In this document: positions 1 to 64,000 of the stretch, piece by piece
How the letters are laid out: each line of letters begins with the position of its first letter
How positions within the stretch are numbered: the stretch's first letter is position 1
Source of the DNA: Candidatus Nanopelagicus hibericus
GTDB taxonomy: Bacteria; Actinomycetota; Actinomycetes; Nanopelagicales; Nanopelagicaceae
DNA: 64,000 nt
Assembly (NCBI RefSeq): GCF_002288005.1
Contig: NZ_CP016771.1
Span: 496,001 to 560,000 of the forward strand
Direction of reading: 5' to 3'
Notes under the pieces: model-generated
Seen by the model: only the letters and a program-made list of their open reading frames with translations
What the model was told of the DNA's origin: nothing
The model's database searches: none
Made by a program: the position numbers and the translations under genes

Positions 1-326
1 GCATTGGATTAACCGATGTTGCTGCCGAGAAGGTTTCATCTTTACTAAAGCAAGAGGGCAGAGATGATCTAAGTCTTAGAGTTGCAGTACAACCGGGTGG
101 TTGTTCTGGACTTCGCTACCAACTCTACTTCGATGATCGCAGCTTGGATGGGGACACTGTTGTTGAGTTTGGTGCTGCCAAGGTGAAGGTTGTTACTGAC
201 AAGATGAGTACACCTTATTTAATGGGTGCCAAAATTGATTTTGTGGACACTATCGAAAAGCAGGGCTTTACTATCGATAATCCAAACGCTCAGGGTTCAT
301 GTGCCTGTGGCGATTCATTTAACTAA
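1..326 (+). CDS. erpA: A-type iron-sulfur cluster carrier (ErpA/IscA family), 5' truncated by window
   Basis: The reading frame is open from base 3 and the start lies before the window, so about 107 C-terminal residues are visible. A-type carriers deliver Fe-S clusters to apo-enzymes in the cytoplasm. The three conserved cysteines are visible: one in a GGCSG motif near base 110, and a CAC pair just before the C-terminal GDSFN tail. This is the complete ligand set of the HesB/IscA/ErpA family. The gene ends 14 bases before the AdoK-like kinase, and an erpA next to this kinase and ctaC is a familiar actinobacterial order. The specific name ErpA rather than IscA is inferred from that context. 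Confidence 0.9.
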   Translation, partial: IGLTDVAAEKVSSLLKQEGRDDLSLRVAVQPGGCSGLRYQLYFDDRSLDGDTVVEFGAAKVKVVTDKMSTPYLMGAKIDFVDTIEKQGFTIDNPNAQGSCACGDSFN

Positions 327-340
327 AGTTTAAATCTCTG

Positions 341-1330
341 ATGAAGGTGGCGGTCGCCGGCTCAGTCGGTGGCGACCACATAATGAGTTTCGGTGGCAAG
401 TTCACCGACTCACTAGTTGCTGGCTCGCTTTCAAAAGTTTCACTCTCATTTTTAGTAGACACCTTGCAGATCAGACGTGGTGGTTGTGGCGCCAATATTT
501 CATTTGGAATGGGGGCGCTAGGGCTTAATCCAATATTAATTGCTGCAGTTGGAAAAGATTGGGTTGATTATCAAGCTTGGCTAAACCGACATGGCGTTGA
601 TACCTCACATGTTCTAGTCTCAAAAACCCTGCATACTGCAACATTTATGGTGACAACCGATACTGAGTTAAATCAGATTGCATCTTTCTTCCCAGGGGCA
701 ATGAGTGAGGCGAGAAATATTGAGTTAGCACCAATTATCGCTAAAACTGGAAAGTTTGATCTGCTAGTTATTTCACCAGATGATCCACAAGCAATGATGG
801 CTTACTCCCAGATGGCTAGGGATCTGAAAATTCCAGTGGCGGCAGATCCATCACAGCAGTTAGCCCGGATGGATGGCAAAGAGATTGCCCAGTTAATCGA
901 TGGCGCAAAGTATCTATTCTTAAATGAGTACGAATTAGCACTTGCGATTCAAAAGACTGGCTGGACTGACCGACAATTATTTGATCGCGTGCAGGTGAGA
1001 GTAGTAACGCTGGGATCAAAGGGTGCGCAAATTGAAGAACATGGCAAAGAGACAATTTATGTCGGGGTACCAAAAGAGAAGGCGAAGTTAGATCCCACTG
1101 GCGTCGGTGATAATTTTCGTTCCGGTTTTATTGCTGGCCTTGCTTGGGGTTTATCTCATGAGAGGTGTGGTCAATTAGGTTCCATGCTTGCTACTTACTG
1201 TATTGAAACTACAGGAACGCAGGAGTATCACTTCACCAAGGATGAATTTTTAAGCAGATTTGAGGTTGCTTACGGCAAATCAGGTGCAGATGAGGTTAAG
1301 CCTCATCTCAATGTCAGATTAGTTGGCTAA
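341..1330 (+). CDS. PfkB-family carbohydrate/adenosine kinase (AdoK/CbhK-like)
   Basis: This 329-residue protein is a ribokinase-fold (PfkB) kinase that phosphorylates a sugar or nucleoside with ATP in the cytoplasm. The N-terminal glycine-rich strand starts at residue 1. An RGGCGAN substrate-loop motif lies near residue 46. The C-terminal signature DPTGVGDNFR begins at residue 251 and places the catalytic aspartate at about 257. The segments around 'SFFPGAMSEARNI' and 'ADPSQQLARM' match the mycobacterial adenosine kinase AdoK as I recall it, and the corynebacterial CbhK lies in the same place beside ctaC. Adenosine is therefore the likeliest substrate, but this is inference. The gene follows erpA by 14 bases and probably shares its transcript. 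Confidence 0.88.
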   Translation: MKVAVAGSVGGDHIMSFGGKFTDSLVAGSLSKVSLSFLVDTLQIRRGGCGANISFGMGALGLNPILIAAVGKDWVDYQAWLNRHGVDTSHVLVSKTLHTATFMVTTDTELNQIASFFPGAMSEARNIELAPIIAKTGKFDLLVISPDDPQAMMAYSQMARDLKIPVAADPSQQLARMDGKEIAQLIDGAKYLFLNEYELALAIQKTGWTDRQLFDRVQVRVVTLGSKGAQIEEHGKETIYVGVPKEKAKLDPTGVGDNFRSGFIAGLAWGLSHERCGQLGSMLATYCIETTGTQEYHFTKDEFLSRFEVAYGKSGADEVKPHLNVRLVG

Positions 1331-1332
1331 TT

Positions 1333-2385
1333 TCATCGAAGCTTTGCAACAGTAATTTTTAATGCCTGACAAAATTCCTTCACCATTTTCTCACTGATAT
1401 CTTTATGAATAGTCAATCGTAAGTTACCGGCGATTGGCCGGCCCATGGCGGCGAGTACATGACTAGGTTGCATATCTGCAGACTTACAAGCTGAGCCCGA
1501 GTCAACTGCAAAACCTAACTCCTCCAAGGCGAGCAATGCTCGGTCTGCCTCGATACCTTTAATACTAAATGAAACAAACTTGGGCAGGCTTTCTGCAGAT
1601 GATGCAATATCAACATCAGCAATCTCACTTTTGATAAATGCAATGATCTGTTGCTTCAATTGTGATCGGATATCAATTTCTTTTAAGTAATTTTCTAGAG
1701 CAACGGCGCTAGCTAGGGCCAGTGGAATTGAGAATGTGCCTGGAGTGCGGGTTAAATCATTGTGGGGAAGGGGATTGCGCCATTTTTCAGCGGACTTAAT
1801 CACTAACACTCCTAAGCCTGCTGGCCCTTGCCAACTGGCACTATCAAAGAGTGCTGTTTGATATTCAAATTCTGGCAGGTGATCAACGCCGCTTGCGGTG
1901 CAATCCGCGAAGATCAGTGCTTGCTTTTTAATTACTTTTTGAAGGTTACCACTCTCACCATTAGCAACCTGCCAGCAGATCACATCTTGTGGGCCACAGG
2001 TGAAATCTGCAATCTCACCATTACCATCGACTGGTAAGCAGGTGGTTGATCTGCCTAAGTTTTGTTCAGTAGTTGCAACGGCAAAAATTTTTTGACGGTC
2101 TATTTTTGAATAATACAATTTGCTCTCAGCTTTTAATAGGCCAGTAATTCCTAATTGAAAACCAAGATCAACCTCTCCTAGAAACTCAATCTCATCTGGG
2201 CGGGCATTTAACGCGGTTGCAAAAGTTTGCCTTACCTGTTGCAGCAAAATGGCGGCTTGACGTGAGGTGTTGTTTAATTTGTTTGGATCTGCCCACCCGT
2301 TAGTAAAAAACTCAGATAATAGGGATAATGCAGCAGGGTGTAGCACTCTTTCCTGCTGAAAATCGGCTGTGATGCGAACCACCAA
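1333..2385 (-). CDS. Cysteine desulfurase-like class V aminotransferase fold protein lacking the PLP lysine
   Basis: The 350-residue protein aligns end to end with the NifS/IscS-like proteins found beside ctaC in actinobacteria. The usual S-A-H-K-W-G-G-P segment holding the Schiff-base lysine reads S-A-S-W-Q-G-P here (codons at about 1822-1845), so His-Lys is replaced by one Ser. The histidine that normally stacks on PLP is also absent (TTEQNLG region), and the N-H-E motif reads N-G-E. The mobile-loop cysteine survives in SGSACKSADMQPSHVLAAMG. It therefore looks like a pseudo-enzyme that kept a persulfide-type cysteine. There is no frameshift, and the length is normal. The start is TTG at 2385 or GTG at 2382. 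It is divergent from ctaC across a palindromic spacer and ends 2 bases from the kinase stop. Confidence 0.8.
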   Translation of the reverse strand: MVVRITADFQQERVLHPAALSLLSEFFTNGWADPNKLNNTSRQAAILLQQVRQTFATALNARPDEIEFLGEVDLGFQLGITGLLKAESKLYYSKIDRQKIFAVATTEQNLGRSTTCLPVDGNGEIADFTCGPQDVICWQVANGESGNLQKVIKKQALIFADCTASGVDHLPEFEYQTALFDSASWQGPAGLGVLVIKSAEKWRNPLPHNDLTRTPGTFSIPLALASAVALENYLKEIDIRSQLKQQIIAFIKSEIADVDIASSAESLPKFVSFSIKGIEADRALLALEELGFAVDSGSACKSADMQPSHVLAAMGRPIAGNLRLTIHKDISEKMVKEFCQALKITVAKLR

Positions 2386-2392
2386 TTACCCC

Positions 2393-2430
2393 TAACCTTC
2401 TGCGTACGACATAGCAATGGCAGAAGGTTA
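2393..2430. promoter_or_regulatory. Perfect 11-bp inverted repeat in the ctaC divergent intergenic region
   Basis: The arm TAACCTTCTGC (2393-2403) is repeated in inverse, GCAGAAGGTTA (2420-2430), with a 16-nt spacer. The right arm overlaps the first two bases of the putative ctaC -10 hexamer. The position fits an operator for a dimeric regulator controlling ctaC and possibly the divergent gene. No regulator is identified. A transcribed hairpin is less likely because the proposed ctaC transcript starts downstream. Confidence 0.5.
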
Positions 2431-2434
2431 TCCT
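2429..2434 (+). promoter_or_regulatory. Putative leaderless -10 box of ctaC
   Basis: TATCCT lies 7 nt before the ctaC ATG. No Shine-Dalgarno sequence is present, so transcription probably starts at or next to the start codon. Confidence 0.5.
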
Positions 2435-2441
2435 TATCCCC

Positions 2442-3209
2442 ATGAGCCCGCTTGCTGGTAAATCTTCACTTCTACCACTGGCATTACTCCCATTATTAAC
2501 AGCCTGTTCTAAAGCAGATGTTTCCGGTCTTGGTTTTGAAGAGGGAATTTCAAGTGTAAATGACGCCTCATTGTCACTTTGGCAAGGAGCTTGGATTGCA
2601 GCCGCAGTGGTGGGTGTATTTACATTGATCTTGATTTTATGGCCAGTATTTTTCCATCGCAAGAAAGATGAGAGTTTTCCTAAGCAAACTCAATACAACA
2701 TTCCAGTAGAGGTTGCATACACGGTAATTCCATTTATCATCGTGGCGGTACTTTTTTACTTTACCGTACAACGCGAATCCAAGATTGTGAAAATTACTCC
2801 AGACGCGCAAGTCTCACACTTTATTGATGTGCTTGGATTTCAATGGTCATGGCAGTTTAAGTATCGCGACGCAGGTGAATACAAGAGTGCAACAGTTACT
2901 GGGACTCCCGCTCAGCCTCCTACCTTGTATTTGCCTCAAGGAGAAAAGGTCCGCTTTACTTTGGATGCCAATGATGTGGTTCACGGGTTTTGGATCCCTG
3001 CTTTCATGATTCAGATGCAGAATCTGCCCGGTGTGACCAACAAACTAGAGTTCACGGCAAATAAGCTGGGAACCTACCCAGGTCGATGCAATATATTATG
3101 CGGAAGAAATCACTCACAGATGTTATTTTCTGTGAAGGTGGTAACGCCAGCAGAGTATGAGCAGTATCTACAAGGTTTAGTAGCCGAAGAGAAAGCAGCA
3201 GTTGCATGA
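2442..3209 (+). CDS. ctaC: Cytochrome c oxidase subunit II
   Basis: Subunit II of the aa3-type oxidase, 255 residues, accepts electrons from cytochrome c1 at the CuA centre on the outer membrane face. A signal sequence ends in a lipobox (LLTAC, Cys near residue 22). Two membrane segments follow (about 50-70 and 88-108), then the cupredoxin domain. CuA ligands are visible as His181, Cys216, Cys220, His224 and Met227. The usual C-x-E-x-C is C-N-I-L-C, so the glutamate that gives a backbone carbonyl to CuA and a side chain to the Mg/Mn site in other oxidases is an isoleucine. The gene overlaps ctaD by 4 bases (ATGA). It has a leaderless-type promoter. Confidence 0.95.
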
Positions 3210-4867
3210 CAACCTACGCGCAACGACCCGTAATTTCTGCCTCGCCATCCGCGCCACTGCCAACTTCAAAGGGACGCTTGCTAGTCAAGTGGCTTACCTC
3301 AACTGACCACAAAACAATTGGGTACCTCTATTTAATTACCTCATTCACTTGGTTCTTGATCGCTGGTTTAATGGCATTACTACTACGTGGTGAGTTAGCT
3401 CGACCAGGAATGCAATTTTTGAGTAATGAGCAGTACAACCAGATATTTACTATGCACGGCACCATCATGCTCTTAATGTTTGCCACACCATTATTTGTTG
3501 GTTTTGCTAATGTAATTATGCCGCTGCAAATTGGCGCCGCCGATGTGGCATTCCCAAGATTAAATATGCTTTCATACTGGTTGTATTTATTTGGTGGCAC
3601 TATTGCGTTCATCGGTTTTATCACCCCAGGCGGCGCAGCATCCTTTGGTTGGACTGCATACGCTCCATTATCCAGCGTGGAGTACTCACCCGGTATTGGC
3701 GCAGACCTTTGGTTAATTGGGCTTGCGATTGGTGGTTTGGGAACAATTCTTGGTGGCGTTAATTTTGTAACCACAATTTTAACTATGCGCGCACCTGGAA
3801 TGACGATGTTTAGAATGTCTATTTTTTCTTGGAACGTACTTTTAACTTCAATTTTGGTTTTGATCGCATTCCCACCACTTGCAGCAGCTTTCTTAGCACT
3901 TGAATCTGATCGCTTATTTGGCTCACATATCTTTGATCCCGCAAACGGCGGAGCGATGTTGTGGCAGCATTTATTCTGGTTCTTTGGTCACCCTGAGGTT
4001 TATATATTAGCGTTGCCATTTTTTGGTATTGCTACTGAAATTTTGCCAGTCTTTAGTCGTAAACCTATTTTTGGTTATAAAGGATTAATTGCCGCAACCA
4101 TTGCAATTGCAGCTTTGTCTGTGGCGGTTTGGGCTCACCATATGTATGCAAGTGGGCAGGTGCTCTTGCCATTCTTCTCATTTATGACATTTTTGATTGG
4201 TGTGCCAACTGGGGTTAAATTCTTTAATTGGATCGGCACCATGTGGCGAGGATCGGTCACTTTTGAGACACCGATGCTTTTTGTTCTTGGCTTTTTGATT
4301 ACCTTCTTATTTGGTGGGATTACTGGAATCATCTTGGCCAGTCCACCACTTGATTTTGCAGTTTCAGCCTCCTACTTCGTAGTTGCTCACTTTCACTATG
4401 TCTTATTTGGCACTGTGGTATTTGCTATGTTCGCTGGCTTCTATTTCTGGTGGCCAAAGATGACTGGTCGAATGTTGGATGAAACCTTAGGAAAGATTCA
4501 CTTCTGGACATTGTTCTTTGGATTCCACATTACATTTTTGATTCAGCACTGGTTAGGGATAAAAGGCTTTCCACGTAGATACGCCGATTATTTAGCCTCA
4601 GACGGATTTACCTTCATGAATATGGTCTCAACTGTTGGCTCAGGCTTGCTCGCACTTTCCATGATTCCATTTTTCTTAAATTTGTGGCAATCCCGAACTA
4701 GCCCAAAGGTGACAAGTGATGATCCTTGGGGACACGGCTCATCTTTAGAGTGGGCAACCTCTTGCCCACCGCCTCGACATAATTTTACTTCGATGCCAAG
4801 GATTCGTAGTGAGCGTCCAGCTTTTGATCTGCATTACCCACACATGGCGGAAAAAGCGACCCACTAA
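3206..4867 (+). CDS. ctaD: Cytochrome c oxidase subunit I
   Basis: This is the 553-residue catalytic subunit holding heme a, heme a3 and CuB. The heme a ligands are His84 (MHGTIM) and the second histidine of A-H-F-H-Y (His397). His395 of the same motif binds heme a3. CuB is bound by His262 of GHPEVY, with Tyr266 cross-linkable, and by His311-His312. The D-channel entry aspartate ([11 protein letters not shown]) and the glutamate of HPEVY are both present, so this is an A-type heme-copper oxidase. Twelve hydrophobic segments span the chain. The gene is translationally coupled to ctaC and overlaps ctaF by one base. Confidence 0.97.
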
Positions 4868-5268
4868 TGAAAACTAGTTGGATCCTATTTGTTGGTCTTT
4901 CATTATTTTATGTAATCCTGGCGGTAATTTATTGGCAGGTTGGCGGGGAGCCAGTAGGAATTACTGCTATTTCTTTAAGTGCAGGACTTGCATTAATCGT
5001 TGGATTTTATCTTTGGTTTACCAGCCGTAGATTGGGAAATTTACTACCAGAAGACAATCAACAAGGTGAAATAGCAGATTCAGCTGGTGAGATTGGATTT
5101 TTCTCACCCCACTCATGGTGGCCGCTACCAGTTGCATTGTCAGCATGCGCGATGGGTGTTGGATTAGTTATTGGCTGGTGGTTAGTCCTTATTGCACTGG
5201 GTAGTTTATTAATTTCGATTTTAGGTTTTGTTTTGGAGTATGAACGTCCTTCTAGCTCTGTTCATTAA
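4867..5268 (+). CDS. ctaF: Actinobacterial cytochrome c oxidase subunit IV
   Basis: A 133-residue membrane protein beginning on the last base of the ctaD stop codon. It has two N-terminal hydrophobic segments (about residues 5-24 and 31-51), a polar loop, and a hydrophobic pair near 88-122. This pattern, the length and the position after ctaD match the small subunit IV found only in actinobacterial aa3 oxidases, where it stabilises the bc1-aa3 supercomplex. The sequence itself is weakly conserved in this family, so the call leans on layout. Confidence 0.88.
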   Translation: MKTSWILFVGLSLFYVILAVIYWQVGGEPVGITAISLSAGLALIVGFYLWFTSRRLGNLLPEDNQQGEIADSAGEIGFFSPHSWWPLPVALSACAMGVGLVIGWWLVLIALGSLLISILGFVLEYERPSSSVH

Positions 5269-5270
5269 TT

Positions 5271-5729
5271 ATGAAAGAAAGAGCGCAGATAGTAGATACT
5301 GGCGTCCCGCTTTTCTTTAAAGCACAAATTGAAATCAACGCACCAGCCAAAAAAATCTTTGATTTTATTTCAATTCCGGCAAATCATCCACTTATGGATG
5401 GCTCAGGAATGGTTAAAGGAACTTTAATGGGGCCTGCTCAGCTTTATCTTGGCGCTAAATTTGGCATGAAGATGAAGCTTGGAGTGCCCTATTTTATTAA
5501 AAACCAAGTAATTGAATTTCAAGAAGGCAAAGTGATTGCATGGCGACATCTGTTGCATAATGTTTGGCGTTATGAGTTAACTGAGATTGATGCCAATACA
5601 ACCGTTGTCTGTGAGAGTTGGGATGGCCGCCAAGCACGGTCTAAGTGGTGGGTCTCTGACTCCGGAGATTGGGTACCAAAAGCAATGGCGAAGACATTGG
5701 TGAAGTTAAAAGGATTAATGCAGGGATGA
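5271..5729 (+). CDS. SRPBCC (START/polyketide cyclase-like) family protein
   Basis: A 152-residue soluble protein starting 2 bases after ctaF. The opening 'FFKAQIEINAPAKKIFDFIS' is the first strand and helix of the SRPBCC helix-grip fold, and the chain ends in the long amphipathic C-terminal helix typical of the fold (WVPKAMAKTLVKLKGL). Members bind hydrophobic ligands, and no catalytic residue can be assigned. The gene sits in a tight run ctaC-ctaD-ctaF-this-putA, with a 4-base ATGA overlap to putA. A link to respiration or lipid handling is only suggested by position. Confidence 0.75.
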   Translation: MKERAQIVDTGVPLFFKAQIEINAPAKKIFDFISIPANHPLMDGSGMVKGTLMGPAQLYLGAKFGMKMKLGVPYFIKNQVIEFQEGKVIAWRHLLHNVWRYELTEIDANTTVVCESWDGRQARSKWWVSDSGDWVPKAMAKTLVKLKGLMQG

Positions 5730-8700
5730 GTAAACCCATTACCACAGATCCTCAAATCGACAGGTTAGCGATAGCTGCAGTTGAAACTGCTCGGACATTA
5801 ATAGCTGAGTCTGCTCCAAATTTAAAGCGTTATGACAGAGCAAACAGAAAGAGATTCACCCGATTATTTAAGGATCCAAAAGCTATTTCCGTGACGGTCT
5901 CATTAACTGATGAAGTCATGCGAATTTCTTCAGCCAAAGATTCAGTGCGGATTTTAAGAAATGCTGCAAAGGATGCTTCAATCGCCGGATTTGGATTACT
6001 TAACACCTTTGGCTTAAAACTAATTGCATTGGTTTCTAGGGTGCTGCCAAGGCCAGTGCTTTTTGCGGTACACACCCAGGTAAAACTTTTATCAAAGGGA
6101 ATTATTCTGCCAGCAGAGAGCAAACAGCTAGCACGGCAAATTAAAAAACGGGGTAAAAAAGGCATCAGATTAAATATAAATGTATTGGGTGAGGCGGTAT
6201 TGGGTGAGGCTGAGGCTAATGAAAGATTTGAGCGAGTGGTACAGATGATGCAGCGAAGTGAGGTTGATTATGTATCAGTCAAACTCTCATCCGTAGCTAG
6301 TCAGATAATTGCATTAGATCGCGAAGGAACTTTAGAGCGAGTTTGTGAAAAATTGCGCCTGATATATCGAACCTCAATATCCTCTAAAACTTTTGTCAAT
6401 TTAGATATGGAGGAGTTTAGAGATCTACGTTTGACTGTAGATGCTTTCAAGTTGGTGTTAAGTGAGGGTGAGTTCAAGGATTTATATGCTGGCTTAGTTT
6501 TACAGGCCTATTTACCAGAATCTCATGAGGTTTTTGCAGAGCTGGTCGAGTGGGCATTACAGCGCAATACACAATCAGGTGGTGTAATAAAAATTAGATT
6601 AGTAAAGGGCGCTAATTTAGCGATGGAGAAAGCTGAAGCTGAGTTACATGGCTGGGTGGCAGCGCCATATAAATCAAAGGCAGATGTTGATGCCTCTTAC
6701 TCAAGATTGCTTGATACTGCACTGCGACCAGAGCATGCCAAAGCGGTAAGAATTGGGGTTGCCAGTCATAATCTTTTTCATATTGCATTTGCGCTAGAGA
6801 TTGCAAAGGCTCGAAATGTAATGGAGCAGTTAGATCTCGAGATGCTTGAGGGAATGGCAAATCCAGAGGCACTGGCAATCGCTAAGCGTTCAATGCGCAT
6901 TTTGCTCTATGCACCAGTCACTAGAGGAGATGATTTTGCCTCCGCTGTTGCTTATTTGGTTCGTCGTTTAGATGAAAATACCGCGATTGAAAATTATCTC
7001 CGCTCCTCATTTGAAATTGGAAGCGATCCAGAGATATTCACCGAGCAATCGAAACGATTTTTAACCAGTGCAACTGAACGCCATCAGATCTCAACCCAAA
7101 GTATTCGCCATCAAAGTAATGATTTTGTGATTACAGATCAGTTTGAGAATGCGCCAAACGCTGATATTACCAATCTAGATTTTCTCTCCAAATTAGATAA
7201 AGAGATTGGTTCAGTTTTAAAGCGATCAATTGAAAATATTCCGATTGTGATTGATGGCAAAGAGATTTTTGATCGAAACCTGATTGAGGGTAATGATCCC
7301 GGCGATAATGGCAAGGTTTGGTACAAGTATTGCGTAGCAAAATCGACTGATATTGATGCAGCGATTAAGGTTGCAAATAAATCTTTTAAAGATTGGAATG
7401 AATTAGGTGCGCTGAAGCGAGCTGAGGTTTTAAAGAAATTCTCCAAGATTGCTTATGCTGAACAGGAAAAAACTATTGCGATCATGACCCGCGATGCAGG
7501 CAAAACAGTTTCAGAGGCGGATCCTGAGGTGTCTGAAGCTATTGATTTTGCCAACTACTACGCTTTATCAGCCATCTCATTAGATTTAGAACGCGAATCT
7601 TCACCAGTTGGGGTGGTAGTAGTTGTGCCGCCTTGGAATTTTCCTTATGCAATTCCTACCGGTGGGATCTGTGCGGCGCTGGCTGCTGGCAATTCAGTGA
7701 TTTTCAAGTCAGCCCCTGAAACAGTTGCCACCTCTTGGCACTTAGTAAATCAATTATGGAAAGCAGGAGTGCCAAAAAATGTGCTGCAATTTGTTTCAAC
7801 TGAAGATAACGAGGTTGGTCAGTCTTTGATCACCAATGATGGGGTTAGCGCAGTCATCTTAACTGGCGGATATAGCACCGCTTTATTATTTTCTTCTTGG
7901 AGAAATGAATTAAATCTACTAGCAGAGACAAGTGGTAAAAATTCAATGGTTCTAACTGCCTGTTGTGACATAGATGTTGCGGTGAAGGATCTTGTGCAGT
8001 CTGCTTTTGGACATGCAGGCCAGAAATGTTCTGCAGCATCCTTGGCAATAGTTGATAAAAGTATCTATCAAAACCCAAATTTTATTAAGCAGTTAATTGA
8101 TGCGGTGAGATCATTAAAAGTTGGGGCGGGATATAGCTACTCAACTACGGTTGGTCCCATAATAAAAAATGCCGAAGCCGGATTGCAGCGAGCACTAACT
8201 CAATTAGATGAAGGGGAGCAGTGGCTGCTAAAACCAGAACAATTAGATGAGGCGGGTCTGCTTTGGTCACCGGGTGTGAAAACTAACATCAAAGCTGGCT
8301 CTTGGTCCCACCTTAATGAGTGGTTTGGACCTGTGCTTGGAATTATGGTTTCACCAGATTTACAAACTTCAGTAATTTGGCACAATGCCACAGATTATGG
8401 ATTGACTGCTGGAATTCAATCTTTAGATGCCGCTGAGTGTGAGTACTGGATAGAAAATGTTGAGGCTGGGAATCTTTATGTTAATCGGGGCGTAACCGGG
8501 GCGGTTGTAAATCGACAACCATTTGGTGGTTGGAAGAAAAGTTCAGTCGGGGCAACTGCTAAAGCTGGGGGTGCAAATTATGTTGCCACATTGCGCAATT
8601 GGAACCAGATGAAACACTTTTTACCAATGAAAGAGGCGGCAAATAAATGGCTTAAATCAGTGGGGGGATTGGCAATTGATCACACCAGCCTTAACGTCGA

Positions 8701-9115
8701 ACAAAATCTTCAAAGATATCGCCAGTATAAACAAGGCTTCTTGATCAGAATAGAAAGCGGGACCAGTAAAGATGAGTTGGATTTTCTTAGTTGGCTTAAG
8801 AATGATTTGGGAGTAATTACAAGATTAAGTAGTGATTCTTTGATTCCTCGATTGCCTAATCTGGTGGTAGAAAGCGTTGAAGAGTTTGCTCAGCATGCTA
8901 AGGAGTTTGATCGAGTCAGGTGGTTATCAGCAGAGATCCCTCCGGTGTATGAACTTATGAAAAATGGCATCTCATGTGATCGCCGCCCAATCACTTTGCG
9001 AGGTGATATTGAGATAGTTCGTTGGTTCCTTGAACAGAGTGTTTCAATTACACAACATAGGTATGGCAATACCAATGCTGGACCGAAGCCCTCTTGCTCA
9101 GCACTTAAGTTTTAA
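5726..9115 (+). CDS. putA: Bifunctional proline dehydrogenase / L-glutamate gamma-semialdehyde dehydrogenase
   Basis: This two-step enzyme oxidises proline to pyrroline-5-carboxylate with FAD, feeding the quinone pool, and then to glutamate with NAD. The start is ATG 5726, which overlaps the preceding stop by 4 bases. An upstream in-frame ATG at 5669 would overlap 61 bases and is less likely. The 1129-residue chain has a proline dehydrogenase barrel at roughly residues 60-440, an aldehyde dehydrogenase domain at about 500-960 with Glu734 (AETSG) and catalytic Cys768 (GHAGQKCSAAS), and a C-terminal extension of about 150 residues. No DNA-binding RHH domain is present, so it should not self-regulate. 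It ends 3 bases from the convergent qcrB stop. Confidence 0.93.
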   Translation: MSKPITTDPQIDRLAIAAVETARTLIAESAPNLKRYDRANRKRFTRLFKDPKAISVTVSLTDEVMRISSAKDSVRILRNAAKDASIAGFGLLNTFGLKLIALVSRVLPRPVLFAVHTQVKLLSKGIILPAESKQLARQIKKRGKKGIRLNINVLGEAVLGEAEANERFERVVQMMQRSEVDYVSVKLSSVASQIIALDREGTLERVCEKLRLIYRTSISSKTFVNLDMEEFRDLRLTVDAFKLVLSEGEFKDLYAGLVLQAYLPESHEVFAELVEWALQRNTQSGGVIKIRLVKGANLAMEKAEAELHGWVAAPYKSKADVDASYSRLLDTALRPEHAKAVRIGVASHNLFHIAFALEIAKARNVMEQLDLEMLEGMANPEALAIAKRSMRILLYAPVTRGDDFASAVAYLVRRLDENTAIENYLRSSFEIGSDPEIFTEQSKRFLTSATERHQISTQSIRHQSNDFVITDQFENAPNADITNLDFLSKLDKEIGSVLKRSIENIPIVIDGKEIFDRNLIEGNDPGDNGKVWYKYCVAKSTDIDAAIKVANKSFKDWNELGALKRAEVLKKFSKIAYAEQEKTIAIMTRDAGKTVSEADPEVSEAIDFANYYALSAISLDLERESSPVGVVVVVPPWNFPYAIPTGGICAALAAGNSVIFKSAPETVATSWHLVNQLWKAGVPKNVLQFVSTEDNEVGQSLITNDGVSAVILTGGYSTALLFSSWRNELNLLAETSGKNSMVLTACCDIDVAVKDLVQSAFGHAGQKCSAASLAIVDKSIYQNPNFIKQLIDAVRSLKVGAGYSYSTTVGPIIKNAEAGLQRALTQLDEGEQWLLKPEQLDEAGLLWSPGVKTNIKAGSWSHLNEWFGPVLGIMVSPDLQTSVIWHNATDYGLTAGIQSLDAAECEYWIENVEAGNLYVNRGVTGAVVNRQPFGGWKKSSVGATAKAGGANYVATLRNWNQMKHFLPMKEAANKWLKSVGGLAIDHTSLNVEQNLQRYRQYKQGFLIRIESGTSKDELDFLSWLKNDLGVITRLSSDSLIPRLPNLVVESVEEFAQHAKEFDRVRWLSAEIPPVYELMKNGISCDRRPITLRGDIEIVRWFLEQSVSITQHRYGNTNAGPKPSCSALKF

Positions 9116-9118
9116 TAC

Positions 9119-10711
9119 TTAGTGATGCCCACTCTCAAGCTCTTTGAGCTCAGTGGCGGTTGGCTTTGCAATATTTTCTGCGTTGGCTTTGCTTAATCTG
9201 GCTTGGATCTTTGCCCTAATACCTTTGGGATTTAATACCCCTTGCCTATCCTCAGTTACCAAGGCAATCGCTTGTGGTTGGACATGTTGTGTAAGGGAGT
9301 ATTTCTTGCCAGCAGATAACTCCTCATGAACCTCAATAAACTCACCATGAGGCAACATAACTAAACGGCCAGTCTCCTTGCCGTGAAGTACCAACTCACG
9401 ATCACGACGTTGTAGTGATAGGCAGATGCGTTTTGTAATCACAAATGCAAGTGGTGGCAGAACAATTACGCCAATTCGTGAAAACCACATGATCTGATTA
9501 ATAGTCAGATCAAATTGGGTAGCGATTATGTCATTTCCACCATTAATTAAGGTGACTAACATAAATGTCAATGACATTACCCCAAGCGCGGTTCGGTTTG
9601 GGACATTTCTTGGGCGATCTAGCAAATGATGCTCACCCTTATCACCAGTCATCCAACTTTCAATAAATGGATAGAGCGCCATTCCAGTAAAGATAATTCC
9701 GGGAATAATTAAACCTGGAATCAAAATATTCCAAGAAATAGTGTGCCCAAATATGTAAGTTTCTATTGGAGGAGCCATTCGAACTAGGCCGTCTAACCAA
9801 CCCATATACCAATCTGGTTGCGAACCCGCAGAGATCTGCGCTGGGGTGTAAGGGCCAAATAACCAAACCGGGTTAATTGATGCCACTGCTCCCAAGAAGG
9901 CAGTAATTCCGAAAACGATAAAGAAGAATCCACCAGCTTTTGCCATGTACACCGGCATTAGCGGATATCCCACAACATTTTTCTCAGTTCTCCCAGGACC
10001 TGGATACTGAGTGTGCTTCTGATACCAAACTAACATCAAGTGCACCGTAATTAATGCCAAGAAAATTCCAGGCAAAAGCAGCACATGCACTATGTATATC
10101 CGCGGAATAAATATCTCACCTGGGAATGCACCGCCAAAGGCGAAGAATGAAAGATAGGTTCCAACTACTGGAATTGACTGAATTATCGCATGCGCGATTC
10201 TTATTCCAGTTCCAGATAACAAATCATCAGGTAGTGAGTAGCCAAGGAATCCTTCAACTATTCCAAGAGTTAATAAGCCAATTCCTAAAATCCAGTTAAA
10301 CTCACGAGGTTTACGGAAAGCACCGGTAAAGAAAACTCGCATCAAGTGAGCCACTATCGCTGCCATAAAAATAAGTGCAGCCCAGTGATGAATCTGGCGC
10401 ATTAATAGGCCACCCCTAACATCAAATGAGATGTGCAAAGTGGAGGCGTATGCCGCGCTCATCTCAACATCTTTTAATGGTTGATAACTTCCTTCATAAA
10501 CCACATGCCGCATTGATGGGTCAAACCAAAAAGTTAAAAAGGTTCCAGAGAGCAATAAAATCACAAATGAGTAGAGAGCGATTTCACCCAACATAAAGGA
10601 CCAGTGGTCAGGAAAAACTTTTTGCAGATTTTTCTTCATCCAAGCGGCAGCACCAGTTCGCTCATCAACGTAATTTGCTACATTGCCGGCAATTCGCTCA
10701 CGTGCGGTCAT
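9119..10711 (-). CDS. qcrB: Cytochrome bc1 complex cytochrome b subunit
   Basis: A 530-residue diheme cytochrome b oxidises menaquinol in the bc1-aa3 supercomplex. The N-terminal part carries the four-helix heme bundle, with a heme-ligand histidine in QIHHWAALIFMAA and another in VHLMLVWYQKHTQ. The quinol-oxidation loop appears as PxW/PYTP-type sequence near residue 290 (NPVWLFGPYTPAQIS). A long polar C-terminal tail of about 120 residues is typical of actinobacterial QcrB. The start codon overlaps the qcrA stop by 4 bases, consistent with an operon ctaE-qcrC-qcrA-qcrB transcribed leftward. Confidence 0.96.
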   Translation of the reverse strand: MTARERIAGNVANYVDERTGAAAWMKKNLQKVFPDHWSFMLGEIALYSFVILLLSGTFLTFWFDPSMRHVVYEGSYQPLKDVEMSAAYASTLHISFDVRGGLLMRQIHHWAALIFMAAIVAHLMRVFFTGAFRKPREFNWILGIGLLTLGIVEGFLGYSLPDDLLSGTGIRIAHAIIQSIPVVGTYLSFFAFGGAFPGEIFIPRIYIVHVLLLPGIFLALITVHLMLVWYQKHTQYPGPGRTEKNVVGYPLMPVYMAKAGGFFFIVFGITAFLGAVASINPVWLFGPYTPAQISAGSQPDWYMGWLDGLVRMAPPIETYIFGHTISWNILIPGLIIPGIIFTGMALYPFIESWMTGDKGEHHLLDRPRNVPNRTALGVMSLTFMLVTLINGGNDIIATQFDLTINQIMWFSRIGVIVLPPLAFVITKRICLSLQRRDRELVLHGKETGRLVMLPHGEFIEVHEELSAGKKYSLTQHVQPQAIALVTEDRQGVLNPKGIRAKIQARLSKANAENIAKPTATELKELESGHH

Positions 10712-11700
10712 GATTTTCTCTCCCAGAAGCTAGGTCCAACCGCTTCCGTAAATGGTTGTTTCGCAATCAAATATCCATCTGCATCGACGGTAATGGCCAA
10801 TTGTGGCAGAGGTCTAGCTGATGGACCAAAGATAACCTTTGCGGCACGGGTCACATCAAATGTTGATTGATGGCATGGGCAGAGTAAATGTTTGGTGGTT
10901 TGTTCATATAAAGCAACTGCGCATCCCATGTGTGAGCAAATCTTGGAGAAGGCGATGATGCCCTCATGAGTCCAAGAAAGCCGTTCTGCATCTAATTGAA
11001 ACTCAGATGGCCGTAATCTAATTAACAACACCGCATCCTTTGCAATATCCTCTAAGTGACGCTCTTTTCCTGGGGCAATCTCTGGCATAACTTGGGCAAC
11101 ACCACCAACTTCAAGATCACTAGCTTTAATTGGTCTGTCACCTGGATCTGTCACCAATCTCGTTCCGGTTTTCCAACTAGTTTCATTTAGAGAGTTACCA
11201 GGAAGTGGTCCTAAATCTCGCAGCATCACCACCGCAGGTAGACCCGCTAAACCAAGGGCTGCAAATAGTGAGCGCTTGATTAATGGCCTTCTTCCTAAAC
11301 CTGCCTCTTCGGCGCCAACCTTTACAGCTTTAACAAACTCAGATCTATCTTCCTCTGCTGAACGCATAGTGTGGCGTTGAGCAATCACCTCTTGATCTGG
11401 CATCAAAGTCTTTGCCCAATGGACTGCGCCAAAACCAATAAATAACAATCCAAATGCAACACCGAGGCCAATCCCTAATTGTTGGGCGTTGGTATTGCCC
11501 ATCACCGGTATAAAAATAAATAAATCCTCTTTGATAAAAAAGAATGAGTAAAAAAACAATAAAGTTCCAACAGCAGAAAGTGAGAATAAAACTGCAACTT
11601 GGCGCTCAGCACGTTTTGCAGCGATCGGATCGGTATCAGCCCTGCGATGAATGTGCTCAGGCAATCCTGGATCTGCTAGTGGCTCTAACTCATTAGACAT
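10708..11700 (-). CDS. qcrA: Rieske iron-sulfur subunit of the cytochrome bc1 complex
   Basis: This 330-residue Rieske protein passes electrons from quinol to the diheme cytochrome c1. Three hydrophobic segments lie in the N-terminal two thirds (about residues 34-55, 67-90 and 143-160), the actinobacterial three-helix arrangement. The [2Fe-2S] ligands are Cys255 and His257 in CSHMGC and Cys274 and His277 in CPCH. The extra disulfide cysteines Cys260 and Cys276 are present. It is separated from qcrC by 4 bases and overlaps qcrB by 4 bases. Confidence 0.96.
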   Translation of the reverse strand: MSNELEPLADPGLPEHIHRRADTDPIAAKRAERQVAVLFSLSAVGTLLFFYSFFFIKEDLFIFIPVMGNTNAQQLGIGLGVAFGLLFIGFGAVHWAKTLMPDQEVIAQRHTMRSAEEDRSEFVKAVKVGAEEAGLGRRPLIKRSLFAALGLAGLPAVVMLRDLGPLPGNSLNETSWKTGTRLVTDPGDRPIKASDLEVGGVAQVMPEIAPGKERHLEDIAKDAVLLIRLRPSEFQLDAERLSWTHEGIIAFSKICSHMGCAVALYEQTTKHLLCPCHQSTFDVTRAAKVIFGPSARPLPQLAITVDADGYLIAKQPFTEAVGPSFWERKS

Positions 11701-11704
11701 TTTT

Positions 11705-12499
11705 CTACCTTGCCTTTGCAGTCAGCCACACGGCGATACCAATTAATAATCCAAGACCTAAAGTCCAAACCAACAACCCTTCAGTAACTGGTCCAACTCG
11801 ACCAAGTGATGCACCACCTAAAGCTGGCTCGGCTTCGGCTGATTTGATCCACTTAATAATTGAAAGCTTCTCTTCTGGGGTAATAATCTTGTCATTAAAA
11901 ACTGGCATTGCTTGTGGGCCGGTAATCATCGCTTCATATATATGTCTAGCCTTTACCCCCATCACAGTTGGTGCGTACTTTCCTTGGGTTAATGCGCCAC
12001 CTTGGCCAGCGAAGTTATGACACATCGCGCAGTTATTTCTAAATAACTCTCCACCCTCGGCAGTGTTACCATCTCGCTCCCACTCAATCTCTTCATTTGT
12101 GTAGGCACGAGGTCCTGGTGCTAACGAAGCAACGTAGGCGGCAAGAGCTGCAACCTCCTCATCGTTGTAAACCGGCGCTTTTCTCATGGCTTGTTGACTC
12201 ATATCCTGCATCGGCATTCGACCAGTTGCTACTTGAAAATCTACAGAGGCTGCGCCAACACCAATTAAAGATGGCGCTACCGCTCCACCTTCGCCATTTA
12301 GGCCGTGACATGAAGAACATCCTTTAAGGAAGATCTCCTTACCCTCCTCAATTAATGTCGATCTGGCGGAGGCAGCTGCTGCGCTTTGATTAGGTGCGGC
12401 AGTTGCGGCAGAAAAAGTAAAGCCGAGTGCAGAAAGAGCAATTAACAGCAGCACAGGGGTGGCAAACTTATGCCGGCGATACTTGGAAATAAATTTCAT
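11705..12499 (-). CDS. qcrC: Diheme cytochrome c1 subunit of the bc1 complex
   Basis: A 264-residue membrane-anchored diheme cytochrome c which replaces a soluble cytochrome c by wiring bc1 directly to the CuA site of the oxidase. The N-terminal hydrophobic segment (about residues 14-35) acts as a signal or anchor. Two heme-binding motifs are visible, CSSCH at 61-65 and CAMCH at 157-161. A C-terminal membrane helix closes the chain (about 240-260). Candidate axial methionines lie in MPMQDM and GPQAMPVFND. Two CxxCH motifs are diagnostic of actinobacterial QcrC. Confidence 0.95.
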   Translation of the reverse strand: MKFISKYRRHKFATPVLLLIALSALGFTFSAATAAPNQSAAAASARSTLIEEGKEIFLKGCSSCHGLNGEGGAVAPSLIGVGAASVDFQVATGRMPMQDMSQQAMRKAPVYNDEEVAALAAYVASLAPGPRAYTNEEIEWERDGNTAEGGELFRNNCAMCHNFAGQGGALTQGKYAPTVMGVKARHIYEAMITGPQAMPVFNDKIITPEEKLSIIKWIKSAEAEPALGGASLGRVGPVTEGLLVWTLGLGLLIGIAVWLTAKAR

Positions 12500-12501
12500 G
12501 A

Positions 12502-13128
12502 TTATTTAATCAGGTAGATCGCAGAGAAAAGTGCGATCCACACAATATCTACGAAGTGCCAGTAGTAGGAGACCACAATCGCTGTGGTTGCTTGCGAGTG
12601 ACCAAATTTTTGCGCTCTAAATACTCTAATTAAAACAATCAGGAATGCGATCAAACCGCCAGTCACATGCAGACCATGAAATCCGGTGGTCATATAAAAC
12701 ACAGAGCCGTATGCGCTAGAAGAGAGTGAGAGATTTTCACTCACCAACATCGCATACTCATAAACCTGGCCGGCAATAAAAAATGCACCCATTAAAAATG
12801 TTAAGGCAAACCACTCCCGCATTCCCCACCGGCTAAATTGCCAAATTGAGCCACTGCGCCGAGCTTGAAACCTCTCAGCGGCAAAGACGCCGTACTGACA
12901 GGTCACTGATGACAAAACTAAAACTGTGGTGTTGGTAGCTGCAAATGGAATATTTAATAACTCAGTCGACTCCAGCCAAACCTTTGGTCCTTGCACCGCA
13001 CGGGTGGTGAAGTACATGGCAAAGAGTGCGGCAAAAAACATTAATTCTGAGGAGAGCCAGACAATGGTGCCAACAGCAACCAGGTTTGGACGATTTGTCT
13101 TTACTGATGGTGTGGCAAGGGTGGTCAT
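12502..13128 (-). CDS. ctaE: Cytochrome c oxidase subunit III
   Basis: A 208-residue integral membrane protein with five predicted helices, matching the five-helix actinobacterial subunit III. Conserved segments are the N-terminal '[21 protein letters not shown]', the internal '[15 protein letters not shown]' and the C-terminal '[19 protein letters not shown]'. It heads the leftward ctaE-qcrC-qcrA-qcrB operon, two bases before qcrC. A TAATCT hexamer lies 5 nt before its ATG with no Shine-Dalgarno sequence. Confidence 0.96.
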
Positions 13129-13133
13129 GGGGG

Positions 13134-13139
13134 AGATTA
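13134..13139 (-). promoter_or_regulatory. Putative leaderless -10 box of the ctaE-qcrCAB operon
   Basis: On the minus strand TAATCT ends 5 nt before the ctaE ATG, the shortest spacing of the set seen in this window. The intervening bases are all C, so no ribosome binding site exists. Confidence 0.4.
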
Positions 13140-13267
13140 TTCCGCTAAATCGCGGTTAATGCCGCATCTAAGTATGGGGGAGCAGCCCTACTATTTGGTG
13201 AAACTGATCACCCAGGAAGGTGTCGAAGGCAGATACCGGATGAAAAACTCATTTGCATCCCCATCGC

Positions 13268-13273
13268 TAGGAT
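13268..13273 (+). promoter_or_regulatory. Putative leaderless -10 box of the receiver-like gene and trpD
   Basis: TAGGAT ends 7 nt before the ATG at 13281, with no Shine-Dalgarno sequence between. Confidence 0.5.
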
Positions 13274-13280
13274 TACCACC

Positions 13281-13682
13281 ATGCAAAGGTTAGTTATAGC
13301 CCTTTACTCCGATGATTCATCGGTTCGACAAACGGTCATTGCCGCCCTGGGAAAACAATTAGATCCCGCACTTTCCGTTCATGAGATTAAAGAGTTTGCC
13401 ACCGCAGATGCACTTCGACTTTATGTAGATAATAAAAAGCAGGTAGACCTGTTTATATTAGATGGCGAAGCGGTCCCAGAGGGTGGCATGGGAGTTGGTC
13501 GGCAATTAAAGGATGAGGTTTTCAACTGCCCACCGGTTTTGTTAATCACCGGCCGAGAGCAAGACAAATGGTTGGCAACTTGGTCAAAAGCTGAAGCGGT
13601 TGTTACCCACCCAATTGATCCCTTTACCATTGCAGGCAAGTGTGCTCAGCTGTTGAAAAGCTCCGCTGCGCTCGCAAATTAA
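13281..13682 (+). CDS. Atypical response-regulator receiver-like protein
   Basis: A 133-residue stand-alone receiver-fold protein with no output domain. The fold is suggested by alternating strands and helices and by the segment 'VDLFILDGEAVPEGGMGVGRQLKDE', where the aspartate of LDGEA sits at the place of the phospho-acceptor. The acidic pocket is 'YSDDSS' near residue 10 and the following strand ends in 'LLITGREQDKW'. It matches a conserved actinobacterial family that lies between ctaE and trpD. A full-length switch lysine is not obvious, so phosphorylation is unproven. trpD follows after 13 bases. Its partner is unknown. Confidence 0.75.
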   Translation: MQRLVIALYSDDSSVRQTVIAALGKQLDPALSVHEIKEFATADALRLYVDNKKQVDLFILDGEAVPEGGMGVGRQLKDEVFNCPPVLLITGREQDKWLATWSKAEAVVTHPIDPFTIAGKCAQLLKSSAALAN

Positions 13683-13695
13683 TTAAGTAGTAATA

Positions 13696-14736
13696 ATGAA
13701 TTGGGATCTGGTACTAAATTCATTAGCAGAAAAAAAAGATTTATCTGTTGAGCAAATCACCTGGGCGATGTCGCAAATTCTTGAAGGTGTGGCAGAAAAT
13801 ACTCAGATCAAACAGTTTCTATCGGGCCTTAAAGCAAAGGGTGAAAGTGCCAGTGAGGTTAGGGCGCTAGTTGATCAAATGTATAAGTACGCCGCGCCTA
13901 TAAGCATTACGGAGCGGGCGGTGGACACAGTTGGTACTGGTGGTGATGGTGCAAACACAATCAATATTTCAACAACTGCCGCCATTATTACAAATGCCGC
14001 AGGTGCTCGGGTGGTAAAGCATGGCAACAGGGCCGCCTCCTCCAAATCTGGCTCCGCTGATCTGCTGGAAGCGCTGGGTGTAAAGATAGATTTGACCGGC
14101 AAAGAGGTTGAACAAACTGTACATAAGATTGGAATCGGCTTTTGTTTTGCGCCAGTATTCCATTCATCGATGAAACATGCAGTTGTTGCTCGTAAAGAGT
14201 TGGGCGTGCCAACTGTTTTTAATATTTTAGGACCTTTAGCAAATCCAGCAAAACCAGTTGCTGCTGCAATTGGAGTGGCTAGAGCGCAATTGCTACCACT
14301 CATGGCGCAAGTATTACTTGAGCAGGGCAAAGAAGGGTTTGTATTTCGAGGCGATGATGGATTAGATGAGGTGTCCCTGTCGAGTACGACAACAGTTATT
14401 CAAATTAGCAATGGAAAGTTAAGCCAAGAGATATTTGATCCAACCGAATTGGGTATAGCAGGGGCCGCAATTTCCGATCTTGCAGGCGGGGATGCAAAAT
14501 ACAATGCCAAGATCACCAACCAAATATTTGCAGGTGAATCTGGCCCGATGCGAGATGCGGTAACTCTAAATGCAGCATTTGCCATTGCAGCTTTTAAAGG
14601 AGATTTTAATTTGCCACTTTCTACCCAGATTGCCAATGGTTTTGTGTTAGCAAACAAAGCCATTGATTCGGGTGCTGCGCAATCAGTACTAAAGAGGTGG
14701 GTTCAATTATCAAATGAAATAGTCTCTGCTAGGTAG
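13696..14736 (+). CDS. trpD: Anthranilate phosphoribosyltransferase
   Basis: This 346-residue enzyme joins anthranilate to PRPP in tryptophan synthesis. The PRPP loop is visible as 'VDTVGTGGDGANTINIST' near residue 76, the anthranilate-site 'KHGNRAASSKSGSADLLEALG' near 104-124, and the 'NILGPLANPA' motif near 177. The length is normal. It is the only obvious canonical trp gene here apart from the distant trpB2. Its 3' end overlaps the convergent exonuclease gene by 8 bases. It probably shares the leaderless promoter of the receiver-like gene upstream. Confidence 0.96.
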   Translation: MNWDLVLNSLAEKKDLSVEQITWAMSQILEGVAENTQIKQFLSGLKAKGESASEVRALVDQMYKYAAPISITERAVDTVGTGGDGANTINISTTAAIITNAAGARVVKHGNRAASSKSGSADLLEALGVKIDLTGKEVEQTVHKIGIGFCFAPVFHSSMKHAVVARKELGVPTVFNILGPLANPAKPVAAAIGVARAQLLPLMAQVLLEQGKEGFVFRGDDGLDEVSLSSTTTVIQISNGKLSQEIFDPTELGIAGAAISDLAGGDAKYNAKITNQIFAGESGPMRDAVTLNAAFAIAAFKGDFNLPLSTQIANGFVLANKAIDSGAAQSVLKRWVQLSNEIVSAR

Positions 14737-15364
14737 AACGCATACCCCAGTAATTTTGCCGCTGAATGTGGGCTGCAGTTTTAGCGAAATCTAGCAATGC
14801 TTCTAAAGTAGTGATGTCAAGTGAACCAAGTCTTTCAAGCAAGCCATGCAACACCTCAACTGTGGCTTTGGCATCATCTAGCGCCCGATGATTTGGCTCA
14901 GTTTTTGTGCCGAAGAACTGTGCAAGTGTTCCCAATTTACAATCTGGCACATCTTCTTTGGTGAGAACTTGCCTAGCAACAGTCACAGTGTCTATGGATT
15001 TGTACTTTGGCCAGGGGTAATCCAACTCTTTGGCTGCGCTTTTGAGAAAACTTAAATCAAAAGGTGCGTTGTGGGCAACCAATACAGATTCATTATGGCT
15101 TCCCACAAACTCTAAGAAGGTGGGAAAAACTTCATCAATTACCGGCGCATGTGCCAGCATTAAATCGGTAATTCCAGTCATCTCGGTTATGTAATCAGGT
15201 ATTGGTGCGAGTGGATTTACAAAGGTTTTAAACTCGCCAATAACCTCACCACCCTTAACTTTGACTGCGCCGATCTCGGTAATAGCCGCGCCTTTTTTGG
15301 GAGAGGCACCAGTAGTTTCTAAATCAACCACTACAAATGTGGTTTCTTGCAGTAGTGGGGCCAT
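14729..15364 (-). CDS. DEDDh 3'-5' exonuclease (DnaQ/epsilon-like)
   Basis: A 211-residue exonuclease of the DnaQ family. The metal-binding motifs are complete: ExoI 'VVDLETTG' near residue 12, ExoII 'HNAPFDLSFL' near 99, and ExoIII 'HRALDDA' near 160 with the histidine of the DEDDh class. It could proofread for DNA polymerase III or act as an RNase T-like trimmer, and the sequence alone does not decide. The stop region overlaps trpD by 8 bases tail to tail. TATCTT lies 6 nt before the ATG, suggesting a leaderless message. Confidence 0.88.
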   Translation of the reverse strand: MAPLLQETTFVVVDLETTGASPKKGAAITEIGAVKVKGGEVIGEFKTFVNPLAPIPDYITEMTGITDLMLAHAPVIDEVFPTFLEFVGSHNESVLVAHNAPFDLSFLKSAAKELDYPWPKYKSIDTVTVARQVLTKEDVPDCKLGTLAQFFGTKTEPNHRALDDAKATVEVLHGLLERLGSLDITTLEALLDFAKTAAHIQRQNYWGMRST

Positions 15365-15370
15365 TGCTAA

Positions 15371-15376
15371 AAGATA
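15371..15376 (-). promoter_or_regulatory. Putative leaderless -10 box of the DnaQ-like gene
   Basis: On the minus strand TATCTT ends 6 nt before the ATG. No Shine-Dalgarno sequence is present. Confidence 0.45.
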
Positions 15377-15408
15377 CTAGCCAGACCTGACATTGGTTAT
15401 GACTTACT

Positions 15409-16029
15409 TCAGATATTGAAAAAAGCTTTGATGGAGCTAACAATCATCTCTACTGCGATGGCAGAGAGTAGTAAGCCAGCAATTCTTGCCAACAGATCAA
15501 CACCTGAATCTTTAATGACCGCCAGAATTTTGGTGGAAAACATAAAGGTCAATCCAATTATGAAGTGCACTGAAATAATTGCCAAAGCTAAGGCGGTCAG
15601 TTGATCATTTCCATCAGCTTTTTGAACATAAAGCATTGTGGTCACAATGGCTCCTGGACCGGCAAGCAGTGGTGTGCCAAGTGGAACTAATGCAATATTT
15701 TGAGTAGTTGGAGAGTTGCTGTCGGTAATGGATCCAGTCAGTAATCCCAGACCAGTAATTAACAACAAAATACCACCCGCACCCTGTAGTGCTGCCAAGG
15801 AGATATTTAGGTAATCCAGAATTGCGTTACCAAATAAAGCAAAAGAAACGATCACAAAAAGTGATACTGCGGCTGCCTGCCATGCAAGGCGCCGTTGTTG
15901 CTTAATCGATTTTCCAGAGGCCAATCCTAAAAATATTGGGGCCGCACCCGGTGGATCCAAAATCACAAATAGGGTAACGAAAGCTTGTGCGCCAAAGGTT
16001 AGGGCCGAAAGGGTTATTGCATCATTCAT
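15409..16029 (-). CDS. MarC family integral membrane protein
   Basis: A 206-residue membrane protein with six hydrophobic segments. The first segment carries the family motif 'FVILDPPGAAPIFLGL', and the repeat-like motif 'VPLGTPLLAGPGAIVTTMLY' appears near residue 111. The MarC/UPF0056 family has no agreed substrate; its early link with antibiotic resistance was not upheld. It stands alone on the minus strand, with TAAGAT 6 nt before the ATG. Confidence 0.9.
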   Translation of the reverse strand: MNDAITLSALTFGAQAFVTLFVILDPPGAAPIFLGLASGKSIKQQRRLAWQAAAVSLFVIVSFALFGNAILDYLNISLAALQGAGGILLLITGLGLLTGSITDSNSPTTQNIALVPLGTPLLAGPGAIVTTMLYVQKADGNDQLTALALAIISVHFIIGLTFMFSTKILAVIKDSGVDLLARIAGLLLSAIAVEMIVSSIKAFFNI

Positions 16030-16035
16030 CTCTAG

Positions 16036-16041
16036 ATCTTA
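16036..16041 (-). promoter_or_regulatory. Putative leaderless -10 box of marC-like gene
   Basis: On the minus strand TAAGAT ends 6 nt before the ATG and nothing like a ribosome binding site lies between. Confidence 0.45.
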
Positions 16042-16123
16042 TCTGAATGTTGTAGTCGCCATAGAAGTAAGGGTATTTTGGAAGTCTCGGGCATTTCATA
16101 ACGAAAAACTTGCCTATTCGCTA

Positions 16124-16153
16124 TTGCAATTTGCAAAGAATTGACCCTAGCCT
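16124..16153 (+). promoter_or_regulatory. Putative trpB2 promoter (-35 TTGCAA, -10 TAGCCT)
   Basis: TTGCAA (16124-16129) and TAGCCT (16148-16153) are separated by 18 bases. The -35 region contains TTGCAA twice, one base apart, which could also be an operator. A GGAGGA ribosome binding site lies just before the ATG, so this gene has a leader, unlike most in the window. Confidence 0.4.
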
Positions 16154-16177
16154 TCTCGGTATCGAGTTGGAGGAATT

Positions 16178-17554
16178 ATGGGATTGAGTAAAGATGCAAA
16201 GAGTTTCACCAAAATTACATTGGATGAAAGTGAAATGCCCACCCAGTGGTACAACATAATTCCAGATCTACCATCACCACCACCACCGCCGCTACATCCA
16301 GGTACTCATCAACCAGTAGGACCAGCAGATTTAGCTCCGCTATTTCCAATGGATTTAATTTTGCAAGAGGTTTCAACAGATTCTTATATTGATATTCCAG
16401 GTGAGGTGCTAGATGTGTATCGCACCTGGCGTCCATCGCCACTATTTAGAGCGCGTCGATTAGAAAAATTACTAGATACGCCAGCTCGCCTTTACTATAA
16501 ATATGAGGGTGTATCACCAGCCGGTTCTCACAAAACTAATACTTCAGTGCCGCAGGCTTACTACAACAAGAAAGCTGGCATAAAGAAGATCACTACTGAA
16601 ACCGGAGCTGGTCAATGGGGAACTGCCCTGGCATTTGCTTGCGCACTTTTTGATATGGAGTGCGAGGTTTGGCAAGTTGGTGGTTCATACGATGCTAAGC
16701 CTTATCGCAGATTAATGATGGAGGTATTTGGTGCAAAGGTCCATCGTTCACCCTCTCAATTAACTGAGGCTGGTAGAAAATTATCCTTAGATCCAAAAAA
16801 TAAATCTGGTTCACTTGGCATTGCAATCTCTGAGGCGGTTGAAGCAGCAGTGACAGATCCAACTGTTGCTTATGCACTTGGCTCAGTCTTAAACCACGTA
16901 TTGATGCATCAAACAATCATTGGCGAGGAAGCACTAAAGCAATTAGCAAAGGTTGGCGAAACACCAGATTTGCTAGTTGGCTGCACTGGCGGTGGATCTA
17001 ACTTTGCCGGCCTTTCATTCCCATTTATTCGCGAAAAACTCAAAGGCAAAATGAATCCAGAGATTCGGGCCGTAGAGCCAGCATCTTGCCCATCACTTAC
17101 TCGCGGCAAGTATGCATATGACTTTGGCGATACTGCTGGCATGACGCCACTAATGAAGATGCACACGCTTGGTCATGATTTTATTCCAGATCCAATTCAT
17201 GCTGGTGGGCTTCGTTATCACGGTATGGCACCGCTAATCTCTCATATTTATGAATTAGGAATGATGACCGCTCAAAGCGTTGGACAAAAAGAGTGCTTTG
17301 CAGCTGCGATGCAATTTGCACGAACTGAAGGAATCGTTCCAGCTCCTGAGCCAACACATGCAATTGCAGTTGCGATTGCTGAAGCATTAAAGGCAAAAGA
17401 AACTGGTGAGGAAAAAGTAATCTTGACCGCACTTTGTGGTCATGGACATTTCGACTTAGCAGCGTATGACGCCTTCCTAAATGGCAATATGGTTGACTCT
17501 GTTCTCAATGATAAGGATTTTGAGGCTGCATTAGCCGCGCTTCCAGTCATGTAA
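16178..17554 (+). CDS. trpB2: TrpB2-type tryptophan synthase beta-like PLP enzyme
   Basis: A 458-residue PLP enzyme of the TrpB2 branch, which condenses indole with serine without a tight TrpA partner. The PLP lysine is in '[10 protein letters not shown]' (about residue 116) and the phosphate-binding loop is 'GCTGGGSNF'. The '[14 protein letters not shown]' and '[11 protein letters not shown]' segments, and the N-terminal extension, mark TrpB2 rather than TrpB1. A strong Shine-Dalgarno sequence (GGAGGA) precedes the ATG by 4 bases. No trpA is adjacent, so it may salvage indole or act in another pathway. Confidence 0.93.
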
Positions 17555-17578
17555 GTGGGTTTATAAATTGCAAGATAG

Positions 17579-17584
17579 TAAGTT
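17579..17584 (+). promoter_or_regulatory. Putative leaderless -10 box of the class III aminotransferase operon
   Basis: TAAGTT ends 6 nt before the ATG at 17591, without a Shine-Dalgarno sequence. Confidence 0.45.
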
Positions 17585-17590
17585 TTAACC

Positions 17591-18940
17591 ATGATTGATC
17601 GCACAAGGCTGGCCACCTTACGCAAAATAGAGGATGAAAGGTTTATTACCTCTCATCCAAAAAGCGGTGAGTTGTTTGAAAAAGCGAAGGAATCAATGCC
17701 AGGTGGCGTGCCCATGTCCTGGATGTCAAAGTGGCCAGGTGCTTATCCAATATTTGTTGAAGAGGCTAAAGGTGCTGGGTTTGTTGATGTAGATGGCAAT
17801 ACCTATATAGATTTCTGTTTGGGCGACACTGGGTCAATGACTGGACACTCACCAGAAGCCACCATCACTGCAATTAGGGAGCAGGTGGGAAGAGGGTTGT
17901 CGGTGATGCTCCCAAGTAAGGACGCAGCAATTGTTTCTGCTGAACTTGCCACTCGTTTTAATTTACCACTTTGGCAGTTTACGGTTTCAGCCACTGATGC
18001 AAATCGTCATGTAATTCGATACTCAAGATTGATTACTGGTAAATCAAAGATAATTATTATCGACAGGTGTTATCACGGAAGTGTGGATGAAACTTTTGCA
18101 ACTTTAGACAAAAAGGGAAAAACGGTAGCCCGAGAGGGAAATATTGGGGCTCCAGTTGCACTGGATCAAACCACTCGAGTTGTGGCATTTAATGATTTAA
18201 GTGCAATGAAAAAGGCATTGGAAAAAGATGATGTGGCGGCTATTTTAATGGAACCGGCAATGACCAACGTTGGAATAGTTTTGCCACAGGATGGATATTT
18301 AAAAGGGGTCGAAAAATTAGCTAATCAATATGGCGCGATGTTAATAGTTGATGAAACACACACAATTTCAGTTGGCCCGGGAGGAATGACCGCTGAACTT
18401 GGCCTTGAACCAGATTTTTTGACAATTGGTAAAGCGATTGGAGGCGGATTTCCAACTGGTGCCTTTGGCATGAAGGCGAGTATTGCTACCGCAATAAGCA
18501 AACTAGTTGAACTCGAGGTGATTGATACTGGTGGAATTGGTGGAACTTTGGCCGCCAACGCGCTATCCCTAGCTGCCATGAAGGCAACGTTAAGTAAAGT
18601 TTTAACTAAAGAAAATTTTGAAAGGATGATCAAACTTGGAAACCGATGGGCAGATGGTGTTGAAAAAACAATTAATAAATATCAACTTGGGTGGACCGTT
18701 AATCGCCTTGGTGCAAGGGCTGAATACATGTTTGCCGCCTCCGCGCCAATAACTGGCAGGCAGGCAGCTGACAGCGGAGATTTTGAATTGGAGCAATTTA
18801 TTCACTTAAGAATGCTTAATGATGGTTTTCTAATCACACCATTTCACAATATGGCGTTAATTTCACCGGACACCACAATCGCAGATGTCGATTCGCATAC
18901 AAATGCGTTTGAAAAAATGTGTGGTGATTTAGTTGGCTAA
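17591..18940 (+). CDS. Class III PLP-dependent aminotransferase (GSA/beta-amino-acid transaminase-like)
   Basis: A 449-residue fold-type I aminotransferase. The PLP lysine is Lys281 in 'LTIGKAIGGGFPTGAFG', the cofactor aspartate is in 'MLIVDETHT' and the substrate-side motif 'CYHGSVDE' is present. The N-terminal 'SMPGGVPMSWM' resembles glutamate-1-semialdehyde aminomutase and beta-phenylalanine transaminases more than ornithine transaminases. It heads a three-gene unit with a hydrolase and an acetyltransferase. Next to a likely lysine-type catabolic cluster it could transaminate an amino acid of that pathway, but the substrate cannot be read from sequence. Confidence 0.85.
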   Translation: MIDRTRLATLRKIEDERFITSHPKSGELFEKAKESMPGGVPMSWMSKWPGAYPIFVEEAKGAGFVDVDGNTYIDFCLGDTGSMTGHSPEATITAIREQVGRGLSVMLPSKDAAIVSAELATRFNLPLWQFTVSATDANRHVIRYSRLITGKSKIIIIDRCYHGSVDETFATLDKKGKTVAREGNIGAPVALDQTTRVVAFNDLSAMKKALEKDDVAAILMEPAMTNVGIVLPQDGYLKGVEKLANQYGAMLIVDETHTISVGPGGMTAELGLEPDFLTIGKAIGGGFPTGAFGMKASIATAISKLVELEVIDTGGIGGTLAANALSLAAMKATLSKVLTKENFERMIKLGNRWADGVEKTINKYQLGWTVNRLGARAEYMFAASAPITGRQAADSGDFELEQFIHLRMLNDGFLITPFHNMALISPDTTIADVDSHTNAFEKMCGDLVG

Positions 18941-19802
18941 CACAACCTTGAAACTCAAGGATGGCAGAGCCCTTGATTACATAAGCAATACTGTTAAAAG
19001 CGATAAAGCAATTCTGTTTCATCACGGGACACCTGGAGATTGCACTGCATGGAGTTCTTGGGTTGAAGGGATAAATGAAGTCAAAGCAATAGCGGCTAGT
19101 CGTCCAGGCTATGGCCATAGTGATAGAAGGCGCGGGCGAAATGTGGCAGCAGATATCGATGATCAATCTGAATTACTAGATCATTTAGGAATTAAGAAAT
19201 TTGTCTCAATTGGGTGGTCAGGTGGCGGACCGCATGCTCTAAACATGACACGGGAATCTAGAAATATGGGTGCGATAACTCTTGCAGGTGTAGGTGAGTG
19301 GGGAAATGAAGATTTAGATTTTCTCAATGGCATGGGACCGGAAAATCACGACGAGTTTGGCGCCGCTTTAGCTGGTGAGAAAAGTATTGAAGAGTGGATG
19401 ATTGAAAATGCACATGATTTAAAAACTGTTACCGGTGCAGCATTAATAAGTGCATTGGGCGGATTAATTGGAGAGGCTGATAAAAAAGCCTTAACACATG
19501 AGGTAGCTGATGAAGAGGCGGCTGTGTTTAGAAGAGCCTTATCGGTAAGTTATTACGGTTGGTCAGATGATGATTTAGCCTTTGTTCAATCATTTGGATT
19601 TAAATTAAGCGAAATTAACAAACCAACTTTGATTTGGCAGGGTGATGATGATTTTATGGTGCCAAGAGAACATAGCAATTGGCTAGCAAAACATATACCT
19701 GGCGCTAAGCTTAATTTTGTACCTGGCCATGGGCACATTTCACTTGTTCAAAATTATCGACCTGAAATTATCAAGCAAGCATTGAACTTGCTCAATTCTT
19801 AA
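18933..19802 (+). CDS. Alpha/beta hydrolase
   Basis: A 289-residue alpha/beta hydrolase. The nucleophile elbow is 'GWSGGG' with Ser96, the oxyanion region is 'HHGTPGD' near residue 30, and the catalytic histidine is His268 in 'PGHGHIS'. The acid is likely one of the aspartates in 'QGDDDFMV'. The start is TTG 18933, giving an 8-base overlap with the preceding aminotransferase; no better ATG precedes the first strand. The acetyltransferase that follows overlaps by one base, so the three genes appear co-translated. The substrate is unknown. Confidence 0.85.
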   Translation: MANTTLKLKDGRALDYISNTVKSDKAILFHHGTPGDCTAWSSWVEGINEVKAIAASRPGYGHSDRRRGRNVAADIDDQSELLDHLGIKKFVSIGWSGGGPHALNMTRESRNMGAITLAGVGEWGNEDLDFLNGMGPENHDEFGAALAGEKSIEEWMIENAHDLKTVTGAALISALGGLIGEADKKALTHEVADEEAAVFRRALSVSYYGWSDDDLAFVQSFGFKLSEINKPTLIWQGDDDFMVPREHSNWLAKHIPGAKLNFVPGHGHISLVQNYRPEIIKQALNLLNS

Positions 19803-20329
19803 TGCAACACCAAATAAAACTCATTCCAGTATCGCTCGCAAAAGAGTATGCCGACCAGCCTTTGGACTGGAGTCTAAAATTATGGGGAGAGGGTAAATCA
19901 GAGTTCTCCGCTGACGATTGGCGAAATTTCTACAAAAACGCCATGAATTCTGATTATAGTAAATTCAATCCCGATGGCTCTGATCAAGAGTTGTTGTTTA
20001 TGGCAATTCGCACCAATGATGGAATCGAAGAGGTAGTGGCATCAATAGCAATATGCGATTTTGATGATATTGAGGAGTATCGACAGTTTAAACCTTGGAT
20101 TGCAGCTTTTATTGTTCGTGAAGATTTAAGAGGCACGGGTGTCGGTAGCACGGTCTTAGAATTAATGGAGAAAAGAATTCTTGCTTACGGAGTTAAACAC
20201 ATTTACCTGTGGACTGAAGGCGAGAAGAATTTTTATGGAAAACGCGGGTACCTGTTAATTGATCAGCTTCATAAACCGGGCAGAGTCATAGATTTGATGC
20301 AAAAAGATTTAGGAAAACTACTTATCTAA
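19802..20329 (+). CDS. GNAT family N-acetyltransferase
   Basis: A 175-residue acetyltransferase. The acetyl-CoA pyrophosphate loop is seen in 'VREDLRGTGVGSTVLELMEKR' (about residues 102-122), and 'FYGKRGYLL' near 143 is the usual late GNAT strand. The ATG overlaps the hydrolase stop by one base. The 3' end overlaps the convergent acyl-CoA dehydrogenase by 8 bases. The acceptor substrate is unknown; clustering with an aminotransferase and a hydrolase hints at an amine or amino acid. Confidence 0.82.
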   Translation: MQHQIKLIPVSLAKEYADQPLDWSLKLWGEGKSEFSADDWRNFYKNAMNSDYSKFNPDGSDQELLFMAIRTNDGIEEVVASIAICDFDDIEEYRQFKPWIAAFIVREDLRGTGVGSTVLELMEKRILAYGVKHIYLWTEGEKNFYGKRGYLLIDQLHKPGRVIDLMQKDLGKLLI

Positions 20330-21506
20330 AAGCTGCAATACCGGTTAATGCTTGCCCTAATACCAGCATATGAATCTCATGAGTTCCTTCATAGGTAAGC
20401 ACTGTTTCAAGGTTACTCATGTGTCTAAACACTGAGTATTCAGAGGTGATTCCTGCACCGCCAAGAATTGATCGAGCACTTCTTGCAATTTCTAGTGCAG
20501 CGTTAACATTATGAAACTTACCCATGCTGATTTGTTCAGGTTGTATTTTGTCTGAATCCTTTAAATCTGCCAGGTGATAGGCAAGAAGCATAGAGGTGGT
20601 GATTTTTGTCGCCATATCTGCAAATTTTGCTTGAGTTAGTTGATGCTTTGAAATCGGACCATCAAATTGCTCGCGGGTAGTGGCATAGGCGAGAGAAACC
20701 TCAAAACAATCACGAGCCGCACCAACTGTGCCAAAAATAATTCCATATCTCGCCTCGGCCAAACATAAAAGTGGCGCTCTTAAACTAGTTGCCTCTGGCA
20801 AACGATAAGAATCCGGAACGCGCATATCGTTGAATACCAGTTCTGATGTTACTGAGGCTCTAAGTGAGAGCTTATGTTTAATTGGATTTATAACTATTCC
20901 TGCTGTTTTAGTTGGAACACAGAAGCCGCGAATACCTTCATCAGTTTGTGCCCAAATAATGGCTACATCTGCAACGCTGCCATTAGTAATCCACATTTTT
21001 GAACCATTAATTATCCAGTCAGAGCCATCCTTCTTTGCAAAGGTTGTCATTCCTGAAGGATTTGAACCGTGATCTGCCTCTGTTAAGCCAAAGCATCCAA
21101 CCGCCTCACCTTTTGCCATTTTTGGTAGCCACTCTTGCTTTTGGGATTCACTTCCAAATTTATAAATCGCAAACATTGCAAGTGAACCTTGTACAGAAAC
21201 TAAAGATCTAAGTCCAGAATCAACCGCTTCCAATTCCAGGCAAGCGAGTCCATAGGACATCGCATCTGTACCTGCGCAGCCATAATTTTTAAGGTGCATA
21301 CCAAGAACTCCAATACCGCCTAGTGCTTTAGCTAAGTCACGGGCAGGAAGTTGTCCCTCTTCATACCAGGCTGCGATATTTGGTTTTAACTCTTTCGCGG
21401 CAAAATCTCTCACAACTGTTTGAATCGCTTTTTGTTCCTCAGTTAGTCGCGATTCAACCTGCATTAATACGAGTGGATGAATTGGAGAAGCGGCTGGTTT
21501 GCTCAT
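20322..21506 (-). CDS. gcdH: Glutaryl-CoA dehydrogenase-like acyl-CoA dehydrogenase
   Basis: A 394-residue FAD enzyme that in this subfamily oxidises and decarboxylates glutaryl-CoA to crotonyl-CoA. The catalytic base is Glu373 in 'TYEGTHEIH'. The glutarate-binding region 'ELEAVDSGLRSLVSVQ' preserves the arginine and serine known from human GCDH, and 'CFGLTEADHGSNPS' is the FAD-side motif. As I recall the human sequence, similarity runs end to end. ATG 21506 is chosen because TAGACT ends exactly 6 nt upstream; a TTG at 21512 would sit inside that spacer. The neighbours (FAD oxidase, ALDH, CoA-transferase) fit lysine-type catabolism. Confidence 0.88.
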   Translation of the reverse strand: MSKPAASPIHPLVLMQVESRLTEEQKAIQTVVRDFAAKELKPNIAAWYEEGQLPARDLAKALGGIGVLGMHLKNYGCAGTDAMSYGLACLELEAVDSGLRSLVSVQGSLAMFAIYKFGSESQKQEWLPKMAKGEAVGCFGLTEADHGSNPSGMTTFAKKDGSDWIINGSKMWITNGSVADVAIIWAQTDEGIRGFCVPTKTAGIVINPIKHKLSLRASVTSELVFNDMRVPDSYRLPEATSLRAPLLCLAEARYGIIFGTVGAARDCFEVSLAYATTREQFDGPISKHQLTQAKFADMATKITTSMLLAYHLADLKDSDKIQPEQISMGKFHNVNAALEIARSARSILGGAGITSEYSVFRHMSNLETVLTYEGTHEIHMLVLGQALTGIAAFR

Positions 21507-21512
21507 GTTCAA

Positions 21513-21518
21513 AGTCTA
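21513..21518 (-). promoter_or_regulatory. Putative leaderless -10 box of the glutaryl-CoA dehydrogenase gene
   Basis: On the minus strand TAGACT, then TTGAAC, then ATG. The ThDP-enzyme gene at 24301 has the same TTGAACATG start context. Confidence 0.5.
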
Positions 21519-21583
21519 CCGAGCGCATTTCTCAAGTTGAAACTTTTTACCGTAATAACTATCTTTTTGGTGATAAATGTCAT

Positions 21584-22747
21584 TTAAACAATGTTGTACT
21601 CGGGCCTCAATTGACCGGAGGTGAGGAATCGATCTGCACTAAGTTGATCTATTTTAACAAACGGTTGCTTGCCTAGATAAAGATCTCGCAGAATCTCACC
21701 TATCGCAGGTCCTTGCAAGAAGCCATGACCGCTAAAACCTGTGGCATAGAAAAATCTAGAAACTTTTTTATACTCACCTAGTATCGCATTGTGATCTGGT
21801 GTTACCTCATAAAGTCCGGCCCAACCTTTACCAATTCCGACATTCATAAGTCTTGGCGCCCTCGTACTAGCAATCGCGCCAAGTTTTTCTAAAAATTGTG
21901 GATCCTTCTTTAGATCAAAGCTTGGCTGGGTTGTTTTGTCAGAGAATCCCATCAGTAAGCCTTTACCCTCGCGGTGCCAATACAGTGAAGAGGAGTAGTC
22001 AATTGTCATTGGCATCTCCTTTGGTAAATCCGAGAAAGAATCATCTAAAGGCTCTGTAATTACTAATTCACGTTTGTAAGGTGTTACTGGCAGATCTAAG
22101 CCCACCATCGATGCAAGTTTTGGGGACCAGACACCAGCACAATTTATTACTGCACTTGTTTTAATTTCGCCCAGGGATGTACTCACTGAAGTTATCTCAC
22201 CTCCGTGGGTATGGATTCCAGTTACTTCAACATTTGTAATCACATCTGCCCCCAACTTTCTTGCTCCGCTTGCGTAGCCAAGTACTACGGATTCGGGTGT
22301 GCAGTGACCATCATTTGGCGTGAATGACGCAGCTAGAAGGTCAGAGGTACTTAGTAGCGGAGAAAGTTTGCCTGCTTCATTCGGTGTAAGCATCCTTGAT
22401 GCAACATTAAATTGTTTATGAATCTTGGTAGATTTTTCAAAAAGATCAACATCTTTTTGAGTTGTAAGTGCAAACAAATATCCCGGTCGATGTAGATCGA
22501 TTTCATACCCTGGTCTATTTTTAAAATCTGCAAACAGCTCTAAAGATCTTGCTCCTAAAGCGACATTAAACTCATCTGAGAAATTTGCCCTCACGCCACC
22601 TGCTGCTTTGGAGGTAGAGCCACTTGCTAAATCATTTTTTTCACAAAGAGCTACTCGAACGCCAGCTTCGGCTAAATGAAATGCGGCCGATGTGCCCATC
22701 ACGCCGCCACCAATAATGACTACATCAACTTGGGCAGGTAAGGACAT
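21584..22747 (-). CDS. FAD-dependent amino-acid/sarcosine oxidase-family oxidoreductase (DAO fold)
   Basis: A 387-residue flavoprotein of the DadA/sarcosine oxidase family. The Rossmann motif 'VVIIGGGVMGTSAAFHLAEAG' begins at residue 9, followed by the E of 'LCEKNDLASGST'. The C-terminal FAD motif 'YATGFSGHGFLQGPAIGEIL' is clear. The family oxidises secondary or D-amino acids such as sarcosine, D-alanine, or pipecolate (PIPOX). It lies 2 bases after the ALDH gene and is likely co-transcribed. Given the neighbouring ALDH7-like enzyme and glutaryl-CoA dehydrogenase, pipecolate is an attractive but unproven substrate. Confidence 0.85.
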   Translation of the reverse strand: MSLPAQVDVVIIGGGVMGTSAAFHLAEAGVRVALCEKNDLASGSTSKAAGGVRANFSDEFNVALGARSLELFADFKNRPGYEIDLHRPGYLFALTTQKDVDLFEKSTKIHKQFNVASRMLTPNEAGKLSPLLSTSDLLAASFTPNDGHCTPESVVLGYASGARKLGADVITNVEVTGIHTHGGEITSVSTSLGEIKTSAVINCAGVWSPKLASMVGLDLPVTPYKRELVITEPLDDSFSDLPKEMPMTIDYSSSLYWHREGKGLLMGFSDKTTQPSFDLKKDPQFLEKLGAIASTRAPRLMNVGIGKGWAGLYEVTPDHNAILGEYKKVSRFFYATGFSGHGFLQGPAIGEILRDLYLGKQPFVKIDQLSADRFLTSGQLRPEYNIV

Positions 22748-22749
22748 TT

Positions 22750-24246
22750 TTAAATTTTAAGAACAAAATCTGGGTCATGCTTGATCTCAATCAGATCCAT
22801 CTGTGCTTTCTGTAATTTGTTTGACCAGTCCCAGTTCATTGATTGCCATCTTGTGAATTGATCTAAGACCCAAATTCCGCTTTGTCGTGAGCCATTACCG
22901 CTCAAACCATTACCACCAAATGGAAGGTGTGCCTCTGCCCCAGAGGTTGAGTTATTGATCGAGACCATACCGGCGGAAATACCTTCTCTAAAGCGCCAAA
23001 CATTTTGAGGATCATTGGTATAGATAGCTGAGGAAAGTCCATATCCGTGGCCATTTGCAAGATCTATCGCTTCATCCAATGTTGAGAATTTTCCAACAGT
23101 AACTAGCGGACCAAAAGTTTCAGTTGCATAAAGCTCATCGTTTTTTGTTATTCCAGCAACAATAACTGGATGGGCAAACACACCTTTATCTGGATCGCCA
23201 ACAAAACCTTTTCGAGGATTGCTTGCGGTAATACGACCAGTTGAGGTGGATCCCAATACTTTGTGATGGCTTTGAATCATCTTCAAGTGAGCTAAGTGGT
23301 TATCTAGATATTTTTGGCTAATCATTGGACCAAACAAAACATCCTTAAATGGATCACCAACTGCTGCGTTTTCCACTAATGAAGCAAATTTTGAGAGCAC
23401 ATTGTCGTAAATCGATTCATGAATCCAAAGTGTGCCCAGTGAAGTACAGCGCTGACCGGCAGTACCAAAGCCAGCAAATAATGCACCATCTAACGCAAGA
23501 TCAATATTTGCATCTGGCATTACAACCATCGGATTTTTTCCACCAAGCTCAAGACATGCACTTTGAATGTACTCGCCAGCTTTAGCACCAATTTTTCTAC
23601 CAACTGCCGTTGATCCAGTAAAGCCAACCTTATTGATTACTCCTTCTTTCAATCCAGAATCCAAAGCCGCAAATGTTTGAGTGCCATCTGCCACCACAGT
23701 GATTAAAACATCTTGCGGAACTCCACCAGCATGAAAGATTGATGTTAAGGCATTTGCCACAGCTGGTGTGAACTCTGATGGTTTCCACACCACGGTATTA
23801 CCGGCCAAAAGCGCCGGCACGATATACCAAGAAGGAACAGCGGTTGGAAAATTTCCAGCGGTTATAACAAAAACATTTCCAACTGGCATTCTGAAAGTGA
23901 AAAGGTTCTTATTTTGCATTTCACTTGGCACAGTCTGGCCATAGAGGCGCCGACCTTCACCTAAAAAGAAGTCGCAGGTATCAACAACCTCCTGCACCTC
24001 ACCTAATGCTTCGGTGTAAACCTTGCCCATTTCTTTGGTGATTAATTTGGCCAGTTCCTCTTTATTTTTTTCAACTAACCTTCCAACATTTGCAATGATT
24101 CGACCACGAGTTGGTGCTGGCAGTTTCGCCCAACCCTTTTGCGCTAATTTTGCCTTACGCAAAACTGTCAAGATTTCAGCAGCTGTTGCTTCAGGAACAG
24201 TTGCAATCACTTCAGATGAATTTGTGGGATTGGTTGATTCAAACAT
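22750..24246 (-). CDS. Aldehyde dehydrogenase, ALDH7-like (alpha-aminoadipic semialdehyde dehydrogenase candidate)
   Basis: A 498-residue NAD-dependent aldehyde dehydrogenase. The general base is Glu233 in 'LELGGKNP' and the nucleophile is Cys267 in 'GTAGQRCTS'. The blocks 'ALFAGFGTAGQRCT..IHESIYDNV' and 'SGAEAHLPFGG' parallel human ALDH7A1 (antiquitin), which oxidises alpha-aminoadipic semialdehyde. It heads a leftward pair with the FAD oxidase. No TANNNT box was found before its ATG. The assignment to aminoadipate semialdehyde rests on family resemblance plus neighbours; glutarate semialdehyde is an alternative. Confidence 0.85.
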   Translation of the reverse strand: MFESTNPTNSSEVIATVPEATAAEILTVLRKAKLAQKGWAKLPAPTRGRIIANVGRLVEKNKEELAKLITKEMGKVYTEALGEVQEVVDTCDFFLGEGRRLYGQTVPSEMQNKNLFTFRMPVGNVFVITAGNFPTAVPSWYIVPALLAGNTVVWKPSEFTPAVANALTSIFHAGGVPQDVLITVVADGTQTFAALDSGLKEGVINKVGFTGSTAVGRKIGAKAGEYIQSACLELGGKNPMVVMPDANIDLALDGALFAGFGTAGQRCTSLGTLWIHESIYDNVLSKFASLVENAAVGDPFKDVLFGPMISQKYLDNHLAHLKMIQSHHKVLGSTSTGRITASNPRKGFVGDPDKGVFAHPVIVAGITKNDELYATETFGPLVTVGKFSTLDEAIDLANGHGYGLSSAIYTNDPQNVWRFREGISAGMVSINNSTSGAEAHLPFGGNGLSGNGSRQSGIWVLDQFTRWQSMNWDWSNKLQKAQMDLIEIKHDPDFVLKI

Positions 24247-24288
24247 GAGTGTATTCTCTACCAGATAAGCAAAATTGGAAAATGCCGA

Positions 24289-24294
24289 TATTGT
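24289..24294 (+). promoter_or_regulatory. Putative leaderless -10 box of the ThDP-enzyme gene
   Basis: TATTGT ends 6 nt before ATG 24301. This supports the ATG over the TTG two codons upstream, which would lie within the spacer. Confidence 0.45.
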
Positions 24295-24300
24295 TTGAAC

Positions 24301-25962
24301 ATGGAAGGCTCTGTGCGCACCGTAGCAGCGGTCATTTTAGATTTACTTGCTAGAAAGGGCGTCACTAAGGCATTTGGAATTCCTGGAGTTCATAATCTAG
24401 GTTTTTGGAACGCATTATCCAAGGACAGACCAGAGATCATAAGTGTCAGGCATGAACAGAGCTGCGTCTATGCAGCCGATGGTCTAGCAAGAGCTACTGG
24501 AACGTTATCTGTTGCAATAACTACTACCGGACCTGGTGCGGCAAATACATTAGGTGCATTTGGTGAAGCAGCAACCTCTGGATCACAATTGTTGTTGATT
24601 TCATCTGAGGCTCCAATAAAAATTCGATCAAAAGAGGGCACAAGGGGAATTTTGCATGAGATGCGGGATCAAAGTGCAATCTTTGCACCACTTGCTAAAC
24701 GAGTGTCCATCAGTGGCAAAGAATTAGTGTTGGCGAAAAATGCAACTACAGCAATTGAAGCAATCTCAACAGTCGTGGATTTTATGGAATTCCTAGCGCA
24801 AGCACCAACCGGTGCAGGGTATATCGGCATTCCATCAGATATTTTGAATCAGGAATTTACTGGGCAAATTCCGACACCAAGTAAGAGTTGTTTAGATTTT
24901 ATCAATCAAGAAAAAAATCTTGCAATAAATCAAGAATTGATAAAGAAAATGTTGGAGGGTGTTAGCAAAATTGGAATATGGGCAGGTGGTGGGGCACAAG
25001 GTGTAAGTAATGAAATTACAAAATTATCCGATCACCTAAATGCACCAATTTTTACCTCCTTTGCAGGAAGAGGAGTGGGAGGCTCAAGCAAAAACTACTT
25101 CACCTTACCGATTCACGAAAAGGAGGCGGAAGTAGTTTTGACCGAATGTGAAGCCTTACTAGTTTTTGGATCCCAACTTGATGGAATGAATACTAAAAAT
25201 TGGAGTATAAATTTTCCAAAAAAGATTATAATTTTTGATGCATATCCAGATGTTGCGCTCCGAAACATAAAAGCTGATTTAGTAGTACGAACTGCAAATT
25301 TAGCAAAGGCTTGTGAAGCTTTAACATCGTTGCCCGCTCGAGATCAGTGGATTGATGTTTCAAATATCACTGCCGAAGGCAGGCAACGAATTGCTCAAAG
25401 TGAAAAAGGTCGAGCAGGAATGGCCTTGGTAACTGCGATTGAGAAAAGTTGGCCAAGTGAAAATTACATCGTATGTGATATGGCAATTTCTGGTTATTGG
25501 ACTGGTGTTTATCTTCAAAGTAAAAGAGTACGGCAAATTGCATACCCAGTTGGTTGGGGAACTTTAGGTTTTGCACTCCCTGCAAGTTTAGGACCGGCTG
25601 CGGCAGGAATCTCAACATTAGTTGTATGCGGAGATGGTGGAATTGCATTTGCATTAGGTGAACTAGCAACAGTGTCACAGGAAAAATTGCCATTAACAAT
25701 TCTGCTACATGATGATGGTGGATATGGGATGCTTCGATTTGATCAAAAAGTAATGAATCATCCAGAAAGAGGCGTAAATTTGTTTAATCCTAATTGGCAA
25801 ATACTCGCCCAATCATTTGGAATTGAGTTTATTGAAAGTAATCTAAAAACCCTTGCTGATGCTTTACGTAAACGATCCACAAGTAAGACTCCAGGAATAG
25901 TTTTAATTAAAGATGAAATTTACCCACCAAAAAGCAGTAGTCCAAGATGGAACGAGAATTAA
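24301..25962 (+). CDS. Thiamine diphosphate-dependent enzyme of the acetolactate synthase/decarboxylase family
   Basis: A 553-residue ThDP enzyme with the Pyr, central and PP domains in order. The cofactor-activating glutamate is Glu52 in 'RHEQSCVYAADGLARATG'. The PP-domain motif starts at 'GDGG' (444-447), but the usual closing Asn-Asn reads Asp-Asp in 'LLHDDGGYG' (about 471). The chain is full length. Acetolactate synthase itself is unlikely because of the catabolic setting. A role as 2-oxoadipate decarboxylase would fill a gap between aminoadipate and glutarate in the surrounding cluster; that is inference. It ends exactly where the convergent small gene ends. Confidence 0.82.
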   Translation: MEGSVRTVAAVILDLLARKGVTKAFGIPGVHNLGFWNALSKDRPEIISVRHEQSCVYAADGLARATGTLSVAITTTGPGAANTLGAFGEAATSGSQLLLISSEAPIKIRSKEGTRGILHEMRDQSAIFAPLAKRVSISGKELVLAKNATTAIEAISTVVDFMEFLAQAPTGAGYIGIPSDILNQEFTGQIPTPSKSCLDFINQEKNLAINQELIKKMLEGVSKIGIWAGGGAQGVSNEITKLSDHLNAPIFTSFAGRGVGGSSKNYFTLPIHEKEAEVVLTECEALLVFGSQLDGMNTKNWSINFPKKIIIFDAYPDVALRNIKADLVVRTANLAKACEALTSLPARDQWIDVSNITAEGRQRIAQSEKGRAGMALVTAIEKSWPSENYIVCDMAISGYWTGVYLQSKRVRQIAYPVGWGTLGFALPASLGPAAAGISTLVVCGDGGIAFALGELATVSQEKLPLTILLHDDGGYGMLRFDQKVMNHPERGVNLFNPNWQILAQSFGIEFIESNLKTLADALRKRSTSKTPGIVLIKDEIYPPKSSSPRWNEN

Positions 25963-26178
25963 TTAGTCGGTAAGTCCTGCAGAAATTATTAGGTAATAGA
26001 TAGTAAAAATTACTGAAGCCCAAAGAAATCCTGTCCACCAGCTCATGCTTAGTTTCAACTTATAAGTATCCCAATTTACTTTTGCAAGGTTCTTATCCGC
26101 ACGTACTTTGTTGCGATAAGAAATGATCATGTAGGCGGAAACTAGAATTCCCCAAAAGAACATAAAGCCGGATCTCAT
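25963..26178 (-). CDS. Small two-helix membrane protein, unknown function
   Basis: A 71-residue protein I do not recognise. Two hydrophobic stretches (about residues 4-20 and 47-67) are joined by a basic loop (NKVRADKNLAKVNWDTYKLK). I take it as real because TAAACT lies exactly 6 nt before its ATG, matching the leaderless pattern of its neighbours, and its stop abuts the stop of the ThDP gene without overlap. It interrupts the catabolic cluster on the opposite strand. It might be an accessory to a transporter, but nothing in the sequence shows this. Confidence 0.6.
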   Translation of the reverse strand: MRSGFMFFWGILVSAYMIISYRNKVRADKNLAKVNWDTYKLKLSMSWWTGFLWASVIFTIYYLIISAGLTD

Positions 26179-26184
26179 ATCATC

Positions 26185-26190
26185 AGTTTA
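26185..26190 (-). promoter_or_regulatory. Putative leaderless -10 box of the small membrane-protein gene
   Basis: On the minus strand TAAACT ends 6 nt before the ATG at 26178. Confidence 0.42.
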
Positions 26191-26244
26191 ACCCAGGTTT
26201 GTAAGTGTGACCATTTGCATCTCGTGATTAAGTCAATTCCTATC

Positions 26245-26250
26245 TACACT
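26245..26250 (+). promoter_or_regulatory. Putative leaderless -10 box of the ornithine-cyclodeaminase homologue
   Basis: TACACT ends 7 nt before the ATG at 26258. The spacer holds AAGGG, which is too close for typical use as a ribosome binding site but not impossible. Confidence 0.4.
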
Positions 26251-26257
26251 AAGGGTC

Positions 26258-27181
26258 ATGGCACATCTACAAACCCCTTTTGTTACTGCCGAAGAGATCA
26301 ATGCTTTGTGCAGCTATGAAAAAATTATAGATAATCAACGCCAAGTATTCGTAAACTTATATTCAAACAAAGCAATGATGGGGCCTAGAGCTATCTTGTC
26401 TCAAAATGATAATGCGCAATTTTCCTACATTGCTCGAGCTTCAGAGAATGGACCTACCATTGTTAAATTTGGAACTGTAGTACCAGGTAACTCTGCTCGA
26501 GATATTCCAGTAGTTCAAACTACGGTTGCAATACTTGATGCAACTTCGGGCTCGCTTAAGTTATTTCTAGATGGTGAGGCAGTGACAAAATGGCGGACAG
26601 TCTGCGCAAGTATGGCTGCGGCTATCGCATTGTCGAATCCAATTAAAAAGATTGCTGTAATCGGAGTGGGTCATCAGGGGAAAGCACATATTGAGGCAGC
26701 AAAAAGTATTTTCAACCCTGAAAAAATCATTGGTATTTCAAAAAGTACAAAGCCAGCGAACTTTGGATCTGATGTTGAAATCAGTAATGATCTAAATAGA
26801 GTAAGTGAATGTGATTTGATTTTTGTTTGCACCAATGCTTCAGAGCCAGTGATTAAATCTTTGTTAAATCCGGGTTCCACCTGTATTTCCATCGGTTCAT
26901 TTTCGCCAATGCGATCAGAGGTCTCAGTAGAAGCACTTTCCAAGGCTGATAAGGTTTTTGGTGATGATGCTAAGACAATTTCTGAACAATCTGGTTCAGT
27001 GGTTAGTACACTTGCTAAATCTGATCGAAACTGGAAACAAGCCCAATCTATTGGTGGAGTTTATGCCGGAAAAATTAAAGGTAGGGAAAATGAAAAGGAA
27101 GTTATCTACTACTTCTCAGTTGGTTTGGGAGTTCAAGATGCAGCACTTGCTGATTTTATCCTTGCGACTGGGAAATTCTAA
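26258..27181 (+). CDS. Ornithine cyclodeaminase/mu-crystallin family protein (ketimine reductase candidate)
   Basis: A 307-residue NAD(P)-binding protein of the OCD/mu-crystallin family. The Rossmann loop 'KIAVIGVGHQGKAHIEAAKSIF' begins near residue 131. The substrate-side motif 'FLDGEAVTKWRTVCASMAAAIAL' near 105-127 has the conserved lysine/arginine seen across the family. Members include ornithine cyclodeaminase, alanine dehydrogenase and ketimine reductases such as CRYM that reduce piperideine-2-carboxylate to pipecolate. The last reaction would connect to the PIPOX-like oxidase nearby. It precedes the large fusion gene by 19 bases in the same direction. Confidence 0.83.
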   Translation: MAHLQTPFVTAEEINALCSYEKIIDNQRQVFVNLYSNKAMMGPRAILSQNDNAQFSYIARASENGPTIVKFGTVVPGNSARDIPVVQTTVAILDATSGSLKLFLDGEAVTKWRTVCASMAAAIALSNPIKKIAVIGVGHQGKAHIEAAKSIFNPEKIIGISKSTKPANFGSDVEISNDLNRVSECDLIFVCTNASEPVIKSLLNPGSTCISIGSFSPMRSEVSVEALSKADKVFGDDAKTISEQSGSVVSTLAKSDRNWKQAQSIGGVYAGKIKGRENEKEVIYYFSVGLGVQDAALADFILATGKF

Positions 27182-27200
27182 AATGAAAATAGGGAATTAA

Positions 27201-30143
27201 GTGGATATAAAAGATGCCAGTTCTCTATTAGCCAAGAATTGGGGAGTTAAGGGTGAATTATCACCACTTCCAAGTGAGCGAGATATAAATTTTAAGATTG
27301 GTGGTAAAAAAGCGTATGTTTTAAAGATTTATCCTAAGGTTGATGCAGACTTAAAGATTAGATTAAATCTGCAAAACAAAGTACTTATCTTTTTACAGGA
27401 TAGCTCCATCAAAGTGTCGCCAGCAGTAATTCCAACTAAAAAGAAGAAATTACTGGTCACCCCGAGTAAAAATACTGCCGCGCGGCTGCTTACCTACCAC
27501 CAAGGCAAAACCTGGGGGAGTAGTTCTGAACATAGTGGTGAACAGATTGAAGAACTTGGCCGGCTGATTGCCACAGTAGATAAAAACTTATCAAAAATTA
27601 GCATAACCAAAGCGGAGCGGAAATCACTGAATGCTAATTTTATTTGGAATATGTTGCAGGCAGAAAAGCTCCTCACCTGGAGTTCTAAAATCACCGATAA
27701 TCAAAGTCGGGTTGTTGTCGAGAAAACTTTAAATAACTTTGCGAAAAAAGTGCTCCCCAAGCTGAAGAAATTACCCATGCAGGTAATTCATAATGATGGT
27801 AACGATTACAACATTATTGAAGATGGTGAAAATCTCTCATTAATTGATTTTGGCGACATGATTTATGCCCCAAAGGTTGTCGGCGCTGCGGTCGCTGCCG
27901 CTTATGTAGGGTTGAAATCTGATGATCCAGGCAAGCAGATCGCGCAATTTGTTCGCGGTTATCACAGCGTAAATCCTTTATCTAATGATGAGCTTTTACT
28001 ATTCATTGAATTGGTAAAGGTCCGGCTGGCTGCCAGTGTGGCAAATGCAGCACTGCAGCGAGGTGATAACCCTGATAATGAATACCTGTCCATTAGCCAA
28101 AGTGATGCTCCAAGAACCCTGATAGCGTTGGATAAATCCGACAGTAATTTTCTATTGTACAGACTAAGAAATGCGATCGGGCTTGAAGCAAATCCTAATG
28201 CGAAAGCAGTTCGTGATTATTTATTAACAAAAACTGCTACAAATATATTGAGCAAGCCGTTTGACCAATTAAAGATTGTTTATATGAATTGGTCATTTGA
28301 TAACAAGGATATACCTCGCTCTACCCAGGCTTTGGAGGAGTTGAAATCTAAATCAGGCGCAGATGTGGTTATTGGTTATTACTGTGAAAATCGCAATGTT
28401 TATCAAGGTGAGGCATTTAATCCGGCAGCTACCAATGCCAGAACTTTTCACCTAGGTGTTGATATTGGCATGCCAGCAGGAACCGAGGTGTTTGCGCCCT
28501 TAGATGGTGTAATTGAATTATTTAATAACAACTCAACCAATTTGGATTATGGTCCAGTTGTTATTTTGCGACATAAAACTGGCAGTGGAGTTCCGTTTTG
28601 GACTCTTTATGGCCACCTTTCAATTGATTCCATGCCTAGTTGGCAGATTGGTAAAGAGATTAAAGCTGGTCAATTGATTGGTCGCATGGGTACGGAGGAG
28701 GAGAATGTGGGTTGGCCACCTCATACTCACTTTCAGTTGCTCACAGATCTGTGCGGGATGGGTATTGATATTCATGGGGTAGCACCTAAAGATGAGATTC
28801 CTTTATGGCGCGGAATCTCATTAAATCCAAATCTAATTCTGGGAATCCAATCTGGCACCGACGCACATGCCCGGATCTCTCCTGCAAGTATTAGAAGTGA
28901 GCGCAGAGTGGTGGTTTCACAAAATCTTTCACTTAACTTTAAAAAACCAATAAATATTATTAGTGGCTCTGGTGCTTATCTATTTGATGAGCAGGGAAAA
29001 GGCTATTTAGATCTGGTGAACAATGTTGCCCATGTAGGTCATGGAAATCCTAGAGTTGTAGATGCGGCCGCCACACAAATGGCGACCCTAAATACAAATA
29101 CCAGATATCTACACCAATCCATTATCGAGTATGGAAAGGCGCTAACCAGCAGCCTGCCAGATCCACTTTCTGTAGTTTTCTTTGTAAATAGTGGTAGTGA
29201 GGCAAATGATCTAGCAATCAGATTGGCTAGGGCTGCCACAAAATCAAAGGGAGTTGTCGCACTTAAAGATGGTTATCACGGACATACCCAGGCGGTTGTG
29301 GAGATTTCACCATATAAGTTTCTAGGAAAAGGTGGGGCGGGAGCGCCATCACATGTGGCGGTGGCGGAGCTACCTGATTTATTTCGAGGTGAATTTACTG
29401 GCAAGAATGCCACTGAAAAGTACTTAAATGATCTCAAACAAAGTATTAAATCTCTTAAACAGCCGTTGTCAGCATTTTTTTCTGAAGCGATTGTCAGTAC
29501 TGCAGGTCAAGTGGTTTTACCTCCAGGTTATTTAGCCAAAGCATTTGAAATAGTTAGAGCAAATGGTGGAGTCTGTGTGAGTGATGAGGTGCAGATTGGT
29601 TTAGGCAGAGTCGGCGATAAGTTCTGGGGCTTTGAATTGCATAATGTAGTGCCAGATATTGTCACTATGGGTAAACCACTTGGAAATGGCCATCCATTGG
29701 CAGCTGTCGTCACCACTCCACAGATTGCTAATGCATTTAACAACGGAATGGAGTACTTCAACACCTTTGGTGGTAATCCCGTGAGTGCGGTAATTGGACA
29801 GGCGGTGCTTGAGGTTGTCTATGATCAAAAGTTGCAATTAAATGCAAAAAACATCGGTAAGTATTTAACTGAAGGAGTTAAATCTCTGGCTAAAGATCAC
29901 CCAATAATTGCTGATGTGCGGGGCAGTGGCTTATTTATCGGTGTGGAGATGATGGTTGATGAGAAAACTCCAGCAACTAAAGAGGTGGCAGAGCTGATGG
30001 AGTACGCACTCTCCAAAGGAGTTTTACTCTCCTGTGATGGTCCAGACAATAATGTGCTAAAGATAAAGCCACCATTAATCATTACCAATAGTGATGTAGA
30101 TCTACTGTTAAATGTGTTTAGTGATTGGTTGGGCAGCAGGTGA
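27201..30143 (+). CDS. Fusion: hydroxylysine-kinase-like APH domain + M23 metallopeptidase domain + class III phospholyase/aminotransferase
   Basis: A 980-residue three-domain protein starting at GTG 27201. Residues about 1-330 form an APH-fold kinase with 'LPSERDINF', 'ANFIWN', the catalytic motif 'HNDGNDYN' (from about 197) and 'DFGDM' (about 216), closely resembling human hydroxylysine kinase. Residues about 400-530 are a LytM/M23 domain with intact zinc ligands, His417 and Asp421 in HLGVD and His508-x-His510. Residues about 560-980 are a class III PLP enzyme with Lys825 in '[11 protein letters not shown]', resembling phosphoethanolamine and 5-phosphohydroxylysine phospho-lyases. Kinase plus lyase would turn 5-hydroxylysine into aminoadipate semialdehyde. 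The M23 domain has no signal peptide and its role is unclear. Confidence 0.85.
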
Positions 30144-31237
30144 AGCCACCATTAGCTGGGATTAAGATCGCAGATTTTTCTAGAGTTTTAGCAGGTCCAT
30201 ATGCAACTATGTTGTTGGCAGATTTAGGCGCACAGGTTATTAAAGTGGAGCGTCCAGGTGTAGGAGATGACACCCGAAATTGGGGACCACCCTTTGATGC
30301 GGCAGGTAATGCAACCTATTTTCTATCGGTAAATCGCAACAAAGAGGGTTTGGAGCTGGACCTATCTAAGGCAACTGATCAACAGGCAGCGTTGGAGTTA
30401 ATTGCAAGCGCTGATGTTGTGGTGGAAAACTTTGGACCAGGTGGAATGGAAAGATACAACCTTGGTTACAGCAAACTAATAAGTAACAACCCAAAGTTAA
30501 TTTACTGCTCAATCTCAGGTTTTGGCACATCAGATAAAGCTGCCACTCTTCCTGGCTATGACCTTTTATTGCAGGGGATGAGTGGTTTGATGAGTATTAC
30601 TGGTAACGATGAAAAAAATCCAACAAAGGTTGGTGTTGCCCTAGTTGATGTTATTACAGGATTACATGCAGTGGTTGGGATCTTGGCTGCCCTTCGGGCA
30701 AGAGATGAACAAGGTGTTGGTCAAAAGGTTGAGTTAAATCTGCTCTCCTCCACATTATCAGCCTTAGTAAACCAAGCATCCGCCTATATTTCAGGGGGAG
30801 TAATACCAAAAGCTTTGGGGAATGCGCATCCATCAATCGCGCCATACCAATCATATGACGCGAAGGATAAGAAGTTTATTGTGGCAGTTGGTAATGATCA
30901 GCAATTTGTTAAATTTGCTGGGGTGGTTGCACCAGAGCTTTTAAGTGATGGCAGATTTACTACCAATCAATTACGGGTTGAAAACTTGTTGGCATTAAAT
31001 GAGAAGTTATCTGCGGTCTTTTCCCAGAAAAATGCTCATCAATGGATTGCCTCTTTATCCGCTGTAAAGATTCCAACTGGTGAAATAAATGATGTTAAAG
31101 AGGCTTTTGATCTTGCCGCATCCCTTGGCCTTTCACCAATAGTTGATGTTGATGGTGTTAAATCTGTAGCAAATCCAATTACATTTAGTAAAACACCAGT
31201 TGAGTATCGTTCTGCGCCACCAAATATAAGGAAATAA
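30140..31237 (+). CDS. CaiB/BaiF family CoA-transferase, glutarate CoA-transferase (SUGCT)-like
   Basis: A 365-residue class III CoA-transferase. The start is GTG 30140, giving a 4-base GTGA overlap with the fusion gene; a TTG at 30125 is in frame but adds residues absent from the family. The N-terminus 'GIKIADFSRVLAGPYATMLLADLGAQVIKVERPG' and the catalytic aspartate Asp141 in 'PGYDLLLQGMSGLM' are diagnostic. 'NAHPSIAPYQ' and 'GNDQQF' resemble human succinyl-CoA:glutarate CoA-transferase. Activating glutarate would supply the glutaryl-CoA dehydrogenase encoded about 9 kb upstream. Other dicarboxylates are possible. Confidence 0.87.
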   Translation: MKPPLAGIKIADFSRVLAGPYATMLLADLGAQVIKVERPGVGDDTRNWGPPFDAAGNATYFLSVNRNKEGLELDLSKATDQQAALELIASADVVVENFGPGGMERYNLGYSKLISNNPKLIYCSISGFGTSDKAATLPGYDLLLQGMSGLMSITGNDEKNPTKVGVALVDVITGLHAVVGILAALRARDEQGVGQKVELNLLSSTLSALVNQASAYISGGVIPKALGNAHPSIAPYQSYDAKDKKFIVAVGNDQQFVKFAGVVAPELLSDGRFTTNQLRVENLLALNEKLSAVFSQKNAHQWIASLSAVKIPTGEINDVKEAFDLAASLGLSPIVDVDGVKSVANPITFSKTPVEYRSAPPNIRK

Positions 31238-31243
31238 ATAGGC

Positions 31244-31249
31244 TAGCCT
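31244..31249 (+). promoter_or_regulatory. Putative leaderless -10 box of the EamA transporter gene
   Basis: TAGCCT ends 7 nt before the ATG at 31257, in the 19-base gap after the CoA-transferase gene. Confidence 0.42.
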
Positions 31250-31256
31250 TACCTAA

Positions 31257-32129
31257 ATGAAGGCTGAGATCTCAACTAAATTTACAATCCTCGCCCTGCT
31301 TTGGGGAGTCTCATTTCTATTACTACTTAGAGTGGTGGAAGCCTTTGATTGGGCAGCTGCAATCTCAGTCCGAGCCTTTATTGCCAGTGGCAGTGTTTTG
31401 CTACTGGCGGCAATAATTAGAAAGAAATTAGATTTTTCAATTGGGGTGAAACATTTCGCAATCCTTGGGTTAACCTCTGTGACATTTCAATTAATTGGTT
31501 TATCTCTGGCTGTACCAAGAATTGGAACGGCATTAACTGCGATCCTAGTTGGCGCAATTCCATTATTTTCCTCAGTTATTGGTCGATTAATGAAGATTGA
31601 AAACATTGATCGATCAGGCTTTATAGGTTTATTGCTGGGCTTTGTTGGAATCATTTTTCTGGTGGGTTTTCCAAGCGGTGAGTTTGGTGATCAATTCTTC
31701 TTGGGCTTTTTTGTATGCTTATTTGGTTGTATGAGCGCAGCCTTTGGTAGTAATTACTCAAAGTTGAAAATGTCATCAGTTGGTAATTGGGAGCAGGTAA
31801 TTGGCGCCTTCTTCTTTGGTGGGCTCTTTACCTCACCGATTTTGCTGTTTGTGCCAATAAAGGCAGGGCTAGTGCCAATGGATTGGTTGTATATGGTAAG
31901 CCTGGCAGTTTTTTGTAGCGCATTTTGCTATGTAATCTACTTCTCGTTGGTTTCAAAGATTGGTGCAACTAGATCTATCTCAGTTGAGTTTTTGGTAACG
32001 GTTGTGGCTGTGTTAATCGGGGCCTTCTATCTAAATGAAGCGATTACTGTAATTCAGCTATTTGGGGCAGCACTGGTAATTCTTGGCTCCATTTTGATAC
32101 TAGATTTACTCTCAATTTCTAAAAAATAG
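31257..32129 (+). CDS. EamA/DMT-superfamily transporter
   Basis: A 290-residue inner-membrane protein with about ten hydrophobic segments arranged as two five-helix EamA repeats (first ending near residue 135, second starting near 150). The family exports or imports metabolites and amino acids by secondary transport. It directly follows the CoA-transferase, so it may serve the same catabolic cluster, but it also has its own TAGCCT box. The substrate cannot be inferred. Confidence 0.88.
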   Translation: MKAEISTKFTILALLWGVSFLLLLRVVEAFDWAAAISVRAFIASGSVLLLAAIIRKKLDFSIGVKHFAILGLTSVTFQLIGLSLAVPRIGTALTAILVGAIPLFSSVIGRLMKIENIDRSGFIGLLLGFVGIIFLVGFPSGEFGDQFFLGFFVCLFGCMSAAFGSNYSKLKMSSVGNWEQVIGAFFFGGLFTSPILLFVPIKAGLVPMDWLYMVSLAVFCSAFCYVIYFSLVSKIGATRSISVEFLVTVVAVLIGAFYLNEAITVIQLFGAALVILGSILILDLLSISKK

Positions 32130-32164
32130 TTGTTAAATTCTTGTGCAGGCGCTATTAGGGTTAC

Positions 32165-32923
32165 TTAACTGCCTAACAGTTTAGGTTTGAGTAATAACTC
32201 ATCTAACCCAATTCGATGGGCTTGAAATGAGTTAACTGGTGCATCTGATGGGTAACCAACTGCGATGCCACATAGCAATCGGTAATCCTTTGAAACCTCA
32301 AACTCTTCCCTAATCGCATCATCCCAAAAGGCAACCGCGCCTTGGGCGCAGGTGCCAAGACCGTGGGCATGAGCAGATAACATCAAATTTTCCATCATTA
32401 GGCCAGCATCAGCTGCTGCGTAAATATGTAAGCTCTTATGGATATAGACAAACATCGCAACTGGAGCACCAAAGAATTCATAATTTCTTCCCCATTGCTT
32501 ATCTCGTTCAGCCTTATCACCGCGTTGCACTCCTAATGAGCCATAAAGCTCCTTACCAACTCTTTGCGCTCTTGGTTTTAACTCAGCTACATAAGGTTTA
32601 AGAATGATGCGATTACTAGTTGGCAGACCATGGCGCTTAATAAACAATTTTATTTTGCTCCAGATGCCACCGCGCATTGCAGCAGAAAGTGCCTGCCAGC
32701 GAGATAAAAACTCATTGCTAATTCGATCTCTCACCTCACCAGTTGCTACCGCCACCTTAAAAGGTCTGGTGTTTGACCAACTTGGCGCAGTTAAAGAATC
32801 CTTTAATATCTGATCAATTAACTCAGGCGGTACGGGTGTGGGTTGAAAATCTCTAGTAGTTCTACGAGATGAGATGAACTCAGAGACCCAAGCGCCATCT
32901 TCTTGCGCAGAGTAACGCTTCAT
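32165..32923 (-). CDS. Nitroreductase family protein
   Basis: A 252-residue FMN-dependent oxidoreductase. The N-terminal FMN motif 'ISSRRTTRDFQPTPVP' and 'LTAPSWSNTRPFKVAVA' near residue 45, and the late 'LMLSAHAHGLGTCAQGAVAFWDD' segment, match the nitroreductase fold. A basic insertion at about residues 85-115 (KLFIKRHGLPTSNR) is longer than in minimal members. It starts 7 bases downstream of the aldolase gene and is likely co-transcribed. The substrate is unknown. Confidence 0.85.
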   Translation of the reverse strand: MKRYSAQEDGAWVSEFISSRRTTRDFQPTPVPPELIDQILKDSLTAPSWSNTRPFKVAVATGEVRDRISNEFLSRWQALSAAMRGGIWSKIKLFIKRHGLPTSNRIILKPYVAELKPRAQRVGKELYGSLGVQRGDKAERDKQWGRNYEFFGAPVAMFVYIHKSLHIYAAADAGLMMENLMLSAHAHGLGTCAQGAVAFWDDAIREEFEVSKDYRLLCGIAVGYPSDAPVNSFQAHRIGLDELLLKPKLLGS

Positions 32924-32930
32924 TTACGCC

Positions 32931-33824
32931 CTATTTTTTATTAACAGATGCGTCATAGATAGATTGAATTGTTGAATCCAACATCGCATCAAATTGATCA
33001 TCACTTTGCTTTGCAGATAATCCTTCGGTGAGGGCTCTGGAAAATGAGGCGATAACACCATTGTTTTGGGCCAGCATCTTATTTGCCTCATCTCGGCTAT
33101 ATCCACCAGAGAGTGCAACAACCTTTAGTACTCGTGGGTGGGCTACTAACTCTTGATAAAGATTTGGCTTTGTTGGAAGTGAGAGCTTCAACATCACAGT
33201 TTGTGAATCACTTAACTTGTTTAAGTGATTTAAGAGAGAGGTTTTCAAAATCTCCTCCGCCTGCTCTTTTTGAGCACTCTTGATATTAACCTCCGGCTCA
33301 ATAATTGGAATTAGCCCACCAGCAATAATCTCTTTACCAATCTCAAATTGTTGAGCGACCACTGCTTCAATACCAGCAGCGTTAGCAAGGTTTATTACAG
33401 ATCTCATCTTTGTCCCAAATACGCCATGTTTATTTGCCGCTGCAATTCGGGCAGATAACTCAGGAATTGACTTCATTAATTGCACATCATTGCTTTCAGC
33501 AGCTAAGCCGTTATCAACCTTTAGAAAGGGCACAATCTTTTTCTTGTTCCACAAAAACTCAGCGCTGCCCATGCCATCAATCTGGCGCTGCATTGTCATC
33601 TCAAACAAAATTGCGCCAACAATACGATCACCAGTGAAAACCCTAGATTTGATTAATCTAGAGCGCATTTTATGAATAAGATCAAACATTGCTTCATCTC
33701 CTGAGTACTCAGACTCATCCACACCGTAAAGCTTTAATGCCTTTGGGGTGCTGCCACCGCTTTGATCTAATGCGGCGATGAAACCTTTACCGGCTTTTAC
33801 TTGATCAAACATCTGTTGATTCAT
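32931..33824 (-). CDS. fda: Class I fructose-bisphosphate aldolase
   Basis: A 297-residue class I (Schiff-base) aldolase which cleaves fructose-1,6-bisphosphate in glycolysis. The N-terminal 'GKGFIAALDQSGGSTPKALKLYG', the 'IIEPEVNI' strand and 'LKLSLPTKPNLY' with the probable Schiff-base lysine identify the family. 'VVALSGGYSRDEAN' is the phosphate-binding end of the barrel. An AAAGG ribosome binding site precedes the ATG by about 5 bases. It heads a two-gene unit with the nitroreductase. Confidence 0.92.
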   Translation of the reverse strand: MNQQMFDQVKAGKGFIAALDQSGGSTPKALKLYGVDESEYSGDEAMFDLIHKMRSRLIKSRVFTGDRIVGAILFEMTMQRQIDGMGSAEFLWNKKKIVPFLKVDNGLAAESNDVQLMKSIPELSARIAAANKHGVFGTKMRSVINLANAAGIEAVVAQQFEIGKEIIAGGLIPIIEPEVNIKSAQKEQAEEILKTSLLNHLNKLSDSQTVMLKLSLPTKPNLYQELVAHPRVLKVVALSGGYSRDEANKMLAQNNGVIASFSRALTEGLSAKQSDDQFDAMLDSTIQSIYDASVNKK

Positions 33825-33910
33825 AAATACCTTTCAGATTAATTCTCAGTTTCACGATGCGGCTTTAGCAAAGTTAATTGCGTAAGTCTAACTGATCTAG
33901 ATTCTATTAA

Positions 33911-33930
33911 GTGGACGATACTGGGATCGA
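33911..33930 (+). repeat. Copy of the tRNA-Val(GAC) 3' end (candidate attachment-site half)
   Basis: Bases 33911-33930 are identical to 34464-34483, which cover the 3' acceptor strand and part of the T arm of the tRNA-Val gene. Both copies have the same orientation, with the element-like interval lying downstream of the tRNA 3' end. This is the layout left by integration into a tRNA gene. No integrase remains in the roughly 530-base interval. Confidence 0.7.
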
Positions 33931-34046
33931 CTCGTGGATATGTTCGATTGGTATATCCCTATAGATGAAATTCCTACTTGGTTCAGATATTACACGATGG
34001 GGTAGACAAATAGTAGATTTGGATCTTGGAATCTTAACATTTCTCC

Positions 34047-34052
34047 TATAGT
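34047..34052 (+). promoter_or_regulatory. Putative -10 box (TATAGT) of the small membrane-protein gene at 34080
   Basis: TATAGT lies about 27 bases before the ATG, with TTGGAA 15 bases upstream as a possible -35. GGAGC directly before the start can serve as a ribosome binding site, so this gene has a leader. Confidence 0.35.
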
Positions 34053-34079
34053 TGTGTTGGAGGGGTAACTGGAGCTCAA

Positions 34080-34448
34080 ATGAAAATTATAGTTTCATCA
34101 ATACTATTTATCCTTGCTGTTATACACCTCCTGCCTGTTGTGGGAGTTTTAGGTTCAGATTCACTAACAAAGCTTTATGGAATCTCTCTCTCGGACTCAA
34201 ATACTGAGATCCTGTTACGTCACCGCGCTGTCCTATTTGCAATTATTGGTCTTTTTTTATTGCTGTCAGTCTTTAAAAGTGAGTACCAACCAATAGCAAT
34301 TTGTATTGGATTAATTAGTGTCGCTTCATTCTTATTGTTAACTTGGTCAATCGAAGGGCTTAATTCCGAAATTAGCAGGGTTGCAAAGGTTGATTGGGTA
34401 GCACTGGTGCTATTAATCGTTGCTGGAGTAATTAACATTCTTATTTGA
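34080..34448 (+). CDS. Small four-helix membrane protein, unknown function
   Basis: A 122-residue protein with four hydrophobic segments (about residues 3-24, 48-64, 68-88 and 100-121). I do not recognise the family. A conserved-looking polar stretch 'SDSNTEILLRHRAVLFA' lies between helices one and two. It has a GGAGC ribosome binding site and stands between the two copies of the tRNA-Val 3' end, so it may be cargo or a remnant of an integrated element. It ends 17 bases from the tRNA gene. Confidence 0.65.
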   Translation: MKIIVSSILFILAVIHLLPVVGVLGSDSLTKLYGISLSDSNTEILLRHRAVLFAIIGLFLLLSVFKSEYQPIAICIGLISVASFLLLTWSIEGLNSEISRVAKVDWVALVLLIVAGVINILI

Positions 34449-34463
34449 TATCTTCGAATCTGT

Positions 34464-34483
34464 GTGGACGATACTGGGATCGA
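34464..34483 (+). repeat. Second copy of the tRNA-Val 3'-end direct repeat
   Basis: Partner of the copy at 33911-33930, starting one base beyond the discriminator position of the intact tRNA-Val and running into its T arm. The repeat is 20 bases and perfect; similarity stops at once on both sides. Confidence 0.7.
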
Positions 34484-34536
34484 ACCAGTGACCCCTTCCA
34501 TGTCAAGGAAGTACGCTACCGCTGCGCTAATCGTCC
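34465..34536 (-). tRNA. tRNA-Val (anticodon GAC)
   Basis: The minus strand folds into a cloverleaf: acceptor GGACGAT/ATCGTCC, D arm, anticodon stem CTTCC/GGAAG with loop TTGACAT (anticodon GAC), T stem ACTGG/CCAGT and discriminator A. CCA is not encoded. The length is 72 nt. Confidence 0.95.
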
Positions 34537-34551
34537 GTAATTTAAAGTGTA

Positions 34552-34893
34552 CTAGCGACCGAAATCATCCTCAACACGTTCAATATCATCCTCACCAAAG
34601 TAGCTACCGGTTTGAACCTCAATAAAGATTAATTCAGCATTGCCAGTATTGCTTATTCGATGCAGCATTCCTTGCGGGATTTCGACTATGGAACCCCGAG
34701 CGACCTTTTGAACTTCGCCATTTAATGTGACCTCACCACTTCCATCAGTTATATACCAATGCTCACTGCGTTTTTGATGGCGTTGATAAGAAAGACGCTT
34801 GCCAGGTGAAACATGAATTGATTTAACCTTATAGGTAGCACCTTCTTGCAGCACCTCATATCGACCCCACGGGCGCTCTGATTTTTCTAGCAT
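34552..34893 (-). CDS. Stand-alone type II phosphomannose isomerase-like cupin
   Basis: A 113-residue single-domain cupin. It corresponds to the C-terminal isomerase domain of ManC/AlgA proteins without the GDP-mannose pyrophosphorylase part: 'RPWGRYEVL', 'ISPGKRLSYQRHQKRSEHWYIT'-like metal-binding motif and 'IPQGMLHRISN' are all visible. It should interconvert mannose-6-phosphate and fructose-6-phosphate or bind a related sugar phosphate. It is divergent from a second, class I isomerase homologue with only 29 bases between the starts. TAAAGT lies 6 nt before the ATG. Confidence 0.85.
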   Translation of the reverse strand: MLEKSERPWGRYEVLQEGATYKVKSIHVSPGKRLSYQRHQKRSEHWYITDGSGEVTLNGEVQKVARGSIVEIPQGMLHRISNTGNAELIFIEVQTGSYFGEDDIERVEDDFGR

Positions 34894-34899
34894 GGAAAT

Positions 34900-34905
34900 A
34901 CTTTA
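34900..34905 (-). promoter_or_regulatory. Putative leaderless -10 box of the cupin isomerase gene
   Basis: On the minus strand TAAAGT ends 6 nt before the ATG. It lies 5 bases from the -10 box of the divergent gene, so the two promoters must interfere. Confidence 0.45.
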
Positions 34906-34910
34906 ACCCT

Positions 34911-34916
34911 TAAACT
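34911..34916 (+). promoter_or_regulatory. Putative leaderless -10 box of the class I isomerase gene
   Basis: TAAACT ends 6 nt before the ATG at 34923. Confidence 0.45.
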
Positions 34917-34922
34917 AGCAAG

Positions 34923-35939
34923 ATGAGTAGTTTTGTACCCCAACCTGCGAAATTGCCCTCAAATCAGTTTGACCATTTTTACAAGGGTGGTTATCGCATC
35001 GGCAAATTGCGCAATGGACCAGGTGGTCCAATGCGGCCAGAGGAGTGGATTGCATCAACCACCACACGGTTTGGCCAGCAAGAAAATGGTCTTTCCAAGT
35101 TACCCAATGGGCAACTGCTAAAAGATGCGGTTGCTGCTGATCCAAAATCTTGGTTAGGTGAGAAACACATCCAAAGATTTGGTATTTCAACTGAGATTTT
35201 AGTAAAACTTTTAGATCCAGATCAGAGATTGCCGGTTCATTACCATCCCGATCAGAGGTTTGCTAAGGAAAAATTGCAGTTAAATCATGGCAAGACTGAG
35301 GCATGGATTATTTTAGAGGCGCCAGTTGGTGCAAAAGTTGGTATCGGATTTAAAAATCAGATGGCAAAAAATGAGGTGGCGGCGCTAGTTAGTAACCATG
35401 ATTCAACTGGCTTGCTTAACTCACTTGAGTTTAAACAGGTGCAGGCAGGAGATGCTGTTTTTGTTCCAGCGGGTGTGCCACATGCAATTGAGTCGGGGAT
35501 ATTTGTTCTAGAGCTGCAGGAGCCAACTGATCTATCAATATTGCTGGAGTGGGATGGTTTTGCAGTTGATGGTGATAAGGATGGACACCTTAATCTTGGC
35601 TTTGACACCGCACTTGATGCACTACAGCTGGAGCCGCTCACTGATAAGCAGCAGGGGCAAATAATAAGCAGGTTTGAATCTACTCAAAGCATCTCCCATG
35701 CAATATTTAAATCAATTGCGGATGATTTCTTTCGAGCAGATTATTTAACTGGTGATAGTCGCAGAGTAGAACCAGGTTTTGGCGTATTTCTAGCCTTGGC
35801 TGGCAACGGCCTAATGAAATTTAGTAACGCAAGTGCAATAAGGGTAAATATTGGCGATGCGATTGTTGTTCCTCACTCAGCTGGTGAGTTGAGTATAGAA
35901 AATTGTGCAGGAATATTTTCTCGCCCACCTAAAGCTTAA
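34923..35939 (+). CDS. Class I mannose-6-phosphate isomerase-like protein
   Basis: A 338-residue double-cupin protein of the ManA superfamily. The metal site is suggested by 'LPVHYHPDQRFAKEKLQLNHGKTEAWIIL' (about residues 100-128), with histidines and the glutamate in the usual spacing, and 'AGDAVFVPAGVPHAIESGIFVLELQEPTDLS' (about 175-205) is the second metal-binding strand. It resembles the class I isomerases used as carbohydrate isomerases. Mannose-6-phosphate made here could feed GDP-mannose for the mannoside locus downstream, though a different sugar cannot be excluded. Confidence 0.82.
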   Translation: MSSFVPQPAKLPSNQFDHFYKGGYRIGKLRNGPGGPMRPEEWIASTTTRFGQQENGLSKLPNGQLLKDAVAADPKSWLGEKHIQRFGISTEILVKLLDPDQRLPVHYHPDQRFAKEKLQLNHGKTEAWIILEAPVGAKVGIGFKNQMAKNEVAALVSNHDSTGLLNSLEFKQVQAGDAVFVPAGVPHAIESGIFVLELQEPTDLSILLEWDGFAVDGDKDGHLNLGFDTALDALQLEPLTDKQQGQIISRFESTQSISHAIFKSIADDFFRADYLTGDSRRVEPGFGVFLALAGNGLMKFSNASAIRVNIGDAIVVPHSAGELSIENCAGIFSRPPKA

Positions 35940-35943
35940 CTGT

Positions 35944-36017
35944 TGGAGGTCGGAACGGGATTTGAACCCGTGTAGCGGGATTTGCAGTCCCGAGCCTCGC
36001 CTCTCGGCCATCCGACC
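35944..36017 (-). tRNA. tRNA-Cys (anticodon GCA)
   Basis: On the minus strand the acceptor GGTCGGA/TCCGACC, anticodon stem CGGGA/TCCCG with loop CTGCAAA (anticodon GCA) and T stem ACGGG/CCCGT are complete. The discriminator is T, as expected for tRNA-Cys. CCA is encoded at 35944-35946, unlike in the other two tRNAs here. Confidence 0.95.
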
Positions 36018-36056
36018 TAGCATTTATTCAGGAGAAAATTTATGCACTTTTTTCAG

Positions 36057-36129
36057 AGCGGACGACGGGGGTCGAACCCGCGACCTGAACCTTGGCAAGG
36101 TTCCGCGCTACCAACTGCGCTACGTCCGC
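36057..36129 (-). tRNA. tRNA-Gly (anticodon GCC)
   Basis: On the minus strand the acceptor GCGGACG/CGTCCGC, anticodon stem GAACC/GGTTC with loop TTGCCAA (anticodon GCC) and T stem GCGGG/CCCGT are present, with discriminator T. CCA is not encoded. It lies 39 bases upstream of tRNA-Cys on the same strand. Confidence 0.95.
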
Positions 36130-36224
36130 GTAATGCGGGTGAAATCTATCGCATTATGCCAGCCTTGGCACAATTGCAATTTTACACACACTTCATCTAC
36201 TTACATCAAGCCGATCGTGAGAGG

Positions 36225-36230
36225 TAGCGT
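36225..36230 (+). promoter_or_regulatory. Putative leaderless -10 box of pabB
   Basis: TAGCGT ends 6 nt before the ATG at 36237. A GAGAGG lies just upstream of it but is too far from the start for a standard ribosome binding site. Confidence 0.42.
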
Positions 36231-36236
36231 TCAAAC

Positions 36237-37223
36237 ATGAAGTTAAGCGATGCAAGCTTTTGGATGGCCGGACGGCTTGCTACTGATTGTGTTGAGATCT
36301 CAAATGATCCTGCCAGTTTGGATAAACCAGGTTTTTGGGCGGTGGTCTGCACATTTGAAGGTGAATGGATATGCGCACGATTTGCAACAGTTGTGGCTGC
36401 ACCGCTGACAAAGAGTTCTTGGGGAAGTATCTCAACTACTTGGCATTCATCACAGAGCAGAGATATCTACCAGGAAAATGTAATTAAGATTAAAGAGAAA
36501 ATTGCAGCAGGTGATATTTATCAGGTGAATCTTTGCCGAGTGCTCACAGCTGATTCTGATCAATCCTTGCAAGGATTAAGTAATAGATTACAAAGTGATA
36601 ATCCCGCTCCTTACTCATGCTATTTGAACCTACCAAATTTAGAGATTGCCTCAGCCTCACCTGAGTTATTTTTAGAAAAAGATGGTGCAAACATCAAATG
36701 CACGCCAATTAAGGGAACATCAAAAAGTGATTATTTTGGTGAAAAAGATAGAGCTGAAAATGTAATGATTGTTGATTTAATGCGAAATGATTTTGGCAGC
36801 ATCTGTGCGAGTGGCAGTGTGGATGTTCCCAGGTTGCTTGCAACTGAGGCACATCCAGGGCTCTTTCATTTGGTCTCAGATGTAGTTGGCAGGTTGCGAT
36901 CTGAGATCACTTGGGTAGATATTGCAAAATATCTCCTGCCAGCAGGTTCAATAAGTGGCGCTCCTAAATCCTCTGCACTCAAAGCAATTGCGGAGATCGA
37001 AAAGGTGAAGCGTGGTCCATACTGTGGTGTGATTGGATTTGTAGAGGGCGGTAAGGCAGTTTTATCGGTTGGAATTAGGATTTTTTGGTCGGAAAAAGTT
37101 GGCAAGATTCATTTTGGAACCGGTGCTGGCATAACCTGGCAAAGTGAGCCAGCAGCTGAGTGGGAAGAGACCGAGTTGAAAGCAAAGAGATTAATCTCAA
37201 TTGCTTCAGGTGCAGTGTTGTGA
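36237..37223 (+). CDS. pabB: Aminodeoxychorismate synthase component I-like chorismate-binding enzyme
   Basis: A 328-residue chorismate-binding enzyme that makes 4-amino-4-deoxychorismate for folate. Lys159 in 'CTPIKGTSKS' is the PabB nucleophile; TrpE has alanine at this place. The downstream blocks 'ENVMIVDLMRNDFG', 'LPAGSISGAPK' and 'GPYCGVIGF' complete the active site. It is shorter than E. coli PabB because most of the N-terminal domain is missing, a known compact form. It overlaps the lyase gene by 4 bases (GTGA), which supports the folate role. The glutaminase subunit is not in this window. Confidence 0.92.
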   Translation: MKLSDASFWMAGRLATDCVEISNDPASLDKPGFWAVVCTFEGEWICARFATVVAAPLTKSSWGSISTTWHSSQSRDIYQENVIKIKEKIAAGDIYQVNLCRVLTADSDQSLQGLSNRLQSDNPAPYSCYLNLPNLEIASASPELFLEKDGANIKCTPIKGTSKSDYFGEKDRAENVMIVDLMRNDFGSICASGSVDVPRLLATEAHPGLFHLVSDVVGRLRSEITWVDIAKYLLPAGSISGAPKSSALKAIAEIEKVKRGPYCGVIGFVEGGKAVLSVGIRIFWSEKVGKIHFGTGAGITWQSEPAAEWEETELKAKRLISIASGAVL

Positions 37224-37990
37224 AGCTATTAGTAAATGGTGAAATTGCTGGTGATCCATCAAAGCTGCCTTTTTCAGATTCCTTATTAAGAGGTGATGGT
37301 TTATTTGAAACCATACTTGGCATCGGTGAATCTCCAATAGCCTGGCCGAGGCATTATGCACGTCTAGCAAAAGCAGCAGAACAGATATCCATCTCTATAC
37401 CCGCTCGAATTGATTTAGATCTGGCTCTAACAAAGTTACTGGCAGGAGTTGTAGGCAAATCAAAGATTCGACTAACAGTTTTAGCAGATGGTAATTGGAT
37501 GATTTCACTGGAAGCAGTTGAAGAGAGCAATAAGCCCGTTACCTTAATGAGGATGAAGGAGAGGGTAAGTTCTAAAGCGGTGCTTGCCGGAATTAAATCA
37601 ATCTCCTACGGGCAATCTATGTCGGCAGTCAGGCGTGCACAGGCAGCCGGGTATACAGATGCGATATTTGTTAATGAGAATGATCATGTAGTTGAGAGTG
37701 GATTTTCAAATCTAATAATTCTCACCGAAAACGGATTTGTAACTCCAGCAGATGAATCAGGCTGTCTACCCGGAGTAATGCGAGAGATACTGCTTAGCTC
37801 ATTTGGTGTGAACCAATCACTTTTTACTTATGAGCAGTTGCTTCATGCGCAAGGGATTTATACCTGCTCATCTATCAGGCTTATTCAGCATGTGAGCAAG
37901 GTTGATGACACACTATTTAGTGAAAGTGCAAATGGAAGAAAATTAATTGGTGATTTTGCTGATTTTTTGCAGAGTAAGATAACTCCATGA
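37220..37990 (+). CDS. pabC: Class IV aminotransferase, probable aminodeoxychorismate lyase
   Basis: A 256-residue fold-type IV PLP enzyme that would release 4-aminobenzoate and pyruvate. The start is GTG 37220, coupled to pabB by a GTGA overlap; an ATG at 37160 lies deep inside pabB and its extra 20 residues have no family counterpart. 'DSLLRGDGLFETIL' is the N-terminal signature, Lys126 in 'AGIKSISYGQ' is the likely PLP lysine, and 'FVNENDHVVESGFSNLIIL' holds the conserved glutamate. D-amino-acid or branched-chain transaminase activity is possible, but coupling to pabB favours the lyase. Confidence 0.88.
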   Translation: MKLLVNGEIAGDPSKLPFSDSLLRGDGLFETILGIGESPIAWPRHYARLAKAAEQISISIPARIDLDLALTKLLAGVVGKSKIRLTVLADGNWMISLEAVEESNKPVTLMRMKERVSSKAVLAGIKSISYGQSMSAVRRAQAAGYTDAIFVNENDHVVESGFSNLIILTENGFVTPADESGCLPGVMREILLSSFGVNQSLFTYEQLLHAQGIYTCSSIRLIQHVSKVDDTLFSESANGRKLIGDFADFLQSKITP

Positions 37991-38280
37991 ATTCAATTGC
38001 CAAACGAGTATTAGTTGGGGTGTTAGGTGGTCTAATTACACTTGTTGGCGTTGTTGCATTGGTGGCACCAGGCCCAGGTTGGCTGATCATATTTACTGGA
38101 CTTGGAATTTTGGCCTCTGAATTTGCATGGGCTGCCCGCCTGCTAAGACAAGCAAAAAATGTAGCTAATCAGGCGGCTGATGCGGTGAAGATTAAAAAAC
38201 GGCATCGATTGATGATTGTCGCTGCCCTTACATTTGCTTCGCTAGTTTTAATGGTTTTCTGGTACGCATCTACTCGATAA
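37987..38280 (+). CDS. PGPGW-type transmembrane protein
   Basis: A 97-residue membrane protein overlapping the lyase stop by 4 bases. The first hydrophobic segment contains the motif 'VALVAPGPGWLIIFTGLGILASEF', which defines a small actinobacterial and proteobacterial family of unknown function. A basic amphipathic middle region (KNVANQAADAVKIKKRHR) is followed by a last membrane helix. Function is not known. Confidence 0.82.
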   Translation: MNSIAKRVLVGVLGGLITLVGVVALVAPGPGWLIIFTGLGILASEFAWAARLLRQAKNVANQAADAVKIKKRHRLMIVAALTFASLVLMVFWYASTR

Positions 38281-38306
38281 TCACGCTTCTTTATCGCTCG
38301 CTTTGC

Positions 38307-38312
38307 TAACCT
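38307..38312 (+). promoter_or_regulatory. Putative leaderless -10 box of thrS
   Basis: TAACCT ends 6 nt before the thrS ATG, with no ribosome binding site and no room for a T-box leader. Confidence 0.48.
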
Positions 38313-38318
38313 AGCGGT

Positions 38319-40313
38319 ATGTCCGGCCAAATAAAGATCACCGTTGATGGCAAATCTCAAACAATCACCGCTGATCAAAAGCCGACTCACTTATATGAAG
38401 ATCAAAAAGATGTAGTTGTTTGTCGCATAAATGGTGAACTGAAGGATCTTTGGAGTGATTTAGCAGATGGTGATGTTGTTGACTCAGTTTTGATCTCATC
38501 TCCTGATGGACTTAATGTGCTGCGACACTCCACTGCGCATGTTTTGGCCCAAGCGGTGCAAGAGGTATTTCCGCAGACAAAACTTGGAATTGGTCCACCA
38601 ATAATTGATGGTTTTTATTATGACTTCGACCCAAAAAATCCATTTACACCAGATGATCTAGAAAAACTAGAGAGTGCAATGCGCAAAATTATCAAAGCCG
38701 GTCAAAGATTTCGGCGGCGGGTGGTTAGTGAAAAAGAAGGGCTAGCAGAATTAAAGGGTGAACCGTATAAATGTGAATTAATTGGATTGAAATCTACTGA
38801 TGCCGGTGATGAATCAAGTGTTGAGGTGGGTGGATCGGTATTAACTATTTATGACAATTTAGGCAGGGATGGAAATCCGGTTTGGCGAGATTTATGTCGA
38901 GGTCCACATTTACCATCAACAAAACATATTCCAGCTTTTAAGTTAATGCGGGCAGCAGGGGCTTACTGGCGGGGATCCGAAAAAAATCCAATGTTGCAAA
39001 GAATTTACGGCACCGCTTGGCCAACACAAGAGGGGCTCGATCAATATTTACATCTACTGGCGGAGGCGGAAAAGCGAGATCATCGAAAGCTGGGTGCGGA
39101 GTTAGATTTGTTTTCATTTCCAGAGGAGATCGGTTCCGGGTTGGCAGTTTTTCACCCAAAGGGTGGAATTGTCAGAAAAACTATGGAGGATTATTCAAGA
39201 AAGCGGCATGAGGAGGAGGATTATCAATTTGTTTACTCACCTCACCTAACTAAAGCAGCACTCTTTGAAACCAGCGGACATTTACAGTGGTATGCAGATG
39301 GTATGTATCCACCGATGGTGATGGATGAAGAGTTACACGCAGATGGCACAATTAAAAGAGCGGGCCAAAAGTATTACATGAAGCCGATGAACTGTCCGTT
39401 TCATAATCTCATTTACCAGTCAACCCCAAAATCTTATCGAGATCTTCCGCTTAGATTATTTGAGTTTGGCACCGTCTACCGATATGAAAAATCAGGGGTG
39501 GTTCACGGCATAACTCGAGCCAGAGGTTTTACCCAAGATGACGCACATATTTATTGCACTAAAGAACAGATGGCTGATGAATTGGATTCATTGCTGACAT
39601 TTGTTTTAAATTTGCTTCGTGATTATGGCCTATCTGATTTTTATCTTGAACTTTCAACTAGAAACCCAGAGAAATCAGTAGGAGATGAGCGAGATTGGGA
39701 GAGCGCCACTGAAGCGTTAAGGAAAGCTGCGGAGAAACAAAAACTCGAGTTTGTAATGGATCCAGGCGGGGCAGCTTTTTATGGGCCAAAAATCTCTGTT
39801 CAGGTCAAGGATGCGATTGGACGCACCTGGCAGATGTCCACAATTCAAGTTGATTTCCAACTTCCGCAAAGATTTGATTTGGGTTATGCAGCCTCTGATG
39901 GCAGCAGAAAGCAGCCGGTGATGATTCACCGAGCATTATTTGGTTCGATTGAAAGATTCTTTGGTGTGTTAACTGAACATTATGCAGGTGCTTTTCCGCC
40001 GTGGTTGGCACCAGTGCAGGTGCGTGCAATACCAGTGGCAGATTCAATAATTCCTTATCTAAGTGATGTGCTTACCCAATTTAAAAAGGCTGGTATTCGA
40101 ATTGATATTGATACTTCAGATGATCGGATGCAGAAAAAGGTTCGAAATGCTCAACTTGAAAAGATTCCATTTATGATGATTGCTGGCGATGAGGATATGG
40201 CTTTAAATGCAGTCTCATTTAGGTATCGAAATGGCGAACAGAAAAATCAAATACCAATCAAGTCAGCAATTGATGAAGTGTTAGCTGCCATAAAAGATCG
40301 CAAACAAATTTGA
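38319..40313 (+). CDS. thrS: Threonyl-tRNA synthetase
   Basis: A 664-residue class II synthetase charging tRNA-Thr. Domains in order are an N-terminal TGS domain (1-65), an editing domain with '[11 protein letters not shown]' near residue 70, the catalytic core with zinc-ligand region '[14 protein letters not shown]' near 355 and motif 2 '[26 protein letters not shown]', and a C-terminal anticodon-binding domain from about 565. The gene starts the thrS-HIT-pgsA-patA-pimA locus, the same order as in mycobacteria. A 'TGATG' junction couples it to the HIT gene. Confidence 0.97.
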
Positions 40314-40855
40314 TGAGTGATCAATCCATTACGGGTGGAGCCGGTATGCCAGATAGTTGGCAGAGGTTGTGGGCACCACATCGAATGTCATATTTGGAAG
40401 GGGAGAATCGGCCACTTCCTGATAATGAAGTTGTTTGTCCTTTCTGCAAAATTACAAATTTGGCAGATCCAGAGGCATTAATAGTTGCCAGGGGTAAAGA
40501 GGTGTATGTAGTAATGAATCTTTATCCATACAACGCAGGTCACTTGCTAGTTTGTACTAATCGGCATGTTGCAGAATTACCAGAGTTAACATCATCAGAG
40601 CGGAACGAAGTTTCAGAGCTCACCTCGCATGCAATGAAAGTTTTGCGAAAGGTCGGCAGGGCGGTGGGATTTAATATTGGTATCAATCAGGGCAGCGTCT
40701 CGGGGGCGGGAATTGCCGGCCACTTTCATCAACACATAGTTCCGCGATGGGGTGGAGATGCAAACTTTATGCCGATCATTGGCAAAACCAAGGTAATACC
40801 AAAGTTACTACAAGAAAGCAGAGAACAATTAGCTGCGGGTTGGAATCAAATTTAG
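40313..40855 (+). CDS. HIT-domain hydrolase/phosphorylase
   Basis: A 180-residue histidine-triad protein. The triad 'AGHFHQHIVPRW' lies near residue 139, and 'CPFCKI' near 44 suggests a metal or structural site as in Ap4A-phosphorylase-like members. ATG 40313 is used because it shares one base with the thrS stop. It likely hydrolyses or phosphorolyses dinucleoside polyphosphates or nucleotide adducts. Its place between thrS and pgsA is conserved in actinobacteria. The 3' end overlaps the convergent gene by 27 bases. Confidence 0.9.
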   Translation: MSDQSITGGAGMPDSWQRLWAPHRMSYLEGENRPLPDNEVVCPFCKITNLADPEALIVARGKEVYVVMNLYPYNAGHLLVCTNRHVAELPELTSSERNEVSELTSHAMKVLRKVGRAVGFNIGINQGSVSGAGIAGHFHQHIVPRWGGDANFMPIIGKTKVIPKLLQESREQLAAGWNQI

Positions 40856-41419
40856 GAAGTGTTTTATCTCTGCCACACCTAATTTGTTTTTAAGAATTAA
40901 TGGAATCGCGGGAATGATTAAACCTGCGGAGAATTGATCCCAGCCACCCTCGATAAGTGCATTATGAAGCTCCTCTTTAAACTCCAAAATTAATTCTCGA
41001 TGCTCTAAATCGCTGGGAATTTTGGCAGAAGATTTTGATGAGTAATCTGTAATCATTTGATCTTCAAGATTTATGAGCGCAGTTGGCTCACCGTCATCAG
41101 CATGTAAGACTAGGTATGGCGTCAAAACTGGCTCCAGCATTTTGCCAACTATGGCGCTCATATCTTCAAAATCAACATCACCATCTTCAAAATCAACAAT
41201 TGCAACAATAGTTGGCACATACAATTCGCGAAAAGTATTCCATTGTGCGACTAGATTTGGATCAATTCCAGTTTTTGCACTAGCGACCACCACAACTACA
41301 TCTGCGGTAATTAAGGATGGGTCATCAATCTTGGCAACTGGCAGCCCAAGTGCGGTGCTAATTTCCTCATTCCCAGGAGATATTCCCAAGATAAACCGTG
41401 CGTTAATTAGGTCGGCCAT
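40829..41419 (-). CDS. Degenerate translational-GTPase (EF-G-like) fragment protein
   Basis: A 196-residue protein with no P-loop. Residues about 36-180 nevertheless follow the second half of an EF-G GTP-binding domain: 'ADVVVVVASAKTGIDPNLVAQW' mirrors the EF-G strand after DxxG, 'LYVPTIVAIVDFED' stands where the NKxD motif should be, and 'GLIIPAIPLILKNKLGVAEIKHFLNLIP' mirrors the end of the G' region. The NKxD residues are lost, so GTP binding is unlikely. It is a complete open frame with a TAGGCT box 8 nt before its ATG, divergent from pgsA. Role unknown. Confidence 0.65.
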   Translation of the reverse strand: MADLINARFILGISPGNEEISTALGLPVAKIDDPSLITADVVVVVASAKTGIDPNLVAQWNTFRELYVPTIVAIVDFEDGDVDFEDMSAIVGKMLEPVLTPYLVLHADDGEPTALINLEDQMITDYSSKSSAKIPSDLEHRELILEFKEELHNALIEGGWDQFSAGLIIPAIPLILKNKLGVAEIKHFLNLIPTRS

Positions 41420-41427
41420 GATCTATA

Positions 41428-41433
41428 AGCCTA
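41428..41433 (-). promoter_or_regulatory. Putative leaderless -10 box of the EF-G-like gene
   Basis: On the minus strand TAGGCT ends 8 nt before the ATG. It shares two bases with the pgsA -10 box on the other strand. Confidence 0.35.
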
Positions 41434-41437
41434 CGAT
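41432..41437 (+). promoter_or_regulatory. Putative leaderless -10 box of pgsA
   Basis: TACGAT ends 7 nt before ATG 41445. It supports that start rather than the in-frame ATG at 41436, which falls within the box. Confidence 0.42.
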
Positions 41438-41444
41438 GGTAATT

Positions 41445-42041
41445 ATGTTGCAGCGTTCATTGCGTGATCCTGTCGCCAAAATTATTGCGCCATTGGTCAA
41501 AACTTTGATCAAAATGAGGGTGAGTGCCAATTTACTCTCCACTATCGGCGGCCTAGGTAGCGTGGTGAGCGCACTATATTTTTTCGCTGATGGCAGATTT
41601 TTTGTGGGAGTCATCTGGGTCAGTCTCTTCGTGGCATTTGATTTGTTTGATGGAGCGGTTGCTAGGGCCTCCAACAAAGGAATAAGCAAATGGGGAGCAC
41701 TTCTTGATTCCACATTAGATCGAGTAAGTGATGGGGCGATATTTATTGGCGCACTTATTTATCTTATTGATCAACAGGACCGATTGGTGCCGGTTTTACT
41801 AGCTGCAACTTTCGCCTCCTTTATGGTCTCTTACATAAAAGCTCGAGCTGAATCATTATTGATTAAATGTGATGGTGGCTTAGCCGAAAGAGGTGAGCGA
41901 GTTGTCATAATTCTTACCGCTTATGGTCTACATGGGCTTGGAGTTGATTATGCAATGGCGGTAGGAGTGTGGATCATTGCTTTGATTTCAATTTTTACCA
42001 TGGTACAGCGAATGATGATTGTTTATAAAGCGGTGAAATAA
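41445..42041 (+). CDS. pgsA: CDP-alcohol phosphatidyltransferase (phosphatidylinositol phosphate synthase)
   Basis: A 198-residue membrane enzyme transferring a phosphatidyl group from CDP-diacylglycerol to inositol-1-phosphate. The family signature is complete, starting at Asp66: D-x2-D-G-x2-A-R-x8-G-x3-D-x3-D within 'DLFDGAVAR...GALLDSTLD'. About six membrane helices follow the amphipathic N-terminus. ATG 41445 is chosen over the long upstream open frame, which runs antisense through the neighbouring gene. The mannoside genes behind it make phosphatidylinositol the likely product rather than phosphatidylglycerol. Confidence 0.9.
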   Translation: MLQRSLRDPVAKIIAPLVKTLIKMRVSANLLSTIGGLGSVVSALYFFADGRFFVGVIWVSLFVAFDLFDGAVARASNKGISKWGALLDSTLDRVSDGAIFIGALIYLIDQQDRLVPVLLAATFASFMVSYIKARAESLLIKCDGGLAERGERVVIILTAYGLHGLGVDYAMAVGVWIIALISIFTMVQRMMIVYKAVK

Positions 42042-42902
42042 ATGCATTTGCTTTATCTATTTGCCTGGCGATTGATCGGAGTACTGCCAGAGAGAATGGC
42101 GTATAAATTGGCAAATTTAATCTCCGATCAAATCTATCGACGTCAAGGCAGAGGTGTAAAGCGTCTGCGTAGCAACTACCAAAAGGTGATGCCAGAGTTA
42201 TCTGCAGTTGAATTAAAAAAACTAACAAAAGCTGGGATGAGATCTTATCTACGGTACTGGTTTGATACTTTTCGACTTAACAAATGGAGTAAAGCAAGGG
42301 TTATCGAAACCACTTTTGTGGTGCGCGAAAACTTGCTTCGGGATCCGATTGAAAGCAAACGAGGATGCATAATCGCATTGCCACACTCTGGTAATTGGGA
42401 TCATGCTGCTGCTTATTTTTGTTCGACTGGTATTCCGGTCACAGCTGTGGTGGAAAAATTAAAGCCAGAGGCAATTTTTAACAAATTTCTTGCATATCGC
42501 CAAAGCATTGGAATTGAGGCAATAAGCCATAAGGAAAAGACCATTCCAATTTTAGTTGATAGATTAAAAGCTGGAAAACTAGTTGCCCTTGTTGCAGATC
42601 GCGATATGTCTAGAAATGGTATCGAGGTGAACTTCTTTGGCCATACTGCAAAAATGCCGGCAGGTCCTGCGATATTAGCTCTAAAGACTGGCTCACCATT
42701 GATCACTGCATATATTCGTTATCTAGATACTGGAATTGAAATCACTTTTGATGAAACAATTAAGCCTCCAATTGGTGGTAGTGAAGCGGATTCAATAAAG
42801 AGCATTACGCAATCAATGGCAGATAATTTTGCAAAGCGCATTAAAGCTTCACCAGTAGATTGGCACATGTTGCAAAGGATCTGGCTAGATGAAGAAAATT
42901 AG
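42042..42902 (+). CDS. patA: Phosphatidylinositol mannoside acyltransferase (LpxL/HtrB-like)
   Basis: A 286-residue acyltransferase of the LpxL/HtrB fold, placed directly at the pgsA stop. The catalytic H-x4-D motif is 'HSGNWD' with His115 and Asp120. 'VALVADRDMSRNGIEVNFFG' near residue 183 is the second conserved block. In mycobacteria the gene at this position acylates phosphatidylinositol mannosides at the inner face of the membrane. It overlaps pimA by 14 bases. Confidence 0.9.
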   Translation: MHLLYLFAWRLIGVLPERMAYKLANLISDQIYRRQGRGVKRLRSNYQKVMPELSAVELKKLTKAGMRSYLRYWFDTFRLNKWSKARVIETTFVVRENLLRDPIESKRGCIIALPHSGNWDHAAAYFCSTGIPVTAVVEKLKPEAIFNKFLAYRQSIGIEAISHKEKTIPILVDRLKAGKLVALVADRDMSRNGIEVNFFGHTAKMPAGPAILALKTGSPLITAYIRYLDTGIEITFDETIKPPIGGSEADSIKSITQSMADNFAKRIKASPVDWHMLQRIWLDEEN

Positions 42903-44049
42903 AATTGGCATGGTTTGTCCTTATGGTTGGGATACTCCAGGGGGCGTGCAAACACACATCAAAGATCTGGCTGATCATTTAATTGAAGAGGGCCATTACG
43001 TTTCAGTGCTGACACCAGTTAGTGATGACTCCGCAAAGATTGCAGATTATGTGGTGAATGCTGGCAAACCGATTTCAATTCCAGTTAATGGTTCGGTAGC
43101 AAAAATTCTTTTTGGACCAGTGGCAAGCTCTAGAGCTAAACAGTGGATCGCCTCAGAGGATTTTGATCTGCTGCATCTTCATGAACCAGCCATCCCATCC
43201 TTGTCACTGCTTGCCTGCTCTGCGGCCGAGGGGCCCTTGGTCGGCACATTTCATGTATCAACTCAAAAGAAAAAAGCAATCTATGCGATTGGGCCAATAT
43301 TAGAACCTATTGTTGAGAAGTTAACTGCCAGGATTGCTGTTAGTGAGTTAGCAAGATCAACCTTGAAGGATCATTTCGATACTGACGCAGTAGTTATTCC
43401 GAATGGTATTGATGGCCAGCGTTATGCCAATGCGAAAATTTCAACTGATTATTCTGGTGGTCATACAGTTGGATTTATAGGTCGATTTGAGGAATCTCGT
43501 AAGGGTTTACAAGTATTACTTGATTCTCTAGCAATAGTTTCACGGTTCATCCCAGATGTCGTGTATCTGATCGCAGGTCCAGGGGATAGCGAATCCTACC
43601 TAAAGGATTTGAATCCACAATTGCAAAGCAGAGTTAAGTTTTTAGGATTGTTAACAGATGATGAAAAAATGAGTTTTTTAAAAACAGTTCAGATTTATGT
43701 AGCACCAAACACCGGAAGTGAGTCTTTCGGTATAATTTTAACTGAAGCACTTTCATCTGGAACTGCAGTGGTGGCAAGTGATATTCCTGCCTTTAAAGCT
43801 GTGCTTGAAAATGGTGCTGCAGGTGACCTATTTAAAAATGGTGACAGTGCTGATTTGGCAAAAGTTTTAGTCGCTCTTCTAAGGGATGATGAAAGGCGAA
43901 AAAAACTAGCGGAGAATGGAAAACTAAGCGCACAAAAGTATGATTGGCAGGTAGTTGCTGAGCAGATTGAACATGTTTACGAGATGGCAATAGCAAGTGG
44001 CGATAAGGTCCGGTTATCTTCTGAAAACAGATTTTGGAGCAGACGTTGA
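42889..44049 (+). CDS. pimA: Phosphatidylinositol alpha-mannosyltransferase
   Basis: A 386-residue GT4 glycosyltransferase adding the first mannose from GDP-mannose to phosphatidylinositol. The N-terminal 'RIGMVCPYGWDTPGGVQTHIKDLADHL' is nearly identical in pattern to mycobacterial PimA, with the GGVQ donor loop. The E-x7-E motif runs from Glu278 to Glu286 in 'GSESFGIILTEAL'. It overlaps patA by 14 bases and the next gene by 4 bases. GDP-mannose supply might link to the isomerase genes near 34.6-35.9 kb. Confidence 0.94.
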   Translation: MKKIRIGMVCPYGWDTPGGVQTHIKDLADHLIEEGHYVSVLTPVSDDSAKIADYVVNAGKPISIPVNGSVAKILFGPVASSRAKQWIASEDFDLLHLHEPAIPSLSLLACSAAEGPLVGTFHVSTQKKKAIYAIGPILEPIVEKLTARIAVSELARSTLKDHFDTDAVVIPNGIDGQRYANAKISTDYSGGHTVGFIGRFEESRKGLQVLLDSLAIVSRFIPDVVYLIAGPGDSESYLKDLNPQLQSRVKFLGLLTDDEKMSFLKTVQIYVAPNTGSESFGIILTEALSSGTAVVASDIPAFKAVLENGAAGDLFKNGDSADLAKVLVALLRDDERRKKLAENGKLSAQKYDWQVVAEQIEHVYEMAIASGDKVRLSSENRFWSRR

Positions 44050-44552
44050 GTTTAGAAACCTTGTTTGCAATTCTTGTCGTAGTTTTACTGGGGTGGTACC
44101 TCTCCTTTTTAGCCTCAAGGTTGGATCGATTACACCATAGGGTTGAAACTTCTTGGGCAACCTTGGATTCACTTTTGCAAAAACGAGCAGCACTTGCCCA
44201 TGAGATTGTTTCTGAATCAAACCTGGATCCAGCGACTGCCTATTTAATCTCTAGTTCAGCCGTCAATGCTAGAAGCGCCCAACTCAAGGAGCGTTCTGCG
44301 GTGGAGAGTGTGTTATCAGAATCTTTAAAATTAGTTCAGGGTTCAGTCGTTGATAATTCACTGGCCCTACCCTCAGAATTGTTAGTTGAACTTGCGGATT
44401 TAACTGCAAAAATTAAATTAGCGATCAACATTCATTTAGAGGCGGTTAATGCCACGAGAAATGTCAGATCAAAACCGTTAATTCGCATATTTAGATTAGC
44501 TGGTAAGGCACCACTGCCGATTCGATATGAGTTTGAGGATGATATTTTGTGA
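44046..44552 (+). CDS. Membrane-anchored LemA-like helical protein downstream of pimA
   Basis: A 168-residue protein with one N-terminal membrane helix (about residues 4-24) followed by a long helical region starting 'RLDRLHHRVETSWATLDSLLQKRAALAHEIV', reminiscent of LemA proteins. The start is TTG 44046, overlapping the pimA stop as TTGA with GGAGC 5-9 bases upstream; an earlier TTG at 44034 is possible. A gene for a membrane protein occupies this place in mycobacteria too. Function unknown. Confidence 0.75.
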   Translation: MSLETLFAILVVVLLGWYLSFLASRLDRLHHRVETSWATLDSLLQKRAALAHEIVSESNLDPATAYLISSSAVNARSAQLKERSAVESVLSESLKLVQGSVVDNSLALPSELLVELADLTAKIKLAINIHLEAVNATRNVRSKPLIRIFRLAGKAPLPIRYEFEDDIL

Positions 44553-45538
44553 GGCTAGTAAGACGCTCACTTTTAATACTTTCGGTATCGGTACTTGTAA
44601 TCTCGATAACTGGTATTCCTAAAACCGGCATTTTTCAATCCGAACCTGAGATTGCAAAAAATCTTTTCAATGGTTTGCCAGGCACCAACAATCAAATCTT
44701 GGTGGTGAAAGTAGATGATACAAAGTATGCCCACCCACAAATTGGTATTGAAGATGCTGACATCGTTTATGTGGAACAGGTTGAGGGTGGCTTAACAAGA
44801 TTGGCTGCTGTGTACACCTCAAAGTTACCACCCCTAATTGGTCCAGTTCGATCAGCTCGAATATCTGATATTGAGTTGTTGGCACAGTTCGGTCGCGTCG
44901 GCTTTGCATATAGTGGCGCCCAATCCAAAATGCGACCAGTAATCGCAGCGGCAAACTTGGAGAATATTTCAGCAGAACGCAATCCGCCAACGATTTACAT
45001 CACAGATAAAACTAGGCCGGGACCATTTAATATGATCTTAAAGCCAGATTTACTGCTGCAGCGAGCCAAATCAAATCCAAAAATAAAGATTGATTCTGCA
45101 ACTGTTGCCCCTTTTATTTTTGGAAATCCAAATAAAGGTGAAACTCTCACAGTATCGGCAAAGGTTAAGTGGCCAAATGCTAAATATGAATTGCGTTGGG
45201 ATGTGGTAAATAGCAAGTGGCTTATTTACTTTAATGATCAACCCAATATCGCAGCCTCTGGTGAACATTTATTTGCTGATAATGCAATCATTCAGATTGT
45301 TTCAATCACGCCATCTATTTACGGTGATAAGTTTGGTGAAATTACGCCGTTTAGTAAGACCACCGGAATGGGCAAAGCTGTGATGCTTAGGGATGGTTTT
45401 AGTTATCAACTTAAGTGGCAGCGTGATCTAGAGACGGAGTTAACAACCTGGCGAACTGCAGATGGTGAGATCGCAAACTTCAAACCTGGGCGTACCTGGA
45501 TATTTCTCACAGACACCCCACCGGTTTTAACCCCTTAA
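44549..45538 (+). CDS. DUF3048 (YerB-like) family exported protein
   Basis: A 329-residue protein beginning with GTG in a GTGA overlap with the preceding gene. An N-terminal hydrophobic segment (about residues 5-22) acts as a signal or anchor, without a lipobox cysteine. The DUF3048 body is recognised by 'NQILVVKVDDTKYAHPQIGI', 'ADIVYVEQVEGGLTRLAAVY', 'GPVRSARISDIELL' and 'AYSGAQSKM'. The biochemical role of the family is not established. It closes the pgsA-patA-pimA transcription unit. Confidence 0.85.
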   Translation: MRLVRRSLLILSVSVLVISITGIPKTGIFQSEPEIAKNLFNGLPGTNNQILVVKVDDTKYAHPQIGIEDADIVYVEQVEGGLTRLAAVYTSKLPPLIGPVRSARISDIELLAQFGRVGFAYSGAQSKMRPVIAAANLENISAERNPPTIYITDKTRPGPFNMILKPDLLLQRAKSNPKIKIDSATVAPFIFGNPNKGETLTVSAKVKWPNAKYELRWDVVNSKWLIYFNDQPNIAASGEHLFADNAIIQIVSITPSIYGDKFGEITPFSKTTGMGKAVMLRDGFSYQLKWQRDLETELTTWRTADGEIANFKPGRTWIFLTDTPPVLTP

Positions 45539-45600
45539 TCTGCCCTTTCCTGTGTGATCAAGGCTTCATTTAATAGTCCTTGCCTCCTGAAAGTAATTAG

Positions 45601-45606
45601 TACAAT
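45601..45606 (+). promoter_or_regulatory. Putative pdxST promoter -10 box (TACAAT)
   Basis: TACAAT sits 30 bases before the pdxS ATG with TTGCCT 15 bases upstream. A GGGGAG ribosome binding site follows, so this message has a leader. The 98-base gap between DUF3048 gene and pdxS holds nothing else I can assign. Confidence 0.4.
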
Positions 45607-45636
45607 AGGGGGCTAGCAAGTTAACGGGGAGTAAAA

Positions 45637-46524
45637 ATGTCTAAAGAGACAGGCACAGCACGAGTAAAGCGCGGCATGGCAGAGATGCTTAAAGGCGGCG
45701 TAATTATGGATGTTGTAAATGTTGAGCAAGCGAAAATTGCGGAAGATGCGGGCGCTGTTGCGGTAATGGCGTTAGAGCGTGTGCCAGCAGATATTCGTGC
45801 CCAAGGTGGAGTTGCTCGTATGTCTGATCCAGACATGATCACCGCTATTCAAGCAGCTGTTTCAATCCCTGTAATGGCAAAAGCAAGAATTGGTCATTTT
45901 GTAGAAGCACAAGTCTTACAAACTCTCGGAGTTGACTACATCGATGAGTCAGAGGTTTTAACCCCAGCAGATTACGCAAACCACATCGATAAGTGGAATT
46001 TTACTATTCCGTTTGTATGTGGTGCTACAAATCTAGGTGAGGCACTTCGTCGAATTAATGAGGGTGCAGCGATGATCCGCTCTAAGGGCGAAGCAGGAAC
46101 TGGTGATGTTTCAAACGCCACAACACACATGCGTACCATTTCAGCTGAGATGCGTCGGCTATCTGCAATGCGCGAAGATGAGTTATATGTTGCAGCAAAA
46201 GAGATGCAAGCTCCTTATGATTTGGTAAAGGAAGTTGCAAGTACTGGAAAACTACCGGTTGTGCTATTTACTGCAGGTGGCATTGCAACACCAGCAGATG
46301 CAGCGATGATGATGCAACTGGGTGCAGATGGAGTATTTGTTGGCTCTGGAATTTTCAAATCAGGCGATCCAGCAAAGCGTGCTGCCGCTTGTGTTAGAGC
46401 AGTTACTTATTACACCGACGCAAAAGTTATCGCCGAAGTTTCTCGTGGTTTAGGGGAGGCAATGGTTGGAATTAATGTTGCTGATATCCCAGTGCCCCAC
46501 CGTCTTGCGGAGCGGGGCTGGTAG
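45637..46524 (+). CDS. pdxS: Pyridoxal 5'-phosphate synthase, lyase subunit
   Basis: A 295-residue beta/alpha barrel making PLP from ribose-5-phosphate, glyceraldehyde-3-phosphate and ammonia. Lys82 in '[10 protein letters not shown]' is the first Schiff-base lysine, and the second lies in '[20 protein letters not shown]'. '[11 protein letters not shown]' is a further signature. It has a good ribosome binding site and is followed after two bases by the glutaminase pdxT. The many PLP enzymes in this window would depend on its product. Confidence 0.97.
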
Positions 46525-46526
46525 CT

Positions 46527-47135
46527 GTGAAAATTGGAGTACTTTCACTCCAAGGTGATGTGCGCGAACATATTAAATCGCTCAGCGATTGTGGCGTAGA
46601 TGCACAGGCGGTAAATACCAAAAAGCAGATTGACGCCATATCTGCGTTAGTAATTCCTGGTGGTGAATCAACCACGATTGCAAAGCTGGCTAGATCCTTT
46701 GATTTATTCGCTTTGATCTCTGATCGAATTAAATCAGGCATGCCTACCTATGGTTCATGCGCTGGAATGATCTTGCTATCTGATGTAGTCAATGATGCAA
46801 TTGAAGGCCAAGAGACATTTGGTGGAATTGATATGGTGGTTCGGAGAAATGCTTTTGGTCGCCAAGTAGATTCTTTTGAAACCGATATTAAATTTAAAGG
46901 TATTACCGAACCAGCGATACGTGCAGTCTTCATACGTGCCCCTTGGGTGGAGTCAGTTGGTGCAAATGTTGAAGTTTTATCTGAAATTTCTGATGCGAGT
47001 GGAGTAAAACACCCAGTGGCGGTTAGATCAGGGCATTTATTGGCAACCTCATTTCATCCCGAGTTAACTGGTGATAATCGGGTTCACAAGTACTTCGTTG
47101 AAGTTATCTGCCGCGAGTTAGCAAGCTTCAAATAA
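46527..47135 (+). CDS. pdxT: Pyridoxal 5'-phosphate synthase, glutaminase subunit
   Basis: A 202-residue class I glutaminase passing ammonia to PdxS. The catalytic triad is Cys78 in 'YGSCAGMIL', and His177 and Glu179 in 'SFHPEL'. 'IGVLSLQGDVREH' and 'IPGGESTT' complete the family pattern. The start is GTG 46527, two bases after pdxS. Confidence 0.96.
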   Translation: MKIGVLSLQGDVREHIKSLSDCGVDAQAVNTKKQIDAISALVIPGGESTTIAKLARSFDLFALISDRIKSGMPTYGSCAGMILLSDVVNDAIEGQETFGGIDMVVRRNAFGRQVDSFETDIKFKGITEPAIRAVFIRAPWVESVGANVEVLSEISDASGVKHPVAVRSGHLLATSFHPELTGDNRVHKYFVEVICRELASFK

Positions 47136-47152
47136 TTAGTTAGAGAGCAAAT

Positions 47153-47911
47153 ATGAGCGGTCATTCCAAATGGGCAACCATCAAACACAAAAAGGCAATT
47201 TTAGATTCAAGGCGCTCTAAAAATTTTGCTAAATTAATAAAGGCTATTGAAGTTTCATCTCGGGTTGGTGGCGCTGATATGAGTGGTAATCCAACATTAT
47301 TTGACGCTGTTACAAAGGCAAAAAAGAATTCAGTACCGGCCGATAACATTGATCGAGCGATTAAACGTGGCGCTGGTCTTGAGACTGGTGGAAAAGTTTG
47401 GGAAACAATTATGTATGAGGGGTATGCAGCAGGAGGGGTTGCGCTGCTGATTGAGTGTTTATCTGATAATCGCAATCGCGCTGCCTCTGAAGTACGGGTT
47501 GCAGTGACTAGAAATGGCGGCACAATGGCAGATCCTGGTTCGGTTTCATATCTATTTAATCGCAAAGGTGTGGTAATTGTTTCAAAGCAAGGCGCAAAGG
47601 TTAGTGAAGAGGCATTACTGGAGGTGGTATTGGATGCGGGGGCGCAAGAGGTAAATGAATTATCTGAAGCTTTTGAGATAGTTTGCCAGCCAGCAGATTT
47701 AGTTGCAGTTCGTAAATCCTTGCAAACAGCCAGTATTGATTATGAATCTGCAGACTCTTCATTCCTGCCAACAATGTCAATACCAATTGATACCGATACT
47801 GCAAAAAAGGTGTTTGAGTTGATTGAAGCTATAGAGGATTTAGATGATGTTCAAAATGTTTATGGAAACTTTGATGTTTCAGATGAGGTAATGGCGAGCC
47901 TTAGTTCATAA
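47153..47911 (+). CDS. yebC: YebC/PmpR family protein
   Basis: A 252-residue member of the YebC family, opening with the signature '[21 protein letters not shown]'. Members are described as DNA-binding regulators and, for YebC-type proteins, as aids for ribosomes stalled on proline stretches. It lies 17 bases after pdxT with a GAGAG ribosome binding site and ahead of ruvCAB, the usual actinobacterial order. Confidence 0.95.
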
Positions 47912-47926
47912 GTATTTCGCGCTGAT

Positions 47927-47932
47927 TAGGCT
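47927..47932 (+). promoter_or_regulatory. Putative leaderless -10 box of ruvCAB
   Basis: TAGGCT ends 6 nt before the ruvC ATG, without a ribosome binding site. Confidence 0.48.
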
Positions 47933-47938
47933 TGCACT

Positions 47939-48460
47939 ATGCGCGTTTTGGGGATAGATCCTGGATTGACCAGGTGTGGTGTTGGTGTAGTTGATTCAAC
48001 TGGTCCCCAAAAACTTGCGTTGATCGCAGTTGGAGTAATAAAAACAGATATTGATGTATCCCTTGATCAAAGATTGCTGCAGTTGGAAAAAGAAATCTCA
48101 ATCTGGATTAATAAGTATCAGCCAGATGTGGTTGCAGTAGAGCGGGTATTTTCAAAACTAAATGTTAAAACAGCGATGGCAACCGGGCAGGCTGCAGGAG
48201 TTGCCTTACTTTTAGCTGCAAAAGTTGGTATTCCTGTAGTCATGCACACCCCCAGCGAGGTTAAAGCAGCGGTAACCGGTTCTGGTCGGGCTGATAAGAA
48301 ACAGGTGGCACAAATGGTAAAACGTCTGTTAAAACTGAAGGAAATCCCGAAACCAGTAGATGCCACCGATGCTCTAGCCCTTGCGATCTGCCATCATTGG
48401 CGTGGAGTGGGCAATGCAAGATTAGCTAAAGCGAAGAAAAAGGCGAGTAAGAAAAAATGA
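47939..48460 (+). CDS. ruvC: Crossover junction endodeoxyribonuclease RuvC
   Basis: A 173-residue Holliday junction resolvase. Acidic catalytic residues are visible: Asp7 in '[10 protein letters not shown]', the glutamate in '[10 protein letters not shown]', and the aspartates of '[14 protein letters not shown]'. A lysine-rich tail ends the chain. It overlaps ruvA by 4 bases. Confidence 0.97.
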
Positions 48461-49044
48461 TTAGCTCAATAACTGGCAAAGTAAAATCAACAGCAGTTAA
48501 CTGCGTAGTTGTTGAGGTGGGAGGTGTTGGGGTGCTCCTACAGGTACCAGCGCGCGTGGCATCGACTTTGCAAGTGGGAGAACAGGTTAGTTTTCATACT
48601 TATTTGATTGTTCGAGAGGATGCCTTAATTCTCTTTGGTTTTAGTGATCTCGTTGATCGTGAATTCTTTGAACTTTTGCTTTCGGTAACTGGAATTGGAC
48701 CTAAAGTTGCCCAATCTATTTTGGCGAACTCTGGTGCAGCAGGTATTGCATCTGCAATTGCATCATCTGATTTAAAATCTTTAGAAGCAGTTCCAGGTTT
48801 GGGTAAAAAGGGAGCACAGCGATTAGTACTGGAATTAAGAGATAAGGCGTTGGCATTTGCAGGTGGAAAGGTAAATGCAAATCTTGCATTATCTAATCAG
48901 GTTGAAAATGCTCTGCAAGGATTGGGTTATTCCGTTAAGGAATCAAACTCCATGCTTAAGGCGGTTATGAGTAGTGAAAAGATAGATGGCTTATCCGCCG
49001 CGCAGGTATTGAAATTGGCCCTGAAAATTGGGGGTAAAAATTAA
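48457..49044 (+). CDS. ruvA: Holliday junction DNA helicase subunit RuvA
   Basis: A 195-residue junction-binding protein. The N-terminal OB fold ('[22 protein letters not shown]') is followed by two helix-hairpin-helix motifs ('[16 protein letters not shown]' and '[19 protein letters not shown]') and a C-terminal three-helix domain that contacts RuvB. The ruvB ATG follows the stop with no gap. Confidence 0.97.
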
Positions 49045-50100
49045 ATGAGTGGTGAGATAAGCAATCAAAATGCTGATGAGGCAGAGCGGGTAGCAGAGCT
49101 TGCGCTACGACCTAAGAGCCTTAAAGAGTTTGTTGGTCAATATCGTGTGCGAGATCAATTAGATCTTTTACTCTCCGCTGCTAAAGAGCGTAAATCACCA
49201 GCAGATCACATTCTATTTTCTGGTCCACCCGGATTAGGTAAGACCACACTTGCAATGATTGTGGCATCTGAAATGGATACTCCAATCAGAATTACCTCTG
49301 GTCCTGCAATTCAGCACGCTGGAGATTTAGCATCAATACTTTCTTCTTTGGTGGAGGGTGAAATTCTTTTCATGGATGAGATCCATCGGATGTCTAGACC
49401 AGCGGAGGAGATGCTCTATTTGGCCATGGAGGATTTTCGAGTTGATGTAATTGTCGGTAAAGGTGCGGGTGCAACCTCAATTCCACTGGAGCTACCACAT
49501 TTCACTTTAGTCGGAGCCACAACCCGGGCAGGTTTACTACCAAGCCCACTTCGTGATCGATTTGGCTTCACCGCTCAATTGGATTTTTATGAATCAGAGG
49601 AGTTGTTTCAAATAATCAAACGCAGCGGTCAATTGTTAGATATTGAGATAGATGATTTGGCAGTTTCAGAGATTGCATCTAGATCGCGTGGCACACCACG
49701 GGTAGCAAATCGACTTCTACGCAGAGTGCGAGATTACGCTCAAGTGAATAAAGAGAAGATAGTTCAATTAAGTCATGCCCAAGCTGCATTGAAGATTTAT
49801 GAGGTTGATGAGATTGGTCTTGATAGATTAGACAAATCTGTGCTTACGGCATTAATTAAAAATTTTAATGGCGGCCCAGTTGGCGTATCCACTCTTGCTA
49901 TGGCGGTAGGGGAGGAGATTGAAACTATCGAATCCTTAGCAGAACCATTTTTAGTTCGCCTTGGTTTTTTAGCTAGAACTCCGCGTGGTCGAGTAGCGAC
50001 TGCAGCGGGGTGGATGCACCTTGGTATGAAACCACCACTCTCAGTTCAAATTGGAACTGATGCAACTTTGTTTGATCAAGACCCAGATATTGCGCAATAA
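49045..50100 (+). CDS. ruvB: Holliday junction DNA helicase motor RuvB
   Basis: A 351-residue AAA+ ATPase that drives branch migration. Walker A is '[11 protein letters not shown]' near residue 59, Walker B 'LFMDEIHRM' near 110, and the sensor/arginine-finger region '[19 protein letters not shown]' near 157. A winged-helix domain ends the chain. yajC, commonly found between ruvB and secD, is absent. Confidence 0.97.
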
Positions 50101-50165
50101 ACCAATAAATACTTGATTAATTCCATCCTCATTGGCGTGGATTTCTCAATAATCTCCCCTCAGCC

Positions 50166-50171
50166 TAGAAT
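50166..50171 (+). promoter_or_regulatory. Putative leaderless -10 box of secDF
   Basis: TAGAAT ends 8 nt before the secD ATG, slightly longer spacing than most in the set. Confidence 0.4.
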
Positions 50172-50179
50172 TACCCCTC

Positions 50180-51721
50180 ATGTCTGCTAATAAAATTGCA
50201 AATACTCAATCCAGAGCTGTTCGAACAATCGCAATTCTGTTGCTGACAATTCTCGGATTTACTGGAGTTGCATTTGTACTAGGCGCCACCACTTTTAAGT
50301 TGGGCTTAGACCTACAAGGTGGAACAAGCGTAACTTTGCAGCCAAGAATTGAACAGGGTGAAAGTGGAAAAGTTACAGCAGAGGCAATTGATCAAGCGGT
50401 TGAAATTATTCGCCAACGTGTTAACTCACTTGGAGTTGCTGAATCTGAAGTTTCAGCCCAAGGAACAGGTGTTAATCGTCAGATCGTAATCTCAGTTCCA
50501 GGTGAGACTGGTCGCCGAATTGTCGATTTAGTGGGACAAACAGCAGAGTTAAGATTTCGCCCGGTTTTAGCAGAGGGTGCAGCAAATTCCACAACACTTT
50601 CAAACGACACTGCAACTGCAACATTACCACCAGGGGTAACTCCAGAATTAAATACGCAATATGCAGCACTAGATTGCACTCTGCCACAAAACAGACAAGG
50701 TGGCTCTAGTAGCAACGAAGCGGTAGCAGTAGTAAGTTGTGACCGAGACGGTATTGCTAAATATATCTTGGCACCTGCTGAAGTTTTAGGTCGACAAGTC
50801 ACAAAGGCAAGTGCATTACTTGATCCACAAGGAGCATCTGGTTGGTATGTGACGCTAGATTTTGACGGAGAAGGCACAACCAAATTTGGTGCAATGACAA
50901 CCAGATTGACCTCGCTGCCACAACCACAAAATCAGGCAGCAATAGTTTTAGATGGCTTGGTTTACTCTGCTCCAAGAATTAATGAACCAATTAATACTGG
51001 TACTGCGCAAATAACTGGAAATTTTACCCAGCCAGAGGCACAAGATCTTTCTAATGTACTTAAATATGGCGCCCTACCACTGGCTTTTGATCGCGGTGAG
51101 GTCCAACAGGTCTCTCCTTCTTTAGGTGCTGACCAGTTGCGAGGTGGCTTGATAGCCGGAGTTCTTGGATTATTACTTGTAATAATTTATTCAATGCTCT
51201 ATTACCGAGGACTTGGCCTTGTATCGGTGGGTTCATTGTTGGTGGCATCGGTCATGGCATTTTTATCGATTTTGTTACTTGGAGAAACCATTGGATTTAC
51301 ACTCACATTAGCTGGTATTGCTGGAGTTATTGTGGCGATTGGTATTACTGCAGATTCCTTTATTGTTTACTTCGAACGCATTAGAGATGAAGTGCGAGAA
51401 GGAAAATCTCTCAAATCAGCGGTTGAAACTGGTTGGGTTCGAGCTCGACGCACCGTTATTGTGGCAGATGCTGTTTCGATGATTGCTGCTTTAATGCTCT
51501 ACTTCTTTGCAGTCGGTGGTGTTCGAGGCTTCGCATTTACTCTTGGACTCACTACCGTTATCGACTTAATTGTTGTTTTCTTCTTCACAAAACCTTTAGT
51601 AACAGTGCTGGCACGTTTCCCGTTTTATAGCCAGGGTCACAAACTATCTGGATTTTCTGCCAAATCTTTAGGTGTGATTGATAAAACTGTTATGCAATCA
51701 GGGGGGTCAAACAATGGCTAA
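50180..51721 (+). CDS. secD: Protein translocase subunit SecD
   Basis: A 513-residue membrane protein that uses proton flow to pull secreted proteins across the membrane. It has an N-terminal helix, the 'LGLDLQGGTSVTLQPR' motif near residue 37, an extracytoplasmic P1 domain of about 230 residues and five helices near the C-terminus containing 'GITADSFIVYFERIRDE'. The last 8 bases overlap secF. Confidence 0.95.
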   Translation: MSANKIANTQSRAVRTIAILLLTILGFTGVAFVLGATTFKLGLDLQGGTSVTLQPRIEQGESGKVTAEAIDQAVEIIRQRVNSLGVAESEVSAQGTGVNRQIVISVPGETGRRIVDLVGQTAELRFRPVLAEGAANSTTLSNDTATATLPPGVTPELNTQYAALDCTLPQNRQGGSSSNEAVAVVSCDRDGIAKYILAPAEVLGRQVTKASALLDPQGASGWYVTLDFDGEGTTKFGAMTTRLTSLPQPQNQAAIVLDGLVYSAPRINEPINTGTAQITGNFTQPEAQDLSNVLKYGALPLAFDRGEVQQVSPSLGADQLRGGLIAGVLGLLLVIIYSMLYYRGLGLVSVGSLLVASVMAFLSILLLGETIGFTLTLAGIAGVIVAIGITADSFIVYFERIRDEVREGKSLKSAVETGWVRARRTVIVADAVSMIAALMLYFFAVGGVRGFAFTLGLTTVIDLIVVFFFTKPLVTVLARFPFYSQGHKLSGFSAKSLGVIDKTVMQSGGSNNG

Positions 51722-52757
51722 GTTCTCAGGATTAGGCGGCCGGCTATATAGGGGTGAAACCTCTATTGATTTTATTGGCAAACGTAAGATTTGGTACGCA
51801 ATCTCAGGCTTATTAATACTTGCTTCAGCTGCAACTTTATTCACTCAAGGTTTGCACCTTGGAATTGAGTTTAAGGGTGGGTCATCCTTCACCGTCACAT
51901 CCAATAATGCTTCAGTTCAAACTGCCGAAAGTGCACTGACTGAGGCAGGAATTAAATCCCAAACTATTATTCAAAAAGTTGGAAATGACAAGGTTCGGAT
52001 TCAAACAGATGCTTTGACCGCAGTAGAGCAAAATGCAGTTGAAGCAAACCTTGCTTCAAAATTTAATGTCACCGTGGACTCAATTGATTCTCAAATTATT
52101 GGTCCTTCTTGGGGTGAGGAGATCACACGTAAGGCAATATACGGATTAATTGGATTCCTATTGGTAGTAATGCTCTATTTAGCAATGGCTTTTGAATCAA
52201 AGATGGCGCTAGCTGCAATTATTTCTGTGGTGCATGATGTGTTCATCACCGTGGGAATTTACGCTTTGGTTGGTTTCGAGGTAACACCGGCTACGGTAAT
52301 AGGATTCTTAACAATTTTGGGTTACTCACTCTATGACACAGTGGTTGTTTTTGATAAGGTGCGAGAGAATACTAAGGGTATTGCAGCAAGCGGCAAGAGC
52401 ACTTATTCACAAGCTGCTAATCTAGCGGTCAATCAAACCTTAGTTCGTTCCTTCAATACCTCATTAATTGCATTATTGCCGGTTGGCTCTATTTTATTTG
52501 TTGGTGCTGGATTACTTGGCGCTGGAACTCTGAAAGATTTATCTCTAGCACTCTTCATTGGACTTGCCACTGGAACCTACTCCTCTATCTTTATCGCGAC
52601 ACCTATTTTAGCGGTTTTGCGTGAGCGTGAACCAGCAATGCAGGCACTTGCAAAACGAGTTGGAAGTCGTGGCGATAAATCAGTTGCGCCAACCTCTTCA
52701 GTTCAATCCAGTGATCGCGGACCTCGCAATCAACCTAAACGATATCGCCGTCGCTAA
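51714..52757 (+). CDS. secF: Protein translocase subunit SecF
   Basis: A 347-residue partner of SecD. Start ATG 51714 lies inside the end of secD; an upstream ATG at 51678 would add 12 residues unlike the family. 'IEFKGGSSFTV' near residue 46, 'GFLTILGYSLYDTVVVFDKVREN' near 200 and six membrane helices are present. The polar C-terminal tail is rich in arginine, as is usual in actinobacteria. Confidence 0.95.
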   Translation: MAKFSGLGGRLYRGETSIDFIGKRKIWYAISGLLILASAATLFTQGLHLGIEFKGGSSFTVTSNNASVQTAESALTEAGIKSQTIIQKVGNDKVRIQTDALTAVEQNAVEANLASKFNVTVDSIDSQIIGPSWGEEITRKAIYGLIGFLLVVMLYLAMAFESKMALAAIISVVHDVFITVGIYALVGFEVTPATVIGFLTILGYSLYDTVVVFDKVRENTKGIAASGKSTYSQAANLAVNQTLVRSFNTSLIALLPVGSILFVGAGLLGAGTLKDLSLALFIGLATGTYSSIFIATPILAVLREREPAMQALAKRVGSRGDKSVAPTSSVQSSDRGPRNQPKRYRRR

Positions 52758-52789
52758 TACTCTGATCTAAATAAGCCAGCCACCGCGCT

Positions 52790-54958
52790 ATGACTCCTAG
52801 CCAATTATTAAAACCCTTGGCGGATGGCCTAGCACAGTCACATCCAGGATTTTCAAATAAGGATTTAGAGCGGGCATTTACTGCAGCTGATAAAGCTCAT
52901 ACCGGGCAATTAAGAAAATCTGGTGAACCATATATAACCCACCCGGTAGCGGTTGCGCAGATACTGACAGAACTTGGTATGGATCTACCAACAATTATGG
53001 CAGCACTTTTGCACGATACTGTCGAGGATACCTCATACTCAATTGATGAGATAAAAAAAGAGTTTGGCGATGAGGTCACATCTTTAGTTGATGGCGTAAC
53101 AAAGCTTGATAAGTTAACTTATGGACCTACTGCCGAGGCAGAAACTTTGCGCAAAATGGTTGTTGCTATGTCCAGAGATATTCGAGTCTTAGTAATTAAA
53201 TTAGCAGATAGATTGCATAATGCTAGAACTTGGGAGTTTATTGATTCCGCAATATCACAACGAAAAGCAAGAGAAACTTTGGATATCTATGCACCTCTTG
53301 CTCACAGACTGGGAATGAATGCGATTAAGTGGGAGTTGGAAGATCTATCTTTTAAAACACTTGAACCTAAAAAATATGAAGAAATAGAAAGACTAGTAGG
53401 TGAGCGAACTCCAGCGCGGGATATTCTCACCAACGAGGTGGTTTCATCAATCAGTGCTGATTTGAAATTAGAAGCAATCACAGCCGAGGTGAGTGGGCGG
53501 CAAAAACATTTCTACAGTGTCTATCAAAAAATGGTTGTACGTGGACGAGAATTCAATGATATTTATGATCTGGTGGGCATTCGAATCTTGGTTGAGTCTG
53601 TCAGAGATTGTTATGCCGCACTTGGTGCGATTCACGCAAGGTGGAGTCCAGTTCCTGGTCGATTTAAAGATTACATTGCAATGCCAAAATTTAATCTTTA
53701 TCAATCACTGCACACCACAGTAATTGGTCCAAATGGAAAAGCAGTTGAAATTCAACTCAGAACCTTTGATATGCACTCTCGGGCAGAATATGGAATTGCT
53801 GCTCATTGGAAGTATAAAACTAAGAATTTAGTTGGTGGTAAAACTCCGGAAGCGATTTGGCTCAGGCAGCTACATGAGTGGCAACAAGAGAGTGAGGATG
53901 TAAGCGATTTCCTAGAAACTTTGCGGTATGACCTGCGCACACCTGAGGTATTTGTCTTTACTCCGAAAGGAAGTGTTATCGCATTACCATCTGGCTCTAC
54001 ACCAGTTGATTTTGCTTATGCAGTCCACACTGAGGTTGGTAACAAATGTGTCGGAGCAAAGGTAAATGGAAAACTTGTACCGCTTGAGTCACACCTCTCC
54101 AATGGGGATGTAGTGGATATTGTTACTAATAAATCTGTAAATGCAGCGCCAAGTCATGATTGGTTGAATTTTGTTACATCATCTCGGGCTAGAGCCAAGA
54201 TTAAATCTTGGTTTTCAAAGGAGCGCAAAGAGGAGGCAATTGAAGCTGGTCAAGAGTCGATCGCAAGACAAATGCGTAAGGCGGGCTTACCAATACAAAA
54301 GATTTTGGGTGGCCATGCATTACTTGAGTTAGCACACAACCTTCGATTTGAGGATATTGAAAGTTTGTACGAAGCAGTAGGAAATGGCCACACCTCTGCT
54401 CACTCGGTAATTGAAAAATTGATGGTCTTAATTGGTACCACAGATGCTCACCCAGAAAATGATTTAACGCCACTTATTGCGCCAATTAAGCGTAGACGCA
54501 AAAGTGTTACCGGGATTGAAGTTGAGGGTGCTGCAGATGTGTTGGTGAAGCTTGCAAGGTGTTGTGCTCCAGTTCCAGGTGATGAAATCACCGGTTTTAT
54601 TACCAGGGGAAATGGTGTGTCAGTGCATCGAATGGATTGCGTAAACATCACCGATCTTAAGCTCCATCAAGGCGACCGAATTGTGAAAGTAAAATGGAAC
54701 CTTGCAGCAGCAAGCAGTTTCTTGGTGAATATTGCAGTTGAAGCCCTAGATCGTGCTCGATTGTTATCTGATGTAACGAAAGCGCTTTCGGATCAACATG
54801 TAAACATTTTAAGCGCCTCTGTGGTTACCCATAAAGATCAAACAGCAATTTGTAAATTCTCATTTGAAATGGCTGACGCATCTCATTTAGATGCTGTTCT
54901 AACCTCGGTACGAGCTATAGAGGGCGTATATGATGTTAATCGGATTTTTAATAATTAA
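52790..54958 (+). CDS. rel: Bifunctional (p)ppGpp synthetase/hydrolase (RSH)
   Basis: A 722-residue stringent-response enzyme. The hydrolase domain has its metal-binding His75-Asp76 in 'LLHDTVEDT', and the synthetase domain has 'PGRFKDYIAMPKFNLYQSLHTT' with the RFKD form (from Arg291) typical of bifunctional enzymes. A TGS domain ('VFVFTPKGSVIALPSGSTPVDFAY') and a C-terminal ACT domain follow. Both activities appear intact, as expected when it is the only long RSH. Its stop overlaps the convergent DUF349 gene by 4 bases. Confidence 0.96.
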   Translation: MTPSQLLKPLADGLAQSHPGFSNKDLERAFTAADKAHTGQLRKSGEPYITHPVAVAQILTELGMDLPTIMAALLHDTVEDTSYSIDEIKKEFGDEVTSLVDGVTKLDKLTYGPTAEAETLRKMVVAMSRDIRVLVIKLADRLHNARTWEFIDSAISQRKARETLDIYAPLAHRLGMNAIKWELEDLSFKTLEPKKYEEIERLVGERTPARDILTNEVVSSISADLKLEAITAEVSGRQKHFYSVYQKMVVRGREFNDIYDLVGIRILVESVRDCYAALGAIHARWSPVPGRFKDYIAMPKFNLYQSLHTTVIGPNGKAVEIQLRTFDMHSRAEYGIAAHWKYKTKNLVGGKTPEAIWLRQLHEWQQESEDVSDFLETLRYDLRTPEVFVFTPKGSVIALPSGSTPVDFAYAVHTEVGNKCVGAKVNGKLVPLESHLSNGDVVDIVTNKSVNAAPSHDWLNFVTSSRARAKIKSWFSKERKEEAIEAGQESIARQMRKAGLPIQKILGGHALLELAHNLRFEDIESLYEAVGNGHTSAHSVIEKLMVLIGTTDAHPENDLTPLIAPIKRRRKSVTGIEVEGAADVLVKLARCCAPVPGDEITGFITRGNGVSVHRMDCVNITDLKLHQGDRIVKVKWNLAAASSFLVNIAVEALDRARLLSDVTKALSDQHVNILSASVVTHKDQTAICKFSFEMADASHLDAVLTSVRAIEGVYDVNRIFNN

Positions 54959-56262
54959 TTGACAAATTCAGTTAAACCTTTTTGCGCCTGCTCTAGCCAA
55001 TCACGTCTGGCGGCTGCAGCCTCCCGAGCAATCATTGCCTTTGCAGTTTGGCCAGCTGCTTCGGCTTTTGCCGCCTGCTTTTCATAATTTTCAACGGCTT
55101 GCGCCAAACTCTCAACAACCTTATTGGCCTGCGCTTTCGCACTTGGATCACTCTTGCGTTGGAAGTTGCGCTCAGCTTCCATGATTTCATCCTCGATCTT
55201 TTTTATTCGAGTATCAAAAGCGGCCCGTTTTTTGCGATCAGTCATGCCAATCTTTTGCCATTTCCCCATCAAATCATAAAACTTCTTTTTGGCTGACTTG
55301 AAATCTGACAGGGGTAGCAATGCTTCAAATTCAACAATCATCGCTTCTCGCTTAGCTAGATTTTCAATCATTGAACCTTTGCGCTTTTTCATATCTTCAT
55401 TTTTAGCAGTAAAGAAAAGTTCTTGAGCAGCTTTAAACCGATTCCACAAAACGTCATCGGTAGATTTCTTTCCCCTGCCTGCTGCTTTCCACTGATCCAT
55501 CAATGACTTGTATTTCTTTGCTGTTTCAAGCCAATCTCTGGATTTTGCTAGATCCTCTGCCGCCTTCACAATCGCCTCTTTTGTCGCAGCAACTTTCTTT
55601 TGCTCACCATCTAATTTTGAGAAGTGAGTGCGACGGCGTTTATCAAACTTGTTACGAGAGGATGAGAATCTTTTCCAGAGATCTGTGTCAATTTTTTTAT
55701 CCAAACGAGGTGCTTTTTTCCACTCGTCTAGCAAAACTTTTAATCTTGCTGTGGTTACTTTCCATGCTACTGAGTCAACTAAACTTTCCGCTTCGGTTAC
55801 AATCTTTTCTTTAATCGCAGCAGCTTCAGACTTGCGTGCCTCGCGTTCAGCATTTTTAGCTTCCTTGCGCACTTGATATGCGCCTTCATGCTCGATGATT
55901 AACGATGGAATCTTTTCAAGTGATTGCGCAAGTTTCTCAAGATCGCCAACGCCATTTAATTCAGATATTTGGCTTCGTAACTTATTAACCGCTTCATGAG
56001 CATCGCTGGGGACCATAGCACCTGAGCGAACTCGTGCGGCAAGCAGGGCAACTTCGGAAGCAGCCATTTCAAATTTTTTTACAAAGTATGCAAGTGCTTC
56101 TTCCGCACTCTTGCCAGGATACGAACCAACGGCGCGGTCACCAGTCGGGGTAATTACATAGACTGTGCCATCTTCGCCTACTCGGCCAAATTTTGTTGGA
56201 TCACCAATTAATACTGACGCTGCCCCAGGAGTTGAAAGGTTGAAAGTGGTTGAGTTTTCCAT
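54955..56262 (-). CDS. DUF349 domain-containing helical protein
   Basis: A 435-residue, lysine- and alanine-rich, largely coiled-coil protein. DUF349 repeats are seen as recurring 'W.....WK.A/....LW.RF' patterns, for example 'LLDEWKKAPRLDKKIDTDLWKRF' and 'LMDQWKAAGRGKKSTDDVLWNRF'. It is convergent with the RSH gene, as in other actinobacteria. Its role is not known; an effect on translation or nucleoid biology is only speculation. GAAAGG provides a ribosome binding site. Confidence 0.85.
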   Translation of the reverse strand: MENSTTFNLSTPGAASVLIGDPTKFGRVGEDGTVYVITPTGDRAVGSYPGKSAEEALAYFVKKFEMAASEVALLAARVRSGAMVPSDAHEAVNKLRSQISELNGVGDLEKLAQSLEKIPSLIIEHEGAYQVRKEAKNAEREARKSEAAAIKEKIVTEAESLVDSVAWKVTTARLKVLLDEWKKAPRLDKKIDTDLWKRFSSSRNKFDKRRRTHFSKLDGEQKKVAATKEAIVKAAEDLAKSRDWLETAKKYKSLMDQWKAAGRGKKSTDDVLWNRFKAAQELFFTAKNEDMKKRKGSMIENLAKREAMIVEFEALLPLSDFKSAKKKFYDLMGKWQKIGMTDRKKRAAFDTRIKKIEDEIMEAERNFQRKSDPSAKAQANKVVESLAQAVENYEKQAAKAEAAGQTAKAMIAREAAAARRDWLEQAQKGLTEFVN

Positions 56263-56320
56263 GTGAATACCTTTCGTTGCACGATTTCTGATGAACAGAT
56301 CTCGTTATGTTGGGGGGCGT

Positions 56321-56354
56321 GGTAATTATTATTGCTTTCGCACCTGTAATTACC
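56321..56354. repeat. 8-bp inverted repeat between DUF349 gene and MBL gene
   Basis: GGTAATTA (56321-56328) and TAATTACC (56347-56354) are separated by 18 bases in the 178-base divergent gap. It could be an operator. No U-tract follows, so a terminator is unlikely. The rest of this gap shows only a ribosome binding site before 56441. Confidence 0.3.
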
Positions 56355-56440
56355 GAGTTTGGATCGGGCTAAAAGATAGCCTAAGAACCTTGGTTTAGGA
56401 AAATTAAGCGGGGATATTTGGTGATTTTAGGGGGTGATAA

Positions 56441-57133
56441 ATGCTTGTAGACAGGGTAGTGGCGCCTTACTTCGAAACAAATTGCTGGGTATTAGCAACC
56501 CAACCCGCATCTGAATGCATAATTGTTGACCCAGGCATGGCTCGGCCTAATTTAGTAAGAACAATTGTTGACATGGTCAATGAGCATAAATTAAAGCCGG
56601 TTGCTGTTCTTATCACGCATGGACACTTAGATCATTTCTTTTCAGTGTTGCCGCTAACTATTGAGATTCCAATGCGAACCTATATCACTGGTGCAGACCG
56701 TTTCTTGCTTTCCAATCCAATGGGAGCGTTAGATAGCGGTGGCGTGAGTGAACAGTTTTTATCAGCTTTTGGCAGCAAGAATTTCAAGGAACCATCTGAT
56801 GTTATTGAGTTAGATGATTTCTCCACTTTCCAAATTGCAGGACTTTCTATTACCTCGATTTTTGCTCCTGGCCACACCAAAGGATCTGTCATTTTCACGA
56901 TTGATAATCAGCAATTGATTTCTGGTGATGTGCTCTTTGCTGGCGGCATAGGTAGAACCGATTTACCTACCGGCTCCGCTGCTGATATGCGAAAAACCTT
57001 ACGTGAGCGAGTTTTGACACTACCTGATGGTCTAAATGTCCTGCCTGGACATGGTGGGCAAACTACAATCGCCATAGAACGAATGCGAAATCCATACCTG
57101 CAAGATGATTTCCTAGATCAGAAGGGGCGGTGA
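56441..57133 (+). CDS. Metallo-beta-lactamase fold hydrolase (glyoxalase II-like)
   Basis: A 230-residue MBL-fold hydrolase. The zinc motif 'HGHLDH' starts at His60, followed by '[10 protein letters not shown]' and '[17 protein letters not shown]', and the last metal histidine is in 'LPGHGGQT'. This is the binuclear glyoxalase II-like subgroup seen next to hisS in actinobacteria. An extended ribosome binding site, AGGGGGTGAT, ends just before the start codon. The substrate is probably a thioester but is not proven. Confidence 0.9.
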
Positions 57134-57137
57134 GGGA

Positions 57138-58397
57138 ATGAGTAGTTTCCAAGCCCCCAAGGGAGTGAGTGAATATTTCCCACCCATTTCTGAACAGTTT
57201 GAGTATGTGCGCGACCAATTACTTCGAACTGCACGTTTGGCTGGTTACTCGCTAATCGAATTGCCAGTCTTTGAAGATACTGAAGTTTTCACTCGAGGAG
57301 TTGGTGAATCAACCGATGTAGTAAGCAAAGAGATGTATACCTTTGAAGATCGCGGTGGGCGCTCAATAACCTTAAGACCAGAAGGTACCGCTGGTGTGAT
57401 GCGTGCAGTAATTGAACATAATCTAGATCGAGGACAACTACCGGTTAAGTTGTTTTATACCGGACCATTCTTTAGAGCTGAACGACCACAAGCGGGTCGC
57501 TACCGTCAGTTTTATCAAGTTGGAATTGAGGCAATTGGCTACAACGACCCTGAGATTGATGTTGAGGTGATTGCGGTCGCAGATTCTGCTTTTAAGGCGC
57601 TAGGTCTTAAGAAATATAGATTGAATATTACTTCACTAGGTGATGCACAGAGTCGAGATGCGCACCGAAAAGATTTAGTTAAATACATTTCTACCTTAAA
57701 GCTGGATGAAGCAACGGTGTCTCGTGCACAGTTAAATCCACTTAGATTATTTGATGATAAGCGGGATGAAGTAAAGGCGGCTATGGCTAAGGCACCGCTT
57801 TTGCTGGATTACCTAAGTGCGCAAAGCAAACAACATTTTGAAAAAGTAAAGGTCCTCCTTACAGATATTGGGATTGCATACGAGATCAAACCAACAATGG
57901 TTAGGGGATTGGATTACTACACCGGCACAACCTTTGAATTTGATCATGAGATGTTGGGTGCGCAATCCGGTATTGGTGGTGGTGGTCGATATGACGGGCT
58001 AATGAGCTCTCTAGGGGGTGCAGATGTCAGTGGAATTGGATTTGGTTTAGGAGTAGATCGCATTCTGATGGCTTGCCAAGCAGAGAACTCCCTGCCCAGC
58101 GTCATAAATCAAATTCAATTATTTATCGCACCAATTACTGAAACTGGTAAATCTCATGCCTTCAAACTGCTGGCAGAGCTTCGATCATCTGGTATTACTT
58201 GCGACATGGCTTACGGAGATCGTGCGTTAAAAGGAGCAATGAAAGCTGCAGATAAGAGCGGTGCTAAATATGGATTAGTAATTGGAGATGATGAAATTTC
58301 ATCTGGCAGGTGTGAATTAAAATTAATGAGCAGCGGCGAGGTAATTTCTAGTAGCCTTGAGCTTTCAGATTTAATTAAACGAATTGGAAATAAATAG
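57138..58397 (+). CDS. hisS: Histidyl-tRNA synthetase
   Basis: A 419-residue class II synthetase. Motif 2 is '[29 protein letters not shown]' near residue 110-140, the histidine-specific blocks are '[13 protein letters not shown]' near 255 and 'GGGGRYDGL' near 277, and the anticodon domain covers the last 90 residues. It lies 4 bases after the MBL gene and just before aspS. Confidence 0.97.
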
Positions 58398-58398
58398 C

Positions 58399-60150
58399 AT
58401 GCTACGCACGCACGATGCAGGTTCCTTAACTGCCAAATCTGTTGGCAACAAGGTAGTGCTCGCTGGTTGGGTGGCCCGTAGACGTGATCATGGCGGAGTG
58501 GCATTTATTGATCTACGTGATTCTACGGGTGCAGTACAGGTTGTAATTAACGATGAAAAGATTGCTGGTGAGCTTCGCGCCGAATGGTGTGTGTTAATTA
58601 CTGGTGTTGTGAAATTGCGCCCTGCGGGTAATGAAAATAAAGAAATACCAACTGGTGAAATAGAGGTTGTTTGCGAGGTCCTGCAAGTATTGAGTGAGGC
58701 TGCAGCATTGCCATTTCCAGTTGATAGCGGTGATATTGGAAATATCTCTGAAGAGGTTCGACTTAAGTATCGGTATTTAGATTTACGTAGAGAGGGACCA
58801 GCAAAAAATTTGAGATTGCGCTCAAAGGTTTCAACCGCAATACGCCAAGTTTTATCTGAAAGTAACTTTCTAGAGATTGAGACACCATATTTAACCCGTT
58901 CAACTCCCGAGGGAGCGAGAGATTTTCTTGTTCCGGTGAGACTTCAGCCCGGCTCTTGGTATGCGTTGCCGCAATCTCCACAATTATTTAAGCAATTACT
59001 CATGGTGGCAGGTATGGAAAGGTATTACCAAATTGCTAGGTGTTTTAGAGATGAAGATTTCAGAGCTGATCGTCAACCAGAGTTCACCCAACTGGATATT
59101 GAAATGTCATTTGTCGATCAATCAGATGTTATTGCAATTGCTGAGAAAGTTTTAGCTACTGTGTTTCAAAGTGTTATAAACTACAAAATTCCATTGCCAA
59201 TTCCACACATGACCTACAAAGATGCAATGGCAGATTATGGTTCGGATAAGCCAGATTTAAGGTTTGCAAACAAGATAACTGATGTAACCCAATATTTTAA
59301 ATCCACCTCCTTTCGAGTTTTCCAAGCCGAGTATGTCGGAGCGGTGGTGATGCCAGGTGGCGCCGATTCACCGCGTCGGGATTTAGACGCTTGGCAGGAT
59401 TGGGCTAAAGCCCGAGGAGCTAAAGGTTTGGCATATATTTTAGTTGGCACTGATGGCACATTATCTGGCCCAGTTGCTAAGAACCTCTCCGAAACTGAGA
59501 GTGCAGGAATTGCTGCAAAGGTTGGTGCAAAAAATGGTGATGCAATCTTCTTTGCAGCGGGAACAGCATCTGCCTCCCAAAATTTGCTTGGCGCAGTTCG
59601 AGTAGAGATTGGCACACGATGTAAGTTGATCGATGAAAATTTGTGGAATTTTGTTTGGATCGTTGATGCCCCGATGTTTGAACAAGTTGATGCTGAAAAT
59701 CCAACTGCCGGATGGACCGCAGTGCATCATCCATTTACCAGTCCGAAGCCTGAATTTGTTGGTACCTTTGATAAGGAGCCAGCGCAAGCGCTTGCTTATG
59801 CCTATGACATTGTTTTGAATGGAAATGAAATTGGTGGTGGATCAATTCGTATCCATCAAAGTGAAATTCAACAAAGGGTGTTCAAGACAATTGGATTATC
59901 AAAATCTGAAGCAGAAAGTAAATTCGGATTTCTTTTGGAGGCGTTCAATTATGGCCCGCCACCGCATGGGGGAATCGCCCTGGGTTTGGATCGATTATGT
60001 GCATTGCTTGCAGGTGCTCAATCTATTCGTGAAGTTATTGCATTTCCGAAAACCGCCAGTGGTGGTGATCCATTAACTGGAGCACCAACACCAATAACTG
60101 CTGCACAACGCAAAGAGACTGGGGTCGATACTCCAGCCGTTACCAAGTAG
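58399..60150 (+). CDS. aspS: Aspartyl-tRNA synthetase (probably Asp/Asn non-discriminating)
   Basis: A 583-residue bacterial-type AspRS with the GAD insertion. ATG 58399 is used, one base after the hisS stop; an earlier ATG at 58384 is inside hisS. The anticodon-binding OB fold opens with '[22 protein letters not shown]', motif 2 is '[22 protein letters not shown]', and motif 3 is '[16 protein letters not shown]'. The histidine in RRRDHGGV is associated with enzymes that also charge tRNA-Asn, so an amidotransferase would be needed; this is inferred. Confidence 0.95.
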
Positions 60151-60166
60151 ATACCCGCTTTTCAGG

Positions 60167-60172
60167 TATTCT
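60167..60172 (+). promoter_or_regulatory. Putative leaderless -10 box of the DUF948 gene
   Basis: TATTCT ends 7 nt before the ATG at 60180. Confidence 0.45.
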
Positions 60173-60179
60173 TCCCAGC

Positions 60180-60491
60180 ATGGGTCCGGGTGGAATTGCA
60201 ACGATAATCGCAGCATCCTCCCTTGCGGTCATTGCCGTTGCCGTCGCCTATACCGTGGTGAGGGCGTCTCGGTTAATTGATGAGATTACTAAAACAGTAG
60301 CCATGATTAATAGCCCGATTAGAAGTATCAGCAATGCCGGTAAGTCACTTGAAGAAATGGTTAAGAAGATTAGCAAAGCCGGAGAATCCTTCTTAGATGA
60401 AAACCCAATGGCCATGAAAGCAGCTGGCGCATTATTCACTGCTGCCAAGCTAAAGAAAAAGGGTAAGAAAAAAAGCAAAGCGAAGGAGTAG
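60180..60491 (+). CDS. DUF948 family membrane-anchored protein
   Basis: A 103-residue protein with one N-terminal membrane helix (about residues 5-26), then an amphipathic helix and a lysine-rich tail ([14 protein letters not shown]). The pattern and the position just before alaS match actinobacterial DUF948 proteins. Function unknown. It ends 2 bases before alaS, and its tail contains the AAGGAG used as ribosome binding site for alaS. Confidence 0.82.
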
Positions 60492-60493
60492 AG

Positions 60494-63175
60494 GTGGACT
60501 CCGCAGATATTCGTGCAAGATGGCTGAAATTTTTTGAAACAAATAATTCATTAAAATTACCTCATACGGTTGTGCCCTCAGCCTCATTGATTGCGGATGA
60601 TCCAAATCTTTTGTTAGTAAATGCCGGTATGGTTCCTTTTAAACCTTATTTTTTGGGCGAAGCAAAACCACCCTACAAACGGGCAACCTCGGTTCAAAAA
60701 TGCGTGAGAACCTTAGATATTGATGAGGTTGGTAAAACGACTAGACATGCATCGTTTTTTCAAATGTGTGGAAACTTCTCGTTTGGAGATTATTTCAAAG
60801 AAGGCGCGATCGCACTTGCATGGGAGTTATTAACTAAGTCTGTTAGCTCTGGTGGTTATGGATTTAGTGAAGACAAACTTTGGGTCACTGTTTATCAAGA
60901 TGATGATGAGGCTGCAAATATTTGGGAGAAGCAGATTGGTGTCCCTAAAAACCGAATTCAACGCAGGGGAATGGCGGATAATTTCTGGTCTATGGGAGTC
61001 CCAGGACCATGCGGTCCATGTTCGGAGATTTATTTCGATCGAGGAAGTGATTACGGTAAAGAGGGTGGGCCAATCGTCGATGAAGACCGTTATTTAGAAA
61101 TCTGGAATCTTGTGTTCATGCAAAATATTCGCGGTGAGGGTGGGGACAAGAACTCCTTCCCAATTATTGGTGAGTTACCTGCGAAGAATATTGATACTGG
61201 ACTGGGTTTGGAAAGAACTGCTGCGTTACTGCAAGGTGTTGAAAATATCTATGAAATTGATACCACCAAGATGATTTTGGATAAGGCATCTGAATTGACC
61301 AAAACAAAATATGGGAAAGATGAAAAAACAGATGTCTCCTTGCGAGTGATTGCTGATCACACACGCACCGCAATGATGTTGATTGGTGATGGAGTTACGC
61401 CCGGTAATGAAGGGCGTGGCTATGTTTTAAGACGAATGATGCGTCGAACAATTCGAAATATGCGCTTACTTGGTTCACAGGATTTGGTCATTGCCGAATT
61501 GATTAAAAGTTCTATCAAGGCGATGGGACCGCAGTACCCCGAATTGGTTACAGGTGGCGAGCGAATATTGTCAGTAGCTCAATCTGAAGAGGATAGTTTT
61601 AATCAAACCTTAAAGAGTGGGACAAGTATTTTTGATATCGCCGCAGATCAATCAAAGAGTACGAAGAGTAAATCGCTGTCAGCCGATACTGCGTTCAAGC
61701 TCCATGATACTTACGGTTTTCCATTTGATTTAACTCTTGAAATGGCCAGAGAACAGGGACTGGAAGTTGATGAGAGTGGCTTCAAGAAATTAATGAATGA
61801 GCAAAGAGATCGCGCGAAGGCGGATGCAAAAGCGAAAAAGAGTGGCCATACAGACTTAACTCAATACCGGGCAATCGTCGATAAATTTGGTAGTACTAAG
61901 TTTTTAGGTTATGAAAACATTAAGGCAGAATCGAAGATAACTGGAGTGTTGGTTGATGGAAAAGCTGCTGCCGAAGTTAGCGCAGGTTCTGAAATAGAAG
62001 TGATGTTGGATCGGACTCCATTTTATGCTGAAGGCGGCGGGCAGTTAGCTGATAACGGTGTAATTAAATTGGCAAATGGAGCAGTTGTGAAAGTAGAAGA
62101 TGTTCAAACCCCAGTACCAGGATTGTTTGTTCATAGGGGCTCCGTCGTAAGTGGGGTCGTAAAGAATGGTGAATCGGCTTCTGCTGAAATTGATTTACAA
62201 AGAAGATTAGCCATTTCAAGAGCTCACACGGCAACCCATATGGTGCATAAAGCATTTAGAGAAGCATTAGGTGAAACTGCTACTCAGGCTGGTTCAGAGA
62301 ATGCACCCGGCCGATTTAGATTTGATTTCCCTTCAACCAGCGCGGTACCAACATCTGTGTTAAATGATGTTGAAAGTCGAGTGAATGAACTATTGATTGC
62401 AGATTTGCAAGTCGATGCACAAGTTATGTCTCAAGATGCAGCTAAGGCATTGGGTGCTACTGCATTGTTTGGTGAGAAATATGGCGACCAAGTCAGAGTT
62501 GTTAGTGTCGGTGATTGGGCAAAAGAATTATGTGGTGGCACACATGTGTCTAGATCTGGTGAATTGGGCTTAATTAAGCTTTTATCTGAATCTTCTATCG
62601 GTGCCGGAGTAAGAAGAGTTGAAGCTTTAGTTGGCCATGATGCCTATAAATTCTTAGCCCGTGAACATGTTTTACTGAATTCTCTTACCGAAATAATCAA
62701 AGGCGTGAGAGTTGAAGAATTACCTCAACGTATTTCTGATTTGATTGAAAAAATGAGATCGATGGAGAAGGAAATATCAGCGATAAATACCGCCAAAGCG
62801 GTAACAGCGGCTGGTGATTTACTCAAAAAGAGTAAATCAACGGGAAATGCCAGCGTGATAATCGAGCAACTTGGTAATGGTATTTCTGGCGAAGATATGC
62901 GAACTATTGCATTAGATCTCAAGGGGAAGTTAAAAACTGGAATTGTTGTACTTGCCACTATAAATGATGCGAAACCTTTGCTAGTTGCAGTGGTTTCAGC
63001 AGAGGCTATCAAATTAGGAGTAAAGGCTGGCGAATTGATAAAACTAGGTTCAACCATTCTTGGCGGTGGCGGTGGTGGGAAAGATGATTTTGCGCAAGGA
63101 GGAGGCAGTAACGCAGATGCAATCACAAAAGCATTTGCTGAGATTGCTAAACATATTCAGGGAAAGCTAAATTAA
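60494..63175 (+). CDS. alaS: Alanyl-tRNA synthetase
   Basis: An 893-residue synthetase starting at GTG 60494 with AAGGAG upstream. The N-terminal catalytic core includes '[30 protein letters not shown]'-type sequence near residues 75-98. The editing domain has its zinc ligands His578 and His582 in 'HTATH', and Cys680 and His684 in 'CGGTH'. The C-terminal C-Ala domain ends with the glycine-rich '[15 protein letters not shown]'-like motif. The order alaS-ruvX-mltG is standard in actinobacteria. Confidence 0.97.
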
Positions 63176-63188
63176 AGTTGGATTTCTG

Positions 63189-63641
63189 ATGAATAAACCA
63201 ATTGAAATTGGTCGCAGGATCGGCTTTGATTTTGGAGAGAAGCGGATTGGTGTCGCCACATCGGATTCTGAATCAATATTGGTGGCACCCTATAAAACAA
63301 TTATTAATGATGGTGAACTGCTTTTGAATTTGACTAATCTATTAAATGAGGTTAACCCTGTTTATGTGGTCGTAGGTGACCCAAAGCATCTGTCAGGAAA
63401 TGAAAGCGCTAAATCGATAGCTGCCCTGGAATTTGCCAAGCAGATCAGGCAAATATTTACTGGGCCAATTTATTTTGTAGATGAGAGATTGACCACCCAG
63501 AATGCGAATTCAAAAATGCGTGAGATGGGGAAGAATGAAAAGCAGAGTAAGGCAATGATTGATCAGATAGCAGCGGTAAGTATTTTGGAGAGTGCATTAT
63601 TAAATGAAAAATCAGGCACAGGGGTGGGCAGATTATTTTAA
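63189..63641 (+). CDS. ruvX: RuvX/YqgF family Holliday junction resolvase-like nuclease
   Basis: A 150-residue RNase H-fold protein. 'GFDFGEKRIGVATSD' near residue 13 and 'FVDERLTTQNAN' near 96 carry the catalytic aspartate and glutamate. Members process pre-16S rRNA or branched nucleic acids. It lies 13 bases after alaS and directly before mltG. Confidence 0.93.
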   Translation: MNKPIEIGRRIGFDFGEKRIGVATSDSESILVAPYKTIINDGELLLNLTNLLNEVNPVYVVVGDPKHLSGNESAKSIAALEFAKQIRQIFTGPIYFVDERLTTQNANSKMREMGKNEKQSKAMIDQIAAVSILESALLNEKSGTGVGRLF

Positions 63642-64000
63642 AACGCGTTTTAGCCCTACTACTAATCTGTTCAATTCTAACAAGCTCTGCAGTTTTATTG
63701 CATAATGCATTTTTACTCAATGATTACCTTGCAGCAACCTCTAAGTTAAAAACAGAGATCCTAATAGAATCTGGTGATACGGGTACTGAAATTGCTCAAA
63801 AACTGTTCAATTCTGGAGTAATAAAACAAACTAAAATATTTGTCAAAATTGCAATTAATCAAAAGAAATCTAATGCGATCTCACCTGGTTTACATGAGAT
63901 AGATTTGAAAATTTCAGCACAGGCAGCTTTAGAACAACTTCTGGATCCGGCACGAAAGCGTGGGGTCTTTGGGTTTGGTGAGGGTCTGAGAAAATCTGAG
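63632..64000 (+). CDS. mltG: Endolytic murein transglycosylase MltG, N-terminal part, apparent ATT start
   Basis: The frame from 63632 runs open to the window end and reads as MltG: a short basic N-terminus, a membrane helix (LALLLICSILTSSAVLL), then the LysM-like pattern 'ESGDTGTEIAQKLFNSGVIKQTKIFVKIA' and 'ISPGLHEIDLKISAQAALEQLL'. MltG cuts nascent glycan strands at the outer face of the membrane. No ATG, GTG or TTG lies between the in-frame stop at 63605 and a TTG at 63698 that would remove the helix. ATT at 63632 or 63635, preceded by GGGGTGGG, is the best start. The frame overlaps the ruvX end by 10 bases. Confidence 0.75.
   Translation, partial: MILKRVLALLLICSILTSSAVLLHNAFLLNDYLAATSKLKTEILIESGDTGTEIAQKLFNSGVIKQTKIFVKIAINQKKSNAISPGLHEIDLKISAQAALEQLLDPARKRGVFGFGEGLRKSE

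Follow-up and report, generated by a model that had tools for sequence, protein, structure and literature searches.

In this study, we show that a NifS/IscS-like gene lying divergently beside the cytochrome oxidase genes of the window (the whole stretch of 64,000 nucleotides analysed here, G000:C1:496001-560000 in a 1.22 Mb genome) encodes a protein that has lost the Schiff-base lysine and the other PLP contacts of a cysteine desulfurase, that retains the loop cysteine together with the asparagine, aspartate and arginine of the pocket, and that is kept under purifying selection at a conserved locus. Cysteine desulfurases are normally PLP enzymes that start sulfur traffic. The sequence suggests that the lysine-less protein, which is conserved in freshwater actinobacteria, carries sulfur or helps to build iron-sulfur clusters rather than releasing sulfur; for the window protein, we infer from the residues lost and kept that PLP is absent and that the thiol is functional, and we propose candidate partners on the same basis.

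Reading frame and residues of the former active site

The gene occupies 1333..2385 on the minus strand, as placed by ORF calls, profile matches, an AlphaFold model and a PDB fold search. Its frame is open over 350 codons, as a preliminary description of this DNA had stated, when counted from the TTG at 2385; comparison with the relatives favours the GTG at 2382 as the start (349 codons). The window protein passes the cut-off of the class-V fold model PF00266 (42.5 bits vs 21.5), and the NifS equivalog models are far from reached (e.g., TIGR03402, 95.8 bits vs a cut-off of 530.75).

The preliminary description had also read a replaced lysine site, replaced PLP-stacking histidines and a well-kept loop, and the alignment agrees with it on all three. 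Residues S182-P188 read SASWQGP (1822..1842, minus strand), with Ser184 (codon 1834-1836) in the column of the Schiff-base lysine and Ala183 in that of the phosphate histidine. N142-G143-E144 (1954..1962, minus strand) replaces N-H-E, the asparagine and glutamate being invariant and the stacking histidine gone. The window protein (P0001) lacks all six of the canonical contacts to PLP (Thr73, His143, Gln164, Ser181, His183, and Lys184). Still present, besides Asn142 and Glu144, are Asp161, the equivalent of the aspartate at the PLP pyridine nitrogen (1903..1905, minus strand), Arg323, the equivalent of the substrate-carboxylate arginine (1417..1419, minus strand), and Cys300, the persulfide cysteine (1486..1488, minus strand), in the intact loop SGSACKSADMQPSHVL.

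Conservation among relatives

The relatives were aligned to one profile (110 rows, consisting of 108 family sequences and two canonical IscS), and the family sequences fall into 38 that bear the lysine and 70 that lack it. The lysine is absent from all 47 sequences of Nanopelagicaceae, the family of the window, and from 23 of the 61 that belong to other families of the class. Among sequences without the lysine, Cys300, Asn142, Glu144, and Arg323 are each found in 70/70, Asp161 in 68/70 and His309 in 67/70; Cys300 is likewise present in 38/38 lysine-bearing sequences. None of the six PLP contacts is kept in 44 of the 47 Nanopelagicaceae, vs five or six in 36 of the 38 lysine-bearing sequences. 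Since the contacts were lost together, more than the lysine is gone: the cofactor site has been lost, and the thiol loop and the carboxylate pocket stay. All orthologues have open frames, with no internal stops reported among them.

A sequencing error at the lysine codon is excluded because the residue is missing from every orthologue of the same genus and family that covers the site, and recent decay of the gene is ruled out by the absence of the lysine family-wide. The closest named loci are those of Candidatus Nanopelagicaceae and Planktophila metagenome-assembled and single-cell genomes. Three metagenome bins titled Bifidobacterium breve (L157, L165, and L169) carry Planktophila-like loci, and their titles look mislabelled. 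A single-protein scan of genome contigs and the A2 scan of viral contigs gave no relatives.

The lysine may have been lost more than once. Free quick trees place the lysine-less rows in several positions that need 4-7 changes, and the mixed family f37 and the locus L102 hint at separate losses. By AU tests one lysine-less clade is still compatible with the data (p 0.58), and four smaller groupings gave p 0.40-0.65; we therefore claim no count of losses. At L102 the site reads GSAHMWGG, with methionine in place of lysine and the flanking serine and histidine retained, possibly an early intermediate of the loss.

Selection on the lysine-less gene

The lysine-less gene is under purifying selection, which is weaker than that on its neighbours. 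Its dN/dS was 0.08-0.23 in eight close pairs (NG86 and YN00), which in almost every comparison exceeds the values of ctaC and the kinase, often several-fold; the ctaC values reach 0.08-0.10 in two pairs.

Locus and natural deletions

By locus comparison the gene is flanked by a PfkB-family kinase gene (341..1330, plus strand) and, divergently, by ctaC (COX2; 2442..3209, plus strand), which starts 56 bp away and carries the CuA ligand motif. These are followed on the plus strand by ctaD for cytochrome oxidase subunit I (3206..4867; called, like ctaC, from the open reading frames as well) and, by domain match, a gene for cytochrome c oxidase subunit IV (PF12270; 4867..5268). The order of kinase, NifS-like gene, divergent ctaC and ctaD is the same class-wide for lysine-bearing and lysine-less copies. 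An erpA-like gene for an A-type iron-sulfur carrier (PF01521) lies just beyond the window, upstream of the kinase gene, with nadA further out. At the locus L173, the A-type carrier gene (11962-12324) and nadA, which encodes an iron-sulfur enzyme (10727-11884), immediately precede the kinase gene.

TusA is fused or adjacent to the NifS-like gene in 36/38 lysine-bearing copies, in 17/23 lysine-less copies of other families, and in 16/46 of the window's family, a count that leaves out the row of the window itself. Every full-length match to TusA that was read carries the CPxP motif, and 33 lysine-less copies adjoin such a TusA. TusA (PF01206) has no match in the genome of the window and is absent from its genus; several other genera of Nanopelagicaceae do have it at the locus. 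No IscU partner is linked to the gene, the only PF01592 protein of the genome being encoded at G000:C1:654298 beside SufS. This genome has other, intact class-V enzymes, among them those of a SufS-like gene beside SufU and an IscS-like gene.

In nine genomes of the sister genus g37 (L176, L177, L179-L185), the kinase stands directly before ctaC and the NifS-like gene is cleanly missing. The CuA motif CxxxCxxxHxxM is found in ctaC of eight of these genomes, and in the ninth (G351) ctaC is split across contigs. A ctaC with CuA ligands thus does not depend on the protein, whose role is dispensable where it is missing from an intact locus, and adjacency to ctaC alone is weak evidence of function. 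Across the class, the genomes thereby form a series of lysine with TusA, no lysine with TusA, neither lysine nor TusA, and gene absent, which is a ready comparative system.

These results divide the preliminary description. Its argument for selection on a role other than desulfuration, and not for decay, is supported by the family-wide absence of the lysine, the invariant loop cysteine, the dN/dS values, and the CPxP-bearing TusA beside lysine-less copies. The sulfur carrier or structural partner that it proposed may be the role of the protein, and A. fulgidus IscS offers a direct precedent. Its remark on the CuA chemistry of the neighbouring ctaC finds no support, given that the gene order is class-wide, that the locus also contains the PF01521 gene and nadA, and that the readable ctaC genes of the g37 deletions keep their CuA ligands.

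Structure and known systems

The AlphaFold2 model of the window protein (pLDDT 83.1, pTM 0.85) is of low confidence in the loop at 302-305 and in stretches 30-39 and 207-216. A PDB fold search with this model gave NifS/IscS desulfurases as the best matches (TM about 0.8). E. coli IscS and M. tuberculosis IscS share this fold and the loop cysteine, but are active PLP desulfurases with the Schiff-base lysine.

When the family profile was compared with the PDB, the IscS of Archaeoglobus fulgidus ranked second as its D199K mutant (4R5F) and third as the wild type (4EB5; further structures are 4EB7 and 4HVK). This protein is reported to have no desulfurase activity because its lysine is replaced by aspartate (PMC7585200, 2020), and to supply a cysteine ligand to a [2Fe-2S] cluster in IscU (PMC7585200, PMC9769115). 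The motifs N-H-E, D-A-A-Q-S, and S-A-H-K of active enzymes appear in the wild type as N-N-E, D-A-T-A-S, and S-S-N-D. It is the closest precedent for the window protein: both have the NifS/IscS fold, replacements of the catalytic lysine and its neighbouring histidine, the D-x-T-A-S motif and the loop cysteine. However, A. fulgidus IscS has IscU as its partner and keeps the phosphate-site threonine (ATEAN), whereas the window protein has lost all six contacts, has no linked IscU, and has the genes of a PfkB kinase and of ctaC on either side of its own. Methanosarcina acetivorans IscS1 is also reported to lack the catalytic lysine and has been suggested to act like A. fulgidus IscS; it differs in being archaeal, in belonging to one of three IscSU pairs, and in having no link to respiratory genes in that report (PMC7585200). 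The ctaC-linked NifS-TusA proteins of other Actinomycetes (L032-L035, L037-L041, L045, and others) share the locus, 26-32% identity and the invariant loop and pocket with the window protein, but have an intact PLP site and a fused or adjacent TusA. In the open-access literature, we found no paper linking cysteine desulfurase with TusA and ctaC, nor one linking cysteine desulfurase with TusA, Actinobacteria, and cytochrome c oxidase.

Possible functions

We favour, with some confidence, the explanation that the window protein is a pseudo-desulfurase without PLP that works by way of the thiol in its loop, either as a persulfide relay or as an iron-sulfur ligand. The PLP Schiff base would no longer be formed, and without it the usual release of sulfur from cysteine would not occur; the flexible loop that bears Cys300 is retained, as are Asn142, Asp161, and Arg323 of the pocket. 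As a relay, Cys300 might take up persulfide or sulfide made elsewhere, for instance by the intact class-V enzymes of the genome including the SufS-like one, and hand the sulfur on, to TusA in those relatives that still have it. Alternatively, Cys300 might be a ligand or partner in the building of iron-sulfur clusters, for which A. fulgidus IscS is the model and the ErpA-like carrier encoded nearby a candidate client. Some observations count against this explanation: in almost every comparison the neighbouring genes evolve more slowly than this one, the gene is missing from the intact locus of the nine g37 genomes, and there is neither a TusA in the genus of the window nor a separate linked IscU. 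The retained asparagine, aspartate, glutamate, and arginine could be structural.

It is a more tentative extension, which we hold to be possible and not probable, that PLP-free pseudo-desulfurases form an actinobacteria-wide class that arose several times at one respiratory locus, has either TusA or an ErpA-like carrier as its partner, and uses the loop thiol alone for sulfur transfer or iron-sulfur assembly. If it is true that a large bacterial group dropped the enzyme chemistry and kept the carrier cysteine, the noncatalytic role proposed for A. fulgidus IscS becomes testable outside the archaea, and the automatic annotation "cysteine desulfurase" is wrong for lysine-less genes.

Among the other explanations, it seems unlikely that the protein is an amino-acid or sulfur sensor or an allosteric partner, whose pocket of asparagine, arginine, and aspartate would, without PLP, bind cysteine or a related carboxylate, and which would regulate a neighbour or a true desulfurase. 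Asn142 and Arg323, the residues for the substrate carboxylate, match Cys300 in their invariance, and a divergent arrangement such as that with ctaC is frequent for regulators; but the sensing of a ligand does not need an invariant loop cysteine, lysine-bearing copies have the same gene order, and a domain search of the window protein found no DNA-binding or other signalling domain. Slow reductive decay, in which first the lysine, then TusA and then the gene are lost, is slightly less likely again. The series found across the class can be read as such a path and the dN/dS above that of the neighbours would agree with it, but the frames are open in all orthologues, the ratios are still those of a constrained gene, the loop and pocket residues are invariant across many genera, and entire families typically have copies without the lysine.

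We think it improbable that the old pocket supports an unusual catalysis with noncovalent PLP or another cofactor. The near-constant Asp161 would suit a pyridine ring, and PLP is named among the cofactors in a figure legend on 4EB5, the A. fulgidus IscS-IscU structure; however, the phosphate-binding threonine, serine, and histidine are also lost from the window protein, whereas A. fulgidus IscS has the canonical-looking threonine motif. Finally, a role as an assembly factor for CuA or cytochrome oxidase, for which the class-wide adjacency to ctaC would speak, is very improbable in view of the g37 genomes that have CuA ligands without the gene, and NifS/IscS homologous enzymes are cytosolic while CuA lies outside the membrane.

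Intergenic region before ctaC

An inverted repeat at 2393-2430 in the intergenic region before ctaC has a strong fold as single-stranded DNA (z -5.3), and the relatives do not conserve its left arm. Just before ctaC, at 2423-2436 of the window, the element GAAGGTTATCCTTA is conserved in the genus, and the TATCCT within it could be the -10 box of a leaderless transcript.

What the first reader, a model, noticed from the sequence alone, without database searches (positions are those of the whole stretch)
17591..31237. A compact gene island that mirrors the mammalian lysine/pipecolate/hydroxylysine route to glutaryl-CoA
Seen: homologues of glutaryl-CoA dehydrogenase (20322), a PIPOX-type FAD oxidase (21584), an ALDH7-like dehydrogenase (22750), a ThDP decarboxylase-family enzyme (24301), an OCD/mu-crystallin protein (26258), a hydroxylysine-kinase plus phospholyase fusion (27201) and a SUGCT-like CoA-transferase (30140), with a class III aminotransferase and a transporter at the edges. 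Known: in mammals CRYM, PIPOX, ALDH7A1, HYKK, PHYKPL, SUGCT and GCDH act in this route. Inferred: the bacterium takes up lysine-type compounds (perhaps hydroxylysine from collagen-like or peptide debris) and turns them into crotonyl-CoA. The step from aminoadipate to glutarate would use an aminotransferase and the ThDP enzyme. I do not know of this set being described as one bacterial cluster.
Basis: partly seen in the sequence, partly recalled or inferred. Interest (0 to 1): 0.78.

Follow-up and report, generated by a model that had tools for sequence, protein, structure and literature searches.

The report
Hydroxylysine/pipecolate breakdown island in lake bacteria
A streamlined lake actinobacterium carries a self-contained, strain-variable block of genes that most likely breaks down hydroxylysine and pipecolate, two unusual relatives of lysine, into ordinary carbon fuel, by a route laid out like the one in mammals but built partly from different enzymes.

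Summary
Window ~20322-32129 is a real unit of eight genes plus a missed 71-aa membrane ORF. It is present in 9 congeners and absent, together, from the rest of 24. In island-less G001, 52 bp stand in its place. The edge aminotransferase (17591) stays in G001, so it does not belong.

The glutaryl-CoA arm is well supported: glutaryl-CoA dehydrogenase (548 bits to M. smegmatis GCDH; active-site Arg and Tyr-Glu invariant), a SUGCT-like transferase and a fadB/thiolase sink. The aldehyde dehydrogenase is the actinobacterial aminoadipate-semialdehyde type. Its orthologues sit beside lysine 6-aminotransferase (LAT), or in a sister clade mostly beside this FAD oxidase. LAT and the ThDP enzyme never share a genome (0 seen, 4.2 expected). 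The kinase-M23-phospholyase fusion lies beside a curated P6C dehydrogenase in Latescibacterota and beside P6C dehydrogenase plus HglS in Nonomuraea. That points to hydroxylysine, not ethanolamine.

Corrections: the oxidase is nearer proline-dehydrogenase beta subunits than PIPOX; the OCD protein lacks the cyclodeaminase Asp; the ThDP step and aminoadipate deamination remain inferred. The cluster is a new variant of known lysine catabolism, not a new kind of system. No assay exists.

The parts
20322..21512 (-). Glutaryl-CoA dehydrogenase (glutaryl-CoA to crotonyl-CoA + CO2)
   Evidence: Best PDB 3sf6/3swo M. smegmatis GCDH 548/529 bits, human GCDH 353 bits; Arg102 and Tyr374-Glu375 100% conserved in 18 sequences
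21584..22747 (-). DAO-family FAD oxidoreductase, proposed pipecolate dehydrogenase giving P6C/aminoadipate semialdehyde
   Evidence: PF01266; best PDB 1y56_B (called sarcosine oxidase in the PDB; a proline dehydrogenase beta subunit by outside knowledge) 227 bits; sits next to the ALDH in several families that lack LAT
22750..24246 (-). Aminoadipate-semialdehyde / P6C dehydrogenase (family-7-like ALDH)
   Evidence: Best PDB Thermus ALDH 6fjx 460 bits, antiquitins 250-272; orthologues beside L-lysine 6-transaminase; Gly-Ala-Glu anchor loop invariant (PMC6127216)
24295..25962 (+). ThDP-dependent 2-oxoacid decarboxylase, proposed 2-oxoadipate to glutarate semialdehyde
   Evidence: PF02776/PF00205/PF02775; Glu54 and GDG motif invariant; linked to ALDH (and mostly DAO) across families; never with LAT
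25963..26178 (-). 71-aa predicted two-segment membrane protein, island-specific, no family
   Evidence: Conserved 61-97% in island copies, no hit in the G001 stretches held; no Pfam or NCBIfam match
26258..27181 (+). OCD/mu-crystallin family NAD(P) enzyme, ketimine reductase or aminoadipate dehydrogenase
   Evidence: PF02423; best PDB P2C reductase 82 bits, archaeal alanine dehydrogenase 76; cyclodeaminase Asp absent, replaced within invariant GSF
27201..30143 (+). Trifunctional APH-type kinase, M23 metallopeptidase-like domain and class III phospholyase: proposed hydroxylysine kinase/5-phosphohydroxylysine lyase
   Evidence: Pfam domains; PRK06148 1079 bits against cut-off 1128; kinase, M23 zinc and PLP residues conserved in 91 fusions; linked to P6C dehydrogenase in Latescibacterota and to HglS + P6C dehydrogenase in Nonomuraea
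30125..31237 (+). SUGCT-like class III CoA-transferase (glutarate to glutaryl-CoA)
   Evidence: NF052585 succinate-glutarate CoA-transferase top hit, 343 bits against cut-off 750; human SUGCT 272 bits; Asp175 invariant
31257..32129 (+). EamA/DMT-family transporter, island gene
   Evidence: PF00892; follows the CoA-transferase in congeners; no copy at the empty site of G001

Best explanation
A mobile-looking metabolic island of about 11.8 kb in a freshwater acI-type actinobacterium (1.22 Mb genome) that catabolises lysine derivatives converging on L-2-aminoadipate semialdehyde (AASA, cyclic form P6C). The fusion phosphorylates 5-hydroxylysine and eliminates phosphate and ammonia to give AASA. 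The DAO enzyme oxidises pipecolate to P6C. The ALDH makes 2-aminoadipate. Deamination (by the OCD-family enzyme or an aminotransferase elsewhere) gives 2-oxoadipate. The ThDP enzyme decarboxylates it to glutarate semialdehyde, which an ALDH oxidises to glutarate. The CoA-transferase makes glutaryl-CoA, GCDH makes crotonyl-CoA, and the fadB/thiolase genes elsewhere finish to acetyl-CoA. Shown by sequence and linkage: the unit, its all-or-none occurrence, GCDH, the AASA-dehydrogenase assignment, and linkage of the fusion to AASA metabolism in three settings. Inferred: pipecolate as the DAO substrate, 2-oxoadipate as the ThDP substrate, glutarate as the CoA-transferase substrate, the OCD role, and all catalysis.
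For: Joint presence/absence in the genus and a clean empty site. GCDH homology and catalytic residues. ALDH orthologues beside L-lysine 6-transaminase, over the curated cut-off, while the LAT-less sister clade has DAO and/or ThDP beside the ALDH in most members. LAT and ThDP co-occur 0 times (4.2 expected), LAT and fusion 0 (3.5 expected), fusion and ThDP 8 (0.77 expected) in 395 genomes. Fusion next to curated P6C dehydrogenase in three Latescibacterota and in one region with HglS (2-oxoadipate decarboxylase) and P6C dehydrogenase in Nonomuraea. The fusion tree puts Nonomuraea as sister to the other actinobacterial island-type fusions and Latescibacterota on the other side of the deepest split. 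fadB-like and thiolase genes are present.
Against: No assay. Outside Nanopelagicaceae, Latescibacterota and Nonomuraea, fusions are mostly not beside lysine genes; S. meliloti has it with amino-acid ABC transporter and SDR genes. The lyase domain's best solved relative is an ethanolamine-phosphate lyase (6tor), though PHYKPL has no structure to compare. The ThDP, DAO and CoA-transferase assignments lie below curated cut-offs. No enzyme was identified that turns free lysine into P2C or AASA. Glutarate-semialdehyde dehydrogenase is unassigned. Co-occurrence counts are not corrected for phylogeny.
Confidence: 0.75

Rival explanations
1. The island degrades pipecolate/lysine only, and the kinase-lyase fusion acts on another amino alcohol such as ethanolamine, riding along in the same block.
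For: Best solved relative of the lyase is ETNPPL; fusions elsewhere are usually not near lysine genes; the ALDH-DAO(-ThDP) group occurs without a fusion in several genomes.
Against: The fusion is part of the all-or-none unit and is linked to P6C dehydrogenase and HglS in other lineages; an ethanolamine product (acetaldehyde) does not fit the neighbours.
Confidence: 0.12
2. The ThDP enzyme decarboxylates 6-amino-2-oxohexanoate (from lysine or P2C) so that carbon reaches glutarate by the 5-aminovalerate route, not via 2-oxoadipate.
For: Second best family hit is 5-guanidino-2-oxopentanoate decarboxylase (PRK07524, 227 bits against cut-off 500), an enzyme of basic 2-oxoacids; an OCD-type ketimine reductase is nearby.
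Against: The ThDP gene is linked to the AASA dehydrogenase in several families; in Nonomuraea a known 2-oxoadipate enzyme (HglS) occupies the same pathway position; no aminovalerate aminotransferase in the island.
Confidence: 0.15
3. The OCD-family protein is the missing 2-aminoadipate dehydrogenase (like archaeal alanine dehydrogenase) instead of a ketimine reductase feeding pipecolate to the DAO enzyme.
For: Nearly equal similarity to alanine dehydrogenase (75.7 bits) and P2C reductase (82.5); in G033 OCD is kept in a block without DAO, where it could not feed a neighbouring pipecolate oxidase; it would close the only open step.
Against: Curated family hits include P2C/Pip2C reductases; the Asp of alanine dehydrogenase is not conserved; DAO may lie elsewhere in G033.
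Confidence: 0.35
4. A chance cluster of unrelated catabolic genes.
For: Several proteins belong to very large families.
Against: Unit-wise presence/absence, conserved order in the genus, rearranged recurrence in a second genus, and trans-lineage linkage.
Confidence: 0.03

Closest known systems
Mammalian lysine/pipecolate/hydroxylysine catabolism (HYKK, PHYKPL, PIPOX, ALDH7A1, SUGCT, GCDH; kinase and lyases in Veiga-da-Cunha et al. 2012, seen here only as a reference in PMC9283133)
   Same: Same inferred intermediates: phosphohydroxylysine or pipecolate to AASA, aminoadipate, glutarate, glutaryl-CoA, crotonyl-CoA.
   Different: Kinase and lyase fused with an M23 domain; non-PIPOX FAD enzyme; non-antiquitin ALDH; a ThDP decarboxylase plus CoA-transferase proposed in place of 2-oxoadipate dehydrogenase; encoded as one mobile-looking block.
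Actinobacterial LAT-PCD pathway (L-lysine 6-transaminase + P6C dehydrogenase)
   Same: Orthologous aldehyde dehydrogenase (56-64% identity) making aminoadipate.
   Different: LAT is absent; the entry enzymes are DAO and the kinase-lyase fusion; the ALDHs form two sister clades.
Nonomuraea LysR-HglS-P6CDH-fusion region (L189)
   Same: Sister-clade fusion with P6C dehydrogenase and a 2-oxoadipate decarboxylating enzyme.
   Different: Uses HglS (to 2-hydroxyglutarate) and antiquitin-type P6CDH, no GCDH nearby; also carries PTE and amidase genes.
Glutarate catabolism of Pseudomonas putida (GcdH arm; PMC6667623 listed, not read)
   Same: Glutaryl-CoA dehydrogenase arm (outside knowledge).
   Different: P. 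putida enters through aminovalerate or D-lysine/pipecolate routes without the kinase-lyase fusion (outside knowledge).

Membership tests
Glutaryl-CoA dehydrogenase (decarboxylating) | Closest to characterised or structurally assigned GCDHs among acyl-CoA dehydrogenases | tested here: met
   Top hits 3sf6, 3swo, 2eba and human GCDH; the next non-GCDH assigned group is at 233 bits
Glutaryl-CoA dehydrogenase (decarboxylating) | Catalytic Glu with preceding Tyr, and carboxylate-binding Arg | tested here: met
   Tyr374-Glu375 and Arg102 100% conserved; roles from outside knowledge of human GCDH
Hydroxylysine kinase / phosphohydroxylysine lyase | APH-type kinase and class III PLP lyase with intact catalytic residues | tested here: met
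   D199, N204, D216 and K825 100% conserved in 91 fusions
Hydroxylysine kinase / phosphohydroxylysine lyase | Genomic link to AASA metabolism | tested here: met
   Island; Latescibacterota P6CDH; Nonomuraea HglS + P6CDH
Hydroxylysine kinase / phosphohydroxylysine lyase | Activity on 5-hydroxylysine and not ethanolamine; grouping with PHYKPL against ETNPPL | not testable with these tools
   No assay; no PHYKPL sequence or structure among the tools
PRK06148 fusion (NF004799) | Score over curated cut-off | tested here: not met
   1078.9 against 1128 bits, full-length match: same architecture, divergent member
PIPOX / monomeric sarcosine oxidase | Best similarity to MSOX/PIPOX and covalent-flavin Cys | tested here: not met
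   TIGR01377 116 bits against cut-off 480; nearest 1y56_B at 228 bits, MSOX 85; conserved GWAGxY without a Cys at that motif (the Cys rule is outside knowledge)
Pipecolate oxidase AmaA (NF050086) | Curated cut-off | tested here: not met
   59 bits against 600
ALDH7 / P6C dehydrogenase (NF050084) | Curated cut-off | tested here: not met
   356 bits against 730, though its top NCBIfam hit
ALDH7 / P6C dehydrogenase | Family-7 anchor-loop Gly-Ala-Glu and catalytic Cys | tested here: met
   Gly436-Ala437-Glu438 and Cys267 100% in 59 sequences; rule from PMC6127216
SUGCT (NF052585) | Curated cut-off | tested here: not met
   343 against 750 bits, still the best-scoring family
Lysine/ornithine cyclodeaminase | Catalytic Asp in the G-x-D-x-P motif | tested here: not met
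   GSFSP in place of GADGP-type motif; role of Asp from outside knowledge
L-lysine 6-transaminase pathway | LAT gene in the genome | tested here: not met
   No TIGR03251 match in G000

The most novel reading that the evidence does not exclude
The island is a dedicated scavenging pathway for hydroxylysine from collagen- or silaffin-like peptides. The conserved M23 zinc-peptidase domain would release or trim hydroxylysine-containing peptides inside the same polypeptide that phosphorylates and lyses the amino acid. The ThDP enzyme would be a new, dedicated 2-oxoadipate decarboxylase giving a CoA-independent bypass of 2-oxoadipate dehydrogenase.
Probability: 0.2. Interest if true: 0.75.

Novelty: new variant of a known kind. 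Interest (0 to 1): 0.62.

Why it matters
[quoted passage not shown] In the two acI metabolic papers checked here by keyword, one never mentions lysine and the other mentions it only as an auxotrophy. If true, this island gives some of these bacteria a specific carbon and nitrogen source that separates strains. It also gives the widespread kinase-M23-lyase fusion a concrete substrate hypothesis that a simple assay can test, and it names candidates for three enzyme activities (pipecolate dehydrogenase, 2-oxoadipate decarboxylase, glutarate CoA-transferase) in actinobacteria.

Tried and rejected
Aminotransferase 17591, alpha/beta hydrolase and GNAT as pathway genes: rejected for the aminotransferase and GNAT, which persist without the island in G001; the alpha/beta hydrolase is missing beside some islands. 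TrpB-like gene 16178: absent from the syntenic G001 site, but no link to the pathway. Lysine cyclodeaminase for OCD: disfavoured by the missing Asp. Literature searches for bacterial hydroxylysine clusters, acI lysine use and ThDP 2-oxoadipate decarboxylase found nothing on this cluster; the 2012 kinase/lyase paper is not held. Neighbours of the fusion in Sinorhizobium, Thalassospira, Bacteroidota and Kineosporia gave no pathway. No structure prediction was run: it would not separate the substrate alternatives.
Full report
What was checked. The window lies in a one-contig, 99.9% complete genome of 1,223,088 bases. Its nearest named relative in the genome collection is single-cell genome SCGC AAA027-J17, which from outside knowledge belongs to the freshwater acI-A actinobacteria; an actinobacterial cytochrome oxidase subunit in the window agrees.

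The island is a unit. In 24 congeners, the fusion, ALDH, ThDP and acyl-CoA dehydrogenase genes are found in the same nine genomes and missing together from the rest; G016 has only the dehydrogenase, at a contig end. In congener G001 the flanking genes are syntenic (trpD, exonuclease, NAAT transporter, PRK07046 aminotransferase, GNAT | nitroreductase, fructose-bisphosphate aldolase), and 52 bp replace the whole block from the dehydrogenase to the EamA transporter. So the aminotransferase at 17591 does not belong, while the transporter does. The same block occurs with the same order in congeners, in G006 at a site without the usual flanking genes, and rearranged without the FAD oxidase in G033 and in one MAG (L133). 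A 71-aa two-segment membrane ORF on the minus strand between ThDP and OCD (25963-26178) is conserved in island copies and has no family.

The glutaryl-CoA end. The dehydrogenase matches M. smegmatis GCDH structures at 548 and 529 bits and human GCDH at 353; the next assigned non-GCDH group is at 233. The Arg and Tyr-Glu positions of GCDH are invariant. The CoA-transferase has succinate-glutarate CoA-transferase as best family, although below the curated cut-off, and human SUGCT among its solved relatives. The genome has a long fadB-like ORF next to a thiolase, so crotonyl-CoA has an outlet.

The aminoadipate semialdehyde step. The ALDH is closest to the Thermus ALDH (460 bits), well above antiquitins (250-272). 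The authors of that structure suggested a possible place in family 7, partly on a Gly-Ala-Glu anchor loop (PMC6127216), which is invariant here. Its function is better shown by context. In other actinobacteria the orthologue sits directly beside L-lysine 6-transaminase scored above the curated cut-off, and most of the 61 genomes with both genes show them adjacent by coordinates. The window's own genome lacks LAT. An ALDH tree splits into a LAT-linked clade and a clade whose members lie mostly beside the DAO enzyme and/or ThDP. Across 395 genomes LAT and ThDP never co-occur (4.2 expected), LAT and the fusion never co-occur (3.5 expected), and ThDP and the fusion co-occur 8 times (0.77 expected). 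These counts ignore phylogeny. The simplest reading is that DAO and the fusion are alternative suppliers of the same intermediate that LAT makes.

The kinase-lyase fusion. Domain order is APH kinase, M23 peptidase, class III PLP enzyme. Among 91 fusions the kinase (D199, N204, D216) and PLP (K825) residues are invariant, and the M23 ligands (H417, D421, H508, H510) are 98-100% conserved. Fusions are widespread in bacteria, mostly without lysine genes nearby. Two independent exceptions are telling. In three Latescibacterota a P6C dehydrogenase lies two genes away; the two scored are above the curated cut-off and the third is 92% identical. In Nonomuraea the same region holds HglS (2-oxoadipate dioxygenase/decarboxylase) and P6C dehydrogenase, both above cut-off, and the fusion. 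In the fusion tree Nonomuraea is sister to the other actinobacterial island-type fusions, and Latescibacterota fall across the deepest split. AASA is the expected product of a phosphohydroxylysine lyase, so hydroxylysine is favoured over ethanolamine. The best solved relative of the lyase domain is the ethanolamine-phosphate enzyme 6tor, but there is no PHYKPL structure for comparison, so sequence alone does not decide.

Weaker assignments. The FAD enzyme is nearest 1y56_B, labelled sarcosine oxidase in the PDB and known to me as a proline dehydrogenase beta subunit, at 228 bits; monomeric sarcosine oxidase is at 85 and AmaA pipecolate oxidase far below cut-off. Pipecolate is inferred from linkage and chemistry. 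The OCD protein resembles P2C reductase and alanine dehydrogenase about equally and lacks the cyclodeaminase Asp. It could be a ketimine reductase or the otherwise missing aminoadipate dehydrogenase; its retention in G033 without a neighbouring DAO gene leans toward the second. The ThDP enzyme has intact cofactor motifs; 2-oxoadipate is inferred because HglS occupies that pathway position in Nonomuraea and because aminoadipate must be shortened to reach the C5 CoA genes. Glutarate semialdehyde oxidation is unassigned.

Verdict. Free lysine as substrate is not shown. It is a new variant of known lysine-family catabolism, with testable enzyme candidates. The literature available here did not describe it, but that library lacks most subscription papers.

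Noticed in passing
window 28446-28743 (residues 416-514 of the fusion): A cytosolic M23 metallopeptidase-like domain with all zinc ligands conserved 98-100% sits between kinase and lyase in fusions from many phyla; its role is unexplained.
   Followed up: partly
window 25963-26178 (-): Missed 71-aa membrane ORF conserved with the island; L035, L041 and L042 carry an extra GNAT gene of 180-183 aa beside it.
   Followed up: partly
L148:13146-14129, also L150 and L157: A PhyH-family (Fe/2-oxoglutarate dioxygenase-like) gene lies between the fusion and P6C dehydrogenase in Latescibacterota; it might make or modify the hydroxylated substrate.
   Followed up: no
L189:7980-9101 and 12935-14419: PTE-family hydrolase and amidase genes flank the fusion in Nonomuraea, hinting at an amide or lactam precursor.
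   Followed up: no
L274:5758-11961 (S. meliloti plasmid pMl9): Fusion in a co-directional run with LacI regulator, amino-acid ABC transporter parts and an SDR, annotated only as class III aminotransferase.
   Followed up: no
L126, L127: Public MAGs titled Bifidobacterium breve carry acI-type island sequence; the organism labels look wrong.
   Followed up: no
window 16178-17554: TrpB-like gene present next to the aminotransferase in several congeners but absent from the syntenic G001 site.
   Followed up: no
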